DNA of 64,000 bases, taken from Filomicrobium insigne (lineage in GTDB: Bacteria; Pseudomonadota; Alphaproteobacteria; Rhizobiales; Hyphomicrobiaceae). The stretch's first letter is position 1. The number at the start of each line of letters is the position of its first letter. The notes under the pieces were generated by a model. The model saw only the letters and a list, made by a program, of their open reading frames with translations. It did not search any database and was not told the DNA's origin. A program made the position numbers and the translations under genes. Where the stretch lies: assembly GCF_900104305.1 (NCBI RefSeq), contig NZ_FNJC01000004.1, positions 248,001-312,000 on the forward strand, read 5' to 3'. Below are positions 1-64,000 of the stretch, piece after piece.

Positions 1-97
1 TCGACTGAGCGTGAAGCTCTGTGGTCACGCGTGGAGGGAGCAAGTTTTCTCACGCGTGACGAAAAGCGCGCAGCGGTTGGCTACGGGACGGCCCCTG

Positions 98-811
98 ATG
101 GTGACGGCGCGTATGAGTGAAGCTGGACAAGTTCGGGAGGCTGGCTTGGAAGCGAAATTCTTGTCGCTCGATTTCAAGGGCGTCGATGCCCAAGGGTGTT
201 TTTCCGGATATGCGAGCCTGTTCGAGCGGGAGGATCTCGGTCGCGATGTGATTGCCGTCGGCGCCTTTGCTGAGAGCTTGCGTCAGAAGGGGGCGGGGGG
301 CGTCAAGCTGCTGTTTCAGCACGATGCTAATCAACCCATCGGGATCTGGACAGAGCTGCGCGAGGATGCCCGTGGGCTTTTTGCCAAAGGGCAGCTCACG
401 GACGAGGTCGCGCGGGCGCGCGAGGTCGCGTCGTTGATGCGTGCGGGTGCACTGGACGGCTTGTCTATTGGGTTTCGTGCACTCAAGGCACGTCGTGATC
501 CACGCAATGGGATACGCCGTATCGAGAAGGTCGACCTTTGGGAGATATCGGTGGTCACGTTTCCGATGCTTCCGGAGGCGCGGGTTTCACGCGTTAAAGC
601 CGGATCGCTACCGGTGGGTGATCCTACGGAACGAGATTTCGAACGTTGGCTCACGCGGGATGCTGGGCTCACGCGTTCAGAAGCGCGCGCGCTCATGCGT
701 AGCGGCTTCACAGGTTTCCGATCCTTGCGGGATGCGGGCGGAGGCTGTCGCGAAGGCCAGCGGCTCACTGAACGGATCAGTGCTGCCGCGCGTCTTTTGA
801 GGACCAACTGA
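98..811 (+). CDS. HK97-family prohead protease (GTA gp4-like)
   Basis: Serine protease that cleaves the scaffold/delta domain of the capsid protein during head maturation. With the start at 98 it is 237 residues. The family's His and Ser are visible as His75 (LFQHDANQPIG) and Ser123 (DGLSIGFRA), followed by a typical conserved WEISVV stretch. It lies immediately before the major capsid gene, the usual protease-capsid pair. The start is uncertain: a GTG at 11 and an ATG at 113 are in frame. ATG 98 is preferred because GGGA lies 9 bases upstream, but that site is weak. The terminase and portal genes expected upstream are outside the window. Confidence 0.88.
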   Translation: MVTARMSEAGQVREAGLEAKFLSLDFKGVDAQGCFSGYASLFEREDLGRDVIAVGAFAESLRQKGAGGVKLLFQHDANQPIGIWTELREDARGLFAKGQLTDEVARAREVASLMRAGALDGLSIGFRALKARRDPRNGIRRIEKVDLWEISVVTFPMLPEARVSRVKAGSLPVGDPTERDFERWLTRDAGLTRSEARALMRSGFTGFRSLRDAGGGCREGQRLTERISAAARLLRTN

Positions 812-837
812 CCGGATCGAGCAGGAAGAAAGTAACC

Positions 838-2061
838 ATGTTTACGACACATGATATTGAACGGAAGGGAACGGATGACATCTCCATTGCTTTCGATGAC
901 TTTATGCAGGCGTTTGAAGCTTTCAAGGCTGCCAACGATGAGCGTCTGGAGAGCATCGAGAAACGCGTTTCGGCGGATGTCGTCACCACTGACAAGCTTG
1001 AACGCATCAACCGTGCGCTCGATGATTTGACGCTGAAGTCGCGACGTCCTCTGCTCGGTGCATCGGGTGGCGTTGCCCGTTCGTCGCTCTCCATCGAGCA
1101 CAGGAACGCTTTCGATACCTACGTACGGAAGGGGGAAAGCGGCACACTTCGAGAGCTTGAAGGCAAGGCGCTTTCCGTGGGGTCTGATCCGGATGGTGGG
1201 TATCTTGTGCCGGAGGAAACGGAAGCGGCGGTCAACCGCGCGCTGAAAGATATCTCTCCTATCCGGGCGATCTCCGGTGTGAGGCAGGTTTCCGGCTCCA
1301 TTTACAAGCGACCGTTTGCTGTATCGGGTCCGGATACGGGCTGGATCGGGGAGACCGCAGCGCGCGTTGAGACGGCGACGCCAACGCTTGCAGAGCTGTC
1401 GTTTCCCACGATGGAACTTTACGCAATGCCTGCGGCGACTTCGAGCTTGCTCGATGACAGTGCCGTCGACATCGATGCCTGGCTGGCGGAAGAAGTGCGT
1501 ATCGCCTTTGCGGAACAGGAAGGCCAAGCCTTTGTCGCCGGCGATGGTGTGAATAAGCCGAAAGGATTTCTCAGCTATACGACCGTCGACAACGCTGCGT
1601 GGGAATGGGGCAAGGTCGGTGTTTTGACGACGGGTGTTGCCGGAGACTTTGCTGCGTCTAATCCTGGCGACATTCTGATTGATCTCATTTACGCGGTGCG
1701 TTCGGGTTATCGGGCGAATGCTCACTTCGTCATGAACCGGTCAACGCAGGCGGAGATCCGAAAGCTCAAAGACAACGATGGTCATTACCTGTGGCAGCCG
1801 GGCGCGCGACCTGGTGAAGCTCCTTCCTTGTTGGGCTTCCCCGTGGCAGAGGCGGAGGACATGCCGGATATCGCGGCGGATGCGCTTGCCGTGGCCTTCG
1901 GCGATTTCAGGCGCGGCTATCTGATCGTGGACCGACTGGGTATTCGCGTGCTGCGAGACCCTTATTCCGCGAAGCCCTACGTGTTGTTTTATACGACGAA
2001 GCGTGTGGGCGGTGGCATCCAAGATTTCGATGCGATCAAGCTTTTGCAGTTCAGCGCCTAG
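838..2061 (+). CDS. Phage major capsid protein, HK97 family (GTA gp5-like)
   Basis: Main shell protein of the particle head, 407 residues. The first 90 or so residues are charged and helical, like the HK97 delta domain removed by the prohead protease. The conserved core starts near the YLVPEETEAAVNRAL segment and ends with the typical YVLFYTTKRVGGG strand and a short tail. A GGAAG ribosome site lies before ATG 838. It is separated from the next gene by a terminator hairpin, unlike the tightly packed genes that follow. This fits the need for many more capsid copies than connector copies. Confidence 0.93.
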   Translation: MFTTHDIERKGTDDISIAFDDFMQAFEAFKAANDERLESIEKRVSADVVTTDKLERINRALDDLTLKSRRPLLGASGGVARSSLSIEHRNAFDTYVRKGESGTLRELEGKALSVGSDPDGGYLVPEETEAAVNRALKDISPIRAISGVRQVSGSIYKRPFAVSGPDTGWIGETAARVETATPTLAELSFPTMELYAMPAATSSLLDDSAVDIDAWLAEEVRIAFAEQEGQAFVAGDGVNKPKGFLSYTTVDNAAWEWGKVGVLTTGVAGDFAASNPGDILIDLIYAVRSGYRANAHFVMNRSTQAEIRKLKDNDGHYLWQPGARPGEAPSLLGFPVAEAEDMPDIAADALAVAFGDFRRGYLIVDRLGIRVLRDPYSAKPYVLFYTTKRVGGGIQDFDAIKLLQFSA

Positions 2062-2096
2062 TCGCTGAATTCCGCGACACGACGATTCATTGGGAT

Positions 2097-2130
2097 GGGC
2101 GCTGGCCGTTGGGGTCGCGCCCTTTTTTGT
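2097..2130 (+). terminator. Intrinsic terminator after the capsid gene
   Basis: GGGCGC (2097-2102) pairs with GCGCCC (2117-2122) and is followed at once by six T and then GTT. It lies 35 bases after the capsid stop and inside the otherwise continuous head-tail gene run, so it probably attenuates rather than ends the transcript. A second, weaker GCGG/CCGC hairpin with a T-rich tail follows near 2197-2215. Confidence 0.65.
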
Positions 2131-2239
2131 TTCCGCCAGCGGGTCTCCTCTGCCGCTGCCGGAGAGTGCAGGGCCGCCTGACACGCCACATACGGCGGTC
2201 CTGCCGCTTTCTTTTTAAAGACGGCTGTCAGGCTGTTCG

Positions 2240-2860
2240 TTGAACTGGAATGGCAAAACGCGGTTGTCGAGAATAGGTGACCTATTGGCTCTCGTCCTGC
2301 AAAGCGGCCCGGCTTCCGAACCCGTTTCGGTTGAGGAGGCGAAGGGATATCTGCGCATTGACGGAAATAGCGAGGATGCCCTCGTCTCCAGTCTAATCCT
2401 GACGTCGCGCCTGCATGTCGAGGCGGCTCTTGGGGTGGCGTTGATAACGCAGGATTGGCGGTTGGTTCTGGATCACTGGCCGCGTTCGGGAGCGGTGCGG
2501 TTGCCGCTTCGCCCTCTACAGTCAGTGAACGCAGTGCGTGTGTTCGATGCCGATGGAGGGCACGCCACGGTCGATCCCGCCCGCTACGTGGTCGACACTG
2601 CGGGAACGCCAGCGCGTTTGATCGCGACAGTTGCTGGCTGGCCTAAGCCGACCCGCGTCGGCAACGGGATAGAGATCGATCTGACAGCCGGCTATGGAGG
2701 TGCGCTTGAGGATGTGCCTGAACCCATCCGCCAAGCGCTGCTGTTACTCGTCGCCCATTGGTATGAGCACCGCGACCCGATCGAAATCGGATCGGATGGG
2801 GTGGCTATTCCGGCTAGTGTTTCCCGGTTGTTGAAGCCCTATCGAATGGTGCGCGTATGA
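2240..2860 (+). CDS. Head-tail connector protein (GTA gp6-like)
   Basis: Adaptor ring protein of the head-tail joint, 206 residues from a TTG at 2240. The SEPVSVEEAKGYLRID segment near residue 30, then the helical LILTSRLHVEAALG stretch and the later IRQALLLLVAHWYEHRD helix, are characteristic of the phage gp6-like connector family. Start codon choice is weak: no convincing ribosome site is seen before TTG 2240, and the family usually begins about 15-20 residues before the AEPVS motif, so a later TTG near 2285 is possible. The 3' end overlaps the next gene by four bases (ATGA), so the two are translationally coupled. Confidence 0.8.
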   Translation: MNWNGKTRLSRIGDLLALVLQSGPASEPVSVEEAKGYLRIDGNSEDALVSSLILTSRLHVEAALGVALITQDWRLVLDHWPRSGAVRLPLRPLQSVNAVRVFDADGGHATVDPARYVVDTAGTPARLIATVAGWPKPTRVGNGIEIDLTAGYGGALEDVPEPIRQALLLLVAHWYEHRDPIEIGSDGVAIPASVSRLLKPYRMVRV

Positions 2861-3195
2861 CCCGAGGTGGGGATGTTCGCATTGGCGACCTGCGGCAACG
2901 TGTTGGTATTGAACGTGTTGTGCGCGTCACGGATGGTGGCGGCGGTGCGGAAGAAGAATGGGACATGGTGGCTGAAGTCTGGGCGGCCGTGATGCCGTTG
3001 ACAGGCACCGAACGCGTCGAAGCCGATGCCGTTAATGGGAACGTCTCCCACGAGATCTGGATGCGTTATCGCCCGGATGTCGCTCCTGATATGCGGCTGC
3101 GCCTTGGGCCTCGGCTGTTCGACGTACGGGCCGTCATGGATGTCGAAGAACGTCGCCGGTTTCTGCGGTGCTTATGCGAGGAGCGGGATCTGTGA
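2857..3195 (+). CDS. Head closure / head-tail adaptor protein (GTA gp7-like)
   Basis: Short head-tail joining protein of 112 residues. It begins with a basic segment, RIGDLRQRVGIE, and has the conserved W-A-x-V-x-P-L-x-G-x-E motif (VWAAVMPLTGTERVEAD) followed by IWMRYRPDVAPDMRLRLG, typical of the phage head-tail joining family. The start overlaps the connector stop (ATGA at 2857) and its own stop overlaps the GTG of the next small frame, so the three are likely made from one coupled message. Confidence 0.82.
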   Translation: MTRGGDVRIGDLRQRVGIERVVRVTDGGGGAEEEWDMVAEVWAAVMPLTGTERVEADAVNGNVSHEIWMRYRPDVAPDMRLRLGPRLFDVRAVMDVEERRRFLRCLCEERDL

Positions 3196-3347
3196 AGGTG
3201 GGCGTGACGCTGCGTGGATTAAGCAGCAAAGCACGCTCGTCACGCAGACGTCTGGTGGAAGAGCGGATTGCCAGGCTCATTGCAAAGCGTGGACGGCGTG
3301 TTCGTCGGTTCTCCCTCAACCTTCGTGAGATGCGGGTGAGGACCTAA
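3192..3347 (+). CDS. Small very basic protein between gp7-like and gp8-like genes
   Basis: A 51-codon frame opening with GTG at 3192 inside the stop of the upstream adaptor gene (GTGA) and ending with TAA at 3345-3347, where the last A begins the ATG of the next gene (TAATG). Coupling at both ends is strong evidence that it is translated. The product is rich in Arg and Lys (for example SSRRRLVEERIARLIAKRG) and predicted helical. It sits where phages encode an HK97 gp10-like or minor joining protein, but it is too short to assign. I do not recognise a family; a remnant of a larger joining protein is an alternative. Confidence 0.55.
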   Translation: MKVGVTLRGLSSKARSSRRRLVEERIARLIAKRGRRVRRFSLNLREMRVRT

Positions 3348-3757
3348 TGGCGAGTGCTGGATGGGCATTGCAAAAGGCTGTTTACGCCGCCCTGTCGGGT
3401 GACGCGGCTCTTACGGCGCGGCTCGGGTCGAACCAAGTTTTCGATGACGTGCCGCGCGAAGCCGAGTTTCCTTACGTCGCGTTCGGCCCAACGGTTGAGC
3501 GGGACTGGAGCACCGGGTCTGAGGTGGGGCGTGAACATGTATTCGTTTTGCATGTGTGGTCGCGGCATAGCGGACGACGAGAGACGGTTGAAGTGATGGA
3601 TGTCGTGCGAGCCGCACTGCATGAGCGGCCTCTTACTCTCGACGGACACCGACTCATAAACCTCCGGCATGAGATGTCGGAGGTACGACGCGATGAGGAT
3701 GGCGAGACCTATCAAGGGATCGTGCGGTTCCGGGCTGTCACGGAGCCTGAGGTTTAA
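3347..3757 (+). CDS. Tail completion / terminator protein, DUF3168 (GTA gp8-like)
   Basis: Caps the tail tube and joins it to the head, 136 residues. It opens with a helical WALQKAVYAALSGDAALTARLG segment, then the FDDVPREAEFPYVAFGPT stretch, which is the signature of DUF3168, and later HVWSRHSGRRETVEVMD and a strand-rich end that reads VRFRAVTE. The ATG shares one base with the stop of the preceding small gene. It is followed by 118 untranslated bases containing an inverted repeat before the tail-tube gene. Confidence 0.87.
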   Translation: MASAGWALQKAVYAALSGDAALTARLGSNQVFDDVPREAEFPYVAFGPTVERDWSTGSEVGREHVFVLHVWSRHSGRRETVEVMDVVRAALHERPLTLDGHRLINLRHEMSEVRRDEDGETYQGIVRFRAVTEPEV

Positions 3758-3764
3758 ACAGCAT

Positions 3765-3834
3765 TGGCCCGCACGCATTCCTGCGTCATGACGCGGTGAT
3801 GACGCCGGTTGGGATGAAGGTGCGTTGCGGGCCA
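3765..3834 (+). other. Inverted-repeat leader before the tail-tube gene
   Basis: TGGCCCGCA (3765-3773) and TGCGGGCCA (3826-3834) are perfect 9-base complements enclosing 52 bases. The enclosed segment holds a 12-base palindrome, GCGTCATGACGC (3783-3794). The folded leader would end about 40 bases before ATG 3876. No T-run follows either arm, so it is not a standard terminator. It could stabilise or gate translation of the abundant tail-tube message. Function is inference. Confidence 0.35.
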
Positions 3835-3875
3835 GTTGGTTGTGCCGAGTGCGACTTTAAAAAAGGACGATCCGA

Positions 3876-4289
3876 ATGGCGGCTCAAAAGGGCAAAGACC
3901 TGTTGCTGAAGGTCGATAGCGATGGGTTGGGCAGCTTTGTTACGGTTGCGGGATTGCGAACGCGGAGTCTCGTTTTCAACGCGGAGACGGTGGACGTCAC
4001 GCATCAGGAGTCGGCTGGGCATTGGCGTGAGTTGCTTGCAGGTGCGGGTGTTAAAAGTGCCCGGCTGACGGGCGCTGGGATTTTTAAAGACGAAGCCTCA
4101 GACGAGACGGTGCGGGCGTATTTTTTTAACGGCTCGATTCGCTCCTGGCAGGTGGTGATTCCGGATTTTGGCACGATGACCGGACTGTTCCAGATCACCT
4201 CATTTGAGTTCAACGGTCGCCACGATGGGGAAGTCAATTTTGAGCTGTCGCTGGAAAGCGCCGGCGAAATCGATTTTGCGGCGGCTTGA
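3876..4289 (+). CDS. Major tail (tube) protein (GTA gp9-like)
   Basis: Builds the tail tube, 137 residues. The order MAAQKGKDLLLKVDSDG, VAGLRTRSLVFNAETVDVT, a GVKSARLTGAGIF segment and a strand-rich end with NFELSLESAGEI matches the TP901-1-type major tail family used by GTAs. A GGA ribosome site (AAAAAAGGACG) lies upstream of ATG 3876. It sits after the tail-completion gene and before the tail chaperones, the standard order. Confidence 0.9.
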   Translation: MAAQKGKDLLLKVDSDGLGSFVTVAGLRTRSLVFNAETVDVTHQESAGHWRELLAGAGVKSARLTGAGIFKDEASDETVRAYFFNGSIRSWQVVIPDFGTMTGLFQITSFEFNGRHDGEVNFELSLESAGEIDFAAA

Positions 4290-4308
4290 GACAACAGGAG
4301 CAGTTGGA

Positions 4309-4701
4309 ATGGCGAACCGGCATCGCGGTGAGATCGAGGCGCAACTGGATGGCAAGGCTTTCACGCTGTGTCTGACGTTGGGCGCGCTTGCGGAATTGGA
4401 AGCGGTTTTCGGGCATGATGACATGGTGGGGCTGGCATCGCGTTTTGAACGCGGGCGGATTTCGGCAAGAGACGCCCAGCGTGTGATCGGGGCCGGGCTC
4501 CGAGGGGTGGGTTACGATATTTCCGATGCGGTGGTTGCCTCGATGCAAGCGGAGGGCGGTGCGGCGGGGTTCGTAGACATCGTCGCTCGGCTGCTTTCAG
4601 TGACGTTCGGAGGTTCTGAAGGGACTTCTTCCAGTGGAGAGCCGGAGCCTCAGCGGGAGGCGGAGGGGATTGCGGGTGTCCCTTTCCCTGGGACGAGGTG
4701 A
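4309..4701 (+). CDS. GTA gp10 family tail protein
   Basis: 130 residues, beginning MANRHRGEIEAQLDGK and continuing with the conserved LTLGALAELEAVFG and GAGLRGVGY stretches of the GTA gp10 family. Members lie between the tail tube and the tape measure and probably act as a tail assembly chaperone. ATG 4309 is chosen over an upstream in-frame ATG at 4204 because AGGAG (4296-4300) lies 8 bases before it and the longer version would run inside the tail-tube gene. The C-terminal 35 residues are Gly/Glu/Pro-rich and probably disordered. The stop overlaps the next start (TGATG). Confidence 0.85.
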   Translation: MANRHRGEIEAQLDGKAFTLCLTLGALAELEAVFGHDDMVGLASRFERGRISARDAQRVIGAGLRGVGYDISDAVVASMQAEGGAAGFVDIVARLLSVTFGGSEGTSSSGEPEPQREAEGIAGVPFPGTR

Positions 4702-4874
4702 TGGCCGTGGGCTTAGGCCTGCTTGGGTTGGCGCCTGCTGAGCTCTGGGCAATGACGCCGCGTGAGTTCGAAGCTGCGCTGCGTGGCCGTCTGGGCCGTG
4801 GCTCAAGATTATCGGCGCTCTCGCGAGAAGATCTGGGCCACCTGATGCGCGCATATCCAGATCGAAAGGACTGA
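4701..4874 (+). CDS. Phage tail assembly chaperone (DUF2376/rcc01693-like)
   Basis: A 57-residue frame from ATG 4701, whose A is also the last base of the gp10 stop. The product reads MAVGLGLLGLAPAELWAMTP, then REFEAALRGRLG and LSREDLGHLMRAYPD. The APAELWAMTPREFEAAL motif is typical of the short tail chaperone next to gp10 in GTAs. Four bases separate it from the tape-measure start. The tight overlap with gp10 recalls the frameshifted chaperone pairs of tailed phages, but no slippery heptamer is seen and re-initiation is the simpler explanation. Confidence 0.8.
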   Translation: MAVGLGLLGLAPAELWAMTPREFEAALRGRLGRGSRLSALSREDLGHLMRAYPDRKD

Positions 4875-4877
4875 TCC

Positions 4878-5462
4878 ATGGGTGACTTCGATGAAGGGCT
4901 CGAGACGTGGACGGTTGTGGTGGATGCGGACACGCGGGCGCTGCGTCAGGAGTTGGACGTTGCGTCAACGCTCGGGCGGCGGTTTTCGAATTCTCTGGTC
5001 AAGGCTTTTGAGGGGATTGCGGTCAAGGGGCGTAGCCTGGGGGAGGTGTTGCGGGGGCTGACGGCTGATCTCTCAGGCATCGTTCTCAAAGCTGCTTTCA
5101 AACCGCTCGAACAGGGATTTGGATCACTTGTTTCGGGATTGTTTGCGGGCGGACTTGGTGTTGCCCGGGGTGCACCAACCCCTTTGCCGGTTCCCTTTGC
5201 CAAGGGCGGCGTCGTGCAAAGCCCTTTCACATTTCCGGTGAAAGGTGGCGTTGGCTTGGCTGGCGAAGCCGGCGCCGAAGCCATTATGCCGTTGGCCAGG
5301 GGGCGGGACGGTCGACTCGGTGTTGTGGCACAGGGTGACCGCGCGGGAATCAATGTTGTGGTCAATGTCACGACACCGAACGCGGAAAGTTTTCAGCGCG
5401 CGCAGACACAGGTGGCGGCTGCAATGGCGCGCGCGATCTCTATGGGGCAGCGCAATCTCTAG
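4878..5462 (+). CDS. Short tail tape measure protein (GTA gp11-like)
   Basis: Sets tail length and is ejected ahead of DNA, 194 residues. That is far shorter than phage tape measures (usually 600 or more) but typical of GTAs, implying a very short tail. It has an N-terminal helical part with the family's FSNSLVKAFEGIAVKGRSLG segment, a Gly/Pro-rich middle, and the conserved FAKGGVVQSPFTFPV and GLAGEAGAEAIMPLARG motifs near residues 110-140. The C-terminal part has a VVVNVTTPNAESFQRAQTQ helix-strand end. ATG 4878 directly follows the chaperone stop. Confidence 0.85.
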   Translation: MGDFDEGLETWTVVVDADTRALRQELDVASTLGRRFSNSLVKAFEGIAVKGRSLGEVLRGLTADLSGIVLKAAFKPLEQGFGSLVSGLFAGGLGVARGAPTPLPVPFAKGGVVQSPFTFPVKGGVGLAGEAGAEAIMPLARGRDGRLGVVAQGDRAGINVVVNVTTPNAESFQRAQTQVAAAMARAISMGQRNL

Positions 5463-5481
5463 GTGGGCGGGCTAACTGGCT

Positions 5482-6120
5482 ATGTCGTTTCATGAGGTGC
5501 GCTTTCCCAGCGGGATTTCCCGGGGAGCGCAAGGTGGACCGGAACGCCGGACGGATGTCGTGGTGCTGGGTTCCGGCTTCGAAGAGCGCAACAGCCGGTG
5601 GGCGGATTCGCGGCGCAGTTTTAATGCGGGATACGGCGTACGTTCCTTGGATGATCTGCACGCGGTGATCACCTTCTTCGAAGAGCGGCGTGGGCGGCTT
5701 TACGGGTTTCGTTGGCGAGATCATAGCGACTGGAAGTCGTGTACGCCCGGACAGGTGCCGAGCGCTGAGGACCAGGTGATTGGTGTGGGGGACGGTGCCC
5801 GCGCCGTATTTCCGCTGACCAAGACTTATGGTGGCGCGGATGCGCCGTGGGTTCGGGAGATCAAGAAGCCGGTGGCTGAGAGCGTGCTCGTTGCGATCGA
5901 TGGAACGCCGGTGGCTGAGGGTGAGGTGTTCTCGGCTGATACGACGCGTGGGCTCGTGACGTTTTTGCCTGGTTATGAACCGGAGGCAGGTGCGGTTGTG
6001 TCGGCTGGGTTCGCGTTTGATGTCCCGGTCCGTTTCGATACCGACAAGCTTGAAGTCAACGTACAGGGATTTACGCACGGAGCCCTCCCTAACATTCCCG
6101 TTGTTGAGATCCGCCTATGA
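5482..6120 (+). CDS. Distal tail / baseplate protein, DUF2460 (GTA gp12-like)
   Basis: Distal tail protein of 212 residues. It begins with the diagnostic FHEVRFPSGISRGAQGGPER segment, has LDDLHAVITFFEERRGRLYG, then the FRWRDHSDWKSCTP motif, and a C-terminal part (FDVPVRFDTDKLEVN) typical of DUF2460/TIGR02217. In GTAs it attaches the hub to the tail tube. Start ATG 5482 follows the tape measure by 19 bases, and its stop overlaps the next ATG by four bases. Confidence 0.92.
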   Translation: MSFHEVRFPSGISRGAQGGPERRTDVVVLGSGFEERNSRWADSRRSFNAGYGVRSLDDLHAVITFFEERRGRLYGFRWRDHSDWKSCTPGQVPSAEDQVIGVGDGARAVFPLTKTYGGADAPWVREIKKPVAESVLVAIDGTPVAEGEVFSADTTRGLVTFLPGYEPEAGAVVSAGFAFDVPVRFDTDKLEVNVQGFTHGALPNIPVVEIRL

Positions 6121-6989
6121 AGCAACTGCCCGAGGGATTGGCTGCAAAGCTTACCAGCGGTGTGACGACGCTGTGTTGGTGTTGGCGATTGAAACGGCAT
6201 GATGGTGTGACGCAAGGCTTCACAGATCATGATCGAAACGTTCTTTTCGACGAGACCGTATTTGAGGCGGCTACGGGCTTCACGGCTAGTGAAATACGGG
6301 ACTCCGTCGGGCTGAGCGTCGATAACTTAGAGGTGACGGGTGCGCTAACGTCAGAACGGCTGACGGAGACTGATCTGGCGGCTGGCCTCTACGATGATGC
6401 GCAGGTCGAGATTTTCCGGGTCGATTGGGAGGCTCCGGAAAATCGTGTGCTGATGCGCTCGGGAAGCCTCGGAGAGGTGCGCCGCGCGGGCATAGGTTTT
6501 GCGGCCGAAGTTCGTGGGCTTGCGCATTACCTGCAGCAGACCAAAGGCAGGGTTTTCCAATACACGTGTGGGGCCGATCTTGGAGATCATCGCTGCAAGG
6601 TTGCTCTGGACACAGCGGAATACACTTCTGCGGGTGAGGTCGTCACGGTCATCAGCCCTCGCCGCTTCAGCGTTAGCGGGCTCGAACTTTTCGCAAACGG
6701 TTGGTTTACTCGCGGGCTTCTGACTTTCTCGAGTGGAGCTGCGAGCGGTCAGTCGATAGAAGTAAAATCGCACTCCAAGCCGGGAAGCGGCATTCAGATC
6801 GAGTTGTGGACTGCGGCACGGGCACCGCTCGAACCGGGGCACACGTTTCTCATCCGCGCGGGCTGCGACAAGACACTCGTTACGTGCCGGGAGAAGTTTT
6901 TCAACGCCGCGAATTTTCGTGGCTTCCCGCATATGCCCGGCAACGACTTCGTGGCGGCGTACGCGCCGAGCCGGACTAACAAAAGCTGA
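6117..6989 (+). CDS. Baseplate hub protein, DUF2163 (GTA gp13-like)
   Basis: Hub protein of 290 residues. The N-terminal half carries the LTSGVTTLCWCWRLKRHDG and LGFTDHDR-like (QGFTDHDRNVLFD) segments of DUF2163. The C-terminal half has the BR0599-like motif (FNAANFRGFPHMPGND) plus Cys residues in CGADLGDHRCKV and IRAGCDKTLVTCREKF. These cysteines suggest an iron-sulfur or metal site, as found in the structurally characterised hub of RcGTA; that is known for the family and not proven here. It overlaps the upstream gene (ATGA). Confidence 0.9.
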   Translation: MKQLPEGLAAKLTSGVTTLCWCWRLKRHDGVTQGFTDHDRNVLFDETVFEAATGFTASEIRDSVGLSVDNLEVTGALTSERLTETDLAAGLYDDAQVEIFRVDWEAPENRVLMRSGSLGEVRRAGIGFAAEVRGLAHYLQQTKGRVFQYTCGADLGDHRCKVALDTAEYTSAGEVVTVISPRRFSVSGLELFANGWFTRGLLTFSSGAASGQSIEVKSHSKPGSGIQIELWTAARAPLEPGHTFLIRAGCDKTLVTCREKFFNAANFRGFPHMPGNDFVAAYAPSRTNKS

Positions 6990-7003
6990 CCGGATTGAAC
7001 TCA

Positions 7004-7480
7004 ATGGCAACCGTGGACGTCTCGCCAACTGAAGCGTGCGGCGCGTGGATGGCTTCCTCTGATGACGTGGTGCGTCTGGCGCGTGCGTGGATTGGGACAC
7101 CTTACCATCACCAAGCCAGCCGTTGCGGGGTGGGGACCGATTGCCTGGGGCTCATACGCGGAGTTTGGAGGGAGCTCTACGGATCTGAGGTGCAGCAGCC
7201 CATAGCCTATACGCGTGACTGGTCTTCGCGAGCGGGAGAGGAACTGCTTCTAAGAGCGGCTCGCACGTATCTCGTGGAGCTGCCACCAGATGTGATCGCG
7301 GCGGGGCAGGTCCTGGTGTTTCGCTACCGCTGCGGCTTTGCGGCAAAGCACTGCGGACTTGCGACGAGCCCGGTGGCGTTTGTGCACGCCATGGAGGGCG
7401 TTGCGGTTAGCGAGGTTGCGTTGACCTCTTGGTGGCGTCGACGCATTGCTGGCGTGTTTTCGTTTCCTGGGATCAATTGA
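7004..7480 (+). CDS. NlpC/P60-family cell-wall peptidase (GTA gp14-like)
   Basis: Tail-associated peptidoglycan endopeptidase that helps the particle cross the recipient wall, 158 residues from ATG 7004. The catalytic pattern is visible: Cys47 in GTDCLGLIRGVW, His116 in KHCGLA, and a third polar residue, probably His128 in FVHAMEG. An in-frame TTG at 6995 would add three residues. The stop lies two bases before the next start. In RcGTA the homologue is a periplasmic-acting hydrolase placed between the hub and tail-tip genes, the same position as here. Confidence 0.88.
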   Translation: MATVDVSPTEACGAWMASSDDVVRLARAWIGTPYHHQASRCGVGTDCLGLIRGVWRELYGSEVQQPIAYTRDWSSRAGEELLLRAARTYLVELPPDVIAAGQVLVFRYRCGFAAKHCGLATSPVAFVHAMEGVAVSEVALTSWWRRRIAGVFSFPGIN

Positions 7481-7482
7481 GA

Positions 7483-10400
7483 ATGGCAACACTGGCCTTG
7501 GCCGCTGCAGGCGCCGCTGTCGGCAGCGCGGTTCTGCCTGCCGGCATGAGTGTGCTCGGGGTAACGATCTCGGGCGCGACCATCGGGTCGCAGATTGGAG
7601 CGCTTGCCGGAGCCTACGTCGATCAAGCGTTGTTTGGAGCTTCTGGGGAAACGCGGACGGTGGAAGGTCCACGGCTTCAACATCTGCATGTCACATCGTC
7701 CACTGAAGGCGCGGCGATCCCACGGATCTATGGCCGTGTGCGGCTCGGGGGCCAAGTGATTTGGGCAACGGATTTTGAAGAAGAGGTCCGCACGACAACC
7801 GAGACGTCCGGTGGCGGGAAGGGTGTTTCCAGCGGTGGAGGCGGCATCGAACGTGTTGAGTATCGGTATTATGCCAACTTCGCGGTGGCGATCTGCGAAG
7901 GCGAGATTAGCGGTTTAAGACGCGTATGGGCCGACGGTGCCGAGATTGATCTGTCACGCTATGTGACGCGGTTTTATCGTGGTTCTGAGACGCAGCCCGT
8001 TGATTCACTCATCTCCGCGCGGGAGGGGAGAGATCAGGCTCCGGCCTATCGGGGAACGGCGTATGTTGTGTTTGAGCGTCTGCCTTTGGCGCGGTTCGGC
8101 AATCGGCTGCCACAGCTGTCGTTTGAGGTTTATCGCTCGGTCGAACCGTTTGCCGAGGAGATCCGCGGGGTTGTGCTGATACCGGGATCGGGCGAATTTG
8201 TCTATGCGCCCGAGCCGGTGGTGCGGACGTTCGGATACGGTGGAACCAGAGCTGAAAACGTCCACACCCTGCAAGGTGCCAGCGACTGGCAGGTGGCGCT
8301 CGATCAGCTTGAAGATGAGCTGCCGAACGCGAAGAATGTTTCGCTCATTGTGAGTTGGTTCGGAACGGATCTGCGTGCTGGTCACTGCGCGATACGCCCG
8401 GGTGTTGATATTGCGGAGAAGACGACCGAACCCTTTACGTGGCGCGCCGGTGGCGCGATGCGGGCTCAGGCACATCTTATCAGTACGCATGATAGCGCGG
8501 CGGCCTATGGAGGGACGCCAGCCGATAGAACGGTGGTCGATGCCATCCGCGATCTCAAGCAGCGCGGCATCGGCGTTACGCTAACGCCATTCCTTTTAAT
8601 GGACGTGCCCGATGGGAACGCGTTGGCCAATCCCTACGGTGGGGCTTCGCAACCTGCTTACCCGTGGCGTGGCCGTATTACATGCCATCCCGCTCCAGGT
8701 CAGCCGGGGAGCCCTGATAAGACGGCGACGGCAGCCACGCAGATTGCAGCCTTTGTCGGAACGGCGGAGGCGGCTGACTTCGATATTTCTGGTCGGACCG
8801 TTTCCTATTCGGGGCCCTCGGAGTGGTCCTATCGACGGATGGTGCTGCATCTGGCGCATCTCGCGAAGGCCGGGGGTGGGGTTGATACCTTCGTAATTGG
8901 AACCGAGCTGCGCGGGTTAACCTGGGTGCGAGACGGGGAGGGGAGCTATCCCTTCGTGGCTGCGCTTTGTGCGTTGGCGGATGACGTCAAAGCCGTGCTT
9001 GGTGCAGGCTGCAAGATTACGTATGCAGCGGATTGGTCTGAGTACTTCGGACATCAACCGCAGGATGGCTCCGGAGACGTGTGCTTTCATCTCGATCCCT
9101 TATGGGCGTCAGAGTCGATCGATGCCATTGGGATTGACTGTTATTGGCCGCTGGCGGATTGGCGCGATGGGCGAGAACACCTCGACTACGTCGGGGGGCA
9201 TCGTTCGATTTACGACCTCGCATATCTGCGCAGCAATCTCGTCGGGGGCGAAGGGTTCGACTGGTATTATGCGAGCCCGACGGATCGTGATGTGCAGGCG
9301 CGTACGCCGATCACCGACGGAGCGGGAAAGCCCTGGGTGTTCCGTTACAAGGATGTCCGAAGCTGGTGGATCAACGCTCATTTCAATCGGCCCGGCGGTG
9401 TTGAGGACGTGGCCGCAACGGAATGGGTGCCTCAGTCCAAGCCTATCTGGTTCATGGAGATTGGTTGTCCGGCAGCGGACAAAGGCGCGAACCAACCTAA
9501 CGTTTTTGTCGATCCGAAAAGTTCGGAGACGGCGTTGCCGTACTACTCGAACGGTGCGCGCGATGACCTTATGCAACGTTGCTACATCCGTGCCTTCGTC
9601 AGCGGTTTTGACCCAGATGCGGATGGATACGTCGCTGGGCTCAATCCCGTCTCCGAGGTTTATGGCGGGCGGATGGTCGATTGCGAGAGGATCTACGCCT
9701 ACTGCTGGGATGCTCGTCCGTATCCGGCTTTTCCTCAGAACCTCGAAGCCTGGGGAGATGGAGCGAACTGGCGTCTTGGGCATTGGTTGAGCGGACGGCT
9801 TGCGAGTGTACCGTTGTCGGAGCTTGTTGAGGCGATCTTGCGGGACTTCGATTTCGATCGCTTCGAAGCGGAAAGCTTGCAGGGAATGGTGCCGGGTTAC
9901 ATCGTCGATCGCGCGATGAGTGCGCGAGATGCGCTGCAGCCGTTGGGGCTCGCGTATTTCTTCGATGCTGTCGAGAGTCAAGGCGCGATTGCTTTCCGGC
10001 ATCGCGGTGCCAGTGGTCTTGCTGCTGATTTCGTTGAGGCCGATCTTGTTGAGGGCGACCCAGACACGCCGCTGGCAACGGTTGTGCGTGGGCAAGAGAC
10101 TGACCTGCCTGCGTCGGCAAAACTCAACTATATCTCTAGTCTGTCGGACTATCAGCAAGCGGTGGTGGATGCACGGCGGCTTGTCGGAGCAAGTGGCCGT
10201 TTAGGCCGGGCGGATTTGCCTATCGTACTTGAGGCGGACCAAGCGACGCGTATTGCGGAGAGCTGGCTGTTTGAGACGTGGGCGTCGCGGGAGCGTGCGA
10301 GTTTCATTCTGCCGCCGAGCCAGATCGGGCTCGAGCCCGGGGACGTCGTGCGTCTGACCCGCCTTGGGAACGAACAACTTTTTCGTATCACGGAGATAGG

Positions 10401-11454
10401 AGACCACGGCGCCCGCGAAATCGAGGCGCGGAGCATCGATCCGGATATCTACGTGGGCGGTTCAGCTCCCCATAGAGAAGCAAGTGGGGTCGGACCGATC
10501 GATGTCGGACGCCCAAAAGTGGAACTTCTTGATCTTCCGTTGCTCACCTCAGATGAGGACACTCATGCCGCCTGCGGAGCCTATTTTGCGGCTTTGAAGT
10601 CACCTTGGCCGGGAGCAATCGCTCTTTATGGATCGCCTGAAGAGGCGGGCTATCGGCTTCGGTCTACGGCTGCTGCGCCAGCGATTTTGGGCGAGACGAT
10701 CGAATCGCTACCGCCGGGACCGATTGCCCGGATTGATCATGCGAACCGGCTTCAGGTGTCTGTTTCTGGTGGTGAGCTGTATTCGGTTTCTCGACTTCAA
10801 TTGTTGGCTGGGGCCAATGCCGCGGCCGTGCGTACCGGCGCCGGTGATTGGGAGATCCTGCAATTTGAAATGGCCGAATTGATCGGATCGGGGACCTATC
10901 TTCTGTCGGACTTATTGCGCGGGCAAGCAGGCAGCGAAGGCGCGATGCAAGCAGGTGAGCCCATCGCAGCGGGTGCGCCATTCGTGATGCTCAATGGCGC
11001 GATTGCACGCGTTGATCTCAGTCCAGAAGAGCTGGGGCTGCCCTATTTCTGGCGCTATGGCCCGGCGAACCGGGATCTCGCCGACGCTTCCTACGATCAA
11101 CAGCAATATGCGTTTCGCGGCATTGGTCTCAGGCCCTATGCGCCGGTTCATTTGCGGGGGAGGCGTGCGGGCGGTGAGCTTGAGGTGACGTGGGTACGTC
11201 GCACGCGGGTTGGGGGCGACAGTTGGGGGACGTCAGTCGTGCCGTTGGCCGAAGAATTCGAACGCTATGAGATCGATATTCTTCGGCCGGATGGTTCGGT
11301 GGCGCGGACGCTGACGTCTGACACTTCGTCGGTAACGTATACGATCAGTGCCCAGATGGAAGATTTCGGCGGCGCACAGGAGCAGGTTCGTGTGCGCATT
11401 GCTCAGCTAAGCGCGGTTTTCGGCCGTGGGGCTTCAGCGACCGCGGTCCTCTGA
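7483..11454 (+). CDS. Tail-tip/host-specificity megaprotein with GTA TIM-barrel domain (gp15-like)
   Basis: Large tail-tip protein, 1323 residues from ATG 7483, probably contacting the recipient cell and degrading surface glycan. The N-terminus is Ala/Gly-rich and hydrophobic. A glycoside-hydrolase-like TIM barrel spans roughly residues 420-740, with Glu475 in FVIGTELRG and Glu659 in WFMEIGCPAADKG as candidate acids. A phage-tail_3-like hub region follows (about 780-1000, including VVRGQETDLPASAKLNY), then a strand-rich C-terminus with a fibronectin-like end. This domain order is specific to GTA gp15. An upstream in-frame start at 7429 is rejected because it would run through the peptidase gene. 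Confidence 0.92.
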   Translation: MATLALAAAGAAVGSAVLPAGMSVLGVTISGATIGSQIGALAGAYVDQALFGASGETRTVEGPRLQHLHVTSSTEGAAIPRIYGRVRLGGQVIWATDFEEEVRTTTETSGGGKGVSSGGGGIERVEYRYYANFAVAICEGEISGLRRVWADGAEIDLSRYVTRFYRGSETQPVDSLISAREGRDQAPAYRGTAYVVFERLPLARFGNRLPQLSFEVYRSVEPFAEEIRGVVLIPGSGEFVYAPEPVVRTFGYGGTRAENVHTLQGASDWQVALDQLEDELPNAKNVSLIVSWFGTDLRAGHCAIRPGVDIAEKTTEPFTWRAGGAMRAQAHLISTHDSAAAYGGTPADRTVVDAIRDLKQRGIGVTLTPFLLMDVPDGNALANPYGGASQPAYPWRGRITCHPAPGQPGSPDKTATAATQIAAFVGTAEAADFDISGRTVSYSGPSEWSYRRMVLHLAHLAKAGGGVDTFVIGTELRGLTWVRDGEGSYPFVAALCALADDVKAVLGAGCKITYAADWSEYFGHQPQDGSGDVCFHLDPLWASESIDAIGIDCYWPLADWRDGREHLDYVGGHRSIYDLAYLRSNLVGGEGFDWYYASPTDRDVQARTPITDGAGKPWVFRYKDVRSWWINAHFNRPGGVEDVAATEWVPQSKPIWFMEIGCPAADKGANQPNVFVDPKSSETALPYYSNGARDDLMQRCYIRAFVSGFDPDADGYVAGLNPVSEVYGGRMVDCERIYAYCWDARPYPAFPQNLEAWGDGANWRLGHWLSGRLASVPLSELVEAILRDFDFDRFEAESLQGMVPGYIVDRAMSARDALQPLGLAYFFDAVESQGAIAFRHRGASGLAADFVEADLVEGDPDTPLATVVRGQETDLPASAKLNYISSLSDYQQAVVDARRLVGASGRLGRADLPIVLEADQATRIAESWLFETWASRERASFILPPSQIGLEPGDVVRLTRLGNEQLFRITEIGDHGAREIEARSIDPDIYVGGSAPHREASGVGPIDVGRPKVELLDLPLLTSDEDTHAACGAYFAALKSPWPGAIALYGSPEEAGYRLRSTAAAPAILGETIESLPPGPIARIDHANRLQVSVSGGELYSVSRLQLLAGANAAAVRTGAGDWEILQFEMAELIGSGTYLLSDLLRGQAGSEGAMQAGEPIAAGAPFVMLNGAIARVDLSPEELGLPYFWRYGPANRDLADASYDQQQYAFRGIGLRPYAPVHLRGRRAGGELEVTWVRRTRVGGDSWGTSVVPLAEEFERYEIDILRPDGSVARTLTSDTSSVTYTISAQMEDFGGAQEQVRVRIAQLSAVFGRGASATAVL

Positions 11455-11483
11455 CTGGATAAACCACGACAAGGATATGTGTG

Positions 11484-12812
11484 ATGGCAGCAAGCGAGCA
11501 GCCTGGCTGGCTTACGCAGGCATGGGAGGAGTTTGGCCAACGCGAAGTTAGTGGAGCTCGTCACAACGATCGTATTCTTGAGTTCTTTCGGGAGCTTGGA
11601 CACGAGAGTGTTCGCCGGGATGAGGTGGCGTGGTGCGCTGTATTCCTGGGGGCAAGTTTGGAACGTTCGGGTGTTGCAAGTACGCGGTCGCTCATGGCGC
11701 GGTCTTACGTGGAGTGGGGAGTTCCCTTAGCGGCAGAGCGTTTTGGTGCTGTTGTTGTTCTCAGTCGAGGTCGTGATACGGCGCTGGGCCATGTCGGGTT
11801 TCTAGTCGGATGGACGGAGACGCGCCTGTGGCTGTTGGGCGGTAACCAAGCAAATGAAGTCAACGTTACGGCTTTTAATCGCGCGCGGCTTGTGGCGCTG
11901 CGATGGCCCAAACGCGAAACTGGCGTTTTAAGTCCTCGCTCAGACGACTTTTTTGAGTTGTCGCTTGCGCATGTCCTAGAGATGGAGGGCGGATATACCG
12001 ACGATCCGCATGATCCTGGTGGTCCGACGAACAAGGGGATCACGTTGGCGACGTTCGCGGCTTGGCGTGGGCTCAAAGTTACATCTGAGCGCAGAGATGA
12101 TCTGATCACCGGCTTGCGGCGTATTTCCGAATCCGAAGTCACCGAAATTTACCGGCAACGTTATTGGCGTCCCGCGGGCTGCTCGAGTTTGGCCCCGGCG
12201 CTCGCGTTTATGCATTTCGATGCCGCGGTCAACCACGGTGTGGGTACTGCAATTCGTATTTTGCAGGAAGCGAGTGGGGCTGCCGTCGACGGGAAGATCG
12301 GAGCAGAAACGCGCGGGAGGATTGCTGCCATGCCGATTATAGAACTTATTCGGACGTACGCTGAGATCCGCCGGCGTCGATATCGGTCGTTGCCGCATTT
12401 CTGGCGGTTCGGACGCGGCTGGCTGTCGCGGGTTGAAAAGACATTGGAGGGGGCGAAAACATTGCCGCCTCTTGGCCAAGTTTCGGCAAGCAAACCAAAC
12501 CTGTCTATCGAGCAGCGAAATGGAGATGCAAGTATGAGTTCTCAGCAACCATCCTCAGACGTCACGCCAAAGTGGTGGGGTGAGTCCATGACCGTGTGGG
12601 GCGCTTTGATCGCTGCGGCGGCCAGCGTTTTGCCAGCCATCGCGCCGATTGTGGGGCTGGATATTACGGCTGATCTGGTGCGGCAGGTGGGGGAAGAGGT
12701 CCTACAAGTCGGACAGGCTCTTACGGCTCTCGTGGGAACCTTGATGGCAATTTATGGGCGTACTCAAGCAAAACGGCCGCTTATGCGGAAAGCTATGAGC
12801 TTGAAGCTATAG
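11484..12812 (+). CDS. Fusion cell-wall hydrolase: TIGR02594 peptidase + GH108 muramidase + membrane segments
   Basis: 442 residues from ATG 11484 (AAGGA 8 bases upstream; a GTG at 11481 is also possible). Residues about 10-145 resemble the TIGR02594 amidase/peptidase family, with Cys51 in WCAVFLGAS and His103 in GHVGFLVG. Residues about 155-330 are a GH108-type N-acetylmuramidase, with catalytic Glu168 in MEGGYTDDPHDPGGPTNKG. A linker leads to a C-terminal hydrophobic region (about 375-425), which could be a holin-like or membrane-anchoring part. It would act as the host-lysis or wall-crossing enzyme of the particle cluster. All three parts lie in one unbroken frame. Confidence 0.82.
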   Translation: MAASEQPGWLTQAWEEFGQREVSGARHNDRILEFFRELGHESVRRDEVAWCAVFLGASLERSGVASTRSLMARSYVEWGVPLAAERFGAVVVLSRGRDTALGHVGFLVGWTETRLWLLGGNQANEVNVTAFNRARLVALRWPKRETGVLSPRSDDFFELSLAHVLEMEGGYTDDPHDPGGPTNKGITLATFAAWRGLKVTSERRDDLITGLRRISESEVTEIYRQRYWRPAGCSSLAPALAFMHFDAAVNHGVGTAIRILQEASGAAVDGKIGAETRGRIAAMPIIELIRTYAEIRRRRYRSLPHFWRFGRGWLSRVEKTLEGAKTLPPLGQVSASKPNLSIEQRNGDASMSSQQPSSDVTPKWWGESMTVWGALIAAAASVLPAIAPIVGLDITADLVRQVGEEVLQVGQALTALVGTLMAIYGRTQAKRPLMRKAMSLKL

Positions 12813-12903
12813 GCGTTTGAGGCGTTTCACACGCTGGTGCCAAATGGGGATGCGCAAAGCCCATTCAACGGCTAGGATTTCTCTTACGCTTCCTTAATAA
12901 GGG

Positions 12904-13608
12904 GTGTCGGGAAACAAATCGGGGCACATTCCATTGCGCGTTCTTGTCGTTGAAGATGATCAGGATCTCAATCGTCAACTTGTCGACGCCTTAAGTGGTG
13001 CTGGATACGCTGTTGACTCCGCCAGTGATGGGGAGGAGGGCTACTTTCTTGGTGATACCGAGCCCTATGATCTTGTGATCCTCGATATTGGCCTGCCCAA
13101 GATGGACGGCATCTCGATCCTTGAGCAATGGCGGCGCTCTGACCGGAAGATGCCGGTGATCATTCTTACTGCGCGCGACCGCTGGAGCGACAAGGTGCAG
13201 GGCATCGATGCGGGTGCCGACGACTATCTGGCGAAGCCGTTCCACATGGAAGAGTTGCTCGCGCGTGCTCGTGCACAGATGCGGCGCGCATCAGGACATG
13301 CTTCTAGCGAGATTGAATGTGGGAGTGTCCGGCTCGATACCAAATCGGCCCGGGTTACGTGTGACGGGACGCAGATTAAGCTGACGTCTCACGAATATCG
13401 TCTACTTGCGTATTTGATGCACCATAACGGACGCGTTGTTTCGCGGACGGAACTCGTTGAGCATCTGTATGATCAGGACTTTGATCGAGATTCAAACACG
13501 ATCGAAGTGTTTATTGGGCGGCTTCGCAAGAAAATTCCGACGGATGTGATTGAGACCGTGAGGGGGCTGGGCTACCGCATGAGTTGCGGCGGCGGCGATG
13601 AAGCTTAA
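12904..13608 (+). CDS. OmpR-family response regulator (FeuP/PhoP-like)
   Basis: DNA-binding response regulator of 234 residues: receiver domain with acidic pocket (VVEDD), phospho-acceptor Asp in LVILDIGLPKMDG and Lys in DDYLAKPF, then a winged-helix domain from about residue 140 (LTSHEYRLLAYLMHH, VIETVRGLGYRM). It strongly resembles the rhizobial FeuP/PhoP-like regulators paired with FeuQ. The kinase gene overlaps it by 11 bases. The start is uncertain: GTG 12904 has AAGGG directly against it, while TTG 12934, with GGGG 9 bases upstream, would give the family's usual LRVLVVEDD beginning. Confidence 0.88.
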   Translation: MSGNKSGHIPLRVLVVEDDQDLNRQLVDALSGAGYAVDSASDGEEGYFLGDTEPYDLVILDIGLPKMDGISILEQWRRSDRKMPVIILTARDRWSDKVQGIDAGADDYLAKPFHMEELLARARAQMRRASGHASSEIECGSVRLDTKSARVTCDGTQIKLTSHEYRLLAYLMHHNGRVVSRTELVEHLYDQDFDRDSNTIEVFIGRLRKKIPTDVIETVRGLGYRMSCGGGDEA

Positions 13609-14983
13609 CTCTCTCGCTTTTCGTATGTTTGCTACGTCAGCAGTGTGGACACTGCTGGCGCTACCTCTCGCTGGCTTGCTCATTTACTCGCTCTATCGCG
13701 AGGATGTTCAGACCAGTTTTGATGGCCAACTACAGAAGCTCGTGATCGCGATCGATGTGGATAGTATGGCCGCGACCGGTAATGAGCCTGTGGCACCTAC
13801 GAACCGGTATGAACCTCTATTTGAGGTCAGCAAGTCGGGCTGGTACTGGCAGATTTCGCCGGTCGGGGATGCGGCGGGGCCTGTTCTTGCATCTGTTTCC
13901 CTGGGTAACGCGCGCCTCACGTCCCCATATGCGCTTGGGTATCCAGTGGACCCGGAGACGAATACCCGTTGGCGCAATGATGTGGGTCCCAGTGGCGAGC
14001 GTGTTCGGATCGTCGAAATTCTCGATACATTGCGAAATGACCCGGACGGTCAGCAGTATTCGATCATCGTTGCTGGGCCGCTTGAATGGTTTGAAACGTC
14101 GATCGTGAATTTCCGTAACCGGCTGACGATAGCCTTGGCCTTGGTAGGGCTTGGCTTGATGCTGGTTACGTTGTTCCAGATCCGATTCGGCCTAGCGCCG
14201 CTGAAGCGGGTGCAACGCGCCCTGGCGGAGATACGATCGGGCCGGGCGACACGCCTTGAAGGCCAGGTCCCAACAGAGATTGAACCGCTACAGGAAGAGC
14301 TTAACGCGCTGATCCAGTCAAATCTCGATATCGTGGAACGGGCGCGTACGCAGGTTGGCAATCTCGCACACGCCTTGAAGACACCGCTGGCGGTAGTGAC
14401 CAACGAAGCGCGCGAGCACAAGGGACCGCTCGGCGAAAAGGTGGCCGAACAGGCTAAAATCATGGGTGATCAAATCACTCATTACCTTGATCGTGCGCGG
14501 ATGGCGGCCCGGGTGAGCGTTATCGGCCGTTCAACGCCCGTTTTACCTGTCGTCGAACCGTTGGCCCGCGCTCTTGAGCGGATATACCGCGATAAGGGTG
14601 TCAGCATTACCGTGACGTGTCCCGAGGATGCGAAGTTCCAAGGAGAGAAGCAGGATTTAGAGGAGATGCTTGGCAACCTGCTCGACAATGCGGCTAAGTG
14701 GTCGCGTGGGAGCGTCTACCTCAGCGTGGCGGTACCACGTCGGACTGCGCGGCCTCAGCAGCGTCGGCTTAAGATTGTTGTGGAGGATGATGGGCCGGGG
14801 CTGACGAGTGAGCAACGAGCTCGTATTGGTCAGCGCGGACTAAGGTTGGATGAAACCAAGCCTGGGTCGGGTTTGGGGTTGTCGATTGTGATCGAGTTGG
14901 CTCAGTCCTACCGAGGCAGCCTCGGGCTCGATGAATCGGCGAAGGGTGGATTACTCATCCGTTTGGATCTTCCGGCCGTGTAG
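13598..14983 (+). CDS. Sensor histidine kinase (FeuQ/PhoQ-like)
   Basis: Inner-membrane sensor kinase of 461 residues, partner of the preceding regulator (11-base overlap). It has a TM segment near residues 8-32, a periplasmic sensor of about 130 residues, a second TM near 172-192 and a HAMP-like linker. The H-box is degenerate in the FeuQ/PhoQ manner (NLAHALKTPLAVVTNEA), the N-box reads EEMLGNLLDNAAKW, and the ATP-lid boxes are DDGPGL and GSGLGLSIV. In rhizobia the pair affects envelope or periplasmic glucan genes and iron uptake; the signal here cannot be read from the sequence. Confidence 0.88.
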   Translation: MKLNSLAFRMFATSAVWTLLALPLAGLLIYSLYREDVQTSFDGQLQKLVIAIDVDSMAATGNEPVAPTNRYEPLFEVSKSGWYWQISPVGDAAGPVLASVSLGNARLTSPYALGYPVDPETNTRWRNDVGPSGERVRIVEILDTLRNDPDGQQYSIIVAGPLEWFETSIVNFRNRLTIALALVGLGLMLVTLFQIRFGLAPLKRVQRALAEIRSGRATRLEGQVPTEIEPLQEELNALIQSNLDIVERARTQVGNLAHALKTPLAVVTNEAREHKGPLGEKVAEQAKIMGDQITHYLDRARMAARVSVIGRSTPVLPVVEPLARALERIYRDKGVSITVTCPEDAKFQGEKQDLEEMLGNLLDNAAKWSRGSVYLSVAVPRRTARPQQRRLKIVVEDDGPGLTSEQRARIGQRGLRLDETKPGSGLGLSIVIELAQSYRGSLGLDESAKGGLLIRLDLPAV

Positions 14984-15171
14984 TTCGGTGTTACGGGCTT
15001 GTGATGGGGCTTCGGTGGCTGTTCGGCCACAGCGGCGTCGAACTTTTGCCCGAATCCAAAGTGTTATCGGCAATACAATGCTGCCATTGTTATGAAGCTC
15101 CCTAACGCAATGCGCGGCTCAGTATTTGTCCAGGCGCGGTTATCCGCACCTGAACCAGCAGGAAACGTACG

Positions 15172-15681
15172 ATGGGCAAATTGCCGTTCTCCGTAACGGG
15201 TGTTGCAACCGGTTCGGTTTTAAAGTGCCTTGTTGTTGCAGGAGCTGCGCTTGTGCTGGCTGGTTGCGGTCCTGAAGGGCCGACGAAGGCTGATACCGGT
15301 ACGGTGGTCGGCGCTGTTGCCGGCGGCATCATTGGCAACCAAGTTGGCAACGGCACGGGACGTGTTCTTGCGACGGTAGCGGGTGCGTTCGTCGGCGGTA
15401 TCGTCGGTCATTCCATCGGTCAGTCGCTTGATGAGCAGGATCGGATGTTGGCGCAGGAAGCCGAATATGCGGCTCTAGAGACTGGCCAGTCAGGTGTCGC
15501 CCGGCCTTGGCGGAACCCCGATAATGGACACTATGGCGAGGTCGTACCGACCCGTACTTATCGGCGTGGTGAATACGATTGTCGTGACTTTAAGCATACC
15601 GTTTATATTGACGGGCGGCCGCAGACGATGAGCGGAACGGCCTGCCGTAATCCGGATGGAACTTGGCGCAACGTGGGTTGA
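15172..15681 (+). CDS. Glycine-zipper 2TM lipoprotein (17 kDa surface antigen type)
   Basis: Outer-membrane lipoprotein of 169 residues. The signal peptide ends in lipobox LVLAGC (Cys about residue 32). A Gly-rich zipper follows with repeated GxxxG spacing (TVVGAVAGGIIGNQVGNGTG, VGGIVGHSIGQ), then a soluble part ending in YDCRDFKHTVYIDGRPQ and TACRNPDGTW, the typical C-terminal module of the rickettsial 17 kDa antigen family. AGGAAA lies before ATG 15172. The preceding 188 bases hold only a short GTGGC/GCCAC hairpin with no T-run. Confidence 0.85.
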   Translation: MGKLPFSVTGVATGSVLKCLVVAGAALVLAGCGPEGPTKADTGTVVGAVAGGIIGNQVGNGTGRVLATVAGAFVGGIVGHSIGQSLDEQDRMLAQEAEYAALETGQSGVARPWRNPDNGHYGEVVPTRTYRRGEYDCRDFKHTVYIDGRPQTMSGTACRNPDGTWRNVG

Positions 15682-15757
15682 TCCGTGGCGTGATTGGGTT
15701 GCGACCTATAGAGCCGGTTCAGCCTACGGGCCTTGTGTTATTGGGTTCATCACCTTA

Positions 15758-15784
15758 ATCCAAATCCGAGGCTCGGATTTGGAT
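15758..15784 (+). promoter_or_regulatory. 27-base palindrome overlapping the ccmI ribosome-binding region
   Basis: ATCCAAATCCGAG (15758-15770) and CTCGGATTTGGAT (15772-15784) are perfect 13-base complements around a single G. The right arm contains the GGA that would serve as ribosome site for ATG 15790. As DNA this could be an operator; as RNA the cruciform-like stem would need to open a small loop and would hide the ribosome site. No T-run follows, so a terminator is unlikely. Confidence 0.5.
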
Positions 15785-15789
15785 GGCAA

Positions 15790-16989
15790 ATGGTTCTCTG
15801 GATAGGGTTTGCGGCATTAACTGCAGCCGTAATTGCGGTTATTACTCGGCCCCTGCTGAGTGCGCGTGTGCAGGCGGCTGCATCGCGTCAAGCGGATTTG
15901 GCCGTTTATCGAGACCAAATGGCTGAAATTGAAGCCGAGCGTGCGCGTGGTCTTATCGAAGCAGCGGAAGCAGAAAGCGCCCGCGCGGAGCTCGGCCGCC
16001 GTGTGTTGGCAGTTGCTGGTTCCGGTCAGGGCGATGATACCGGAACGACTGGGATCGGAGAGCGGTATCGCTCATGGGTGTCTGTGGCCTCTGCAGTGCT
16101 CATCGCCTTAGCTGGTGCGGGTGTTTATCTAAGTCTCGGTGCTCCCGATCTGCCCAGCAAGCCCCATGCAGCGCGTCTCACCACTCCTAACCAAAATGCA
16201 ACTGTCGCCGATCTTATCGGCAGGGTCGAGGCTGAGCTGCGCGCACATCCCGAAGACGGCCGGGGTTGGGATGTTCTTGCTCCGGTTTATCTCCGACTGC
16301 AGCGCTTTGCTGAAGCGGCCAATGCCTACGCGCAGGCCATTCGCTTGCAGGGCGAAAGCCCAAAGCGACTTGCAGGCTTCGCTGAAGCGACCATTCTCGA
16401 CAACGACGGGATTGTGACGGAACCTGCACGCAAAGCTTATCAGCGTCTGTTGGAGAGCCAGCCCGATTTTGCTGAAGCACGTTTCTGGCTAGCTGTAGCG
16501 CTGGAACAGGATGGCAAAGGCGATGCTGCAGCGGACGCGTATCGCGCGTTGCTGGCATCCGCACCTGAAGATGCCCGATGGAAAGAAGTCGTTGCTCAGC
16601 GCTTAGCCACCGTCACAAGGCAACCGGTAGAGGCAGGCAACGAGAATAAGGCAGAAGACAAGACAGCTGCGGTTCAGCCGAATGGTTTGCCGGAAAGCTC
16701 AGAGACTCCGCGAGGTCCATCTGCGGCCGATATCGCTGCAGCGCAATCGATGACAGCGGAGCAGCGGAGTCAGTTCATCAGTCAAATGGTCACTCAGCTT
16801 GCGGCCCGACTTGAGCAAAAGCCTGATGATCTTGCGGGGTGGATACGGTTGGTACGTGCCTATACGGTGTTGGGCCGGAAGGACGACGCGTTGGCGGCAC
16901 TTGATCGCGCGAGAAAGACATTTCCTGACGGCAGCGAGAATAGGGCGGCGCTCGACGGCTTGGCTGTCGAACTCGGTCTTGGAACGTGA
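15790..16989 (+). CDS. ccmI: Cytochrome c maturation protein CcmI (CycH)
   Basis: Chaperone that hands apocytochrome c to the haem ligation complex, 399 residues. An N-terminal TM (VLWIGFAALTAAVIAVITRP) is followed by a coiled stretch with AVYRDQMAEIEAERARG, the CcmI signature, then a second TM near residues 100-120 and TPR repeats in the periplasmic part (for example RFAEAANAYAQAIRLQGES). ATG 15790 is chosen because the longer in-frame version from 15733 would include the palindrome and unrelated residues. It is first gene of the cycHJKL-type operon; MxaG and other c-type cytochromes of this organism depend on such a system. Confidence 0.93.
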   Translation: MVLWIGFAALTAAVIAVITRPLLSARVQAAASRQADLAVYRDQMAEIEAERARGLIEAAEAESARAELGRRVLAVAGSGQGDDTGTTGIGERYRSWVSVASAVLIALAGAGVYLSLGAPDLPSKPHAARLTTPNQNATVADLIGRVEAELRAHPEDGRGWDVLAPVYLRLQRFAEAANAYAQAIRLQGESPKRLAGFAEATILDNDGIVTEPARKAYQRLLESQPDFAEARFWLAVALEQDGKGDAAADAYRALLASAPEDARWKEVVAQRLATVTRQPVEAGNENKAEDKTAAVQPNGLPESSETPRGPSAADIAAAQSMTAEQRSQFISQMVTQLAARLEQKPDDLAGWIRLVRAYTVLGRKDDALAALDRARKTFPDGSENRAALDGLAVELGLGT

Positions 16990-17007
16990 CGGATCTTAAG
17001 GAACATC

Positions 17008-17466
17008 ATGACGCGTAAGCAGAAAAGAGGGGTTCTTATCGGCGGCGGGGTTGCTCTGCTGGCCGTTGCAGCCATCCTGGTTATGTTTGCGCTGCGTGAT
17101 ACGATCGTTTTTTTTCAGACGCCGAGCGATGTCGCGGCTCACAAGGTTGAAGCTGGCAAACGCTTTCGGCTTGGTGGGTTGGTGGCGGAAGGATCGGTGA
17201 AGCGGGGCGCTGGAACCAAGGTCCAGTTTGCCGTAACCGATACACTTGAGACTGTGAATGTCACTTATGAAGGGATACTTCCGGATCTTTTCCGGGAAGG
17301 CCAAGGCGTGGTGACGGAGGGCAAGCTGACGGATGCCGGTCTCTTTGTGGCCGATACCGTGCTTGCGAAGCACGACGAAAATTATATGCCGCCGGAAGTG
17401 GCGGATGCGCTGGAGAAGAAGGGCGTGAAGCTCGGGCAGGGTGCGACTCATCCGGGCAATCAGTAA
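17008..17466 (+). CDS. ccmE: Haem chaperone CcmE (CycJ)
   Basis: Periplasmic haem chaperone, 152 residues, anchored by an N-terminal TM after the basic MTRKQKRG start. The covalent haem-binding His is His122 in [14 protein letters not shown], exactly the family motif. The OB-fold core includes [14 protein letters not shown] and [23 protein letters not shown] lies before ATG 17008, 18 bases after ccmI. It passes haem to the CcmF/CcmH ligase encoded next. Confidence 0.96.
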
Positions 17467-17490
17467 TCGGCAGGAAAGGGTCTCAAGGCG

Positions 17491-19470
17491 ATGATCATTG
17501 AATTGGGCCACTTCGCGCTTGTGCTCGCGGTCGTGGTTGCACTCTTTCAGATGATCGTTCCGATGTGGGGGGCGCGTACGGGTGATGTTCGCATGATGGC
17601 GACCGGCGAACCCGCGGCGCTCGCGCAGTTCATCCTTTTGCTTCTCTCATTTTGTGCGCTCACCTACGCGTACGTCACATCGGATTTCTCCGTCGCGAAC
17701 GTGACCGCTAACTCGCACTCAGCGAAGCCGCTGATCTATCGAATTTCTGGTGTATGGGGAAACCACGAAGGCTCCATGCTTTTGTGGGTGCTTATTCTGG
17801 CGCTGTTTGGCGCTCTGGTTGCTGTCTTCGGGGGTAATCTACCCTCGCGACTACGAGCCAACGTCCTGTCAGTGCAGTCGTCGATCGCCTTGGCGTTCGG
17901 TCTGTTTATTCTGTTTACGTCGAACCCGTTCTTACGACTTGACCCTGCCCCCTTCGAGGGACGTGGTCTCAACCCAATCCTGCAGGATCCAGCCCTCGCG
18001 TTTCACCCGCCTTTTCTTTACGCGGGCTATGTCGGGTTTTCGATGGCGTTCTCTTTCGCCATCGCAGCGTTGATTGAAGGCCGGACAGATGCGGCCTGGG
18101 CGCGCTGGGTTCGACCATGGACCTTGGCGGCGTGGATGTTTTTGACGCTCGGCATCGCGATGGGGTCTTGGTGGGCTTACTACGAGCTCGGTTGGGGTGG
18201 TTGGTGGTTTTGGGATCCCGTCGAGAATGCTTCGTTTATGCCTTGGCTTGCCGGTACGGCGCTGTTGCATTCAGCACTTGTCATGGAGAAGCGCGAGGCT
18301 CTGAAAGTCTGGACCGTTCTGCTGGCGATCCTGACGTTTTCACTCTCTCTGATGGGCACGTTCCTTGTACGCTCCGGTGTTCTGACATCCGTGCACGCGT
18401 TTGCTGTTGATCCCGAACGCGGTGTTGCGATTTTGGGGATCATGGTGCTGTTCATTGGCGGCGGGCTAACGCTCTATGCGTTCCGTGCGGGCCAGTTGCG
18501 GCAGGGCGGCCTGTTTGCGCCGATCAGCCGTGAAGGCAGTCTCGTGCTCAACAACGTGCTGTTGACGACGGCCACGGTTACTGTCCTGGTCGGTACGCTC
18601 TATCCACTCGCGCTAGAGGGGGTTACCGGAGAAAAAATTTCCGTAGGGCCACCCTACTTTAACATGACGTTTGTGCCCTTGATGGTGCCGTTGCTCTTGG
18701 CGATGCCTTTCGGTCCGTTATTGGCGTGGAAGCGTGGCGATATCCGCGGAGCGGCGGAACGGCTTGCGGCTGCGGCGCTTGTGGCCGTCGTGGTCATGGT
18801 TGCCGTCTTCGCGATGTTCGGACGTGGTCCGTGGTTAGCGCCTGTCATGTTCGCTATAGGCGTTTACATCATGGGTGGAGCGATTTCGGAATTGGCGTAT
18901 CGCGCGAAGCTCGGATTGGTTCCCTTTGCAGAGACGCGGCGGCGTTTCTGGAATTTTCCACGTTCTGTTTTTGGCACTGCGTTGGCCCATTTTGGTGTCG
19001 GTTTGATGGTCGTCGGAATAACGGCGACAACCGCCTATCAAAGCGAGCAGGTTATCTTGATGAAACCAGGAGAGAGCCGGGAAATTTCAGGATATGATCT
19101 GACATTTCGGGGTGTGGCGCCCCAACGCGGACCTAACTACCGCGAGCAGGTTGGAAAGTTCGAGGTTCATCAGAACGGTGCTTTCGTTACAACGCTGTCG
19201 CCATCCAAGCGGGTATACGACGCGCCACCGCAAGCGACCTCAGAGGCCGGCATCCATGCTTCCTGGCGTGGAGACCTGTACACAGTGCTGGGTGATGCGC
19301 AGGAGGATGGCGGTTATTCGATCCGGCTCTATTTTAATCCTCTCGTACGCTTTATCTGGCTCGGAGCTCTGATCATGTTTGTGGGCGGAGCGGTGTCGTT
19401 GTCGGATCGTCGTCTGCGTGTGGGGGCACCACGTCGCTCGCGCGGGTTTGCAGTGGCTCCTGCCGAATGA
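17491..19470 (+). CDS. ccmF: Haem lyase subunit CcmF (CycK)
   Basis: Integral membrane haem lyase of 659 residues with about 15 predicted TM segments. The tryptophan-rich WWD motif ([16 protein letters not shown], about residues 231-246) binds haem from CcmE, and conserved His residues flank it, for example in the [12 protein letters not shown] segment. Together with CcmH and CcmI it attaches haem to CxxCH motifs such as that of cytochrome cL encoded at the right end of this window. It lies 24 bases after ccmE. Confidence 0.97.
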
Positions 19471-19480
19471 CCGGAGGCAT

Positions 19481-19993
19481 ATGCTTCTAATGGCAACCTT
19501 CATACGGAAAGTGCGCGTTGGTATTTGTTCGCTGGCATTGGCGACCACGATGTTTGCCGGTGTTGGCGCGGCCGTGGAGCCCGATGAGATACTTAAGGAT
19601 CCGGCTCTAGAAACGCGCGCCCGAGAATTATCTCTCGAGCTACGGTGTTTGGTTTGTCAGAATCAGTCGATTGATGATTCCAATGCGCCGTTGGCACGGG
19701 ATCTGCGGCTTCTCGTTCGGGACCGTTTGAAGGCCGGAGATACGAACCGCGAGGTTTTGGACTTTGTGGTTGCGCGGTACGGCCAATTTGTGCTGCTTAA
19801 GCCGCCATTCAACACGCATACGCTGCTGCTTTGGCTTGCGCCGGCCCTGGCTTTGATTTCAGGGATCTGGCTAGCCTATCGTGTGTTTTTATCCAGTCGT
19901 GGACGCGATGCGGCAGCACAAACGATTTCGGCCGCTCAGTCACTCACTCCTGACGAAGAAGCTGAGTTGCGCAAAATTCTCGATGAGAAGTGA
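19481..19993 (+). CDS. ccmH: Cytochrome c maturation protein CcmH (CycL)
   Basis: Membrane-anchored thiol-disulfide component that reduces apocytochrome c cysteines. From ATG 19481 it is 170 residues: signal/TM at the N-terminus, redox pair Cys56-Cys59 in [19 protein letters not shown], and a C-terminal TM ([19 protein letters not shown]). GGAGG (19473-19477) is 3 bases before ATG 19481 and 12 before ATG 19490, so the start could be either. No ccmG lies between ccmF and ccmH; this matches the rhizobial cycHJKL arrangement and is not a local deletion. Confidence 0.93.
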
Positions 19994-20141
19994 GGTTTTC
20001 AGGCTTGTGGTGTTTTGACGAAGAGAACACCCGCTGAATATTACGAATGTTTAATTCTCTCGAAAGGCTGCTGTAAGCGCGCACGCACTATCTCTTGTTG
20101 GTGAACATGCTTGTCGTTTCGCTAGATGGAGACGTGCCCCA

Positions 20142-21713
20142 ATGCCTATCGAGACCAATGAGGTTTCAAAAACCCGTGCCGGAGGTATTTTCCGGTCAAA
20201 GAATCTTCGCAATGGTTGTGCTGCCGCGGCGCTTATTGCTGCTGCCGGTGTTTCGGCAGTGTTTTTCAGCCCACCCCAGCAAGCGGTTGCTCAGCTCAAG
20301 CCGGAAGCTCAGACAGCTGAAGCGCCGTTCCCCCGCGCGCCTCTGACCTTTGCGGACATCGTTGATAAGGTGAAGCCCGCCGTCGTCAGTATCTCTGTGA
20401 CAAATGGCGGTAAAGCCATGGCGTCCAATGAGGAGAAACAACAGGGCCAGCCAATCCCGGGCCTGCCAGACCTCCCGGACGATCACCCCCTGCATGATTT
20501 CTTCAAGAATCTGCCTAAGGAGTTCCGCGGACCAGGTGGTGGTCAGCCACGCCGTCCTAGCTTGGCGCAAGGCTCAGGCTTCGTCATTTCCGAGGACGGT
20601 TATGTTGTCACGAACAACCATGTCATCGATGATGCCAGCGAGATTCAGGTTCAGTTCGACCAGGATCGCAAATTCGAGGCTGAGCTTGTCGGAACGGATC
20701 CTCGCACGGATCTAGCGCTTCTAAAAATTAAGAATCCCGACAACATCAAGTTCCATTTCGTGAAGTTTGCCAATAAGCCTTCGCGCGTTGGTGACTGGGT
20801 CTTGGCCGTTGGTAATCCGTTCGGTTTGGGCGGTACTGTGACGGCCGGCATCCTCTCGGCGCAGGGTCGCGATATTGGCTCTGGTCCATATGACTATCTG
20901 CAGATCGATGCAGCGGTGAACCGTGGCAACTCTGGTGGTCCGACGTTCAACCTCAACGGTGACGTGGTCGGTGTGAACACCGCGATCTACAGCCCCTCGG
21001 GCGGCAACGTAGGTATCGCCTTTGCTGTTCCCGCAGCGACGGCGACTGACGTCATCGCGCAGCTGAAGAACAACGGTACGGTTAGCCGTGGATGGTTGGG
21101 TGTTAAGATCCAGAACATCGACGAGGATACAGCTGCCAGCCTTGGTTTGAAGGAACCGAAGGGCGCTCTGGTTTCGGAGGTTACGCCGAACGGTCCTGCT
21201 CAGGATGCAGGTCTTGAAACCCAGGACGCTATTCTGACGGTTGATGGGTCTGAGATTTCGGATAGCCGGGATCTTGCTCGTAAGATCGCAGCGTATTCGC
21301 CGAAGACCAAGGTTGATGTTGGTGTCTGGCGTGATGGTAAGGAGAAGACCATCAAGGTTGATCTCGGACGCTTTCCGACCTCGAAGGACGAACTGGCGGC
21401 TCTGAATCAGGGGCAGCCGGCCGAGCCAAAGACGGCTGAGCTCGATCAGCTGGGTTTCTCGCTTGCTGCAGCTAATGACGATAATGAGGAAGGCGTTCGG
21501 ATTACGAATGTCGATCCTTCATCCGACGCAGCTCGCAAGGGGCTCAAAGCCGGGGATCGGGTGCTTGAAGTTCAGGGCGTGAAGGTGTCGAGCGTTGATG
21601 ACGTCGTTAAGGGGCTCAAACAAGCGCGCGAAAAGAACCGTCCCGCCGTGTTGCTGCATGTGATGTCCGGCAACGATAAACGGTTCGTCGCTGTTCAACT
21701 TAAGAAGAGCTGA
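20142..21713 (+). CDS. degP: Do-like periplasmic serine protease (DegP/HtrA)
   Basis: Periplasmic quality-control protease and chaperone, 523 residues. It has a signal segment near residues 25-48 (AAAALIAAAGVSAVFF), a trypsin-like domain with catalytic triad His160 (NNHVIDD), Asp190 (RTDLALLKI) and Ser264 (RGNSGGP), and two PDZ domains (about 320-410 and 425-515). It follows the ccm operon after 148 bases and ends at a strong terminator. In the related rhizobia I recall degP also lies after cycHJKL. The 19994-20141 gap shows no promoter I can name with confidence. Confidence 0.95.
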   Translation: MPIETNEVSKTRAGGIFRSKNLRNGCAAAALIAAAGVSAVFFSPPQQAVAQLKPEAQTAEAPFPRAPLTFADIVDKVKPAVVSISVTNGGKAMASNEEKQQGQPIPGLPDLPDDHPLHDFFKNLPKEFRGPGGGQPRRPSLAQGSGFVISEDGYVVTNNHVIDDASEIQVQFDQDRKFEAELVGTDPRTDLALLKIKNPDNIKFHFVKFANKPSRVGDWVLAVGNPFGLGGTVTAGILSAQGRDIGSGPYDYLQIDAAVNRGNSGGPTFNLNGDVVGVNTAIYSPSGGNVGIAFAVPAATATDVIAQLKNNGTVSRGWLGVKIQNIDEDTAASLGLKEPKGALVSEVTPNGPAQDAGLETQDAILTVDGSEISDSRDLARKIAAYSPKTKVDVGVWRDGKEKTIKVDLGRFPTSKDELAALNQGQPAEPKTAELDQLGFSLAAANDDNEEGVRITNVDPSSDAARKGLKAGDRVLEVQGVKVSSVDDVVKGLKQAREKNRPAVLLHVMSGNDKRFVAVQLKKS

Positions 21714-21760
21714 GCGCATTGTGCTCACGCAGCCAAGTGAGTGCCACATAGACTATATGT

Positions 21761-21812
21761 CGGGAGTGGTTCGGGTCATTAGGACCACTGAACCACTCCC
21801 GTCTTCTTTTTT
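21761..21812 (+). terminator. Strong intrinsic terminator after degP
   Basis: CGGGAGTGGTTC (21761-21772) pairs with GAACCACTCCCG (21790-21801), a perfect 12-base stem, followed by the T-rich tract TCTTCTTTTTT. It closes the ccm-degP transcription unit before the next two-component operon. Confidence 0.92.
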
Positions 21813-21927
21813 AAGAGCGTTCGCATTTTGGTAGGGCTTATGAGAACCCTGGCGGTATCATAATCGTATAAAATTCAGGCCGATAAGGTTTTAATCGGAT
21901 ATCTGCCGGAAGGGTGGATTAGAGACG

Positions 21928-22608
21928 ATGCGCGTGCTCATTATTGAAGACGACAGCGAAGCAGCCAGCTTTCTCGTAAAGGCGTTGAAGGAAAGCGGGC
22001 ACTCCGCCGACTGGGCAGAGGATGGCGAGACCGGGCTCGAAATGGCCCGTGAAGGCGGCTATGATGTTCTGATTGTTGATCGGATGCTGCCGAAACTTGA
22101 TGGTCTAACAATCATCAAAACCTTGCGTGAAGAAGGAAAGCAAACTCCAGTCCTCGTGCTTTCCGCGTTGGGCGCTGTCGATGACCGCATCAAGGGCTTG
22201 AAAGCCGGCGGAGACGATTATCTCACGAAGCCTTATGCCTACGCTGAACTGCTAGCGCGAGTTGAAGCGCTCTCTCGGCGAACCGTGCCTGAAGAGCAAG
22301 TCACGCGTTATGCGGTCGCGGATCTGGTGCTTGATCGTTTATCGCATCGCGTAACCCGTGGAGGTGAAGCCATACAACTTCAACCTCGCGAATACCGTTT
22401 ACTTGAGTATCTCATGAAGCACGCTGGGCAAGTCGTAACGCGGACTATGCTTCTTGAAAATGTCTGGGACTATCATTTCGATCCGCAGACGAACGTGATC
22501 GATGTGCACGTGTCCCGGCTTCGGGCCAAGATTGATAAAAGCTTCGATCGGCCGCTGCTGCATACGGTGCGCGGCGCTGGGTATGTGATCCGTGACGGTA
22601 GCGAATAA
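21928..22608 (+). CDS. OmpR-family response regulator (CusR/QseB-like)
   Basis: 226 residues: receiver domain with IIEDD pocket, phospho-acceptor Asp in VLIVDRMLPKLDG and Lys in DDYLTKPY; winged-helix domain from about 130 (LQPREYRLLEYLMKHAGQVV, VDVHVSRLRAKID-like, LHTVRGAGYVI). It resembles regulators of metal or envelope stress. It starts 115 bases after the degP terminator, in a spacer with an AT-rich stretch (CGTATAAAAT near 21866) that may hold its promoter. It overlaps the kinase gene by 17 bases. Confidence 0.92.
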   Translation: MRVLIIEDDSEAASFLVKALKESGHSADWAEDGETGLEMAREGGYDVLIVDRMLPKLDGLTIIKTLREEGKQTPVLVLSALGAVDDRIKGLKAGGDDYLTKPYAYAELLARVEALSRRTVPEEQVTRYAVADLVLDRLSHRVTRGGEAIQLQPREYRLLEYLMKHAGQVVTRTMLLENVWDYHFDPQTNVIDVHVSRLRAKIDKSFDRPLLHTVRGAGYVIRDGSE

Positions 22609-24010
22609 GCGGACAACAACAGCTTTCTATACGACCGTCTTCGGTGTCACGGCGGCGGCTGTGGTCGCGTTTCTTGTCGTCGCGGCACTCGTTGTTGCCG
22701 GTCTTGTGTGGCAGACGAACAAAGTGCTGAGCGAACAGGTTTTGCGGACACTTTCGTCTGAGGCGCAGGTCTTAAGTGCGACGGAGGCGACGGGGGGGCT
22801 GGATGCGATCACGCGGGCGATCAATGTTCGCTCTGAGTTAAATCAATCCAATCTCTACTATCTGACGGACGCTACGGGTTCCAAACTCGCGGGCAATCTT
22901 TCTCGTTTGCCGTCCGAATTGGCCGATGGGATGACGGGTGGGGTTTTCGACTACACCTCGAATGGCAAAAAGGGAGGATCGGAGCGCATTGCCGCTGGTC
23001 TTCCCGTAAGGTTGAGCGGCGGCGGTCTTTTGATTGTCGCGCGTGACATTGAGGATCAGCGGGCGTTGGCGGGCCGCATCCGTATCTTGGCGCTCATTGG
23101 CTTTGGCTGCCTTGGCGTTGGTGGTTTGGTTCTGGGTCTGGTGATTGGGAAGAGCGTTCTGTCGCGTGTTGAAGGGATGCGCCAGGCGAGCCGTGCCATT
23201 ATGGCCGGAGACCTTGCCCAGCGATTGCCCCGCTCGCATACGGGAGATGAACTTGATCGTCTCGCCGAGAGCTTTAACACGATGCTGTCTCGAATTGAGC
23301 AGCTAATGACGGGCTTCCGCGAGGTCTCAGATAACATTGCTCATGACCTGAAGACGCCTTTGAACCGACTTCGCAACCGCGCAGAAGCGACGTTGCGAGA
23401 TGCCACGACGAGTCAGGAATTGCAGGATGGTCTGGGACAGACTATCGAAGCGGCCGACGAGATTATCAAAACCTTCGACGCATTGCTTCTGATTGCGCGG
23501 TTGGAGGCCGGCGCCGTATCTTCCACTTTGGAGCCTGTTGATATTGGCGCACTGATACGGGATGCGGTGGAGCTCTATGAGCCTGTGGCGGATGATGCCG
23601 GGCTGGCACTGACGTCCAAGGTTGAGCATGACGTGAAGCTCAATGCCAACCGCCGGTTAGTCGCTCAGGCAATAGCTAATCTCATCGACAATGCCATCAA
23701 GTATTCCTCCCGACGCAGCCGTGTTGATGGCGACAACCGGCTGGCTGGTCACGTGGAGGTTAACGTACGCCGTTGTGGCGGCAATCGCGTCGAAATTAGC
23801 GTGAGTGATGACGGACCAGGGATTGAAGCTGTTGATCGGCAGCGCGTTGTCGAACGCTTCGTGAGGCTGGAGGAGAGCCGCACAGCACCGGGAACGGGGC
23901 TTGGGCTGAGCCTCGTATCTGCAGTTGCGCGGCTACATGGCGGTGCTATCCGTCTCGAAGACAACAAACCTGGCCTGCGTGCCGTTGTGGATTTACCTGC
24001 CGGTCCCTGA
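22592..24010 (+). CDS. Sensor histidine kinase with HAMP domain
   Basis: 472 residues from GTG 22592, inside the regulator gene. TM1 is about 10-38 and is followed by a periplasmic sensor of about 130 residues. TM2 is about 165-190 and is followed by a HAMP domain (SRAIMAGDLAQRLPRS). The H-box is DNIAHDLKTPLNRLRNRAE, the N-box LIDNAIKYSS, and the G boxes DDGPGIE and GTGLGLSLV. It is a complete, catalytically credible kinase partnered with the preceding regulator. The signal is unknown; its place after degP suggests envelope stress, which is inference. Confidence 0.92.
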   Translation: MTVANKRTTTAFYTTVFGVTAAAVVAFLVVAALVVAGLVWQTNKVLSEQVLRTLSSEAQVLSATEATGGLDAITRAINVRSELNQSNLYYLTDATGSKLAGNLSRLPSELADGMTGGVFDYTSNGKKGGSERIAAGLPVRLSGGGLLIVARDIEDQRALAGRIRILALIGFGCLGVGGLVLGLVIGKSVLSRVEGMRQASRAIMAGDLAQRLPRSHTGDELDRLAESFNTMLSRIEQLMTGFREVSDNIAHDLKTPLNRLRNRAEATLRDATTSQELQDGLGQTIEAADEIIKTFDALLLIARLEAGAVSSTLEPVDIGALIRDAVELYEPVADDAGLALTSKVEHDVKLNANRRLVAQAIANLIDNAIKYSSRRSRVDGDNRLAGHVEVNVRRCGGNRVEISVSDDGPGIEAVDRQRVVERFVRLEESRTAPGTGLGLSLVSAVARLHGGAIRLEDNKPGLRAVVDLPAGP

Positions 24011-24074
24011 TACCTCGATAACGAAGTCCATAACGCTCGGGCATCGAAAACGGGCGAGGATGCGGAGCGATGAG

Positions 24075-27041
24075 ATGGGACTAACAGATCACGAAGCGAG
24101 CGGCGCTCTCTATACGCGCATAGCGGAAACTCCTTATGCATCATCTCCAGAGCGCTGGAGGGGTGAAGTCGTAGATTTGCGGGCTTCTGCGGAAGCAGCG
24201 GGCTTCGAAAGCGCGACCATCAGCCAAATTCTGTCGGCCCCAAAAACTGAACAACTTCTGATCGGCACGTTTTGCGGCTCCCCCTATTTGTTTGGGCTAG
24301 CGCGTCGTGATCCTGCCCGCCTCTTTCGGGTTCTGGCGACGAACCCGGAAGATTTGTTCGAAACACTTAAAGTGCGTTTGGAGAAGTCGACTCAGGCTGC
24401 GACAGAGGCCGGCGATCAAGCGGCCATCATGCGTGCGGTTCGCGAATTTAAAAGCGAGGTAGCGTTGCTGACTGCGCTGGCCGACCTGGGTGGCGTGTGG
24501 TCGGTCATGACAGTGACGCGGACTTTGAGTGAAACGGCGGATGCTGCTCTGCGTGCGAGCGTCCGCTATCTCTTTGCCCGTGCGATTGCGAAGGGAGACT
24601 GGCTTGCATCGGAGGAGGGGGCAGAAGGCGTAGACGGATCCGGTTACATCGTGCTGGGAATGGGAAAGTACGGTGCCGACGAGCTGAACTATTCCAGCGA
24701 TATTGATCTTATCGTCTTTTTCGACCGGGATCGCGCACGGCTCCGCGAAGGTGTCGAAGCGCAGACGTTTTTTGTACGGCTGACACGCGAGCTGGTGAAG
24801 CTGATCCAGGAGCATACGGCGGACGGCTACGTCTTCCGGACAGATCTCCGATTACGGCCCGATGCTGGGGCGACGCAGTTGGCCATGTCGACCGATGCGG
24901 CAATGGCCTACTACGAAAGCTTCGGGCAAAATTGGGAGCGGGCAGCATTAATTAAGGCGCGTGCCGTGGCGGGTGATTTGCGTGCCGGCGAGGCGCTCTT
25001 GCGGGAGCTGCAACCCTTTATCTGGCGCAAGTACCTTGACTTCGCAGCTATCGCGGATGTGCATGCGATGAAGCGGCAGATCCACGCCTTCAAGGGCTTC
25101 GGCAAGATCGGTGTGGCTGGGCACAACATCAAGGTTGGTCGCGGCGGCATTCGCGAGATTGAGTTTTTCGCTCAGACGCAACAACTCATCGCCGGTGGGC
25201 GTCAGCGAGACCTTCGTTCAAGACGAACCCTCGATACCCTAGCTACGTTGGCTGAGCGTGGCTGGATTCGAGAAGACGTTCGGGATGATTTGGTGCAGGC
25301 CTATTGTTTTCTGCGGCGTATCGAGCATCGACTTCAGATGGTGGCAGATGAGCAAACGCAGCTGCTGCCAGATGATCCTGAGAGGCTTGAGAGCTTGGCC
25401 CTGTTTAGTGGGTATGAAAACGTTGAGCAGTTTTCCCTGGCACTGAAAGCCGTGTTCGAGAAGGTCCAGGCACACTACGCGGCGCTGTTTGAAGATATGC
25501 CGGAGCTTACGAAACGTGGCTCCAACATGGTTTTTGCGGGGGGTGAGGACGACCCGGAAACAGTAGCGACATTAAAAGCCATGGGGTTCTCTCAGCCTTC
25601 TACCGTGATTGCCATGGTGAGGGGCTGGCATCATGGCCGTTATCCTGCAGTACGGTCTCCGCGATCACAGGAACGGTTGACGGAGGTTCAGCCGCTGCTG
25701 ATCGAAGCGCTTGCTGCGACTGTGGATCCGGATGCGGCGATCGCGACGTTTGATCGGTTCCTCTCACAACTTCCGACAGGCGTGCAGCTATTTTCATTGC
25801 TACGCGCACATCCCGGGTTGATGCAACTTGTTGCGCACATTATGGGCTCGGCGCCTCGGTTGGCAGGCGTGTTATCGCGGCGGCGGCGTTTGCTCGATGC
25901 GGTGCTCGATCCGCGTACCTATGATACGCGCCCCTCTGCGGCGGAGCTCGACGAAATCATTGCGACGGAGATTGCGGCTGCTCCAGATTTTCAAGGCGTG
26001 CTCGATGCTTCGCGCATTGTCGGGAATGAACAGGGCTTTCTGATTGGCGTACGTGTTCTGTCCGGGACGATCGATGCCAGTCAGGCTGGCGGCGCTTATG
26101 CGCTTGTTGCCGAACGTCTCATTGCGGCGCTTTTAACAGCCGCGCGTGATGAGCTTGCCCGTGTGAACGGTCAAATTGCCGGAGGCGAGGTGGCTGTCAT
26201 TGCCATGGGTAAGCTTGGCAGTCGTGAGATGACTGCTGCTTCTGACCTCGATCTGATTGTCGTGTATGATTTTGTTCCGGGTGTTGAGGAATCGAATGGT
26301 GAGCGACCTCTCTCGCCGTCGCAGTACTATGCGCGTCTGACGCAGCGATTGATCAGTGCGCTTTCGGCTCCGACGGCGGAAGGCAAACTCTATGACGTGG
26401 ACATGCGCTTGCGGCCGTCAGGTCAGCAAGGACCGGTCGCGACGAAGATTTCGAGTTTCGTCAACTATCAGACCGAAGAGGCGTGGACGTGGGAGCATAT
26501 GGCTCTCACGCGCGCACGGGTCGTGGCGGCGACCGGTGACCTCGGCGAACGGGTCACCACGTCAATCCGTGATGTGTTGGTTCGCCCGCGTGATCGGAGC
26601 AAGATTGCCAGTGATGTCCGTGAGATGCGTGAGCGTATTTTTGCGGAGAAGGGGGCGACTAATATCTGGAATCTTAAGCACGTGCGTGGCGGGCTTGTGG
26701 ACCTCGAATTCATCGCTCAGTTTCTGCAACTTGTCTCGGCGGGCCAGAATCCGGAAGTGCTTGATCAAACTACCTACACGTCTCTGGAACGGCTGCGCGA
26801 TGCCGGTTCCCTCACGGCTGGACAGGCTGATGTCCTTTTGCCGGCAACACGACTCATTCACGATCTCACTCAAATTTTACGTATTTGTACGGATGGCAAT
26901 TTTGATCGTGATACCGCCCCGCTCGGCTTGAAGGAACTCCTGGCGCGGGCAGGGGATGCTCCCAGTTTTATTATGCTGGAAGAACACCTTACGGTGACCT
27001 TGGCCGCCGTGGCCGATATGTTCGAGGAGATTGTTCGTTAA
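24075..27041 (+). CDS. glnE: Bifunctional glutamine synthetase adenylyltransferase/deadenylase
   Basis: Controls glutamine synthetase by adding or removing AMP in response to PII/glutamine status. 988 residues from ATG 24075, with GGAG (24064-24067) 7 bases upstream; an ATG at 24060 is an alternative. The two nucleotidyltransferase domains are clear: N-terminal deadenylase with LGMGKYGADELNYSSDIDLI (about 195-215) and C-terminal adenylylase with AMGKLGSREMTAASDLDLIV (about 710-730), each followed by its DMRLRPSG or DLRLRPDAG motif and linker helices. Length is normal for the family. Confidence 0.96.
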   Translation: MGLTDHEASGALYTRIAETPYASSPERWRGEVVDLRASAEAAGFESATISQILSAPKTEQLLIGTFCGSPYLFGLARRDPARLFRVLATNPEDLFETLKVRLEKSTQAATEAGDQAAIMRAVREFKSEVALLTALADLGGVWSVMTVTRTLSETADAALRASVRYLFARAIAKGDWLASEEGAEGVDGSGYIVLGMGKYGADELNYSSDIDLIVFFDRDRARLREGVEAQTFFVRLTRELVKLIQEHTADGYVFRTDLRLRPDAGATQLAMSTDAAMAYYESFGQNWERAALIKARAVAGDLRAGEALLRELQPFIWRKYLDFAAIADVHAMKRQIHAFKGFGKIGVAGHNIKVGRGGIREIEFFAQTQQLIAGGRQRDLRSRRTLDTLATLAERGWIREDVRDDLVQAYCFLRRIEHRLQMVADEQTQLLPDDPERLESLALFSGYENVEQFSLALKAVFEKVQAHYAALFEDMPELTKRGSNMVFAGGEDDPETVATLKAMGFSQPSTVIAMVRGWHHGRYPAVRSPRSQERLTEVQPLLIEALAATVDPDAAIATFDRFLSQLPTGVQLFSLLRAHPGLMQLVAHIMGSAPRLAGVLSRRRRLLDAVLDPRTYDTRPSAAELDEIIATEIAAAPDFQGVLDASRIVGNEQGFLIGVRVLSGTIDASQAGGAYALVAERLIAALLTAARDELARVNGQIAGGEVAVIAMGKLGSREMTAASDLDLIVVYDFVPGVEESNGERPLSPSQYYARLTQRLISALSAPTAEGKLYDVDMRLRPSGQQGPVATKISSFVNYQTEEAWTWEHMALTRARVVAATGDLGERVTTSIRDVLVRPRDRSKIASDVREMRERIFAEKGATNIWNLKHVRGGLVDLEFIAQFLQLVSAGQNPEVLDQTTYTSLERLRDAGSLTAGQADVLLPATRLIHDLTQILRICTDGNFDRDTAPLGLKELLARAGDAPSFIMLEEHLTVTLAAVADMFEEIVR

Positions 27042-27149
27042 ATTTTTTCTGCGCTGCGACGGAATACACTCACTCCTTGCGTTCTTGCTGTCATGAGGGT
27101 CACGCCTGGGCCTTTAAATCTGCGTGATGCGCAAGGAGGTTGAAGACTT

Positions 27150-28145
27150 ATGCGAAAAACTTTGATGCTGACAGCTGGTGTTCTGACGATCATGGGCGCT
27201 GTTACAGCAGGAGCAATGGCTCGAGGTGACTTTGAGCATCACGGTAAACATCATGGGTTTCATGGCAAGCATGGATATCACCATGATGGCGATTGGGGGC
27301 GCGGAGGTCACGGCAAGGGTCATCACCGACTTCATCGCAAACTCGCCAAGCTTAAGAAGCTCGATGCCGATGGTGATGGCGTCGTAACTCTGGAAGAGTT
27401 CCTGAAACCAAGCGAAGAGCGCTTTGCTGAGCTCGATACAGATGGCAAGGGCAGCCTGACCGGTGAACAGCTGGTGGCGCGTCAACAGGCGCAGTTGGAC
27501 TACCGCATCAAGCGTATGCTGAAGCGCTATGATACTGACGGCGATGGAAAGATCTCGAAAGAAGAATTCCGAAAGCCTGCGCAGGACCGTTTTGCCGAGC
27601 GCGACTTTAACGGCGATGGGAAGATCACCGATGATGAACTTCCCCCCCGATTTGGACGGAGCGATCGGCACCGTACTGACGATGTTGAGGACGCCGACGA
27701 TCGCCAGGCTGAGGCTTCCGACGATGGTGACCGCGAAGAAGGGCGCGAGCATAAGGGCAAACGTCACCATGAAGGACGTTGGCATCGTGGGGATCACCAT
27801 GGCGGTAAAGGGTGGCGCGGACGCCAGGCGCGAGATCTAGACCGTGTTCTCGAACGGGTAGACAGACGGTTTGCGCGCATGGACAAGAACGATGACGGTG
27901 TGATCGATCAGGATGAGATCGGTGACCGTGGAGCGGAGCGGATAGCCTATAAGCAAAAGCTTCGCATGCACGTTCTTGACGCCAACAAAGATGGAAGTGT
28001 GAGCAAGGACGAATACCTTGCCAAGACTAAGTCACGTTTTTCGATGATGGATCTCAACGGCGACGGTAAGGTGACCGTTGATGATCTCCCGCCGCGTGCT
28101 GCGCGGTACTGGGAGGCCAAGGCGGATGCCAAAGACCAGAAGTAA
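27150..28145 (+). CDS. Secreted EF-hand protein with His-rich segments
   Basis: 331 residues with a signal peptide (cleavage near residue 24), then a His/Gly-rich segment (28-62). Seven EF-hand loops follow, at about 72-83, 96-107, 128-139, 152-163, 245-256, 277-288 and 301-312, all with Asp at loop position 1 (for example DADGDGVVTLEE, DLNGDGKVTVDD). A second acidic then His-rich segment lies at 175-222. Ca binding is well supported by the loops; the His clusters could bind transition metals. AAGGAGG precedes ATG 27150. It heads the unit with a sigma factor and metal-sensor protein, so it may be the regulated target or a metal buffer. The lanmodulin Pro at loop position 2 is absent. Confidence 0.8.
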   Translation: MRKTLMLTAGVLTIMGAVTAGAMARGDFEHHGKHHGFHGKHGYHHDGDWGRGGHGKGHHRLHRKLAKLKKLDADGDGVVTLEEFLKPSEERFAELDTDGKGSLTGEQLVARQQAQLDYRIKRMLKRYDTDGDGKISKEEFRKPAQDRFAERDFNGDGKITDDELPPRFGRSDRHRTDDVEDADDRQAEASDDGDREEGREHKGKRHHEGRWHRGDHHGGKGWRGRQARDLDRVLERVDRRFARMDKNDDGVIDQDEIGDRGAERIAYKQKLRMHVLDANKDGSVSKDEYLAKTKSRFSMMDLNGDGKVTVDDLPPRAARYWEAKADAKDQK

Positions 28146-28169
28146 TGGCTGGCATTCGGAGGTCATGAC

Positions 28170-28883
28170 GTGTTGGCACGTCAAAGACATTTGAGGTTCA
28201 GCGTGGCGGCAAAGTCCGTCCTGCCCGGATCTGGAAGCGGTTCCGGGCAGGAGTTCGAAACGCAAAGGCCGTTGGGGGTCGATACTGACGCGTCATTGGG
28301 GGCGGTGCCTCTCGACGACGACCGTGTTCTTATGGCGCGGCTGATTGAAGGTGATGACGGCGCTTTTCGTGGCCTCATTGATCGTCACTTAAGAGCTGTC
28401 GTTGGTTTGGCTCGACGGTTGTTGGGTGACACTGCCGAAGCTGAAGATGTTGCCCAAGAAGCGATGTTGCGTCTGTGGCGTACGGCAGACCGAATTGAAG
28501 TCGGCGCCAATGGCGTTCGTGGATGGCTATTTCGTGTGGCGCGCAATTTGTGCATCGACCGTCAGCGTACCAATCACAGACTGAGAGTCGTGGAGGAGGT
28601 GCCCGAGGAAATCGAACCGCCGCGACAGTTGGATGGATTAGAGGCGGCTGACGTGAGTGCATGCGTCGAACAAGCGATGCAAGAATTGCCAGAACGGCAA
28701 AGGACCGCGCTTTTACTGTTTCACCACGAGGGACTCAGTCTCATCGAGATTGGGAACGAAATGGGGACTTCATCGGAAGCTGTCGAATCTCTGCTGGCGC
28801 GGGGACGGCGGGGACTGAAAGGCAAACTTGCCGGTGTTTGGCGGCAACTGCTGGATATAGAGCCTGAAGGGCTCGAAGAATGA
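28170..28883 (+). CDS. ECF-type RNA polymerase sigma factor
   Basis: 237 residues from GTG 28170, with GGAGG 7 bases upstream. Sigma region 2 spans about 55-125 (FRGLIDRHLRAVVGLARRLL, DVAQEAMLRLWRTAD, RGWLFRVARNLCIDRQR) and region 4 about 160-215 (ALQELPERQRTALLLF-type segment, then LSLIEIGNEMGTSSEAVES). The first 45 residues are a low-complexity extension. It is followed 16 bases later by a single-TM protein that is the likely anti-sigma factor, and then by a metal-sensor protein, an arrangement resembling CnrYXH-type regulation. Confidence 0.9.
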   Translation: MLARQRHLRFSVAAKSVLPGSGSGSGQEFETQRPLGVDTDASLGAVPLDDDRVLMARLIEGDDGAFRGLIDRHLRAVVGLARRLLGDTAEAEDVAQEAMLRLWRTADRIEVGANGVRGWLFRVARNLCIDRQRTNHRLRVVEEVPEEIEPPRQLDGLEAADVSACVEQAMQELPERQRTALLLFHHEGLSLIEIGNEMGTSSEAVESLLARGRRGLKGKLAGVWRQLLDIEPEGLEE

Positions 28884-28899
28884 GCGTCGGAAGGAAGAC

Positions 28900-29418
28900 A
28901 TGACGAGCGAACAGAACAGACAGCGCGACATGGAGCGACTGCGGTATTTGCTCGAAGTTTATGGAGGCGACCGCGATCGCTGGCCCGCGCGCGAACGATT
29001 GAGCGTGGCAGCGTTTTTGGCTGAGGACGCAGCGGCTCAACGATTGCTGAGGGAGGCTTGCGTCCTCGATGATGTAATCATGAACTGTCAATTGCCATCG
29101 GGACGATCCGATTCAATGCGCCTGAATGATCTGGGTGACCGGATCATGGCGCGCGCGCTTGCTGAAAAGAGGCAGGCGGCTTCGTTCAGGCAGACACTAC
29201 CGAACGTCAGGTCCTATCAGTCGGTCCGCGCCCGGTTGTGGCAGGCCGCGACCCTTATGGCGGCTTGCCTCGTCACGGGCATTATGGTCGGGCAAAGCGG
29301 CTTGGTTGCGTCACCCGTTGAGCAAACGTCGGAAGTTAGCAGTCTTGATGAGGAGACATTTACGACTTCGTTGGCCGACGATGGCTTCGTTATTTTCGCC
29401 GAGGAAGATAAAATATGA
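28900..29418 (+). CDS. Putative single-TM anti-sigma factor
   Basis: 172 residues. The cytoplasmic N-terminal part is helical and charged, with RYLLEVYGGDRDRWPARER and a DLGDRIMARALAEKR stretch. One TM lies at about 113-130 (LWQAATLMAACLVTGIMVGQ) and a short acidic periplasmic tail follows. There is no HxxxCxxC zinc motif, so it is not a ZAS anti-sigma. Position directly after the sigma gene, topology, and a four-base overlap (ATGA) with the metal-sensor gene support the anti-sigma reading. No sequence family was recognised with certainty. Confidence 0.6.
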   Translation: MTSEQNRQRDMERLRYLLEVYGGDRDRWPARERLSVAAFLAEDAAAQRLLREACVLDDVIMNCQLPSGRSDSMRLNDLGDRIMARALAEKRQAASFRQTLPNVRSYQSVRARLWQAATLMAACLVTGIMVGQSGLVASPVEQTSEVSSLDEETFTTSLADDGFVIFAEEDKI

Positions 29419-29900
29419 GCGATCAAGGCAGCTCTGGCTCAGGATCAGCGCAGCAAGCTGGCAGGAGAGGCTGGCTGTGGTGGGCGTTTGTGGTGTCTTT
29501 GTCGCTGAATCTCCTCGTAGCGGGCTTTTTTATCGGCGCAAAGATTTCACACCATGGGTGGCGACCGTGGAAGGATCACGGGGTCAGTGGCTTTGCGCAT
29601 CGGCTGGAGGGCGAACGTCAACAGCTCTTTCGCGAACTTGCTCAATCCTACAAGGAGCACTGGCGATCGTTTCGTAGGGATATTCGCAACAGGCAAGTCG
29701 AAGCTGTTCAGCTTCTGAAGGCCGATCCATTCGATAGAGAGAAGTTTGTCGCCGCCTTGAACGAGATTCTCGCGGAAAGGGTGACGGCCCGGCGCTCGTT
29801 GTCGGAGCAGTTTCTAACCATGATCGACAAGATGACGCCGGAAGAGCGTCGTGCTTATGCTGAATGGTATGAGGAGTGGCGCGGGTCTCGGAAGCGTTGA
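29415..29900 (+). CDS. Periplasmic heavy-metal sensor-like protein (CnrX/ZraP superfamily)
   Basis: 161 residues: N-terminal TM anchor (WWAFVVSLSLNLLVAGFFIG, about 22-41), then an all-helical periplasmic hairpin with HRLEGERQQLFRELAQSYKEH and ITMIDKMTPEERRAYAEWY-type segments, characteristic of the metal-resistance/ZraP-like superfamily. Candidate metal ligands are the His residues in KISHHGWRPWKDHG just after the membrane. It probably senses metal and relays to the anti-sigma factor, whose gene it overlaps. Which metal is unknown. Confidence 0.75.
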   Translation: MSDQGSSGSGSAQQAGRRGWLWWAFVVSLSLNLLVAGFFIGAKISHHGWRPWKDHGVSGFAHRLEGERQQLFRELAQSYKEHWRSFRRDIRNRQVEAVQLLKADPFDREKFVAALNEILAERVTARRSLSEQFLTMIDKMTPEERRAYAEWYEEWRGSRKR

Positions 29901-29902
29901 GC

Positions 29903-31051
29903 TCAGGAATTCTGTGCGACTGATGGGCTATTAAGATAATCAAAGAAGTCCGACTGTGCGGCGCGGTCAAGCTGCGTAATGGCCCGCCAACATCCCTTGC
30001 TACTTTGGGTATCAAGACGCACGCCGTTAATGTCGAAGAGTGCGCGCGCGAGATGGATCGACAGAGTGTCGCTTAAGCGTTCATGCGAACTATACGCGCG
30101 TACATCAAGATACGTGATACTACGCTCCGGTGTCGCGGTGACCTCGACCCGGCTATCTTTGGCTGCGTGGCTGACGGCTTCTTCGAACAGGTTGATGATG
30201 GCTTGGCGCAGTGCGCGGGGATCTCCCAATATTTCCAGATCAGCTGGTGCCTTCAGATGAAGCTGAACATTGCGTGCACGCGCGGTCGGCTCAATGAAAT
30301 GCCATGCATCTTCTAGAAGTGGTTTGATCGCCAGACGGTTGCTCACTGCGCCATTTCCCAAGCGGATGCATGACAGTGCGGCCGTTATAGCGAGCGTGTC
30401 TTCCGTGGATTTGAGCAATGCCTGACCGCTGTCGCGGATATGGCTGACGTATTCGCGATAAAGGGGGCGGCCGAGGGGGCCGTGCAATTCCGCCTTCATA
30501 AGCTCAGAAAAGCCTAGCACCGCATTAAGTGGTGTCCGTAGTTCATGACTCAAGCGCGCGCACAGGCCAGCCCAGGCATCGGCGTCGTTCGCCGGAGCTA
30601 TCTTATCGATAAGGCTTTCATTTGGATAACAGCTTGCGGCTGGGCTTGATAAAGGAGTTCCAGTCGTAAAGTTGAGCGTCAGCGGATCAAAAGGCGCTTC
30701 TTGAACGGGAAATGGGGCCGCCTGGATCGACGCGGCAGGATCAGCCGCTTGGTTTTCGTCAGTCTGATTGTTCGCAACGAAGGAGCAATCGCGCACCCAC
30801 TCCGACGTCACCAACGAAACTACCGCGCCGATGATAGCCAAGGTCGCGAGAATTGGAGCTGTGGTGACGTGCGCAAATGCTGCCGTGATCAAGACTATGC
30901 GCAACGCAAGGCCTGAAAAACGCAAAACACATCGTGCGAGCTGATGGGACACCGTGGGGCGGTCGACGTCAGAGTGAGTCACTCGCCTCATCGCGAAAGA
31001 CACAAGTCTCCCGTGAGGGCGGACAGACACCGTCCACGCCATTCGCATGCC
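29903..31051 (-). CDS. Histidine kinase-like protein with degenerate ATPase domain
   Basis: About 382 residues from ATG 31051 (an in-frame ATG at 30991 is also possible). Hydrophobic segments lie in the N-terminal 90 residues (LALRIVLITAAFAHVTTAPILATLAIIGAV in part). The dimerisation domain has an intact H-box, CARLSHELRTPLNAVLGF, close to PleC/DivJ-type kinases. The catalytic domain keeps part of an N-box (RQAIINLFEEAV) but the second Asn is replaced and no DxGxG or GxGLG box is present. It may be a pseudokinase, phosphatase or phosphotransfer scaffold. It converges with the metal-sensor operon, with 2 bases between stops. Confidence 0.72.
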   Translation of the reverse strand, partial: GMRMAWTVSVRPHGRLVSFAMRRVTHSDVDRPTVSHQLARCVLRFSGLALRIVLITAAFAHVTTAPILATLAIIGAVVSLVTSEWVRDCSFVANNQTDENQAADPAASIQAAPFPVQEAPFDPLTLNFTTGTPLSSPAASCYPNESLIDKIAPANDADAWAGLCARLSHELRTPLNAVLGFSELMKAELHGPLGRPLYREYVSHIRDSGQALLKSTEDTLAITAALSCIRLGNGAVSNRLAIKPLLEDAWHFIEPTARARNVQLHLKAPADLEILGDPRALRQAIINLFEEAVSHAAKDSRVEVTATPERSITYLDVRAYSSHERLSDTLSIHLARALFDINGVRLDTQSSKGCWRAITQLDRAAQSDFFDYLNSPSVAQNS

Positions 31052-31194
31052 CCGCCATATTTGTAAATTGCCGCCCCCGCCCCCGCTGACAAACTCGGTA
31101 CTGCCTGCCACGCGAATCGCTATTTCAGTTCACCTCATTAGGGTGTCACTGTCGAGGAGATTAATTCAATTCGCGTCCTGTTATGACGATGACG

Positions 31195-33846
31195 TTATTC
31201 ATCGAGGATTCGAAGCACAATCTCATGTACATCACGAGAGGGGTCGGGATGTTTCGTAATTTTTGTCAATGCGTTACGGGCGAGTTTTCGACGTTTTGGT
31301 TCAAGTGCGCGCCAGCTCCGCATGGCATTGAGAAGACGCGCGGCGATTTGCGGATTGAAGCGATCGATAGCGAGGATTTGCTCGACTAAGAATTCGTAGC
31401 CTTTGCCGTCTGGTCGGTTGAACTGAACGGGGTTCATCAGGGCGAAATTGCCGATCAGGGCGCGCACTTTGTTGGGAGCGGTAATGTCGAAGCGCTCATG
31501 CCGCGTGAGTGCACGAACAACGTCAAGGGCGTTGTTGCGCGGCGATTGGGCCTGCGCCACGAACCAAGTGTCAATGACGACATGGTCTTCGTGCCAGCGT
31601 TGATAGAAATGGTCGAGCGCGGTGCGCCGCTGGGGTGAGTTGCTAGCGGCGAGCAAGTTGAGTGCGTGCGCGGCCTCGGTCATATTTGAGGCGTTAAAAT
31701 ATTGGTCGGCGGTTCGGTTTATTGCCGTTTTTGAGCCCAGAGACGCGAGCAGCTGCAGGGCGGCATTGCGGGCGGCGCGTTTGCCGGCGTTTGCGGCATC
31801 CGGTGAGAACGGTCCGCTCTCCTTCAACGTGTCATGGATGGCCGCAAGCTGGTCTTCCAGCCGACGTGCAATCAACCGTGTGAGTTGACGATGAGCGCGA
31901 TAAATGAACGTGTGATCGACGTTCTGTCCTATCTCGGTTGCGACATCGCTTTGTGATGGTAGCCGCATCAACTCGGCTCGGAAGGCCCAATCGAGGTTAT
32001 CGTCGACAAGGGCAGCGCTAAGCGCTTTGGCAAAGCCAGTGCCACGCGAGGATCTTTTGCCGCGTGAGAGAGCCTCAACCATCGCCACCATCGTGCGCAT
32101 TGCGTATGTATTGGCGGCCTGCCAGCGGTTGAAGGCGTCACTGTCGTTGGCGAGCAGAAAAGCTAGGTCTTTTTCGCTGAGTTCAACTTCCAGGTGGACA
32201 GGCGCTGAAAATTCTCGAAGGACCGAAGGGATCGGGCGCGCCGGGACGTCAGTGAAGGTGATCGTTTGGCTGGGTTGGCGGAGATGTATGATGTCGTCCT
32301 GCAGGGCGTCTCCTGCATCCGTCGTCAGCGGCAGATCGTGGCCATCCGGACCCAGCAGGCCAATGCGAAGCGGGATGTGCATCGGGTTCTTTTGTTGCTG
32401 GCCCGGTGTTTGCGGGGTCGTTTGCTTCAGGGTTAGGGAGTAGGTCCGCGCACGTTTATCGTAGGATGTGCGGCATTCCACATGCGGCGTGCCAGATTGC
32501 GAATACCAAAGAGCGAACTGCGAAAGATCGCGCCCCGAGACCTCCGCGAAGCATTCCAAAAACTGTTCGATGGTTGCGGCTTCTCCATCGTGCCGCTCAA
32601 AGTAGAGGTCCATCCCGGAACGGAAAGCCTCGGCGCCGAGGATCGTCGCGATCATGCGTACGATTTCGGCACCTTTTTCGTAAACCGTTGCCGTGTAGAA
32701 GTTGTTGATTTCGATATAGCTTTCCGGTCGGACAGGGTGTGCCAGAGGACCGGAATCTTCAGGAAATTGATGGGCCTTTAGCTGGCGAACGTCCGATATT
32801 CGTTGGACGACACGTGAACGCTCGTCGGCGGAGAATTCCTGATCACGGTAGACGGTGAGACCTTCCTTTAAACAGAGCTGGAACCAATCGCGGCAGGTAA
32901 TGCGGTTGCCGGTCCAGTTGTGGAAGTATTCGTGCGCAACGACGCTTTCGATAGCTTCGAATGTCGTGTCCGTCGCGGTTTCTGGTGATGCGAGTACAAG
33001 TCGGTCATTGAAAATATTTAGCCCCTTGTTCTCCATCGCGCCCATATTGAAGTCGGATACGGCGACGATATTGAAGACCTCGAGATCGTACTCACGGCCG
33101 AAACGTTTTTCGTCCCAACGCATTGAGCGTTTCAGTGAGTCCATGGCCCATGCAGCGCGCTCCTCCTTGCCGTGTTCGACGTAGATCGTCAGCCCGACAT
33201 CGCTACCGCTTGCGGTCTTGAAATCTGCCGCGATTGACGACAAGTCGCCAGCGACCAGCGCAAATAGGTAGCAGGGCTTGGGATGCGGATCATGCCACAC
33301 GGCGTAATGACGTTCGCCGCGATCAGAGGTGCCGCGTTCCAGGCGGTTTCCATTGGATAGCAGGACCGGTGCTTCTTTCGGATCGGCCTCCAGTCTAACT
33401 GTGTAGGTCGAGAGCACATCAGGGCGGTCCAGGAAGTACGTTATGCGCCGGAAGCCTTGGGCTTCGCATTGTGTGCAGAAAACGCCACGCGAGCGATAGA
33501 GGCCCTGAAGGGATTTGTTCTGGCTCGGATCGATCGTCGTATGGATCTCAAGCGTAAAGGGTTTGATCGGCGTTTCGGGAATAGTCAGCGACGTCTTGGT
33601 TAGCCGGTACTGCGAACGGGTGAGCGTGTTCCCGTCCAGGATCACGGCATCGAGTTTAAGGTTTTCACCGTCGAGGATTAGGGGCGCATTGTGAACCTGA
33701 GATTTTGGGTTGTGTCGTACCTTGAGACGCGAACGAACCTTCGTCGCTGCTGCATCGAGTTTAAAGTCGAGATTGACGCTCTTGATCAGGAAATTTGGAG
33801 GACGGTAATCGCGCAGGTAGATGGGGCGCGGTGTGTCTGTTTTCAT
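31195..33846 (-). CDS. pepN: Aminopeptidase N (M1 family)
   Basis: Zinc aminopeptidase of 883 residues, removing N-terminal residues from peptides in the cytoplasm. The exopeptidase signature NMGAMENKGLNIFN, the zinc motif HEYFHNWTGNRITCRDW (about residue 305 on) with the distal Glu in LKEGLTVYRDQEF, and the C-terminal helical domain (DTWFVAQAQSPRNN, NKVRALIGNF) align with the E. coli PepN type. ATG 33846 (MKTDTPRPIYLRDYRPPNF) is chosen over an ATG at 33951, since E. coli-type PepN begins just before the YRHDYR-like segment. The 33847-34055 spacer shows nothing notable. Confidence 0.96.
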   Translation of the reverse strand: MKTDTPRPIYLRDYRPPNFLIKSVNLDFKLDAAATKVRSRLKVRHNPKSQVHNAPLILDGENLKLDAVILDGNTLTRSQYRLTKTSLTIPETPIKPFTLEIHTTIDPSQNKSLQGLYRSRGVFCTQCEAQGFRRITYFLDRPDVLSTYTVRLEADPKEAPVLLSNGNRLERGTSDRGERHYAVWHDPHPKPCYLFALVAGDLSSIAADFKTASGSDVGLTIYVEHGKEERAAWAMDSLKRSMRWDEKRFGREYDLEVFNIVAVSDFNMGAMENKGLNIFNDRLVLASPETATDTTFEAIESVVAHEYFHNWTGNRITCRDWFQLCLKEGLTVYRDQEFSADERSRVVQRISDVRQLKAHQFPEDSGPLAHPVRPESYIEINNFYTATVYEKGAEIVRMIATILGAEAFRSGMDLYFERHDGEAATIEQFLECFAEVSGRDLSQFALWYSQSGTPHVECRTSYDKRARTYSLTLKQTTPQTPGQQQKNPMHIPLRIGLLGPDGHDLPLTTDAGDALQDDIIHLRQPSQTITFTDVPARPIPSVLREFSAPVHLEVELSEKDLAFLLANDSDAFNRWQAANTYAMRTMVAMVEALSRGKRSSRGTGFAKALSAALVDDNLDWAFRAELMRLPSQSDVATEIGQNVDHTFIYRAHRQLTRLIARRLEDQLAAIHDTLKESGPFSPDAANAGKRAARNAALQLLASLGSKTAINRTADQYFNASNMTEAAHALNLLAASNSPQRRTALDHFYQRWHEDHVVIDTWFVAQAQSPRNNALDVVRALTRHERFDITAPNKVRALIGNFALMNPVQFNRPDGKGYEFLVEQILAIDRFNPQIAARLLNAMRSWRALEPKRRKLARNALTKITKHPDPSRDVHEIVLRILDE

Positions 33847-34055
33847 TTTATGTTCCGGCAGCGCTGGATCGGGGGCGTGGAGCTGCGGCATACGCCCAGA
33901 ATGTCTACGATTTCGTTTTCTTTCGAGGGTTCTGGTGAGAGGATTGCCCATGCGGGCTCGTAGAGCAAGGGTGGCGTGAGCGCTCGCAGGCCCAGTACAC
34001 AGACTGTCTGCTTAAAGGCTTGATCTGAATGTCGGATGACACGGTCGTTCGAGGG

Positions 34056-34964
34056 TTAGGTCCCGTACGCTGGAGGAGGGCAAAGGACACGCAAGCTTGA
34101 TGGCCGGATGGTGTATCGAAGTGGAGCTTTAAAACTCTCGACTTCGCCATCGTTCGTCAGGCGCACAGAGCGCCGAGGCATGCGGATTGTAAATTCAGTT
34201 GCGGATATTTTTTCAACCTCAGGATCGCTTTTCCATAGTCCGAGCATTGCACGTACCACAGCGACGGATAAGGCTGCTCCGTTTTTATGCCGTGCTGCGT
34301 ATAAGGTCAGGTAGCCTCGGTCCATTGCTGTTTTTGTGAGCATCAGGCTTGGAACTTCGTCGTATTCATTGCTGGTTACCACAACCGATAACGCACGCAT
34401 GCGATGCCGTTCACCGTCCTTATCGACGGCGATAGAGATCATGCGTGTGCTAGCTAGCATCTGTCGCAGGATGCGAATGTATCCTTGCAAGCGTTCAAGG
34501 GCCGCTTTGCCGCGCAGATGTTGACGTTGTTCGGCGAACCCCGTTGGAAGCCCAAACATCGAATTGCAGAGGAAGATTTGGCCGTTGACGGCGGCGACGT
34601 CTATGGGAACGGAGTGCCCTTCTGCGAGCGTTTTCAGTGCAGCGTCGATCTCGAGCGGGAGGTTCAGATCCCGTGCAAATCTGTTCATGGTGCCGAGGGG
34701 GAGCACTCCGAGCGCCTTATTGGTCCCGATCAAGTGTTCGGCGGCTGAACGGACAGAGCCGTCACCGCCGCCTATAATAAGTGCGTCGATATCTCCTTGC
34801 GCGGCCGCCGAGATCGCGCCGACAAGCTTTTCCGGTTCGACGCACTCCACGCGTGTTTCATGCCCGCCATCGCGAAACGCTTGTGCAACTTTTTTTTCGA
34901 TATCACGGGGCGATAGGTCGAGTGCGGTTCCGGCTCGGCAATTTACGATTGTATGGGTACGCAT
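34056..34964 (-). CDS. Diacylglycerol/lipid kinase family protein
   Basis: 302 residues of the DgkB/YegS/LCB5 fold. The nucleotide loop is GGGDGSVRSAAEHL (about residue 64) and the second catalytic segment is LGVLPLGTMNRFARDLNLP, both hallmarks of this kinase family. The C-terminal half is the strand-rich domain (IRMPRRSVRLTNDGEVES). It would phosphorylate a lipid such as diacylglycerol or a related alcohol. It is divergent from a PAP2 phosphatase gene, so kinase and phosphatase of lipid phosphates lie back to back across a 145-base spacer. Confidence 0.88.
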   Translation of the reverse strand: MRTHTIVNCRAGTALDLSPRDIEKKVAQAFRDGGHETRVECVEPEKLVGAISAAAQGDIDALIIGGGDGSVRSAAEHLIGTNKALGVLPLGTMNRFARDLNLPLEIDAALKTLAEGHSVPIDVAAVNGQIFLCNSMFGLPTGFAEQRQHLRGKAALERLQGYIRILRQMLASTRMISIAVDKDGERHRMRALSVVVTSNEYDEVPSLMLTKTAMDRGYLTLYAARHKNGAALSVAVVRAMLGLWKSDPEVEKISATEFTIRMPRRSVRLTNDGEVESFKAPLRYTIRPSSLRVLCPPPAYGT

Positions 34965-35109
34965 GGCTTATGAACGTCTACCTTCGTTCGGACGTTCCAG
35001 TGCCGTGTTACTGATGAGTGACGGCGTGTGTGGAACCATGATGCTCAAGCCTATAGATAGGCCATTGGTTCGACATCAAGCGTGCGAATGGCAGGAGGTG
35101 GAGTAGAGA

Positions 35110-35859
35110 ATGGCCGACGATCAAGGAGCAGCGCCCAGGAGCACTGTTGAGCGCCGTAATCTTCTCCGGCGTTTGGCGTCCGTTCGGCAAATCGAGAAGC
35201 TGCCGATGTTCTTTCTTGCGTCGCTGGCTGTGCTGACCTTTGTGTTCGTGCAGATTGCAGCCCTCGTCTTTAGTGGAAATTCGCGCAACTTTGACGAATG
35301 GTTGCTTCGCGCCATGCGCGCCCCTGGCGACAATGGTGGGCCAATTGGACCCGCTTGGCTTGAGGGGACCGTGCGTGACTTCACAGCGTTGGGAAGTACC
35401 GGCGTTGTCGTCCTCATCGTTGTTATCTCGGCGTTGTTTCTGCTCATAACGCGAAAGGGGCACTCCGCGCTTTATGTGGTTTTGGCAGTCGTGGGCGGGA
35501 CGCTGTTGAATAACCTCTTGAAGATCGGTTTTGGGCGACCGCGTCCTGATATCATCACGCGTGGCACAGAGGTTCATACGCTTAGTTTTCCTTCCGGGCA
35601 TTCGATGATGTCGGCGGTCGTTTATCTAACGTTGGGCATGTTGCTGGCGCGCTCCCAGCCCGACCCGAGGGTGAAGATTTTCATCTTTTCTGTCTGTGTC
35701 CTTCTGACATTGATGATTGGACTGAGCCGGATTTATCTTGGCGTTCACTGGCCAACGGATGTGTTGGCCGGCTGGACCCTCGGGGCGGGATGGGCGCTGT
35801 TGTGTTGGATGCTGATGCTGTGGCTGCAGGGCCAGGGTCAGGTCGAGAGTGACCGTTGA
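35110..35859 (+). CDS. PAP2-family lipid phosphatase
   Basis: 249-residue membrane phosphatase with about six TM segments. The three PAP2 motifs are complete: KIGFGRPRPD, PSGHSMMSA and SRIYLGVHWPTDVLAG. Likely substrates are phosphatidate, phosphatidylglycerol phosphate or undecaprenyl pyrophosphate at the outer face of the inner membrane. GGAGG lies before ATG 35110, though about 12 bases away. Its 3' end overlaps the convergent flavoprotein gene by 22 bases. Confidence 0.9.
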   Translation: MADDQGAAPRSTVERRNLLRRLASVRQIEKLPMFFLASLAVLTFVFVQIAALVFSGNSRNFDEWLLRAMRAPGDNGGPIGPAWLEGTVRDFTALGSTGVVVLIVVISALFLLITRKGHSALYVVLAVVGGTLLNNLLKIGFGRPRPDIITRGTEVHTLSFPSGHSMMSAVVYLTLGMLLARSQPDPRVKIFIFSVCVLLTLMIGLSRIYLGVHWPTDVLAGWTLGAGWALLCWMLMLWLQGQGQVESDR

Positions 35860-37142
35860 GTGGAATGTGCCGCCCTTGCCAAGTGACGCGATAAGCGTCG
35901 GGCCGTAAAGGCCGCACCAATTGAAAACCTCATCACAGGCCCAAAGGTGTTGGCTGAGATTGGGCCAATGAAATAGAGGCCTGGAATGGACGATTCGAAG
36001 TTGGCCGAAAGCCTGGGCGTTGGGCCTATCCGGTCTAGATTGTCGATGATGTCGGGCGCAATGAAGGGAAGTCTGGATACGTCTTGCCGATAACCTGTGG
36101 CTGCAATGACGTGGTCGACAGTGATGGCTTTTTCCCGACCACTTATGTCTGAAAGCTGGAGCCGTATCTTCCCGAGCGCTTCATGAGCGTGGCGCAGGTC
36201 GTGACCGAGTAGGCGGGGGACCTGCGCCATCCGTTCTTTCATGAACCAGCCGCCTGCCGGCCCGAGAAACTCCTTGACGGTGCGTAGCCGGACTTGGTCG
36301 GGAAGGTACCGAAAGGCCCACGGCATATCGGTGCATGCGCGGTTTTGCCAGCCGGGGCCTATTCCCGACATGGGGCGATATAATCTTTCAAGCAGAGGGC
36401 GATGGAGCGGCTCGTCCAAGCCAAACTCGATAGTAGATTTACGTGCGATGAGCAGGGGCTTGGCGCCCGCTTCTTGCAGCAGCACCGCGGAATCTATGGC
36501 TGATGATCCAGCGCCGATTACAGCGACGTGTTTATCCTTGAAGATGGAAAGATCGTGGTGTTCCGCACAATGCGTGACCAGTTCCTGTGGTAGTCCGCTC
36601 AGTTCGCCCGGTGTGTTGCGGAAATAATCGAGGCCGATGCCAATGACCACGTTGCGGGACGTGAATGATTGTCCGTTTGCTAGCTCAAGGATGAAGCCCT
36701 GATGGTGGCGCTTTACGCGGATGACGGTCGTTTCTTCGACGTTGGGGACGAGGGCTTTTTGGAATGCCAAGCCGTAAGCCGTGAATGTTTCTAGCTTAAC
36801 GGGGAGTCCAACGTCTTCGAAGGCTATGCCGTGGTCCTCGCAGTAACGACGTATCGTGAAGCTCTGATCGGGATCATAGAGCGTTGAGGAAAAACCCGTT
36901 GACTTGAGCTGCATGCCTTTCGGCATATTGTCGCGCCAGGATTTCATTGGTGTGCCGATGATGCGGAAATCCGTTCCCAGTCCGTGTAAGTGAGCAGCAA
37001 CAGACAGACCGAAGGGGCCGGCTCCGATGATCGTCACCGGCACCGGCTTCGGCGCGGGGCCATGTTTGCTCAAGGCTTTCCGCGTGACCGCGTTGCGGGT
37101 GGGGGGGGCGGGTGTTGTCGTCTCTATGTTTTGAGTGCTCAT
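35838..37142 (-). CDS. FAD/NAD(P)-binding oxidoreductase (monooxygenase-like)
   Basis: 434 residues. An N-terminal Pro/Thr-rich stretch precedes a dinucleotide fold, VTIIGAGPFGLSVAAHLHG (about 36-54, FAD). A second fold, VAVIGAGSSAIDSAVLL (about 200-216, NADPH), follows, then the ATGYRQDVSRLPF motif near 350 and a closing FIGPISANTFGP segment. This pattern fits the flavin N-hydroxylase/FMO-like group; the Baeyer-Villiger fingerprint FxGxxxHxxxW was not seen. Substrate unknown. GAAGG lies 9 bases before ATG 37142. The spacer to the acetyltransferase upstream is 70 AT-rich bases. It may belong with the biosynthetic genes to the right. Confidence 0.72.
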   Translation of the reverse strand: MSTQNIETTTPAPPTRNAVTRKALSKHGPAPKPVPVTIIGAGPFGLSVAAHLHGLGTDFRIIGTPMKSWRDNMPKGMQLKSTGFSSTLYDPDQSFTIRRYCEDHGIAFEDVGLPVKLETFTAYGLAFQKALVPNVEETTVIRVKRHHQGFILELANGQSFTSRNVVIGIGLDYFRNTPGELSGLPQELVTHCAEHHDLSIFKDKHVAVIGAGSSAIDSAVLLQEAGAKPLLIARKSTIEFGLDEPLHRPLLERLYRPMSGIGPGWQNRACTDMPWAFRYLPDQVRLRTVKEFLGPAGGWFMKERMAQVPRLLGHDLRHAHEALGKIRLQLSDISGREKAITVDHVIAATGYRQDVSRLPFIAPDIIDNLDRIGPTPRLSANFESSIPGLYFIGPISANTFGPVMRFSIGAAFTARRLSRHLARAAHSTQRSLST

Positions 37143-37212
37143 CGCAATATGCCTTCAATATAAAATGTTTTGTGCCCTAATAATTTCGTCAGGCAGATGA
37201 AATCGCTCGTGC

Positions 37213-37866
37213 TTATTTGGCGGATTTTATTTGTTTGATCATCGCTATATGAGGAATCCGATCCTCGATGTAGGGCGCGCCGACGGCAACGAATCCAAAT
37301 GAGGCGTAGAAATCTTTCAAATAGGCCTGTGAGGATATTTTTATTGGGATGTCACTGTTTTCGTTCTCAAAACGATCAAAATACTTTTCAACGAGCAGTC
37401 GTCCCAGGCCGCGCCCGCGCATCTTGTGGGTGACGACCACGCGACCAAAGCTTGCGTAGCCTGGCGCAAAGAGATCGGGTGGTAGAGCCCGAAGATAAGC
37501 AACCACCTTTTTATTCAGGAGCCCGAGCAGATGCAGGGACTGCGCGTCCCTGTCGTCAATATCCGCGTATGGAACGCCCTGTTCTACGATGAATATTTCT
37601 TGCCTGAGGCGCAGTACGGCATAGAGCTGCTGTGCTTGTAGGTCCTCAAATTGGGACCAGCTCCACGTGATCGCGTGGGGGCATATGTGCCACTTCTCGC
37701 GTGCATCGGCTTTCGGGTCAGAAGAACTCGTGCATGGCGATATGGCTTCGGCACCCTTGCACGTTGGTTCGGATGCGGGTGAGATCGGCATGCCGCTTTC
37801 TGGCGGTTTCGCCGGGAGGGCTGAGTATAACATTGATCTCTCGTTTAGCGTTTCGGGAAGGTGCAC
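37213..37866 (-). CDS. ElaA-like GNAT acetyltransferase
   Basis: 217 residues; the ElaA-type GNAT domain starts near residue 66 (ITWSWSQFEDLQAQQLYAVL) and includes LRQEIFIVEQGVPYADIDDRD, the acetyl-CoA loop VTHKMRGRGLGRLLVEKYF and YLKDFYASFGFVAVGAPYIED. The first 60 residues are Pro/Ser-rich and not part of the domain; translation could begin later, for example at ATG 37791, or the extension may be real. It ends 13 bases downstream of the adjoining oxygenase stop region and shares its strand, so the two are probably co-transcribed. Substrate unknown. Confidence 0.78.
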   Translation of the reverse strand: MHLPETLNERSMLYSALPAKPPESGMPISPASEPTCKGAEAISPCTSSSDPKADAREKWHICPHAITWSWSQFEDLQAQQLYAVLRLRQEIFIVEQGVPYADIDDRDAQSLHLLGLLNKKVVAYLRALPPDLFAPGYASFGRVVVTHKMRGRGLGRLLVEKYFDRFENENSDIPIKISSQAYLKDFYASFGFVAVGAPYIEDRIPHIAMIKQIKSAK

Positions 37867-37879
37867 GGTGCGAGATCGT

Positions 37880-38701
37880 CTAAGCAGCCGGCGTATTGCC
37901 GTTGCCGTAAAGTAGATCGGCAGTGTTGGCGTATTCAGTTTCGCGCGTCGTCTGGAAGGCCATGTTTATGACGCTGCGTCGCGCACCCTCTGCTGTGATT
38001 GGGACAACCCGATGCAGATTTAGGTCGGCGCGAAGCAGATAGGCGTCGCCGGCTTTATGATGGAGCCTTTCGACGAGGCTATTCTCCTCAGCCCATGCGA
38101 TGAGATCCGTGATGTTTTGGTCCGCCTGACGCTTTTTGCGGCGGCACAAATCTGACCAGTTTGGGATTATTTCCACTTCGCCGCCTTGGCCGGGATCGGG
38201 AGTTTCCGCGAAGATGACGAGCGCATATGGAGGATCATCCAAATGCCAGCCGTGTGTGTCGCCACTGCTTTGGAGGAAATTGGCGACCATGAATTCTTCG
38301 GGGTGGATACAGGAGAATATCGGACGGCCCGAAATTGCCTCGACGCACGCCCGCAGCGCGGTGTGGTGATACAGCCGGTAGAGAAAACGGGAATGTTCTT
38401 TGATCGCGCGGCCGCCAAGGACGGAGAGATTTCTCGGGGAGAGGTATCCCGGCATTTCAAAAGTTCGGCGGCTGGCTGTCGCTTCGAGACGCCGCAACTC
38501 GGCTTGCAGGAAGTGCAACGCTGCTGGGGTGAGGAAGTCCGGCAGTTTTACGTAGCCGCCTCGTAAAAACTGCTCGTGCATGTCTGCTAATGTGCTTGGC
38601 TCGAAATCCTTCGACATCGTCAGGTCAAATAGGGCTTCGGTCCAATCCAGAGTTCCTGATTGGTTTTGTTCCATCCCATGGCCTTCGAGAGCTAGGTGCA
38701 T
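37880..38701 (-). CDS. BesD/HalD-family Fe(II)/2-oxoglutarate oxygenase with HxD (predicted hydroxylase)
   Basis: 273 residues from ATG 38701, preceded by a good AGGGAGA ribosome site; an upstream ATG at 38806 is less likely. Iron ligands are His153 and Asp155 in DTHGWHLDDPPYA and distal His230 in ADLNLHRVVPI, with Arg241/242 for 2-oxoglutarate. The HxxHxD spacing matches the BesD halogenase motif, where the third position is Gly to leave room for chloride. Asp here predicts hydroxylation of a free amino acid or similar substrate. It is divergent from an operon with a second 2-oxoglutarate oxygenase. Family assignment is from motif memory only. Confidence 0.7.
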   Translation of the reverse strand: MHLALEGHGMEQNQSGTLDWTEALFDLTMSKDFEPSTLADMHEQFLRGGYVKLPDFLTPAALHFLQAELRRLEATASRRTFEMPGYLSPRNLSVLGGRAIKEHSRFLYRLYHHTALRACVEAISGRPIFSCIHPEEFMVANFLQSSGDTHGWHLDDPPYALVIFAETPDPGQGGEVEIIPNWSDLCRRKKRQADQNITDLIAWAEENSLVERLHHKAGDAYLLRADLNLHRVVPITAEGARRSVINMAFQTTRETEYANTADLLYGNGNTPAA

Positions 38702-39040
38702 CGCTTGTCTCCCTTTAATTGTTCTTGGGTGCCGCTTTGTCCTTTGGACGTGATTGGTCGTCCTGCAAGTCGCGTTGCCATGCAGGTGGACTTTACGTTC
38801 TTTCAAGTGGCTTGGTGAGTTCTGTGCAGATGAGTTCTCTAAAGTATAAAAACCATTTGTTTATTCTCTGAATAACGTAGAAAACTGTTTTAAAAAAAAC
38901 AACTTCGAAATGCGATCGAACTATAGACATGTGCTTTGAATTGAGTCAATGATCGGCAAATCTAAAAAACAATATTTTGCTTTTTTAAATTTTCGCAGCT
39001 GGTGTTGGTTTGTTGTTTTCTATTGAGGGGTTTCATTTTT
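38702..39040. promoter_or_regulatory. AT-rich divergent promoter region
   Basis: 339 bases between the two divergent oxygenase genes, clearly AT-richer than the rest of the window from about 38820 on, with A-tracts (38891-38899), a TATAAAAA element near 38844 and an imperfect AT palindrome around 38965-38988. No regulator gene adjoins it. Low GC in such a region is typical of horizontally acquired clusters and of sites bound by xenogeneic silencers such as MucR; that binding is inference. No exact promoter is assigned. Confidence 0.5.
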
Positions 39041-40036
39041 ATGCGAGAGCACATTATTCCAGTCGTCGATGTGGGTTTGTTGCGCGATCGAGATCCGTTG
39101 GGGTCCCGTGAAGCCGCGCGTCAGATCGGGCAGGCCTGTAAAGACATCGGTTTTTTCTACGTGCGGAATCACGGCATCGCCGACGGTGTGATATCCGATA
39201 CCTTCCGTCAGGCTGAGGCCTTCTTCTCGTTGCCGCTTGCTGAGAAGATGAAGTTCTCCATGGAGCGCCATAGCCGTTGCTTTCGAGGATATGCGCCCGT
39301 CCTCTCGGAATTGGCGGATGGCAAACGCAATTCCTACGAGCTCATGGAATTCAGTGTCGAATTTGATGACGAACACCCCGACGTGGTCGCCGGAAAGCCG
39401 ATGCATGGCCCCAATCTTTGGCCATCCTTACCCGGCTATCGCGCGGCTATTATGCGATATGTGGCAAGTATGAATGAGTTGGGCTTTGACCTGATGCGCG
39501 GCATTGCCATGAGCTTATCGCTACCGGAAGACTTCTTTTACGACGCATTCAACGAGCGCTCGTTCTGGCAGTTTCGGACGACGCATTATCCTGAACCTAA
39601 GTCCGTGCGGCAGATGGCCGAGTATGCGCCGCAGAGCGGACCTGTCTCGGAAATCGAGATTGGGGATTACAGCTGTGGTGCTCACACTGATTATGGGTGC
39701 TTGACGATCTTGCTTGCGAACAATCCTGGCCTTCAGGTGCGTAACCGTGATGGGGAGTGGTTCGACGCGCCGGCAATTCCTGGGGCCTATATCTGCAATA
39801 TCGGGGATATGCTGCAATACTGGACAGGCAATTTGTTTGTGGCGACGTTGCATCGTGTTTTGACGAACCAATCGCGCATATCGTTGCCCTTCTTTTTTCA
39901 GCCCGACTACGAAACGGTCGTGCAACCCTTCGGTGGCGTAACGGATATCCGACTTGAGGATTTTCCGCCGCTCAAATACGGACCTTATGCCTTCGAAAAA
40001 TACAAAGGCATTTATCCCAACTGTTGCGTTGCTTAA
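39041..40036 (+). CDS. Isopenicillin-N-synthase-like Fe(II)/2-oxoglutarate oxygenase
   Basis: 331 residues from ATG 39041. The N-terminal DIOX_N part contains IPVVDVGLLRDRDP and CKDIGFFYVRNHGI. The jelly-roll core has His215 and Asp217 (CGAHTDYGCLTILL), His271 (ATLHRVLT) and the 2-oxoglutarate anchor Arg279-x-Ser281 (NQSRISL). This is the common IPNS/gibberellin-oxidase-like bacterial family; substrates range from amino acids to purines and cannot be read here. It is the first gene of a five-gene + operon, with 17 bases to the next start. An in-frame upstream start at 39002 lacks support. Confidence 0.88.
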   Translation: MREHIIPVVDVGLLRDRDPLGSREAARQIGQACKDIGFFYVRNHGIADGVISDTFRQAEAFFSLPLAEKMKFSMERHSRCFRGYAPVLSELADGKRNSYELMEFSVEFDDEHPDVVAGKPMHGPNLWPSLPGYRAAIMRYVASMNELGFDLMRGIAMSLSLPEDFFYDAFNERSFWQFRTTHYPEPKSVRQMAEYAPQSGPVSEIEIGDYSCGAHTDYGCLTILLANNPGLQVRNRDGEWFDAPAIPGAYICNIGDMLQYWTGNLFVATLHRVLTNQSRISLPFFFQPDYETVVQPFGGVTDIRLEDFPPLKYGPYAFEKYKGIYPNCCVA

Positions 40037-40053
40037 CGGTCGTCGGTGATCAA

Positions 40054-41295
40054 ATGGACAAAGCGGCATTGAAGGGCGCGCTGCTGCCTCACGACCGGCG
40101 CGCGATGCGTTTCATCTCCAAATATCGCACGAAGATCTATGCTGGCCTCGGCGGGTTGGCGTTATCGCTGCTCGTTGTGGGGGCTTTAAATCTGCCCTTC
40201 ATGGTGGCGCTTCTGCTTGTGTTCGCGCCGGTTGGGTTGGCGTTCGTGCTGCCGAGGTATGTGAGGCTGATCTGTGCGGTTGAGGATGACTTCAATCAGA
40301 GAACAGCGCTGGTCACGCCAGCGCGGCTGGTGCGATTCCTGTTCCATGTCCCGATCGTCTTTAGCGTGCTCGCGATTGCTCATGCAGCTCGCGGTGACGC
40401 ATGGGCAGGATGGAGTGTTGCATTCGCGTTGACGGCTGGAGCTGCCGGGTTGCACGCGGTTGCTGTCACGTTTGCTTATCGTGGTTATGGCGATCGGATC
40501 AGCAACAGCATCCTGGCAATCTCAGCAATCATTTGGCTTGTCGTCACGGCCGAAGGGCATTGGAGCTTATGGGTTCTGACGGTGTTTCTTGGAGTGCTCT
40601 TTGGCCTGGATACGGCAAGAGGGCTTCTTTCTGACCTGAGGTCCCGCCTTTTTCCGAGACGAGGGATCGGGGTGTTTTTCGGTTCCTTCAACCCGGTCCA
40701 CAAGATGCATTTGGCGCTTTTGAGCAACCTTCTGGCGGACCGTCAGCTGAACAAGATTTACGTGCATGCCACGACGATTCCGAAGCTGCATCGTGTGGCT
40801 CTGGCGCGTGGAGAAATTGCAGTTTGTGAACGTGCTGGCGTTAGGGAATACCGTGCTTCGCATTTTGCGGATACGGGCAAGAACTACTTCCCGACCGGCA
40901 ACTGGTTTTATGACTATGAATTGCGGTTGGAGCTTTTGAAGGCTGCAATAAGCGACGCGGGTCTGAATGGACGTGTCGAAGTTCTCAACCTGCCGGATCT
41001 TTATGAAAAATCGGGTTTTGCAGGTGTGCTTCGCCGTATCAAGTCGCTGCACAAGGGCCAGCCTGTACATGGTTTGCATGGCAGTGATCCCGGCGGCATG
41101 TGGGTTCGCAATATCTTTGATAGCAGCGGCTGGATCTACCCTTGTCCGATTGTCCGTACGGGCGTCGTGTCGGCTACGGCAATTCGAGCCGGAGCAATCG
41201 GCTTGACGTCAGTCACGGTCGAGAGATTTCTGGCGGCCAAGCGGCGCGGGGAAGACTTTGTTTTCCCGTCCGGCTACGTCTTCCGAAACCGGTGA
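40054..41295 (+). CDS. Membrane protein fused to a NadD-like nucleotidyltransferase
   Basis: 413 residues from ATG 40054. The first 200 residues hold about six hydrophobic helices (for example IYAGLGGLALSLLVVGALNL, MVALLLVFAPVGLAFVLP). The last 205 are a cytosolic HIGH-type nucleotidyltransferase: GVFFGSFNPVHKMHLALL carries the GSFxPxHxxH nucleotide motif, and VSATAIRAGA near the end corresponds to the ISSTxIR motif of NadD. Soluble NadD has no such membrane part, so this is probably a dedicated enzyme activating a cluster intermediate with AMP or CMP at the membrane. Inference; substrate unknown. The next gene starts 10 bases later. Confidence 0.75.
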   Translation: MDKAALKGALLPHDRRAMRFISKYRTKIYAGLGGLALSLLVVGALNLPFMVALLLVFAPVGLAFVLPRYVRLICAVEDDFNQRTALVTPARLVRFLFHVPIVFSVLAIAHAARGDAWAGWSVAFALTAGAAGLHAVAVTFAYRGYGDRISNSILAISAIIWLVVTAEGHWSLWVLTVFLGVLFGLDTARGLLSDLRSRLFPRRGIGVFFGSFNPVHKMHLALLSNLLADRQLNKIYVHATTIPKLHRVALARGEIAVCERAGVREYRASHFADTGKNYFPTGNWFYDYELRLELLKAAISDAGLNGRVEVLNLPDLYEKSGFAGVLRRIKSLHKGQPVHGLHGSDPGGMWVRNIFDSSGWIYPCPIVRTGVVSATAIRAGAIGLTSVTVERFLAAKRRGEDFVFPSGYVFRNR

Positions 41296-41305
41296 GGGGG
41301 CAGCG

Positions 41306-42265
41306 ATGACCCGAGGCGCGACCGGTGCTTTTCACCCTTTGTCTATTACGCGAGAGAAGGGCAATCCGATGCGCGCTTGCGAGTGGGGGCTGCTCGTTGG
41401 GCTATCCATGCTGTGGGGAAGCGCGTTCTTCTTTACGGCCATTGCCATTCATGAATTGCCGACATTCCTCATCGTTTTTTTGCGCGTTACCCTGGCGGCG
41501 GCGTTGCTGTGGCTGGCGCTGAGCATGATGGGATTGCGCCTGCCGCGAGAGGCTGAGGCATGGAGAAGTTTTTTCGTATTGGGGCTGCTCACGAACGTTC
41601 TACCGTTTTGCCTGGTCGCGTGGGGGCAGCTTCGGGTTGCGTCCTCTGTTGCCTCGATCCTGAATGCGGCCGCGCCTTTCGCCACGCTCTTACTGGGTCA
41701 CTTCTGGACCGGAGAGGAGCGGTTGTCGGCTCACAAGGTGTTGGGACTTGTGGTGGGGACGACGGGAATTGTCGTCCTGCTGAGCGGAGGGTGGCATGTC
41801 GGCGTTTCACTCGCAGATGCGTTGGCGTATCTGGCGTGCCTGGGTGCGGCCATCTGTTATGCGCTGGCTGCCGTTGTAGGTCGGTTCAGGCGGTTTGGAG
41901 AGCCTCCGATCGTTCGCGCCGCGGGCCAGCTTGTTGCGGCATCCGTTCTCCTGCTTCCGGCTGTTGTCATCTCTGACAACCCTTTCGGGTTGAGGCTGCC
42001 GAGTTGGTCAGTGGTAGGCTCGGTTCTCGCGTTGGCGGTGTTATCGACCGCGTTGGCTTATATTGTCTATTTTAAACTTCTGAGAACCGCTGGCGCGACT
42101 AATCTTCTTCTTGTGACATTTCTTGTTCCGATAAGCGCTATGTTTTTTGGGATTGTACTTCTGGGAGATTCTATTGGTGCTCGTGAAACTTGTGGATTGA
42201 TTTTGGTAGGTGTTGGACTTTTGGCTATTGATGGTCGTGTGTTTTGTTTTCTTGTCGGCAAGTGA
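41306..42265 (+). CDS. EamA-family (DMT) exporter
   Basis: 319 residues from ATG 41306 (GAGGGG upstream); ATG 41369 with GAAGGG upstream would give 298 residues and a start closer to the first helix. About ten TM segments form two EamA repeats, the first containing LSMLWGSAFFFTAIAIHELP and LRVASSVASILNAAAPFATLL, the second LAYLACLGAAICYALAAVVG and STALAYIVYFKLLR. Such carriers export amino acids and metabolites, so it is the natural exporter of the surrounding operon's product. The last 250 bases are visibly AT-richer than the first part. Confidence 0.88.
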   Translation: MTRGATGAFHPLSITREKGNPMRACEWGLLVGLSMLWGSAFFFTAIAIHELPTFLIVFLRVTLAAALLWLALSMMGLRLPREAEAWRSFFVLGLLTNVLPFCLVAWGQLRVASSVASILNAAAPFATLLLGHFWTGEERLSAHKVLGLVVGTTGIVVLLSGGWHVGVSLADALAYLACLGAAICYALAAVVGRFRRFGEPPIVRAAGQLVAASVLLLPAVVISDNPFGLRLPSWSVVGSVLALAVLSTALAYIVYFKLLRTAGATNLLLVTFLVPISAMFFGIVLLGDSIGARETCGLILVGVGLLAIDGRVFCFLVGK

Positions 42266-42312
42266 TCTGGTTTCGCTTTTTTTGTTAATTTTCTTTTTTT
42301 ATGGGGATTTTT

Positions 42313-44097
42313 ATGGCTGTGTTTGTCGGAATTTCAGCGCACTATCACGACTCCGCGTGTTGTTTGATCAAGGACGGTCATCTCGTGGCGGCGGCGGAGG
42401 AGGAGCGCTTCACCCGCATCAAGCATGATAATGGCATTCCATCCAATGCTTTCCGCTATTGTCTGCGGGAGGCTGGCGTCACGATCGCGGACGTGACAAG
42501 CCTTGCGTACTATGAAAATCCCGCCAAGAAGGTTGCGCGTCAGCTATGGGCCGGGCTGCCCGGTATTCTCAACAACCCCAAACAGCGTTTTCGGATAGAT
42601 CCAGGACGTGCTCAAGACGAAATACGAGATTGCTTGGGGTACGACAGGGAGATCGAATTTGTCGATCATCACCTGTCTCATGCTGCTAGCGCTTTTTATT
42701 TTTCTGGGTTTGATGAGGCTGACATTTTTACGGTGGATGGCGTCGGTGAATGGGCGACGACCACCTATGGCCGCGGGGTTGATCGGAAAATAGATCTCTT
42801 TGAGGAAGTTTCGTTTCCTCACTCCCTTGGGCTATTTTATAGCACGATCACGGCCTATCTCGGTTTTGAAGTCAATGATGCCGAATACAAGGTGATGGGG
42901 CTTGCTCCTTATGGCTCGCCTCGATACCTGGATAAGGTTCTGCAACTTATTGATTGTTGGGACGGCGGACAGTACCGCCTGAACATGGAGTACTTCGATT
43001 TTCTCGGCGGGGATCGGATGTATTCGGATCGCTTGTGTGAGCATTTTGGTGAGCCGCCGCGTGTGCCGGAGTCAGAGCTCGCGCAATTCCATAAGGACAT
43101 GGCCGCCAGCGTGCAGCGTGCCCTTGAGGTTATCCTGCTGGATAAGGTGGCGTATCTCCACGCGCGTCATCCCACTGAAAACCTCTGTATGGCTGGCGGT
43201 GTCGCTCTGAACTGTGTGGCAAACGGCAAGGTCCTGCGCGAGGGGCCCTTCAAGCGCCTCTTTGTGCAACCTGCGGCAAGCGATGCCGGAGGCGCGCTCG
43301 GTGCGGCGGCAGTGGCATGTGTTCGTCACGGCGAGGATCGTTTATCCCGCGAGAGACAAAAGCACGTTTACCTGGGGCCGAAATTCAGCGCCCGGGATGT
43401 CGCCCGTGTCGTCAATCCTAGTCCGCTCAAGCAGTGTGCGTTGGACTATTCGGAAGATCCTGAGGGGCTGATCCAAGCGACTGCTGAGCGTTTGGCGGAC
43501 GGCAAGGTGATCGGGTGGTTCCAAGGGCGGATGGAGTTTGGGCCCCGCGCGTTGGGCGCGCGCTCCATCATCGCCGACCCGCGCAGGCCGGAGATGCGCG
43601 ACCGGATTAACGCGCTTGTCAAGATGCGCGAAGCGTTCCGGCCCTTTGCGCCCGCCGTTCTCGAGTCAAAGATGGCGGAGCATTTCGAGATCGACCATTC
43701 TTCGCCTTTCATGCTCGAGACGTGCCGGGTGGTTTCGAGCCTGGCGTTGCCGGCGATCACGCATGTGGATCAATCGGCGCGCGTTCAAACGGTCAACGAG
43801 CACACCAATAAGCGGTTTCACGATCTGCTGATTGCGTTCGATAAGCTGACGGGCTGTCCGATCCTGCTCAATACGTCCTTCAATCTGCGTGGGGATGCCA
43901 TCGTGCTCGAACCTATCCACGCGATCTGGACCTTTGCGATTTCGAACATCGACGCGCTTGTGATGGAGGACTTCATTATTGATCGCACCGAGCGTCCGGA
44001 AGCCTGGTCTGAGATCATCGAGATGATGGGCGCGCGTCTCAAAAAGAAGCGGCGCGCTGCCGATGCTGGTCGCGCCAACGTCTATTCATTTCTTTAA
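42313..44097 (+). CDS. NodU/CmcH/TobZ-family carbamoyltransferase
   Basis: 594 residues from ATG 42313 (GGGGA at 42303-42307). The N-terminal Kae1-like domain begins VFVGISAHYHDSACCLIKDG and has the metal/active-site segments FVDHHLSHAASAFYFSGF and TVDGVGEWATTTYGRG. The C-terminal YrdC-like region has MEFGPRALGARSIIADPR and LNTSFNLRGDAIV. These enzymes make carbamoyl-adenylate from carbamoyl phosphate and ATP, then carbamoylate a hydroxyl on an antibiotic or Nod factor. Two oxygenases nearby could supply that hydroxyl. Spacing is 47 bases after the exporter and 29 before the hydrolase gene. Confidence 0.93.
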   Translation: MAVFVGISAHYHDSACCLIKDGHLVAAAEEERFTRIKHDNGIPSNAFRYCLREAGVTIADVTSLAYYENPAKKVARQLWAGLPGILNNPKQRFRIDPGRAQDEIRDCLGYDREIEFVDHHLSHAASAFYFSGFDEADIFTVDGVGEWATTTYGRGVDRKIDLFEEVSFPHSLGLFYSTITAYLGFEVNDAEYKVMGLAPYGSPRYLDKVLQLIDCWDGGQYRLNMEYFDFLGGDRMYSDRLCEHFGEPPRVPESELAQFHKDMAASVQRALEVILLDKVAYLHARHPTENLCMAGGVALNCVANGKVLREGPFKRLFVQPAASDAGGALGAAAVACVRHGEDRLSRERQKHVYLGPKFSARDVARVVNPSPLKQCALDYSEDPEGLIQATAERLADGKVIGWFQGRMEFGPRALGARSIIADPRRPEMRDRINALVKMREAFRPFAPAVLESKMAEHFEIDHSSPFMLETCRVVSSLALPAITHVDQSARVQTVNEHTNKRFHDLLIAFDKLTGCPILLNTSFNLRGDAIVLEPIHAIWTFAISNIDALVMEDFIIDRTERPEAWSEIIEMMGARLKKKRRAADAGRANVYSFL

Positions 44098-44126
44098 ATC
44101 AATTTTCAATTCAGGGAGCTGGTGCC

Positions 44127-46205
44127 GTGGGTGAGCAAATCACGCGCAAGGAGTTGGCAACACGTCTGGCTGAGGCGATCAAGGACCGTGCGACGTTGCC
44201 TCTGCTGCAATTGTTGTGCGATGCGCAGGTGGAAGGCGTCGGTGAGGTGGCGGATATATGGACCGGTCCCTTCTCTTCGCTTCGGGACGATATTCTGGGG
44301 TTTGCTGGCGGCGAGGGAGAGGCTGGCGCCCGGGCGGTTGGTATCTGGGAAGAGGAGCCAACGACGGGGGAGTTTGTCCGGTCGCGGCGTCATATCGATC
44401 TTTGGCGGTTTTGCGCGAACGTCGACCGGATCCGGAAAAAAGGAAACCGCAAACGCGTTGCGTTTTTGGGTGAATCGGTTGCGCGCGGCTTTTTCTTCAG
44501 CCCGCAATATGGCCCCGCGCAGGTTCTTGAAAAGCAGCTCGCCGCCGTCGGGCCGAGTGTCGAGGTCGTCGATCTCGCCCAGAGTAATTGCGGGCCATGG
44601 TGGCTCGTAGAGATGACGCGAGCTGCCGCTGCGTTGCAACCCGACGCTATCGTTGTTTTTGCTGGGAATAACTGGCGTGCCGGTTCGTTATCTAGAGCAT
44701 CCACGGACGCCTTTGTGCAGGATGGCGGATTGCTGGCTGAAGATGGGGGGCTTTCTGCCCTGATGGCGCGGCAACAGCGTCGCGCCGCAGAAATTGCTGA
44801 GCACACAGTCAGAGAGTTGGCGAAGGCTGCGCATGACATGGGTGTACCGCTGATCCTCGTTCTGCCAGAGATCAACGTTGCGGATTGGCTGAGTTGCCCG
44901 ATCGGAACCCTTGATGTTCCGCTAATGTCTGAGCTGGATACGGTGGCCTGGGTGGACGTGTTCTCTGAGGCCCGAGAGGCGGCCGATGCTGGTGATTTCC
45001 GTGAGGCGGAAGATCGCGTGCAAGAGGCCATCAATCTTGATGGCGGGACTTGCTCCGCCAGTCTCGAGCTGCTTGCTCACGTTCAATTAAAGCAGGGGAA
45101 GACGCGTGAAGCCTCGGCAGCTCTGCGGCGTAGTCGTGACATTGTCGATGAGACGCGGGTGTTGCCGGGCATTTTCTCTGTCGTCGCGGAAGTGATCCGG
45201 AAGGTTGGGCGGGAGGTCGGTGCTCTCGTGGTCGATCTGCCTCATGTCTACCATCAGCACTTTGGGAACAGTGTTCCCGGGCGCGGGCAGTTCCTCGACT
45301 ATTGTCATCTGAATGCTGAGGGTATTCGCGTTGCGATGGCGGGAACGGCGCAAGCGGTGGTTCAGGCTCTCTTCCATAGCACCGCGGATTTGCAGCGACT
45401 TGTTGAGGCCGGACCTTCTCCGTCACCGGAGCAGGAAGGTTGGGCGCATCTCTTGGCGGGCATTCACAATGCGCACTGGGGACAGGGTACCGAAATCTGT
45501 AGCTTTCATTTCAAGCGTGCGGCGTCGTGTTATCCGCCGATCGGAGAGATCAGCATTCCGCTCGTCTATGATGCGTTCCGACATGGCGTGCCACCGTTGC
45601 TGCTTTCGTCCTTCGGTGAGCTCGTCAAAAATCAAATCGCTTCGACCTACCTCATGGGATACGGCCTGATCGGCCGAGGGCTGATCCGGGAGCATGACCT
45701 CTTGAAATCGATTGTCGCTGCGTTCCCCTCGCTCGGTAACATCTCGTCGGACCCGGACTTTGTGCTCGGAGAGATTGACGAGCTTGACCTTCTCGATGCG
45801 CATTGGTTGCCGTTAATGGATGGTAACCGTTGGTATCGGCGTGCCTTCAAGGCGGCTTACGAGTTGGAGAGCGCCTTTCCGTTCGTTAGTGCTCGGTCGC
45901 AGAAGCTGGAGCTCTCAATTGTCTCTCGTGTCCCAGGCGCGCGTCAGTCGGGCGATATCATTGTCAAACTGAATGGTGCTCAGGTCGGCCGGGTTTCGGT
46001 TCAGGATCAGTGGTGTGATCAGCGCATCGTGTTGGACAGTTCACGGGTCAAGCAGGGGCTCAATTCGCTGAGGTTAATCTGGCCGAATGTGCCGCGTGCT
46101 GATCTGCGTTCAAGCCTTAAGGTTCGCTTTGAAACGGGGCAGCAACTCGACACGCGCACCCATTTCGGGCATCTCCATGAGTTGAGGATTTCTGCTGCCA
46201 CCTGA
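44127..46205 (+). CDS. SGNH/GDSL hydrolase-like protein with TPR-like helices
   Basis: 692 residues from GTG 44127, with AGGGAG 8 bases upstream. The SGNH blocks are present: nucleophile Ser117 in VAFLGESVARGFF, an Asn in VVFAGNNWRAG for the oxyanion hole, and Asp/His in LDYCHLNAEG. A TPR-like helical insertion lies near 285-345 (DAGDFREAEDRVQEAINLDG, QGKTREASAALRRS), before the Asp/His block. The last 120 residues are strand-rich and may form a carbohydrate-binding-like domain (DIIVKLNGAQVGRVSVQD). Probably an esterase or acyltransferase acting on the cluster product or a glycan; function unassigned. Confidence 0.68.
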   Translation: MGEQITRKELATRLAEAIKDRATLPLLQLLCDAQVEGVGEVADIWTGPFSSLRDDILGFAGGEGEAGARAVGIWEEEPTTGEFVRSRRHIDLWRFCANVDRIRKKGNRKRVAFLGESVARGFFFSPQYGPAQVLEKQLAAVGPSVEVVDLAQSNCGPWWLVEMTRAAAALQPDAIVVFAGNNWRAGSLSRASTDAFVQDGGLLAEDGGLSALMARQQRRAAEIAEHTVRELAKAAHDMGVPLILVLPEINVADWLSCPIGTLDVPLMSELDTVAWVDVFSEAREAADAGDFREAEDRVQEAINLDGGTCSASLELLAHVQLKQGKTREASAALRRSRDIVDETRVLPGIFSVVAEVIRKVGREVGALVVDLPHVYHQHFGNSVPGRGQFLDYCHLNAEGIRVAMAGTAQAVVQALFHSTADLQRLVEAGPSPSPEQEGWAHLLAGIHNAHWGQGTEICSFHFKRAASCYPPIGEISIPLVYDAFRHGVPPLLLSSFGELVKNQIASTYLMGYGLIGRGLIREHDLLKSIVAAFPSLGNISSDPDFVLGEIDELDLLDAHWLPLMDGNRWYRRAFKAAYELESAFPFVSARSQKLELSIVSRVPGARQSGDIIVKLNGAQVGRVSVQDQWCDQRIVLDSSRVKQGLNSLRLIWPNVPRADLRSSLKVRFETGQQLDTRTHFGHLHELRISAAT

Positions 46206-46211
46206 TTTTGT

Positions 46212-46246
46212 TGCCGCACGGACCGGGCGTGACAGTCTGTGCGGCA
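46212..46246 (+). terminator. Hairpin after the SGNH hydrolase gene (probable terminator)
   Basis: TGCCGCACGGAC (46212-46223) pairs with GTCTGTGCGGCA (46235-46246), 12 pairs with one G-T. It lies 7 bases after the stop. No T-run follows immediately; the nearest (TTCATTTTTTATTG) begins about 15 bases later, so it may act with Rho or as a 3' stabiliser. Confidence 0.45.
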
Positions 46247-46271
46247 GCGCAAGATTTACGTTCATTTTTTA

Positions 46272-46290
46272 TTGTCCATTATTCGGACAA
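46272..46290. promoter_or_regulatory. Inverted repeat upstream of the sugar ABC operon
   Basis: TTGTCC (46272-46277) and GGACAA (46285-46290) are perfect 6-base arms separated by 7 bases, in an AT-rich spacer 113 bases before the first permease gene. It could be an operator for the transporter. It does not match the IclR-region palindrome at 51959, so the cognate regulator is uncertain. Confidence 0.3.
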
Positions 46291-46402
46291 CTTTTCTCTA
46301 GGTCCTAATTGAAGTGATTTTGGATCGTTGGTAGATTTTTTGGTGCTACCTATCAGTATCTGGATATTGGCGCATCTTCGCTCCTTGGGATATGTCCGAT
46401 AA

Positions 46403-47395
46403 ATGATCGCGATGAATTCAATGCGGTGCTCCGTGGCCGGACGTTTCAGTCAGGAACTTGTCGTCGCTGGGCTAGCGGTTGCGTTGGCGTTGGTGTTCGC
46501 GGCTGCAATTCCTGGGTTCGCGACGTGGGGGAACGCAATGGCGCTCCTGCGCAGCATCGCGATTATCGGGGTGTTGGCGCTTGGTATGTCTGTCGTCATT
46601 ATCGGCGGGGGGATCGACCTGTCGCAGATTGCTGTCGCGCTCGTTTCCGCAGGCGTTGCCGCCATCATGATCAACGGCGGATTTCCTGTTTCGATTGCGC
46701 TCCTGGTGGGGCTTTTCGCAGCAATCGGCATGGGGCTCGCTAACGGATGGTTCGTTGCCTATCTCGGCATCCCATCATTGTTCGCAACGCTTGCGAGCGC
46801 GTTGCTCTTCATGGGCGCGGCCCGGTCGACGCTCATGCCGTCGACCATCATAAATTTGCCGCCCGGCGACGGCGCGTTTCTCGTGCTTGGGACAAATTGG
46901 GCCGGTGTTCCTGTTCCTGCGCTCATATTTGCTGTCTCAGCTGTCGTGATGCATCTGTTTCTGGCGCACTTAGTCGTTGGGCGTTTCGTCTACGCGGTGG
47001 GGGACAATCCAGCTACCGCACGTCTCTCTGGGTTGCCGGTTCGTCGGCTGCGCATGATGACATTCGTGATGGCTGCTGTGATTGGCTATCTGGGTGGTCT
47101 CGTCATGGTCGCATCCACGGCGATGGTCGATCTGGGAACGGCCAAGTCGACATTCATTTTCGACGTCGTCCTAGTTGCTGTTGCCGGGGGTGTGAGCTTG
47201 TCGGGTGCACGCGGTGGCGTCGCCAGTGTGCTTGCGGGGACGGCTTTTGTCGGCGTGCTGCTCAACGGCATGTCCATCCTCGACGTCAATTCTCAGGTCC
47301 AAACAGTCATCAAAGGAAGCTTGCTGTTGGCCGCCATCGTGCTGGACAGCCAGTTGAGGCCGCATGACGAGGAGGCGGAGCGTCACAGCATCTGA
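46403..47395 (+). CDS. CUT2-type sugar ABC transporter permease (RbsC-like)
   Basis: 330 residues, about ten TM helices, of the RbsC/BPD_transp_2 family: IIGGGIDLSQIAVALVSAGV (a variant of the GGIDLSVG motif), FVAYLGIPSLFATLASALLF, VYAVGDNPATARLSGLPV and AVAGGVSLSGARGG are all family landmarks. It forms the membrane channel of the importer encoded here, together with the second permease at 48472. In-frame ATGs at 46412 and 46421 are alternative starts; none has a strong ribosome site. Confidence 0.9.
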   Translation: MIAMNSMRCSVAGRFSQELVVAGLAVALALVFAAAIPGFATWGNAMALLRSIAIIGVLALGMSVVIIGGGIDLSQIAVALVSAGVAAIMINGGFPVSIALLVGLFAAIGMGLANGWFVAYLGIPSLFATLASALLFMGAARSTLMPSTIINLPPGDGAFLVLGTNWAGVPVPALIFAVSAVVMHLFLAHLVVGRFVYAVGDNPATARLSGLPVRRLRMMTFVMAAVIGYLGGLVMVASTAMVDLGTAKSTFIFDVVLVAVAGGVSLSGARGGVASVLAGTAFVGVLLNGMSILDVNSQVQTVIKGSLLLAAIVLDSQLRPHDEEAERHSI

Positions 47396-47443
47396 GCCGC
47401 GTCGTGTCGCGGTGCGTACAACAAAATTTCAAAGGGAGGTTGG

Positions 47444-48475
47444 GTGATAATGGTCGATTTTATATCCGGGAAGCGCTGGGCGATTGGGCTGGTTTCCGCG
47501 TTGGTGGTGACGTGGGGCTTCATGGACGGAGCGTCTCACGCCCAGACCGATCCACGGTCTCAGCTTCGAATTGATTTTGATAAGGCGGTGAAGGGTAAGA
47601 CAGTCGCCTGGGTGCCGATCACGATGGGGACACCTATCGATCAGATCTGGACGGCCGTCATGCAGTCGCACTTCGACAAGTACGGCATCAAATTCATCGT
47701 CCGCGATCCGAACTTTGACAGCAATTCGCAGCTGCAAGCTGTGACGTCGCTCATCAATGAAAAGCCCGACGTTCTGATCGTCCAGAATATCAACGTTTCA
47801 TTGCTGGCGAGAGAGTTGAAGCGGGCAATGGAGAACGGCATCTACGTCATCCAGGTCAACATGATGTCGAACCAACCCTCCGATGCCTATGTGGGGGTCG
47901 ACAATGTTGACTCGGGGCGGCTGATCGCGAAGGACATCGTAGCTCAATGCGGGGGTGGCAAGAGTTCCGGCAAGGTCGCGATCGTGCAAGGCGAAGCGAC
48001 GTCAGCGGGGAGCCTTGATCAGCTCAAGGGAGCGATGGAGGTTTTTGCTGCGGATAAGTCGATCAAAGTTGTTTCGACGCAGGCGGCCAATTGGGATGCC
48101 AACAAGGCGAACGAGATAACGGCGACGGTGCTGAGACAGCACCCCGATCTCTGCGCGACTTACGGACATTGGGGGATCATGCAGCAAGGTGCGGCCCAGG
48201 CTGTGAAGGCGGCGGGTCTGCAGGGCAAAGTGAAGGTTTATGCGTCGAGCGATGGTCCACGTTCGGACTGTGAGATGGTCGAGCAGGGCCTCTTTTATAA
48301 GGTGCTGTCCTATCGGGCCGATATCCAGGGGATGCAGATTGCCGATGCGGTGCTGACGCTGTTGCAAAGCGGTGAAAAGCCGGGAGCAAAGCGTTTGACG
48401 CTTCTCTCCAACAACTTTTGGGTCACGGGCCCGGCTGAGCGTCATTACTGCTACGACCTTTCGTTGACGCAATGA
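47444..48475 (+). CDS. Periplasmic sugar-binding protein of the ABC importer (RbsB-like)
   Basis: 343 residues from GTG 47444 (GGGAGG 5 bases upstream; ATG 47450 also possible). The signal peptide ends near SHAQ (about residue 34). The periplasmic-binding type 1 fold is recognised from TVAWVPITMGTPIDQIWTAV, LINEKPDVLIVQNINVSLLA, AYVGVDNVDSGRLIAKDIV and ATYGHWGIMQQGAAQAVKAAG. Ligand unknown: the pattern fits pentoses, polyols or sugar derivatives. The next gene overlaps by four bases. It differs from canonical operon order in lying between two permease genes. Confidence 0.88.
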   Translation: MIMVDFISGKRWAIGLVSALVVTWGFMDGASHAQTDPRSQLRIDFDKAVKGKTVAWVPITMGTPIDQIWTAVMQSHFDKYGIKFIVRDPNFDSNSQLQAVTSLINEKPDVLIVQNINVSLLARELKRAMENGIYVIQVNMMSNQPSDAYVGVDNVDSGRLIAKDIVAQCGGGKSSGKVAIVQGEATSAGSLDQLKGAMEVFAADKSIKVVSTQAANWDANKANEITATVLRQHPDLCATYGHWGIMQQGAAQAVKAAGLQGKVKVYASSDGPRSDCEMVEQGLFYKVLSYRADIQGMQIADAVLTLLQSGEKPGAKRLTLLSNNFWVTGPAERHYCYDLSLTQ

Positions 48476-49605
48476 CGCAGGCTGAAGATCGCAGTGCCTC
48501 TTTCCTCCGAGGTGCTCTCGCTCGGTCGCCATCCCTCAGGGTGGCTGGCCGAGCTTTTTCGGAGAGGGAGAGAGGTTTGCTTTCGCGCTATCCCGTATTC
48601 AGGCGCCGCTTTGGCGACAGCCTCGATGCGGCCGTGCCCCTGCTTGTGATGTGTGGTCTGTTTGCGGCTTTCGCGCTGCTTGTGCCGAACTACCTGAGCG
48701 GTTCCAACTTGCAGCAATTGATGCGCGATTATGCAGAGCCTTGCCTGGTCGCGTTGGCTCTGGGGATCGTTGTCTTTGCCGGCGGGATCGATTTGTCGGT
48801 GGGCGCCATATTTGCCCTGGCTAAATTTACGGCTCTCTACCTTTTCCGGATTGAGATGTGGCCTTTGCCAGTTGCGGTTTTGGGTGTGCTGTCTGTCGGT
48901 GCCGTTATAGGCGCGATCAACGGTGTCCTGATTGCTTATCTTAAGACCAGAGCTTTCCTGACGACACTCGCGATGTTGTTGATTTTGCGCGCAGGGCTGG
49001 ATTTCGTCACCAACGCCTACACGATCGAGCTCGCGAATGCCTGGCGTGACACAGAGGGTTGGTACTGGCTTGGGGCCGGATATTTTTTGGGTGTTCCAAG
49101 CAACATGGTGATCCTGCTCGTTGTGGCTCTGGCACTCCATCTGTTCCTTACGCGCCTTCGTCCGGGGTTGCACATTATGGCCACGGGAGCTGATCGCAAG
49201 GCTGCGCGTCATGCTGGAATAAATACGCGGCGCGTTACGCTTCTGGCTTATGTGCTTAGTGGATTGATCGCTGCTCTGGCTGGGTTGTTCTATGCGGCCC
49301 GGCAAAGTAGCGCGGGTTCAGACACAGGTCTTGGCTGGGGAGTGACCGCCTTAACCGCGGTGGTGCTGGGTGGCGTAAGCTTGTCCGGTGGTGGCGGTTC
49401 GGTTGGACGCGTCATGATCGGTTCTGCGATCTTGTTTCTGCTGATGAGTGGTCTGTTGCGTATGAACATGCCCGGCGGGGCTTCTTCAGCGTTGATCGGT
49501 GCGACGCTGTTGGGGGCTGTCGGCATCCACATTCAGTGGTCGCGGCGTCGTGCGCGTTCGCGATCTGTCAGGTCGCCTGTATCAGACCAACGGGGCGCTC
49601 CATGA
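48472..49605 (+). CDS. Second CUT2-type ABC transporter permease (RbsC-like)
   Basis: 377 residues with an unusual soluble N-terminal extension of about 50 residues, then the RbsC fold: FAGGIDLSVGAIFALAKFTA, IAYLKTRAFLTTLAMLLILR, IMATGADRKAARHAGINTRR and VLGGVSLSGGGGSVGRV. It probably forms a heterodimeric channel with the permease at 46403. It overlaps the binding protein upstream and the ATPase downstream, each by four bases (ATGA), so the three are translationally coupled. Confidence 0.9.
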   Translation: MTQAEDRSASFLRGALARSPSLRVAGRAFSERERGLLSRYPVFRRRFGDSLDAAVPLLVMCGLFAAFALLVPNYLSGSNLQQLMRDYAEPCLVALALGIVVFAGGIDLSVGAIFALAKFTALYLFRIEMWPLPVAVLGVLSVGAVIGAINGVLIAYLKTRAFLTTLAMLLILRAGLDFVTNAYTIELANAWRDTEGWYWLGAGYFLGVPSNMVILLVVALALHLFLTRLRPGLHIMATGADRKAARHAGINTRRVTLLAYVLSGLIAALAGLFYAARQSSAGSDTGLGWGVTALTAVVLGGVSLSGGGGSVGRVMIGSAILFLLMSGLLRMNMPGGASSALIGATLLGAVGIHIQWSRRRARSRSVRSPVSDQRGAP

Positions 49606-51098
49606 CCGATGCCGCAACGTGTTTGAGTGTTCGCAAGGGGACCAAAAGTTTTGCTGGCTCAGTTGCCCTGGACAGTGTTGATTTTGAGGTGAAGGGTGGC
49701 GAGATCCATGCGCTCATCGGTGAGAATGGCGCGGGCAAATCGACCCTCGCAAAAGTGATGGCAGGCGCCGTTCCTTTAACGTCGGGTTCTCTGCTTATCG
49801 ATCAACAGGTATGTGCGTTTCACTCACCCGCCGACGGTCTCCGTGCTGGCGTGGCGATGGTCTATCAGGAGACCAGCCTTATTCCATCCCTGACTGTTGC
49901 TCAGAATATCCTGCTGGGCCACGAACCCTGGTTGAATTCATTTGGGACGGCTGAGCGCGCTGCACGACAAGCTCTCAAGTCGCTTGACTTCGATGTGGAG
50001 CCAACCGCCCTGGTTCAGGATATCGGCCCTGCGGAAAGGCAAATGGTCGAGATTGCGCGGGCTGTGCATCTTAATGCGCGTGTCCTTATTTTCGATGAGC
50101 CAACAGCGTCACTCTCACCAGCAGAACGGGATAAGTTTTTCAATTTGCTGGAAGCTCTGCGCCGACGCGGCAAGGCTGTCGTTTTTATCACGCATGCATT
50201 GGAAGAGGCTTTGACGATTTCTGATCGCATTACCGTGCTGCGGGATGGAAGGCGGGTCGTTTGTGGACCAGCTCAAAGTTTTGATCGCCAACTGTTGGTT
50301 CAGCTGATGGTTGGGCGTGATCTTGATGAACGCTCGACGGAACTGGGACACTGTGGCGTGGGAGGCCTGGAGCTTCTCGCCGTGGACTCTGTCGGCAGCG
50401 GTGTTGATGGTCCTCGTATTTCTCTTTCTTTGAAATCTGGCGAGGTGGTTGGGCTCGCCGGGCTGGTCGGTGCTGGACGGTCTGACTTGGCGAAGTTCAT
50501 CGCGGGCCTTTCCCGTCCTCAGAATGATTGCAACTGGTCTATTCGGCTCCGTGGAGAGGCTGTGACCTTTAACACGCCCCGAGATGCCATTGCGGCAGGG
50601 ATCGTTTACGTCACCGAAGATCGCAAGTTGGACGGTCTGTTCGAAACGATGACAACAGATGACAATATCTACCTTGCGGCTCAGGCCCGACGCAGGGGGT
50701 GGCTGCGGATCTACTCGCGGGCTATCCGGAAGCGTCTGGCTGATTATTGGCGCGCGCGATTAGCGATCCGAACGCTTCATGGCGATGCGGTGGTCTCAGT
50801 CTATTCGGGTGGCAATCAGCAGAAGGTCGTGATTGCGAAGGCCCTCGCGCAAGACCCTGAAGTGATTATTTTTGATGAGCCAACACGCGGTGTTGATGTC
50901 GGTGCGATTCCGCAAATTCACGATGTCATCCGAGAGGTCGCCGAAGATGGTAAGGCGGTACTCGTGATATCGTCCTATCTGCCGGAGATTCTTCGCCTAT
51001 CAGACAGGGTGCTCGTCATGCGCGATGGACGAATTACTGCTTCGTTTGATCGTGCGGATGCAAGTGAGGACCTCATCATGCATGCCGCCGTGCATTGA
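49602..51098 (+). CDS. Sugar ABC transporter ATP-binding protein (RbsA-like, two NBDs)
   Basis: 498 residues from ATG 49602. The first ATPase domain is canonical: Walker A IGENGAGKSTLAK (about residue 41), Q-loop YQETSLIPSL, Walker B VLIFDEPTASLS. The second has the degenerate Walker A typical of RbsA (GLVGAGRSDLAKFIAGL), signature VYSGGNQQKVVIAKAL and Walker B VIIFDEPTRGVDVG. A longer in-frame version from 49536 would lie inside the permease gene and is rejected. Last gene of the importer operon, ending 8 bases from the convergent IclR gene. Confidence 0.94.
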   Translation: MTDAATCLSVRKGTKSFAGSVALDSVDFEVKGGEIHALIGENGAGKSTLAKVMAGAVPLTSGSLLIDQQVCAFHSPADGLRAGVAMVYQETSLIPSLTVAQNILLGHEPWLNSFGTAERAARQALKSLDFDVEPTALVQDIGPAERQMVEIARAVHLNARVLIFDEPTASLSPAERDKFFNLLEALRRRGKAVVFITHALEEALTISDRITVLRDGRRVVCGPAQSFDRQLLVQLMVGRDLDERSTELGHCGVGGLELLAVDSVGSGVDGPRISLSLKSGEVVGLAGLVGAGRSDLAKFIAGLSRPQNDCNWSIRLRGEAVTFNTPRDAIAAGIVYVTEDRKLDGLFETMTTDDNIYLAAQARRRGWLRIYSRAIRKRLADYWRARLAIRTLHGDAVVSVYSGGNQQKVVIAKALAQDPEVIIFDEPTRGVDVGAIPQIHDVIREVAEDGKAVLVISSYLPEILRLSDRVLVMRDGRITASFDRADASEDLIMHAAVH

Positions 51099-51106
51099 TG
51101 GAGGGC

Positions 51107-51931
51107 TTAGCGTTTCGGTGAAGGCAGCTCTGCTAGAAACATTCGGTGTTCGATGTCCGTTGCTGCGGTCATTAAGGCTTTAGCGCATTGCTTGAGTTGG
51201 GCGTCGTCGAGCCACCCGGTAATGAATGTTGTGCCGATACCTGCGACGGGGTGGCCCGACGGATCGCAAATGGCGGCGCCCATGCCGCTTGTCGATCGGT
51301 CGAGGACAATATTGCCGTAGATCCCGTAGCCCGCGTCCATCGAGTCGGCGAGCGATTTGCGGAAACCCTTTTCATCGAAGCCATCGATGCGGCGGTACCG
51401 CGGCATGCTGAGCTTGATGATGTCGCGGACCTCGTCAGGGTTCATTCGGGCAAACATGCCCATACAGGCGGGTGTCATGCCGAATGGGCCGCGCATGCCC
51501 GCCCAACCTCGTCCAACCTGTATCTGTGATGGGCCTTCGTAGCGGCCAACGCAGACGAAGTCCAAGCCGGAGCGGACGCTAAGATAGACGACCTGCGAGA
51601 GCTTTTCCGCTAAGGCGCTGAGGGTGGTCGCTGCGGTGCGTTCCAGTGGATGGCGGCTAATTGCCGAAAAGCCAAGCGCAGCGAGATCGGCGCCGAGGTT
51701 GAAGCGGCGGGTTTCGGGATCACGGGATACCCAGCCTACGGTCATCAGCATTTCCAATACGCGATAAACGGTGGGGCGGGGTAGAGACGTCCGAGCAACG
51801 AGATCACTCAGCTCGCATCCCTCTTGCGGACCCTGTGCGATCGCCTCAAGCAATGTGACGGCTCTGTTCAGGCTGCCGGCGGGTAGATCGGAAGCATGGA
51901 CGGTTCGTGACGAGCTGTGACCGTTGGACAT
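51107..51931 (-). CDS. IclR-family transcriptional regulator
   Basis: 274 residues: winged-helix domain (residues 20-80, SLNRAVTLLEAIAQ, LVARTSLPRPTVYRVLEML) and an IclR effector domain (90-265, including YRRIDGFDEKGFRKSLADSM, MGAAICDPSGHPVAGIGTTF). It is convergent with the sugar ABC operon and likely controls it, the effector probably being the imported compound or a catabolite. A palindromic operator-like pair lies 28 bases upstream of its start, suggesting autoregulation. Confidence 0.9.
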   Translation of the reverse strand: MSNGHSSSRTVHASDLPAGSLNRAVTLLEAIAQGPQEGCELSDLVARTSLPRPTVYRVLEMLMTVGWVSRDPETRRFNLGADLAALGFSAISRHPLERTAATTLSALAEKLSQVVYLSVRSGLDFVCVGRYEGPSQIQVGRGWAGMRGPFGMTPACMGMFARMNPDEVRDIIKLSMPRYRRIDGFDEKGFRKSLADSMDAGYGIYGNIVLDRSTSGMGAAICDPSGHPVAGIGTTFITGWLDDAQLKQCAKALMTAATDIEHRMFLAELPSPKR

Positions 51932-51958
51932 CGGTCTTTCCTGAATGTTCGCGCTGTG

Positions 51959-51997
51959 TTCAATTATTGAACACCTGCAGTGGCGTTCAATAATTGG
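51959..51997. promoter_or_regulatory. Candidate IclR operator (paired palindromes)
   Basis: CAATTATTGAAC (51961-51972) and GTTCAATAATTG (51985-51996) are perfect 12-base inverted repeats separated by 12 bases. The left half is also a palindrome in itself, TTCAATTATTGAA (51959-51971). The pair lies between iclR and the pentapeptide gene, in the size range of IclR-family operators. Two half-sites on about two helix turns fit a tetrameric regulator. Confidence 0.6.
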
Positions 51998-52143
51998 CTC
52001 TATTTCGATTGATGATGCTACTAAATATGTGTGTTCATTGATATCTTATGGAAAGCATGTTCGATATTCGGCTAGTTTGCTTCGTGGGTTTCAAACCCGA
52101 CCTGTTGCTGCTTCTCAGGACGCGTCAACGCATGAGGACAACT

Positions 52144-52995
52144 ATGACATTGCATCCGAATTCCGCTGGAGCCAATGCGGTAAGCTATGTCTTCTACCGG
52201 GTTTTTCGCAACGTAATGCGTTGGGTGCGGTGGGCCGTTCTTACGGCTTCGACAGTTTGTCTCTTGTGGACTGTGGCGTCAGCGGAGACAGTGTCCAAGA
52301 AGACGGTCCGAGATGTGGCCCGTACTCTCTTTCTGGCTCAGGCGGGAGAGCGGGTAGATTTGTCGGGCAGCGACCTGCGTGGGCTTGATCTCTCAGGGCT
52401 AGATTTTAAAGGGGCAGATCTGTCGCGCGCCAATTTATTTGGCGCGGATTTGACTGCAGCCAATCTTGCAGGCGCTGATCTGACGGGGGCTGTGCTTGAC
52501 CGCACCGTTCTCGTGCGTACCGACTTTACAAAAGCGGCTTTACAAAACGCATCGATCCTGAGGCCGAGTGTGGCGCCCGACCTTCGTTTTGTTGCGCAGG
52601 ACTTGCCGTTATTTCGCGATGCTGATCTTCGTGGTGTTCGGATTACAGCGCGACTTGGCGGAGCTGATTTCAGTCGTGCAGACCTTACGGGGGCAGACTT
52701 TGCGCCGGCTTCAGAACGTGGTTTGGGTGGCACGCCTACCCATGGTCTGGCGCATGTTAACTTCACGGGGGCTAAGCTGGTGAATGCCAATATGGCGGGG
52801 CTCACGCTGACATTTGCGAAGTTTCGGAATGCGTATCTGCGTGGTGCGAATCTTTCCGATGCAGACCTTTCGCGCGCTGATCTGAGAGGTGCGGATCTTG
52901 CGGGTGCCAACCTCGCGGGGGCAGACTTGACGGATGCTGATTTGGAAGGGGCTACGGGGCTTTCGCGTCAGGACGAAGGTCCGATGGATCGCTAA
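52144..52995 (+). CDS. Secreted pentapeptide-repeat protein
   Basis: 283 residues from ATG 52144 (AGGA 5 bases upstream); ATG 52132 and an upstream start at 52048 are alternatives. A signal/TM segment (WAVLTASTVCLLWTVASAE) is followed by two blocks of A(D/N)LxX repeats, such as GADLSRANLFGADLTAANLA and GANLSDADLSRADLRGADLA, which fold as a right-handed quadrilateral helix. A non-repeat insert lies between them (about 155-215). Targeting outside the cytoplasm argues against a gyrase-protection role of the Qnr type. The 3' end overlaps the convergent DUF488 gene by four bases. Confidence 0.85.
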   Translation: MTLHPNSAGANAVSYVFYRVFRNVMRWVRWAVLTASTVCLLWTVASAETVSKKTVRDVARTLFLAQAGERVDLSGSDLRGLDLSGLDFKGADLSRANLFGADLTAANLAGADLTGAVLDRTVLVRTDFTKAALQNASILRPSVAPDLRFVAQDLPLFRDADLRGVRITARLGGADFSRADLTGADFAPASERGLGGTPTHGLAHVNFTGAKLVNANMAGLTLTFAKFRNAYLRGANLSDADLSRADLRGADLAGANLAGADLTDADLEGATGLSRQDEGPMDR

Positions 52996-53342
52996 GTTTG
53001 ATTTTCTATAACTTGTTTGAGCACGACGGCTTGATTGTGTTTGCGATCCTTAGCGCCGAAAACGAGCGTCACCCTTTGGGCGGCAGCTTGTTTGCGCAGA
53101 TCGTCAAGCGCGGTTTCGTGCTGTTCAAGTTCAATGCGATAGAGCCGTTGGAATTCCTCCCAACGTTGGGGCGCGTGCCCGAACCATTTGCGGAGTTCCG
53201 CGGAGGGAGCAAGGTCTTTGGCCCAAAGGTCGAATGCGGCTTGTTCCTTGGTAACCCCACGCGGCCAGATGCGATCGACCAGAATGCGTATGCCATCACC
53301 GGATGAGGGTGGATCGTAGGCGCGCTTTAGGTGGATGCCCAT
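52992..53342 (-). CDS. DUF488 family protein (YeaO-like)
   Basis: 116 residues. The family core is evident: HLKRAYDPPSSGDGIRILVDRIWPRG, then FDLWAKDLAPSAELRKWFGH and RVTLVFGAKDRKHNQAVVLKQ. The biochemical function of DUF488 is unknown. It lies 15 bases downstream of the NsrR-like gene on the same strand, so the two probably share a transcript; E. coli yeaO is not adjacent to nsrR, so this pairing is a local observation. Confidence 0.85.
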   Translation of the reverse strand: MGIHLKRAYDPPSSGDGIRILVDRIWPRGVTKEQAAFDLWAKDLAPSAELRKWFGHAPQRWEEFQRLYRIELEQHETALDDLRKQAAAQRVTLVFGAKDRKHNQAVVLKQVIENQT

Positions 53343-53357
53343 CGCACAACGATCCTC

Positions 53358-53828
53358 TCACACGCAATCTGAAGTTGCGCCGTGTCTTGTTTCCGCGGTG
53401 TGTTTGTCTTGGGTTCGGTTTCTCGGGACCAATGCGCAGTCGAAGAGCGTCGTGGTGTCGAGTTCTCGCAGAAAGGCTTCGCGGGCGGCGTTTAGCTTTT
53501 TGCTAAGTCGGCATCTTTCGGAGGGTGGACAGGTCGCTTCTTCCGCTCTGAGGCACTCGAGTGTTGCTTTGCGCGACTCTAGAAGTCGGACGATTTCTCC
53601 GAGCGTAATCATTTTAGGATCACGTGCGAGGCGAAATCCGCGTGCTGTGCTGCCATGTTGAGCTTCAAGAACGCCGCATTGGGCCAGATCCCGTATGACT
53701 TTAACGAGATGATTGCGTGAGGCCGCGAACTCTTTGGCGATCTCGTCGATAGAAAAAACTCTTTCTGGCTCAGCAGCTAAGCGCGTCAGCGTCTGCAGTC
53801 CGTAGTCCGTATACATCGTAAGGCGCAT
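53358..53828 (-). CDS. nsrR: Rrf2-family NO-responsive repressor (NsrR-like)
   Basis: 156 residues: N-terminal winged helix (MRLTMYTDYGLQTLTRLAAE, IDEIAKEFAASRNHLVKVIRDL) and a [Fe-S] binding loop with Cys92, Cys100 and Cys106 in LECLRAEEATCPPSERCRL. Three Cys in this loop are typical of IscR and NsrR; the EIVRLLES context and the adjoining YeaR-like gene favour NsrR. NO would damage the cluster and release repression. A 23-base NsrR-type operator lies 50 bases upstream of its start, so it probably represses itself and the divergent gene. Confidence 0.8.
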   Translation of the reverse strand: MRLTMYTDYGLQTLTRLAAEPERVFSIDEIAKEFAASRNHLVKVIRDLAQCGVLEAQHGSTARGFRLARDPKMITLGEIVRLLESRKATLECLRAEEATCPPSERCRLSKKLNAAREAFLRELDTTTLFDCALVPRNRTQDKHTAETRHGATSDCV

Positions 53829-53877
53829 CCGTCGGGCCTCCCGAATAACTCGTTGCGCCGTCGATTATGCCACCATA

Positions 53878-53900
53878 AAGTGGTATTTCAAATGCATGTT
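53878..53900. promoter_or_regulatory. NsrR-type operator between nsrR and the YeaR-like gene
   Basis: A 23-base site with 11-1-11 architecture: left arm AAGTGGTATTT (53878-53888), C, right arm AAATGCATGTT (53890-53900). It agrees at 18 of 23 positions with the enterobacterial NsrR site as I recall it, and the right half is nearly perfect. It overlaps a possible + strand promoter with TTGCGC at 53853-53858, a 17-base spacer and TAAAGT at 53876-53881. Confidence 0.7.
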
Positions 53901-53908
53901 TTATTCTG

Positions 53909-54241
53909 GTGGCAAAAGTGATTGACGAGCAGTTGCCCGAGGGGCTGGTCGCTTACCGGAAAACGCCGGTTTTCGACCAGGACACTTTGCCGAACGGTTT
54001 ACGCAAAACACACAGGACCAAGGCTGGTGTTTGGGCGGTGATCCATGTCGTCGAAGGGCGTTTGCGCTACCGGTGTTTAGAGCCGCTTTCCGAGCAGATC
54101 CTTTCACCAGGTGTGACAGGCATCGTTCGTCCGGAAGAGGCGCACGAGGTGGAGCCGTTAGGTGCTGTCCGATTTTATGTCGAGTTCTATAGCGCTTCAT
54201 CTCAAGACGGTTCACCTCATGTCGGCGGGATCGAGGTGTAA
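53909..54241 (+). CDS. DUF1971 (YeaR/TehB-like cupin) protein
   Basis: 110 residues from GTG 53909; a GTG at 53918 is also in frame. The small beta-rich domain reads LPEGLVAYRKTPVFDQDTLP, GVWAVIHVVEGRLRYRCLE, GTGIVRPEEAHEVEPLGAVRF-like, matching DUF1971. E. coli YeaR has this domain and is induced by nitrate and NO through NsrR. The start lies only 8 bases after the operator and no ribosome site is seen, so the message may be nearly leaderless. Confidence 0.82.
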   Translation: MAKVIDEQLPEGLVAYRKTPVFDQDTLPNGLRKTHRTKAGVWAVIHVVEGRLRYRCLEPLSEQILSPGVTGIVRPEEAHEVEPLGAVRFYVEFYSASSQDGSPHVGGIEV

Positions 54242-54289
54242 GCATCCGTCGTGAAGCAAAGGCACGTCGAAATTGGCCAGGAGCGTCGT

Positions 54290-54964
54290 ATGTCCGGGAG
54301 AGATGATGATCGCGATGAAGGCGGTAGCTACGCATCTCCACCTTGTCTCATGCATGAAATAGACCCGGCCTACATGGGGCTTGATGTGCAACAGCAGCAG
54401 GACGTCTCACGCTGGAGACGCAGCGAGCGTCTTCGGCTCATAGATGCGCGGCTTGCGATGCCGGTTGTCGAGCGTACGGCGCATGCAGACGCCATCGTAT
54501 CGCGGCTCGACGAAATTATAGGCGGCGTGGAGGGAAAGGTGGTCAGCGCTTACTGGCCGATGCGTGGGGAGCCGAACTTGCGCATTTGGTTGGAAGCTCT
54601 GGAGATGCGCGGGGGCACCGGAGCTTTACCTGTCGTGGAACAGAAGGGAGCTCCGCTGATCTTCCGCCTCTGGCGAAAAGGCGAACCGCTCGAGAAGGGC
54701 ATATGGAACATCCCTGTTCCGTCGCACCGTGCGGCGGCTGTGACGCCGGATGTGATTATCGCTCCTGTCGTTGGGTTTGATAGAGCTTGTTACCGGCTGG
54801 GTTATGGCTGTGGCTACTTTGATCGGACGTTGGCATGCGCCACGAACCGTCCGCTAACTGTCGGTGTCGGATACAGTGTCATGGAAATTCCGACCATATA
54901 TCCGCAGACCTATGACGTTGCGATGGACGTTGTCGTGACAGAGCGAGAGGCGATCCGACGCTAA
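54290..54964 (+). CDS. 5-formyltetrahydrofolate cyclo-ligase
   Basis: ATP-dependent conversion of 5-formyl-THF to 5,10-methenyl-THF, part of folate C1 metabolism, relevant in a methylotroph. 224 residues from ATG 54290 (AGGAG 6 bases upstream; GTG 54251 is a weaker alternative). An N-terminal extension of about 38 residues precedes the catalytic fold. Landmarks are SAYWPMRGEPNLRIWLEAL, PLIFRLWRKGEPLEKGIWNIP, and the ATP loop RLGYGCGYFDRTLA near residue 175. Usual family length is about 190, so the extra length is N-terminal. Confidence 0.9.
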   Translation: MSGRDDDRDEGGSYASPPCLMHEIDPAYMGLDVQQQQDVSRWRRSERLRLIDARLAMPVVERTAHADAIVSRLDEIIGGVEGKVVSAYWPMRGEPNLRIWLEALEMRGGTGALPVVEQKGAPLIFRLWRKGEPLEKGIWNIPVPSHRAAAVTPDVIIAPVVGFDRACYRLGYGCGYFDRTLACATNRPLTVGVGYSVMEIPTIYPQTYDVAMDVVVTEREAIRR

Positions 54965-55066
54965 CTGCGTTCGAACGGGAAAACTCGGCAATAGTTTGTG
55001 CCATGACACGCCTCGGCGCGTGTGCGAAGCCTCGCCCTCCCAATGTTTAGGCAGGAGTAGCCGAAC

Positions 55067-55696
55067 GTGCATCGTCGTCTTGTTTTTTGCGGGGTTCTGG
55101 CTCTTTCAATTTTGGGTGCTGCACGCAGTGCCCATGCAGACTGTAGCGCAGAGGTTGATGCGGCGTTTGCAAAGCTCAGGCGGGCAGCTGCTTTCCGTAT
55201 GATGACGAAGATTGTGAACGATCAAGGTTCGCTCAGCATGTCGGTTGATTATGTGCCGCCGGATCGTATGCATCAAACAGTCGAGACGGGAACTTCGGCT
55301 GGGACCGTTGAACTGATCGTAATTGGATCGGAAGCCTGGTCAAATCAAGGACAAGGTTGGGCGAAGGTGCCGGACAAATTCGCGAAAGAGGTTTCTGGGC
55401 AAATGCGCCAGTCCCTTTCGGGAAACAAAAGCGCGAATGCTGCTTATGAATGTCTTGGTGAGAAAACTTTCGAGGGGGGCGAGTACGTGGCGTACCGCAC
55501 GGAGTTACCTCCCGTCGCGGCAAAAACGGGCGCTGAAGCCGTGCCGGGTAACGTTCAAATGCTTTACGTTGACAAGGAGACGGGACTGCCTGTGCGGAAC
55601 ATCGTGACCAAGCCCGATGCTCCGAATGAGCGGCTTTTCGACGGTACCTTTCAATTGAGAGAGGACCTGAAGATCGATGTGCCTGCGACGCGGTAA
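55067..55696 (+). CDS. Secreted protein of unknown function, LolA-like
   Basis: 209 residues from GTG 55067. Signal peptide with a cleavage site near SAHA-D (residue 25). The mature protein reads like an incomplete beta barrel of the LolA/LppX type: SLSMSVDYVPPDRMHQTVE, VELIVIGSEAWSNQGQGWA, VQMLYVDKETGLPVRNIVT. Two Cys (residues about 26 and 125) could form a disulfide. No family was recognised with certainty; a lipid- or cofactor-carrying role is only suggested by the fold impression. Confidence 0.6.
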   Translation: MHRRLVFCGVLALSILGAARSAHADCSAEVDAAFAKLRRAAAFRMMTKIVNDQGSLSMSVDYVPPDRMHQTVETGTSAGTVELIVIGSEAWSNQGQGWAKVPDKFAKEVSGQMRQSLSGNKSANAAYECLGEKTFEGGEYVAYRTELPPVAAKTGAEAVPGNVQMLYVDKETGLPVRNIVTKPDAPNERLFDGTFQLREDLKIDVPATR

Positions 55697-55723
55697 GTTT
55701 GCTTGTTGTATGCGTGTCGGGCC

Positions 55724-56107
55724 TTAGAGTTCCAGGTGTTTTTCTCCCGGTTTTAAATCTGGAAGACGTCCTTCAGGCAGGCACGGGGCCGCCGTCACCT
55801 TGCACCGGGTATTGCCTTTATAGGCTTCGCAGTGCGTTCGTTTGCGCTGGGCCCGATCCCAATTTTCATAGCCAGGTCCTTTTGCGCCGGCGCGTGATGA
55901 CCACCACAGGATTGCGCGCTTCTTCGCTTCGGACTCCGTGGATGCGATTGCCCATCCGCTCTCAATAACGGATGCGCAAATAGAAGCAGCGCGCAGCGGC
56001 GTTGCGATTGAAGCTCCTAAAATTAATGTGGCCGCAGCAAGGATTGCGCCTTGAGAGAAATTGCGTTTTGTCACTTTATTTCTCAAATCGATGCGATCAG
56101 AAAACAT
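55724..56107 (-). CDS. Small secreted Cys-containing protein, divergent from pqqA
   Basis: 127 residues: signal/TM segment (SQGAILAAATLILGASIATPLRA, in part) and a mature domain with four Cys (ASICASVIE, RTHCEAYKG, RCKVTAAPC) and the WAIASTESEAKKRAILWWSS helix. Similar small periplasmic proteins of unknown function are common in Hyphomicrobiales. It shares the 83-base region 56108-56190 with pqqA in divergent orientation, so co-regulation with PQQ synthesis is possible. Confidence 0.6.
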   Translation of the reverse strand: MFSDRIDLRNKVTKRNFSQGAILAAATLILGASIATPLRAASICASVIESGWAIASTESEAKKRAILWWSSRAGAKGPGYENWDRAQRKRTHCEAYKGNTRCKVTAAPCLPEGRLPDLKPGEKHLEL

Positions 56108-56190
56108 GACTTGCGCTCATTCTCCGATGTGTCCATAAAAATAATTGGGAAGCATAACGGTTTGTGTGAAACTTTTGGAGGAAACGAGAA

Positions 56191-56280
56191 ATGAAGGTTT
56201 GGAATAAACCTCAGGTTCGCGAGCAGGAAGTTGGTCTCGAAGTTACGAGCTATCTCCCAGCTGAGATCGACGTTATCTAA
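56191..56280 (+). CDS. pqqA: PQQ precursor peptide PqqA
   Basis: 29 codons from ATG 56191, with GGAGG at 56177-56181 9 bases upstream. The peptide begins MKVWNKPQVREQEVGLEVTS and ends YLPAEIDVI. The crosslinked pair of PQQ biogenesis is present as Glu17 and Tyr21 in the EVTSY motif, matching PqqA of Methylorubrum and others. PqqE/PqqD crosslink these residues and later enzymes make pyrroloquinoline quinone, the MxaF cofactor. No pqqB-E gene lies in the window; the gene is followed directly by a terminator, so it stands alone. A possible promoter is TTGCGC (56111-56116), a 17-base spacer and CATAAA (56134-56139). Confidence 0.93.
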   Translation: MKVWNKPQVREQEVGLEVTSYLPAEIDVI

Positions 56281-56304
56281 GCGTTCCAATTTTGAATAAG
56301 TCTG

Positions 56305-56338
56305 GCGTGACGGCCGCTTGCGGCCGTCACGCTTTTTT
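56305..56338 (+). terminator. Strong intrinsic terminator after pqqA
   Basis: GCGTGACGGCCG (56305-56316) pairs perfectly with CGGCCGTCACGC (56321-56332) around a 4-base loop and is followed by TTTTTT (56333-56338). On the other strand no T-run follows, so it serves pqqA and not the convergent mxaX. Confidence 0.95.
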
Positions 56339-56355
56339 ATGTGCATGCCAGAACG

Positions 56356-57006
56356 TTAGAGATGTCGTTTGATCGACGTTGCGGGCAAATGTTGAATGGC
56401 TATGCGCATCAGTTCCGGCAGTGTCCGTACGCCAAGCTTGTTTTTGATCTGCGCGGCTGTGTTCGCGATCGTTTTGTAGCTGACGTTCAGTTCTTCCGCG
56501 ATGATGTTGTAGGGTTTGCCTTCAGCTATCAAAGAGAGTGTCTGCAACTCTCTAATCGTTATTGTATTCAATGGGTTATTTGATCCTCTCGCGCTGATGA
56601 AGGCGACTTCCGATGCGAGTTCATGGCTGAGGTAAGTGCCACCGTCCCGTACGCGCTGAAACGCTTTTATGAATTCGTCGGAGCATGTGTCTTTCAAGAG
56701 AAAGCCGTTGGCGCCGACTTCCAGTGCCCGGCTCACAATTACCGGGTCGCTGTGCATACTGAAAACCAGTATGGGTGTTTTCTTATCGTGGATGCGTAGT
56801 CTGCGTATGAAGTTCAATCCATCGAGAGCGCCTGTGTTCACAGCGAGATCGACGACGATAACGTCAGGCTTTTGGGCGCGATATTGGCGGAAGCCGTCTG
56901 ATAGGCTTGCCGCTTGAATGACGAACTCTACGCGGGCGTCCTGCAGCACACGCTTGCAACCCTGAAGCACGATGGGATGGTCGTCGATCACGAGAACTTT
57001 TGTCAT
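56356..57006 (-). CDS. mxaX: LuxR/NarL-type response regulator of methanol oxidation (MxaX-like)
   Basis: 216 residues from ATG 57006 (MTKVLVIDDHPIVLQGCK); a longer in-frame start at 57099 would lie in mxaY. The receiver has Asp in DVIVVDLAVN and Lys in FLLKDTCSDEF. The C-terminal LuxR helix-turn-helix reads TIRELQTLSLIAEGKPYNII and LNVSYKTIANTAAQIKNKL. In Paracoccus, MoxX (MxaX), encoded divergently from mxaF with moxYZ, activates methanol dehydrogenase genes; the same order and orientation are seen here. It overlaps mxaY by four bases. Confidence 0.85.
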   Translation of the reverse strand: MTKVLVIDDHPIVLQGCKRVLQDARVEFVIQAASLSDGFRQYRAQKPDVIVVDLAVNTGALDGLNFIRRLRIHDKKTPILVFSMHSDPVIVSRALEVGANGFLLKDTCSDEFIKAFQRVRDGGTYLSHELASEVAFISARGSNNPLNTITIRELQTLSLIAEGKPYNIIAEELNVSYKTIANTAAQIKNKLGVRTLPELMRIAIQHLPATSIKRHL

Positions 57007-58517
57007 GCGCGGTTTCCAAAAAATTCTGCAGCTAGTCTTTTTTCGCCGGTCGAGCACCCCGCAGGAACGGTAATATCTATGGCGGTGCCTGAGGGCCAAT
57101 TGCCGCTAAGTGAAAATGTGCCGTTTAGGGCGCGCACTCGCTCACGCATCGTGGCTAATCCGAACCCGTTGGGTGCAGGGTCCCGGATCCCTTCTCCGTC
57201 GTCGCGAATGTTGAGGCTAATCTGAGAATATGCGGCTTCGCCGTCTGGGCCGGTAATGGTTTCATGAGCCAATTGGACAACGATATTCTTGGGATTAGCG
57301 TGACGCAGCGCGTTTGTTATGCCCTCCTGTATACAGCGGTAAATGGTGAGATCTATAGATTCACCGTAGCTCAATTGCAGATCGTTTGTGATCGTGCTGA
57401 ACCTGATATTGGGGTGACGAAGCTCAAATTCGCTAGAGAGTTTTGTTATGAGCTCTTTGAGCGTTATGCGGCCCAAAGCGATCGGTCGGAGCTTTTTCAG
57501 TAGCCGCCTATTTATGGATTTGAGCCGGTCACTGATCGTCCGTATTTCACTGATTCTGCTAGCGATTTCGGAAGATATTTTTTCAGGAAGTGGTTGAGCG
57601 TACTGCTCGATCGATGAGGCATTGACCATTATCCCGAACAGGCAGGGGCCGACTTCGTCGTGAAGTTCGCTTGCGATTTGTCGGCGTTCTTCCTCCTGGA
57701 CGGTGATGAGATCCCGACAAAGGCGGGAGTTTTCGGCATTTACGGCGTCCAACGCTGCGGCGAGTTGATTGAAGTGGTCGGCGATCAGGCGCAGTTCGCG
57801 GACTTTGGGAGGTTCGACGCGCACTGCGCTGTGACCGTGCTCCAAACGTTTCATTGCGCCGGCCAATCCGACCAGGGGATCTAGGATGCGGCCGAGCACG
57901 ACGTATAGGGCACTCAACATAAGCAGATTTGTGCCGATCCAGAGTAGCAGCATCGTGCGGTAGTCGTTCCATACTTCTGCGATTTCATCGGAAGGCTCGC
58001 CTTGGATCAGAACGGTTGCGATGGGCTGATCTTCTACCCTTATCGGAACGTTGAATCTATTTGCCGGTGGACGAACCATTTCAATGAACCATCGCGGTAC
58101 CGAAGCTGGTTCTCTTTCGTTCGAAGGTTCCTGAGGCGGGCGGTTTTTGCTCGGGCCCCTTTCTCCGTTGGCTCTGACCACTTCTATTCGGACGTGGCGA
58201 AGATGTTTGAGTTGAGCCTCAAGAGTTTGAAGCAGATTCCGTGCCTCTGTTTCGTTCAAAAGAGAGCGTGCCGTTTCCCGCACGAAACTCTCCGCTAGAT
58301 CCATGGAAGCGCGCATCTCGATGCGGGTACGGTTTCCGGCGTCCAGAACTTTTAGAAAGCATGCAAACAGCGACGTGACGACGGTGACGGCTAGGAAGGC
58401 GATGAGGATCTGAGTGCGAACCGGTCGACGGTACCAAAGATTTTGCAGGCGTTTGATAAGGCTGGGCAGGAGTTCCGCGCCGCCTTTGGATTCGCTTTCG
58501 GAAGCGGTGAGGATCAT
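57003..58517 (-). CDS. mxaY: NarX-type sensor histidine kinase (MxaY-like)
   Basis: 504 residues: TM1 about 35-58 (ILIAFLAVTVVTSLFACFL), a periplasmic sensor of about 130 residues, TM2 about 190-212 and a HAMP-like part (LVGLAGAMKRLEHGHSAVRV). The HisKA_3 H-box is EEERRQIASELHDEVGPCLF and the ATPase box is RDDGEGI with NGFGLATMRERV. It senses a C1-related or envelope signal and phosphorylates MxaX. Both ends overlap neighbours by four bases (mxaZ and mxaX), making a tight three-gene operon. Confidence 0.86.
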   Translation of the reverse strand: MILTASESESKGGAELLPSLIKRLQNLWYRRPVRTQILIAFLAVTVVTSLFACFLKVLDAGNRTRIEMRASMDLAESFVRETARSLLNETEARNLLQTLEAQLKHLRHVRIEVVRANGERGPSKNRPPQEPSNEREPASVPRWFIEMVRPPANRFNVPIRVEDQPIATVLIQGEPSDEIAEVWNDYRTMLLLWIGTNLLMLSALYVVLGRILDPLVGLAGAMKRLEHGHSAVRVEPPKVRELRLIADHFNQLAAALDAVNAENSRLCRDLITVQEEERRQIASELHDEVGPCLFGIMVNASSIEQYAQPLPEKISSEIASRISEIRTISDRLKSINRRLLKKLRPIALGRITLKELITKLSSEFELRHPNIRFSTITNDLQLSYGESIDLTIYRCIQEGITNALRHANPKNIVVQLAHETITGPDGEAAYSQISLNIRDDGEGIRDPAPNGFGLATMRERVRALNGTFSLSGNWPSGTAIDITVPAGCSTGEKRLAAEFFGNRA

Positions 58518-59065
58518 TGTTGCGCTCCATATCTCGATTTGAGATCAGCGAGTGCTTGATCGCGATTGTGGTTTGCGGTGCGCAGGTTGAAATAGTGTTG
58601 GCAAAGAGAGCCAAAGCCTTCGTCATGCGTATTCTCGCCGACAATTCGCGAGAGTTCTTCGATGATCTCGATGGCTGGTTCCGGTGCACCGATTTCCGCT
58701 AGCATGCCTTCGAGTTGGACGGCGCGATTGGCGATCATTCTTGGTGATTCACGAAACTGCCCGGCAGCGGTGTTGAGAAGGGACGCAATGCGTTCAACCG
58801 CTGGGCTCCCCGGCGTTGCGTTCTGACCGTCAATTCTGCTGGCAAGCCACACTTCCGGTTTGGTTCCTTCATTCGCTTCTAGCCAATGGTCCTGCGTCAG
58901 AGGTTTCTCCGGGGCCTCTTGCGCTGCCGGGTGTTGGGCAATGGTCTCGGCGGGATCGTCAGAGCATGCGCCGAGGGCTGCGCTTGTCAGGATGCACGCG
59001 ACTGCCATAACCCGCTTAACGGCAGGGCGGTGGCGATGACCAAAGTGGGTAGCGTTGTGGCGCAC
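58514..59065 (-). CDS. mxaZ: Lipoprotein of the mxaZYX regulatory operon (MxaZ-like)
   Basis: 183 residues, or 164 if translation begins at Met20 (ATG 59008). The lipobox is SAALGAC, with Cys about residue 34, so it is a periplasmic lipoprotein. The mature part is helical (SPAVERIASLLNTAAGQFRE, PAIEIIEELSRIVGENTHDE). MoxZ of Paracoccus lies first in moxZYX and has no known biochemical role; position and a four-base overlap with mxaY support the name, the sequence alone would not. It could be a periplasmic partner of MxaY. Confidence 0.65.
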   Translation of the reverse strand: MRHNATHFGHRHRPAVKRVMAVACILTSAALGACSDDPAETIAQHPAAQEAPEKPLTQDHWLEANEGTKPEVWLASRIDGQNATPGSPAVERIASLLNTAAGQFRESPRMIANRAVQLEGMLAEIGAPEPAIEIIEELSRIVGENTHDEGFGSLCQHYFNLRTANHNRDQALADLKSRYGAQQ

Positions 59066-59498
59066 GGCTGAGCCTCATTCGGGTGAATCGCCAAGGCTAC
59101 GCAGAGCTCCGTGCCCGATAAGGCAGGATTGCCATTCCCTTGTATTTAGCGGTTTTGGGGCTGGCCTCAGCTGTTACATCGTTACGATTTTGTGAGGGGT
59201 GAGGAAAGGCAGTCCTTGTTGCCACTTCTTCCCGGCCAGTTCTGGTAGTCGGACTAAAGACGGGCGCTAGGGCCGGCTCTAGCGTAGCGCTGCGTGTTGG
59301 ATACGACTTCGCGGTGTCGAAAAAGAACGGCTCCAGGAAGTGGAATCTGCCGCATCGGTTTCGGGCGGAGCATGTCCACTCCGGTCCTCGCCTGTACCGC
59401 GCATCAAAGGCAGCTCGGCACATCAGTATTCCGGCGATGTCGGAGGCTGGGGAGCGTGATTGCCTTGGTCTAGGGAACGAAACGTGAGGTTTCCATAA
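59066..59498. promoter_or_regulatory. mxaZ-mxaF divergent regulatory region
   Basis: 433 bases without a gene between the regulators and mxaF. The clearest element is a 20-base near-palindrome at 59265-59284: CGCTAG, G, GCCGGC, T, CTAGCG, a plausible activator site about 215 bases before ATG 59499. No promoter hexamers are assigned with confidence. The mxaF ribosome site is GAGG about 9 bases before the ATG. The long leader implies either a distant promoter or a structured 5' region. Confidence 0.5.
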
Positions 59499-61379
59499 AT
59501 GAAAAAATCCTGGAGAACGTCCCTGTTAGTGTCTGCGTCACTTGCGGCGTTGGCACTCGGGGTGTCGGGCGCAACCGCGAACGACAAGCTCGTCGAGCTC
59601 TCAAAGAGCAACGACAACTGGATTATGACGGGCAAGACGTATCACGCGAATAATTATAGCCCGAACACTCAGATCAATACCGACAACGTTAAACAATTGC
59701 GCCAAGCTTGGTCGTTTTCGACCGGTCTTCTGCACGGCCATGAAGGCACCCCGCTCGTCGTCGACGGGGTTATGTACGTGCACACGTCTTTTCCGAATAA
59801 TACCTTTGCGCTTGATCTGAATGACCCCGGCCGCATCATCTGGCAGCACAAGCCGAAGCAAGACCCCGCTGCGCGTTCTGTTGCGTGTTGCGACCTCGTG
59901 AACCGCGGTTTGGCCTACTGGCCTGGTGACGGTGATGTGAAGCCGCTGATCTTGAAGACGCAGCTTGATGGTCACGTTGTTGCGCTTGACGCCAAGACCG
60001 GAGAAGAGCGCTGGAAGATTGAAAACTCGGACATCAAAGTTGGTTCGACGCTGACGATCGCTCCTTACGTCATCAAGGATTTGGTTCTTGTCGGATCGTC
60101 CGGTGCCGAGCTCGGTGTTCGAGGCTACGTGACGGCTTATGACGTTAAGACCGGCGAGCAAAAGTGGCGCAAGTACGCGACGGGTCCGGATGGCGATGTC
60201 GGCATCGGTGACGACTTCAATAAGGCCAATCCGCACTACGGTCAGAAGGGCCTCGGCACCGGCACATGGGAAGGTGACGCCTGGAAGATCGGCGGCGGCA
60301 CGAACTGGGGCTGGTATGCGTACGATCCTGACCTGGAGCTCTTCTACTACGGCTCGGGTAACCCAGCTCCGTGGAACGAGACCATGCGTCCCGGCGACAA
60401 CAAGTGGACTATGACCATTTGGGGTCGGGATGCCGATACGGGTATGGCCAAGTTCGGCTATCAGAAGACCCCACACGACGAGTGGGATTACGCCGGCGTC
60501 AACGTCATGATGCTTTCTGAGCAGAAGGACAAGTCGGGTAAGATGCGCAAGCTTCTGACCCACCCCGACCGGAACGGCATTGTCTATACGCTTGATCGCG
60601 AGGACGGCACGCTGATCTCGGCGAACAAGCTTGATGATACGGTCAACTGGGTAAAGACAGTCGACCTGAAGACTGGCTTGCCGGTTCGTGATCCTGAGTT
60701 CTCCACGCGAATGGATCACAAGGCGACCGATATCTGTCCGTCGGCCATGGGTTATCACAACCAGGGTCACGACAGCTATGATCCAGAGAAGCAGCTCTTC
60801 TTCATGGGCATCAACCACATCTGCATGGACTGGGAGCCCTTCATGCTTCCCTATCGTGCCGGTCAGTTCTTCGTCGGTGCGACCCTGTGGATGTATCCGG
60901 GCCCGAAGGGTGATCGCCAGGGTTATGAAGGCCTCGGCCAGATCAAGGCCTATAACGCCATCACCGGTGAGTACAAATGGGAGAAAATGGAACGCTTCTC
61001 CGTTTGGGGCGGCACCATGTCGACGGCTGGGAACCTCGTGTTCTACGGTACGCTCGACGGCTTCCTGAAGGCTCGTGATAGCCGCTCCGGTGAGCTGCTT
61101 TGGAAAGCCAAGCTGCCTTCGGGGTCGATTGGCCATCCGATGACGTTCGAGCACAACGGCACGCAGTTCGTTTCCATCATGTATGGCGTCGGTGGTTGGC
61201 CGGGCGTTGGTCTGGTGTTCGATCTTCAGGATCCGACTGCCGGTCTGGGTGCTGTCGGTGCCTTCAAGAACCTTCAAAACTACACGCAGATGGGTGGCGG
61301 TGTCGCGGTCTTCTCGCTCGATGGCAAGGGACCTTATGACGACGTGACCGTCGGCGAGTGGAAGGGTGGCAAGGGCTAA
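59499..61379 (+). CDS. mxaF: PQQ-dependent methanol dehydrogenase large subunit (Ca type)
   Basis: Periplasmic oxidation of methanol to formaldehyde, passing electrons to cytochrome cL. 626 residues with a 27-residue signal peptide; the mature protein begins [10 protein letters not shown]. The vicinal disulfide Cys130-Cys131 (mature 103-104) in SVACCDLVN and the catalytic Asp330 (mature 303) in [11 protein letters not shown] are present. The residue two after the catalytic Asp is Ala332, where lanthanide-dependent XoxF has Asp, so this is the Ca-dependent form. Tryptophan-docking propeller repeats run throughout, for example [13 protein letters not shown]. It is followed by hairpins, then mxaJ. 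Confidence 0.98.
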
Positions 61380-61396
61380 CCCTACATCAGTCTCGA

Positions 61397-61426
61397 TCCC
61401 GGCTGCCGGATCTCCGGTAGTCGGGA
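61397..61426 (+). other. First hairpin in the mxaF-mxaJ spacer
   Basis: TCCCGGCTGCCGG (61397-61409) pairs with CCGGTAGTCGGGA (61414-61426), 13 pairs including two G-T, loop ATCT. It begins 18 bases after the mxaF stop. No T-run follows, so it more likely protects the 3' end of mxaF mRNA than ends transcription. Confidence 0.6.
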
Positions 61427-61439
61427 CTTCGTGGACGTA

Positions 61440-61482
61440 GGAAGCCGGTGGTCGCGATCTCCCGAGTGCTCCTCCGGCTTCC
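61440..61482 (+). other. Second hairpin in the mxaF-mxaJ spacer
   Basis: GGAAGCCGG (61440-61448) pairs perfectly with CCGGCTTCC (61474-61482) around a 25-base loop. With the preceding hairpin it makes a tandem pair in the 222-base gap before mxaJ. Confidence 0.5.
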
Positions 61483-61601
61483 CTTGCTCCAATAACTCCG
61501 CTGGTCCTACCGCCGTGTGATTTTGGCACCCTTTGGCGGCTTCGCACGCAGACGGAGAAGAACATCAACGACGCGGTCACAAGACAAAGAGGAAGCAGTC
61601 C

Positions 61602-62492
61602 ATGTTCCGTACCAAATCCTTTTCGCGCGTCGAGTGCTGGTTGCCCGGTGCGCTCGCATTGGCAGTGGCTGTCGGCGCTGGTTTCCCCGTCAAGGCCGCG
61701 AACACGGCGTCACAAGATATCGCGCCGGACCCCTCGATACTTAGAGTTTGCGCGGCAGCTAATGAGCACCCTTATTCCACGCGCGATGAGCGTGGATTTG
61801 AAAACAAGATAGCCAAAGCGATTGCTGAGGCGATGGGCCGGACACCGTTGTTCGTCTGGCATAACAAACCGGCTATCTACCTCGTTCGCGACAAGCTCAA
61901 TATGCACGTGTGTGATGTGGTGATGGGGGTCGACACCGGGGACGAACGGGTCGCGACGTCCGAGCCCTATTATCGCGCGCCCTATGTTTTCGTTGAGCGC
62001 GTCGAGTCCGATCTCAACATTACCAGTTGGGAAAGCCCTGACCTTGTCAAGGCGGACAAGATCGGTTTTGTGCCCGGTTCTCCCGCACAGGTCATGCTGA
62101 CAAAGCTTGATCTCTTCAACGTACATTTCAACTACATGAACTCGCTGACGAACTTCAAAAGCCGTCGCAACCAATACACCCGCATTGATCCAAAACGGCT
62201 CATTGGGGAAGTCGCCGACGGCACGTCTGATCTTGCCGTTGCCTTTGCCCCTGAGGTGGCGCGGTACGTCAAAGCGAATCCTAAGCTCAAGATGGTTGTC
62301 ATCCCAGACAACAACGTTCGCGTTGATGGCGAGAAAGTTCCACATCACTTCAGTCAGTCGATCGCCGTTCGCAAAGAAGATGCGGCATTGCTCGATGCCA
62401 TAAATCTCGCGATCGAAAAGGCTCGTCCGCAGATCAGAGAGATCCTGACAGAAGAAGGGATCCCGCTCGTTGAAACGTCATCGAGAAGCTAG
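61602..62492 (+). CDS. mxaJ: Methanol oxidation periplasmic protein MxaJ
   Basis: 296 residues from ATG 61602 (GAGGAAG upstream); an upstream in-frame start at 61533 is not supported. The signal peptide ends near VKAAN. It has the fold of a periplasmic solute-binding protein (SBP_bac_3): LRVCAAANEHPYSTRDERGFE, VCDVVMGVDTGDERVATSEP, VADGTSDLAVAFAPEVARYV. MxaJ is required for active MxaFI in methylotrophs and is thought to help assemble it; it is not an importer component. Position between mxaF and mxaG is canonical. Confidence 0.93.
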   Translation: MFRTKSFSRVECWLPGALALAVAVGAGFPVKAANTASQDIAPDPSILRVCAAANEHPYSTRDERGFENKIAKAIAEAMGRTPLFVWHNKPAIYLVRDKLNMHVCDVVMGVDTGDERVATSEPYYRAPYVFVERVESDLNITSWESPDLVKADKIGFVPGSPAQVMLTKLDLFNVHFNYMNSLTNFKSRRNQYTRIDPKRLIGEVADGTSDLAVAFAPEVARYVKANPKLKMVVIPDNNVRVDGEKVPHHFSQSIAVRKEDAALLDAINLAIEKARPQIREILTEEGIPLVETSSRS

Positions 62493-62504
62493 CGCGCAGG
62501 TCTT

Positions 62505-62534
62505 GGAGTGCGTGCTGCGATTGCCGTGCACTCC
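62505..62534 (+). other. Hairpin in the mxaJ-mxaG spacer
   Basis: GGAGTGC (62505-62511) and GCACTCC (62528-62534) are perfect 7-base complements in the 108-base gap after the mxaJ stop. No T-run follows. Confidence 0.4.
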
Positions 62535-62600
62535 GTGATTGCTCGCTCCAACAGATGTGAATCGCAACGCGATATAAAGGTAGAGAAGCGACCAACAGTA

Positions 62601-63197
62601 ATGAAAAAATCACTGATCATGACTGCGGCTGCCAGCGCAGTGTTTGTGTTTGGTCTCGGTGTGGCTTCGGGCCAGGTAACATTCCGGCACACGATTACCG
62701 GTGAAGTTCTCAATCTCGATGACTCGCTGCCCGAGGGGCGCGATACGGAGGCTGTTCGTCAATTCTTGCAGACTGGAATCAACCCCTACACGGAAGTGAA
62801 GGAATGTCTGCCAAAGGGTGAAGAAGCTTATCTGGTCGCTTGCTCGGGATGCCACGGTCACTATGCCGAAGGCAAAGTTGGTCCGGGCTTGAACGATAGC
62901 TATTGGACCTATCCCAAAAACAAAACCGACAAGGGATTGTTCGAAACAATCTTTGGTGGTGCGCAAGGCATGATGGGGCCGCATGGAAGCCACCTGCAGT
63001 TGGATGAAATGCTGCTGATGATGGCTTGGATTCGTCATCTCTATACTGGTGATGTGGCCGAGGCCGATTGGCTTACTGACGAGCAAAAGAAAAATTTCAC
63101 GCCATTCAAGCCTGACAAATCCGCAGAAGAAAATAGTTCGGCGTCAGAGGAGCAAAAGACTGCGGCTCTGGATGCCTGCAAAGTTTCCGCGCAATGA
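62601..63197 (+). CDS. mxaG: Cytochrome cL, electron acceptor of methanol dehydrogenase
   Basis: 198 residues from ATG 62601; a signal peptide ends near VASGQ. The single haem site is Cys81-Ser-Gly-Cys84-His85 (VACSGCHGHYAEG). The axial Met is likely in GAQGMMGPHGSH, as in cytochrome cL. The C-terminal tail is Glu/Ser/Lys-rich. It takes electrons from MxaF's PQQ and passes them to cytochrome cH and an oxidase. Haem attachment needs the Ccm system encoded at 15.8-20.0 kb. An in-frame upstream start at 62508 would include a hairpin and is rejected. Confidence 0.95.
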   Translation: MKKSLIMTAAASAVFVFGLGVASGQVTFRHTITGEVLNLDDSLPEGRDTEAVRQFLQTGINPYTEVKECLPKGEEAYLVACSGCHGHYAEGKVGPGLNDSYWTYPKNKTDKGLFETIFGGAQGMMGPHGSHLQLDEMLLMMAWIRHLYTGDVAEADWLTDEQKKNFTPFKPDKSAEENSSASEEQKTAALDACKVSAQ

Positions 63198-63255
63198 GCT
63201 CATCCTTTCCGTCCGAAGTAGGTGGAATTTCCTTTGCGAGTTGGCGGATTGAAGC

Positions 63256-63273
63256 GGTGGCCGCATGGCCGCC
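63256..63273 (+). other. Hairpin in the mxaG-mxaI spacer
   Basis: GGTGGCC (63256-63262) pairs with GGCCGCC (63267-63273) around GCAT, with one G-T pair, about 40 bases before the mxaI start. No T-run follows. Confidence 0.4.
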
Positions 63274-63315
63274 GGGTGAACTGGCAAGACCTGAAGACCC
63301 ATGGAGGAAACGAAA

Positions 63316-63600
63316 ATGAAGACATTGATTTCGGTCATCGCCGCTGCTGCTCTGCTTTCCGTTGCTGGAGGCGCAATGGCCTATGATGGAACGAAATGCA
63401 AAGCCCCTGGCAACTGCTGGGAGCCTAAGCCTGGCTATCCTGAAAAGGTGGCCGGCTCCAAGTATGACCCCAAGCATGATCCCAAGGAGCTGAACAAGCA
63501 GTCGGCATCGATTGCTTCGATGGAAGAGCGGAACGCCAAGCGCGTGGAGAATTTTAAGAAGACCGGAAAATGGGTCTACGACGTTTCCAAGATCCAATAG
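63316..63600 (+). CDS. mxaI: Methanol dehydrogenase small subunit
   Basis: 94 residues from ATG 63316, with GGAGG (63303-63307) 8 bases upstream; the in-frame ATG at 63301 overlaps that site and is rejected. The signal peptide ends at AMAYD. The mature part starts YDGTKCKAPGNCWEPKPGYP with the family's single disulfide (two Cys) and ends in a long charged helix (SMEERNAKRVENFKKTGKW). It wraps the MxaF subunit in the alpha2beta2 enzyme. Lys-rich composition is typical and aids docking with acidic cytochrome cL. Confidence 0.97.
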   Translation: MKTLISVIAAAALLSVAGGAMAYDGTKCKAPGNCWEPKPGYPEKVAGSKYDPKHDPKELNKQSASIASMEERNAKRVENFKKTGKWVYDVSKIQ

Positions 63601-63670
63601 TGAGCTTGGTTTGACGCCTCGGTGCAGTGCTACGCTTGCAAAACCGCTCTGCTTCCTCCCGAGGTGAAAT

Positions 63671-63700
63671 GGGGCGCGGCCAAGTCGCGCCCCTCCTTTT
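63671..63700 (+). terminator. Terminator-like hairpin after mxaI
   Basis: GGGGCGCG (63671-63678) pairs with CGCGCCCC (63686-63693) around 7 bases, followed by TCCTTTT. It lies about 70 bases after the mxaI stop and 97 before mxaR, so it may reduce read-through from the highly expressed structural genes to the accessory genes. Confidence 0.7.
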
Positions 63701-63796
63701 GCGCCGGTGACCGGCTCTTCAGTGCTCTCCTAGGGTTCTCGTGGAGGATATGATGAGCTGTGACCGGAGTGGCCGCGTGTTACTCCAGGAGCAGGA

Positions 63797-64000
63797 ATGT
63801 CAGTTGAACGCATAGGCCGGCCGGCAGCGCCATCTCCTTCGGAGTTTGCAACAGTGGACTTGGCGCACTGGCGCGAGCGTGCTCGGTCCTTTGAGCGCGA
63901 ACTTGGCCAGGTGATTGCTGGGCAAAAGCGCGCATTGCATTTGATGACCATCGCGGTGTTTGCACGTGGTCACGTTCTGCTTGAAGGCGATGTCGGCGTC
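63797..64000 (+). CDS. mxaR: MoxR-type AAA ATPase MxaR, N-terminal part
   Basis: 68 residues before the window ends. ATG 63797 has AGGAG upstream. The visible part ends in VIAGQKRALHLMTIAVFARG then HVLLEGDVGV, the start of the MoxR Walker A region (GHVLLEGxPGxGKT), where the window cuts. MoxR ATPases act as chaperones for metal or cofactor insertion; MxaR heads the mxaRSACKLD accessory genes that insert Ca into methanol dehydrogenase. The location directly after mxaI is canonical. Confidence 0.88.
   Translation, partial: MSVERIGRPAAPSPSEFATVDLAHWRERARSFERELGQVIAGQKRALHLMTIAVFARGHVLLEGDVGV

Follow-up and report, generated by a model that had tools for sequence, protein, structure and literature searches.

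The region at about 35838-51931 of the window (the whole stretch of 64,000 nucleotides that was analyzed) can be read, with a confidence that we place midway between doubt and acceptance, as an accessory gene cluster that makes an amino-acid-like metabolite carrying a hydroxyl group and a modified nitrogen, exports it and imports it again, and into which a carbamoyltransferase-SGNH cassette has been inserted. The cluster is undescribed in the open-access papers searched, as the first-pass annotation had supposed; subscription journals could still hold a described pathway with this gene set. The same annotation had drawn a biosynthetic cluster at 37213-46205. Its seven genes were recovered as ORFs with the named domains at the positions it gave (Pfam/NCBIfam profile scans), its plus-strand spacings of 17, 10, 47 and 29 bp are exact when the called starts are used, and its divergent region between the HalD-family and IPNS-like genes is indeed AT-rich. 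No NRPS or PKS domain was found by Pfam in 30 window proteins, a set that included the longest ORFs and not all ORFs, which supports its description of the cluster as free of NRPS and PKS. Its borders had to be redrawn: the unit extends on both sides, since an FMO gene and the importer and IclR genes (46403-51931) belong to it. The features are as follows.

35838..37142, minus strand: FMO, FAD/NAD(P)H-dependent monooxygenase-like, core (PF13738, PF13434; relatives)
37213..37866, minus strand: GNAT acetyltransferase, core (PF13673, PF00583, PF13508; relatives)
about 37880..38674, minus strand: HalD/BesD-family Fe/2OG oxygenase, core (PF23169, 4e-54; alignment; relatives)
38675..39040, no strand: divergent AT-rich intergenic region (366 bp, GC 0.396)
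about 39041..40036, plus strand: IPNS/EFE-like Fe/2OG oxygenase, core (DIOX_N/2OG-FeII_Oxy; relatives)
about 40054..41295, plus strand: NadD-like nucleotidyltransferase with hydrophobic N-terminal half, core (motifs; relatives)
about 41306..42265, plus strand: EamA-family exporter (PF00892)
about 42313..44097, plus strand: NodU/TobZ-type carbamoyltransferase, cassette (Carbam_trans_N/C: PF02543, PF16861)
44127..46205, plus strand: 692-aa SGNH protein, cassette (Lipase_GDSL_2; fold match)
46403..47395, plus strand: ABC importer permease 1, CUT2-like (NCBIfam relatives; homologues in L058, L070 and L071)
47444..48475, plus strand: ABC importer binding protein (PDB relatives; other carriers)
48472..49605, plus strand: ABC importer permease 2 (homology to the L058 permease-ATPase fusion only)
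49536..51098, plus strand: ABC importer ATPase (47% identity to the L058 fusion protein)
51107..51931, minus strand: IclR-type regulator, convergent with the importer (PF09339, PF01614)

The FMO and GNAT genes are 70 bp apart. The divergent intergenic region contains three promoter-like sites (0.7 expected) and a 12-nt inverted repeat at 38958-38992; over 35.7-47.5 kb there were six sites against 5.3 expected, which is not above chance, and promoter and terminator scans of the whole region likewise gave counts not above chance. A 197-bp gap with a hairpin (46212-46246) lies between the SGNH gene and the importer and may separate the importer from the cassette. The window had no Rfam match, and ARAGORN found no tRNA in it. 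A gene-transfer-agent-like locus is also present in the window and led to the guess that the DNA is alphaproteobacterial.

The five core enzymes and the CUT2-like ABC importer recur together in three other genomes (loci L058 in G1088, L070 in G1166 and L071 in G1154), all of a class other than the window's. Identities to the window proteins range from 45% to 62% for the enzymes (HalD-family, 60%; IPNS-like, 57-62%; FMO, 48-54%; GNAT, 48-49%; NadD-like, 45-47%) and reach 75-76% for the importer binding protein. The HalD-family and IPNS-like genes are divergent neighbors at 4/4 loci. In L070 and L071, genes follow one another on one strand in the order HalD-GNAT-NadD-FMO-EamA-PNPOx-FA_hydroxylase-perm1-SBP-perm2 spaced by -8 to 64 bp, and this order ties enzymes, exporter and importer together. 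Such a tight operon of HalD-side enzymes, EamA and importer occurs in two of the three relatives; L058 is looser, with 575 bp from EamA to a DUF1275 gene. The NadD-like gene lies on the opposite strand in the window relative to the relatives, so gene order is kept only partly. The relatives also encode a LuxR-type protein that includes an autoinducer-binding domain and, in lieu of the cassette, an M20 peptidase after the IPNS-like gene. Conservation across classes indicates that the cluster is transferable between distantly related bacteria.

The first-pass annotation had proposed, as a check, that its five-gene plus-strand operon should recur as a block in unrelated genomes. Part of the block does so: the IPNS-like and NadD-like genes recur with HalD, GNAT, FMO and the ABC importer, and the carbamoyltransferase and SGNH genes recur as a separate pair. 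The operon as drawn does not, and it was rejected as a recurring block because the relatives' loci and the cassette loci show other groupings. EamA drops out as a recurring member, as the EamA genes present in the relatives are only 22-23% identical to the window's and hence not orthologous. The IPNS-like family is common (331 plasmid records with a match), as is the EamA family, which weakens their co-occurrence as evidence for a cluster.

The block is sporadic inside genera. A first scan of genome contigs with the NadD-like protein gave no recurrence and plasmids gave none; viral contigs had no match to the pattern, and recurrence surfaced only in a whole-genome search at phylum level. In another genome, G487, a NadD-like protein adjoins two GNAT-like genes and the importer is at another site; other cluster enzymes were not found in three 20-kb stretches of it. 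Two FMO relatives on plasmids (L051, L052) have ligase and glycosyltransferase genes as neighbors, without HalD or GNAT. Three HalD relatives within the order (31-33% identity) have loci 2.8-3.6 kb long, without a match to any further gene of the cluster at E 1e-8.

The BesD-type oxygenase of the first-pass annotation does match the family profile (PF23169), although its iron ligands point to another chemistry. Its THGWHLDD and NLHRV motifs supply HxD...H ligands, as in hydroxylases of the family, and all four core loci, the window's included, have HLD rather than the HxG of halogenases. According to two papers (PMC10187165, PMC13244439), halogenases of the HalD/BesD family have HxG where the carboxylate ligand of the iron would otherwise stand. 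At the position of HWDD in lysine hydroxylase and of HWGD in the halogenases BesD, HalB and HalD, the window enzyme reads HLDD, and it shares THGWH-x-D-D with lysine hydroxylase (PDB 7jsd, 9oet); alignment scores to solved family members are 55-88 bits. Because of the HxD ligands the enzyme is predicted to be a hydroxylase, and a halogenase was ruled out. The HxD ligands and the glutamate of an HPEE motif are kept in all four loci; the glutamate is aligned with the position in BesD that we take to contact the side-chain amine.

The NadD-like protein shares the GxFNPxHxxH and SATAIR motifs (here GSFNPVHKMH and SATAIR, kept in four loci) with nicotinate-nucleotide adenylyltransferase NadD, which lacks its extra hydrophobic N-terminal half, several hydrophobic stretches within about the first 190 residues. 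It had no Pfam match and scored 22.1 bits with TIGR00482 against a cut-off of 112.45; this score and the rarity of the long form, which is linked to the cluster, ruled out a housekeeping NadD. A single-sequence AlphaFold model had a pLDDT of 43 and was left out of the analysis. We predict a family of membrane-anchored nucleotidyltransferases. The IPNS-like enzyme likewise has its motifs preserved at all four loci. The FMO matches PF13738 (68 bits) and the Lys/Orn oxygenase profile PF13434 (37.5 bits, cut-off 21.3; profile positions 5-204 of 339).

By distribution, the carbamoyltransferase forms, with the 692-aa SGNH protein, a module apart from the core, because the pair is absent from the relatives' loci (L058, L070-L073) yet paired elsewhere. 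Across five phyla, 13 of the 16 loci that allowed a decision have both genes, each time within clusters of an unrelated kind (L035, whose contig starts at the SGNH gene, was left out as undecidable), and the five core enzymes were found at 0/17 cassette loci (E 1e-3). An obligate unit is argued against by the Streptomyces loci L033, L038 and L039, where the stored flanks of the SGNH gene contain no carbamoyltransferase, and by the duplicate SGNH genes of L027 and L040. In some loci of high GC content the ORFs were delimited roughly, and part of the gap lengths depends on assumed start codons.

The carbamoyltransferase is of NodU/TobZ type, with nearly full-length PF02543 and PF16861 matches and novobiocin carbamoyltransferase, GdmN and TobZ as solved relatives. 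Those carbamoyltransferases that accompany the large SGNH protein form one clade with support 100/99 in a tree without L009_CT2 (branch length 10) and 84/99 with it; the eight other carbamoyltransferases in the tree were picked by hand and are no sample of the family. The "SGNH hydrolase" of the first-pass annotation does have an SGNH domain, and the protein proved to be larger than that name implies: 692 aa and multidomain, with a helical insertion, a helical part and a beta-sandwich. Lipase_GDSL_2 scored 27.5 bits, under its cut-off of 32.9; the fold match (Z 16.9, rmsd 3.0, 185 aligned) covers mainly residues 71-421 of the model. S117, N181, D391 and H394 are invariant in 16 aligned rows. 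L033 was left out of alignment A5; a re-read stretch of it was used in the SGNH tree, where several rows have long branches and only the grouping of the window with Burkholderiaceae was used. The C-terminal sandwich gave weak CBM35-like matches (E about 1e-3).

This distribution also fits a locus of two mere neighbors, in which the core is one pathway and the cassette an insertion that has nothing to do with it and acts on another target, e.g., a surface glycan. Both the absence of the pair from the relatives' loci and its recurrence without the five enzymes at 17/17 loci would be expected, and other NodU-type carbamoyltransferases do lie in glycan loci (L009, L010). However, the cassette sits between EamA and the importer, on the strand of both, with gaps of 47 bp (EamA-carbamoyltransferase) and 29 bp (carbamoyltransferase-SGNH), and at annotated loci the large-SGNH clade lies in NRPS/PKS or other enzyme-rich clusters, not glycan loci. 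We regard mere neighborhood as possible, if on the unlikely side.

The transporters raise a different alternative. The first-pass annotation had envisaged export; an EamA gene is present, but export is half the picture, since conservation within the block is highest for the importer binding protein. At E 1e-20 this protein had no match in 39 other genomes apart from G487. It and permease 1 place the importer in the CUT2 group (NCBIfam; sugar-binding relatives in PDB): permease 1 has GguB, AraH and RbsC as NCBIfam relatives, under their cut-offs, and is about 52% identical to its L058, L070 and L071 homologues. Permease 2 and the ATPase were assigned from their homologues in L058 and L084. G487 has an importer of 54% identity with none of the enzymes around it; permease 2 of that importer is joined to a strictosidine-synthase/SMP-30-like domain, and a further lactonase-like gene is adjacent. 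The IclR gene has a 53% identical counterpart in L073, which adjoins L058, so that an IclR gene lies beside the importer in both the window and G1088.

The sugar type of the importer and its occurrence without the enzymes in G487 count against the pathway reading, and lactonase-like genes and an IclR regulator beside an importer fit the uptake of a food molecule. The imported compound would then resemble a sugar, lactone or nucleoside, and the oxygenases, the flavin enzyme, GNAT and, in relatives, the M20 peptidase would break it down or detoxify it, regulated by IclR, with EamA expelling a by-product; that a sugar-type importer is the best conserved part speaks for this. Yet two Fe/2OG hydroxylases, an exporter and a membrane nucleotidyltransferase are unusual for a catabolic operon, the relatives' LuxR-type gene with its autoinducer-binding domain is equally unusual there, and no central catabolic enzyme was found among the genes scanned. 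Uptake and breakdown thus seem to us rather unlikely.

For the preferred reading, a biosynthetic and transport cluster, the step order, substrate and product that we infer are these. The HalD-family enzyme would hydroxylate a free amino acid whose side chain is cationic, the IPNS-like oxygenase could carry out a second oxidation, and the flavin enzyme would oxidize a nitrogen. GNAT may acylate, and so protect, the amine; the membrane-bound nucleotidyltransferase would activate or cap the product with a nucleotide; EamA would export it and the ABC importer return it or a breakdown form. In the window strain, the cassette would place a carbamate on the new hydroxyl, and the acyl or carbamoyl group might then be trimmed or transferred. 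A bolder version, which we consider doubtful, supposes a new class of small molecule that methanol-using bacteria make themselves, export and import again, as a signal or as a public good that binds metal. It would be an amino acid, hydroxylated and N-oxidized, activated or capped by the nucleotidyltransferase and carbamoylated here by a plug-in cassette that serves unrelated pathways in five phyla. The label "methanol-using" derives from PQQ methanol dehydrogenase homologues in the carriers; non-carriers of both families have them as well, and methanol use thus has no special association with the block.

The five enzymes and importer conserved across classes make up a transferable cluster that includes a membrane-anchored NadD-like family, and its strongly conserved binding protein offers a direct handle on the product through ligand capture with the purified protein. 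The carbamoyltransferase clade with the large SGNH enzyme spans NRPS, PKS and NRPS-free clusters in five phyla, and no assigned reaction for this two-enzyme step was found in the open-access papers searched. Clusters free of NRPS and PKS may escape methods that look for core synthase domains.

Several known systems resemble parts of the region. The bes pathway combines an HxG halogenase with an ATP-grasp ligase and the haem-oxygenase-like BesC. The window enzyme has HxD, no ATP-grasp or haem-oxygenase-like domain was found among the cluster proteins scanned, and bes partner genes were not found beside the HalD-family gene; nor was an IucA/IucC-type synthetase of NRPS-independent siderophore pathways found in the cluster proteins scanned (permease 2 and ATPase left out). 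The gvg/PNP-1 clusters, as described (PMC4010436, PMC8064604), are NRPS-free, encode an exporter and pair a NodU/TobZ-type carbamoyltransferase with an SGNH hydrolase, a set shared with the window; their SGNH protein is described there as short (pnp1B, 972 nt) against 692 aa here, their carbamoyltransferase is of a different clade, and an aminotransferase (gvgH), a formyltransferase (gvgI) and a gvgC-like gene were not found among the cluster genes scanned. A variant of the gvg (4-formylaminooxyvinylglycine), bes (ethynylserine) or siderophore pathway, which the carbamoyltransferase-SGNH pairing in the available gvg/PNP-1 descriptions (PMC4010436, PMC8064604), the distant relationship of the large and small SGNH families (hhalign probability 79%, E 1.6e-5), the HalD-family enzyme shared with bes and an FMO and GNAT able to make a hydroxamate might suggest, is very improbable given the HxD ligands, the lack of a match to an aminotransferase, a formyltransferase, a haem-oxygenase-like enzyme, an ATP-grasp ligase or IucA/IucC in the scanned cluster proteins, and a carbamoyltransferase outside the group of L005 and L008. 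Crocagin is a RiPP, to which the window is likened by its enzyme genes alone, and the structure of CgnD shows one domain of about 300 residues, against the several domains of the window SGNH protein. As far as the available account goes, the crocagin cluster encodes the 2OG oxygenase CgnC, the hydrolase CgnD with a Ser, Asp, His triad and the carbamoyltransferase CgnI (PMC10070186). The combination of these three activities is common to the window, and Foldseek matched the window SGNH model to the structure of the crocagin hydrolase (8a2n; E 7.9e-4).

All seven genes that the first-pass annotation had placed in two divergent units at 37213-46205 are present, in the places and with the domains it gave, and its intergenic gaps of 17, 10, 47 and 29 bases were reproduced exactly with sensible starts. 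A Pfam scan of 30 window proteins revealed no NRPS or PKS domain, in agreement with the claim that neither was involved. The proposal of an undescribed NRPS-free cluster was right in kind, but its borders and membership were wrong, as an adjacent flavin monooxygenase (FMO)-like gene and an ABC importer with its IclR gene had been left out. The relevant features are:

35838-37142, same strand as the GNAT gene and 70 bp from it: FMO-like gene
41306-42265, +: EamA exporter gene
42313-44097, +: NodU/TobZ-type carbamoyltransferase gene
44127-46205, +: gene for a large (692-aa) SGNH protein
46403-51931, downstream of the SGNH gene: four-gene sugar-type ABC importer and a convergent IclR gene

The block is accessory, since it was rare among relatives in searches of the genus, order and class. 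The window comes from a 3.85-Mb host genome. Against its DNA at 31-50.5 kb, six other genomes of the genus matched at an M1 peptidase gene (~31.3-33.5 kb) and otherwise only briefly, at the ATPase gene and at distantly related carbamoyltransferase genes. A search for the NadD-like protein matched 1 of 59 relatives (the host itself) and, across 397 genomes in the order, two (the host and a 39-aa match). HalD relatives at E 1e-10 occurred in 4 of 297 genomes (the host and three at 31-33%), FMO at E 1e-60 in the host only (1/297), and the large SGNH profile in 2 of 385 genomes of the class (the host and a marginal match over 65 positions).

At the phylum level, the NadD-like protein matched 5 of 398 genomes: the host, two where the match was short, and two where it was long, namely G1088 (another class, 47%) and G487 (same class, 41%). 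In G487, the membrane NadD-like relative lies beside two GNAT-like genes (L059, 9193-11723); the 20 kb read there contained no other enzyme of the set. G1088 has a 20-kb locus (L058) with homologues of HalD, GNAT, NadD, FMO and IPNS and of the importer's binding protein, ATPase and two permeases, with an EamA gene 3' of FMO. When the family of G1088 was searched with a profile, 24 of 90 genomes matched; three matches were long (G1088, G1154 and G1166), 20 were short and lay in the nucleotidyltransferase core, and that of G1181 was marginal, over the N-terminal half. The same gene set is present in G1166 (L070) and G1154 (L071), where the stretches stop within the permease 2/ATPase part.

Identity (%) of window proteins to homologues in L058, L070 and L071
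HalD-family oxygenase: 60, 60, 60
IPNS-like oxygenase: 62, 57, 57
NadD-like protein: 47, 47, 45
FMO: 48, 52, 54
GNAT: 48, 49, 49
EamA: 23, 22, 22
Importer binding protein: 76, 76, 75

Because its identity to the EamA proteins of these loci is 22-23%, the window EamA is, on sequence comparison, a stand-in and not their orthologue. Of the block first drawn, HalD, IPNS, NadD and GNAT recur in the three loci, whereas EamA is non-orthologous and the carbamoyltransferase and SGNH genes are absent there. The long NadD-like protein is missing from other members of the carriers' genera (G1136; G1129, G1149, G1162 and G1172), which suggests transfer or loss.

In L070 and L071, genes for HalD, GNAT, NadD, FMO, EamA, PNPOx, FA_hydroxylase, permease 1, the binding protein and permease 2 follow one another in the same orientation, spaced by -8 to 64 bp; the IPNS gene and, after it, an M20 peptidase gene diverge from this operon. 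L058 keeps this order, except that EamA and the importer are separated by a 575-bp gap and a DUF1275 gene. In each of the four loci, HalD and IPNS lie side by side and point away from each other. Among 44 hand-chosen genomes, the binding protein was present in the four carriers and, at a different place, in G487 (54%); the other 39 gave no match at E 1e-20. An IclR gene (53%) adjoins the importer in G1088 (L073), and partial IclR matches lie in the vicinity of L070 and L071. Next to M20 in L058 is a gene of LuxR type that encodes an autoinducer-binding domain and has homologues (49-50%) in L070 and L071; neither M20 nor LuxR homologues were detected in the window. Near the cluster in L058 (15821-19854) are DUF3325, PepSY_TM and TonB-receptor genes, as around metallophore uptake loci.

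Elsewhere in the window, phage-capsid, GTA TIM-barrel/tail and GH108 genes (838-12812) resemble a gene transfer agent locus. Positions 59499-63197 hold a PQQ methanol dehydrogenase-type gene, a MoxJ-type binding protein gene (TIGR03870, over cut-off) and a cytochrome c gene; dehydrogenases 66-68% identical occur in the three other carriers and likewise in non-carriers. A ~95-bp stretch (56187-56287) has several copies in each of four genus genomes (81-86% identity), and its RNA fold is no better than that of shuffled sequence (z -0.95).

The HalD-family enzyme contains THGWHLDD, and hence HxD, like the HWDD of a solved lysine hydroxylase and unlike the HWG of BesD, HalB and HalD. According to two papers, hydroxylases keep a protein carboxylate ligand that halogenases have lost (PMC10187165), and D142G was among the changes used to convert a hydroxylase into a halogenase (PMC13244439). 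An HPEE glutamate, aligned with the substrate-amine position of BesD, is conserved in all four loci. We take this position to contact the substrate amine in BesD, and, given the glutamate's conservation, a basic amino acid would be a fair guess for the substrate. A Burkholderia glumae plasmid (L006, 9179-17262) encodes a HalD relative, 42% identical, that shares the HLDD motif, in another unexplained set of DUF3050, SDR, F390-synthetase-like, MFS and ATP-grasp genes. Among solved structures, the IPNS-like protein is closest to 9ovh, deposited under the name of an ethylene/succinate-forming enzyme, and 6jyv, under that of a probable iron/ascorbate oxidoreductase; its family membership says little on function because matches are common (331 plasmid records). 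FMO has an ATGY motif in all four loci, as is typical for monooxygenases of the N-hydroxylating and related kinds; its match to a Lys/Orn-oxygenase domain is over cut-off but covers part of the profile. The NadD-like protein retains its motifs. A catabolic reading of the cluster appears unlikely, if far from negligible.

The carbamoyltransferase and SGNH genes form a separate cassette, with no match in L058 or L070-L073 (E 1e-4). A pattern scan of one genome per species (84,980 species) with the large-SGNH profile found 16 loci, or 17 with a Streptomyces plasmid locus (L004), and none of the 17 matched HalD, IPNS, NadD, GNAT or FMO at E 1e-3; one (L040) had a weak EamA match (22%, E 6e-6). A carbamoyltransferase gene lies directly upstream of the SGNH gene in 11 of 17 loci (gaps ~12-74 bp) and one gene away in two, i.e., in 13 of the 16 decidable loci, representing Pseudomonadota, Bacteroidota, Bacillota, Actinomycetota and Acidobacteriota. 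In the flanks examined of the other three, all Streptomyces (L033, L038 and L039), it is absent, and the upstream neighbour is an asparagine-synthase gene. These three and L004, where the carbamoyltransferase is present, are related clusters with asparagine synthase, the SGNH protein and a luciferase-like monooxygenase; the large SGNH protein may therefore be independent of the carbamoyltransferase. Carbamoyltransferases of large-SGNH loci form one clade against eight hand-picked others (100/99, 22-row tree).

The closest pairs are in four Burkholderiaceae (carbamoyltransferase 67-68%, SGNH 49-50%), within a conserved cluster of two haem-oxygenase-like genes (one scoring under the Pfam threshold), ATP-grasp-like genes, a PLP decarboxylase, an amidohydrolase and an SDR, with a ferredoxin gene in the two loci that extend to that position. 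This cluster (L026, 382-14155; likewise L027, L028 and L029) has no NRPS/PKS in the part seen. In Kordia and Brevibacillus, NRPS/PKS genes are among the scanned neighbours of the pair.

A model of the 692-aa protein (pLDDT 79, pTM 0.81) has an SGNH domain split by a helical insertion, followed by a helical part and a beta-sandwich; the SGNH domain matched a known fold (Z 16.9, rmsd 3.0, 185 aligned). All 16 rows of an alignment share the serine, GNN and DxxH positions, and hhalign shows a distant relationship (79%, E 1.6e-5) of the protein to the short SGNH proteins that accompany other carbamoyltransferases.

Keyword searches of the open-access literature, outside which most subscription papers lie, turned up no account of the HalD-GNAT-NadD-FMO-IPNS-importer block, nor any of the pair of large SGNH protein and carbamoyltransferase. 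In the accessible part of its description, pseudovibriamide biosynthesis has an SGNH-like protein and no NodU-type partner (PMC11796379). The gvg/PNP-1 clusters combine a carbamoyltransferase with an SGNH hydrolase (PMC4010436, PMC8064604), and in crocagin biosynthesis a 2OG oxygenase and a carbamoyltransferase occur with a hydrolase that has a Ser/Asp/His triad (PMC10070186). The set of the window is present in none of the systems named in this paragraph. A NodU-like carbamoyltransferase can carbamoylate lysine within a peptide, according to another report (PMC13174530).
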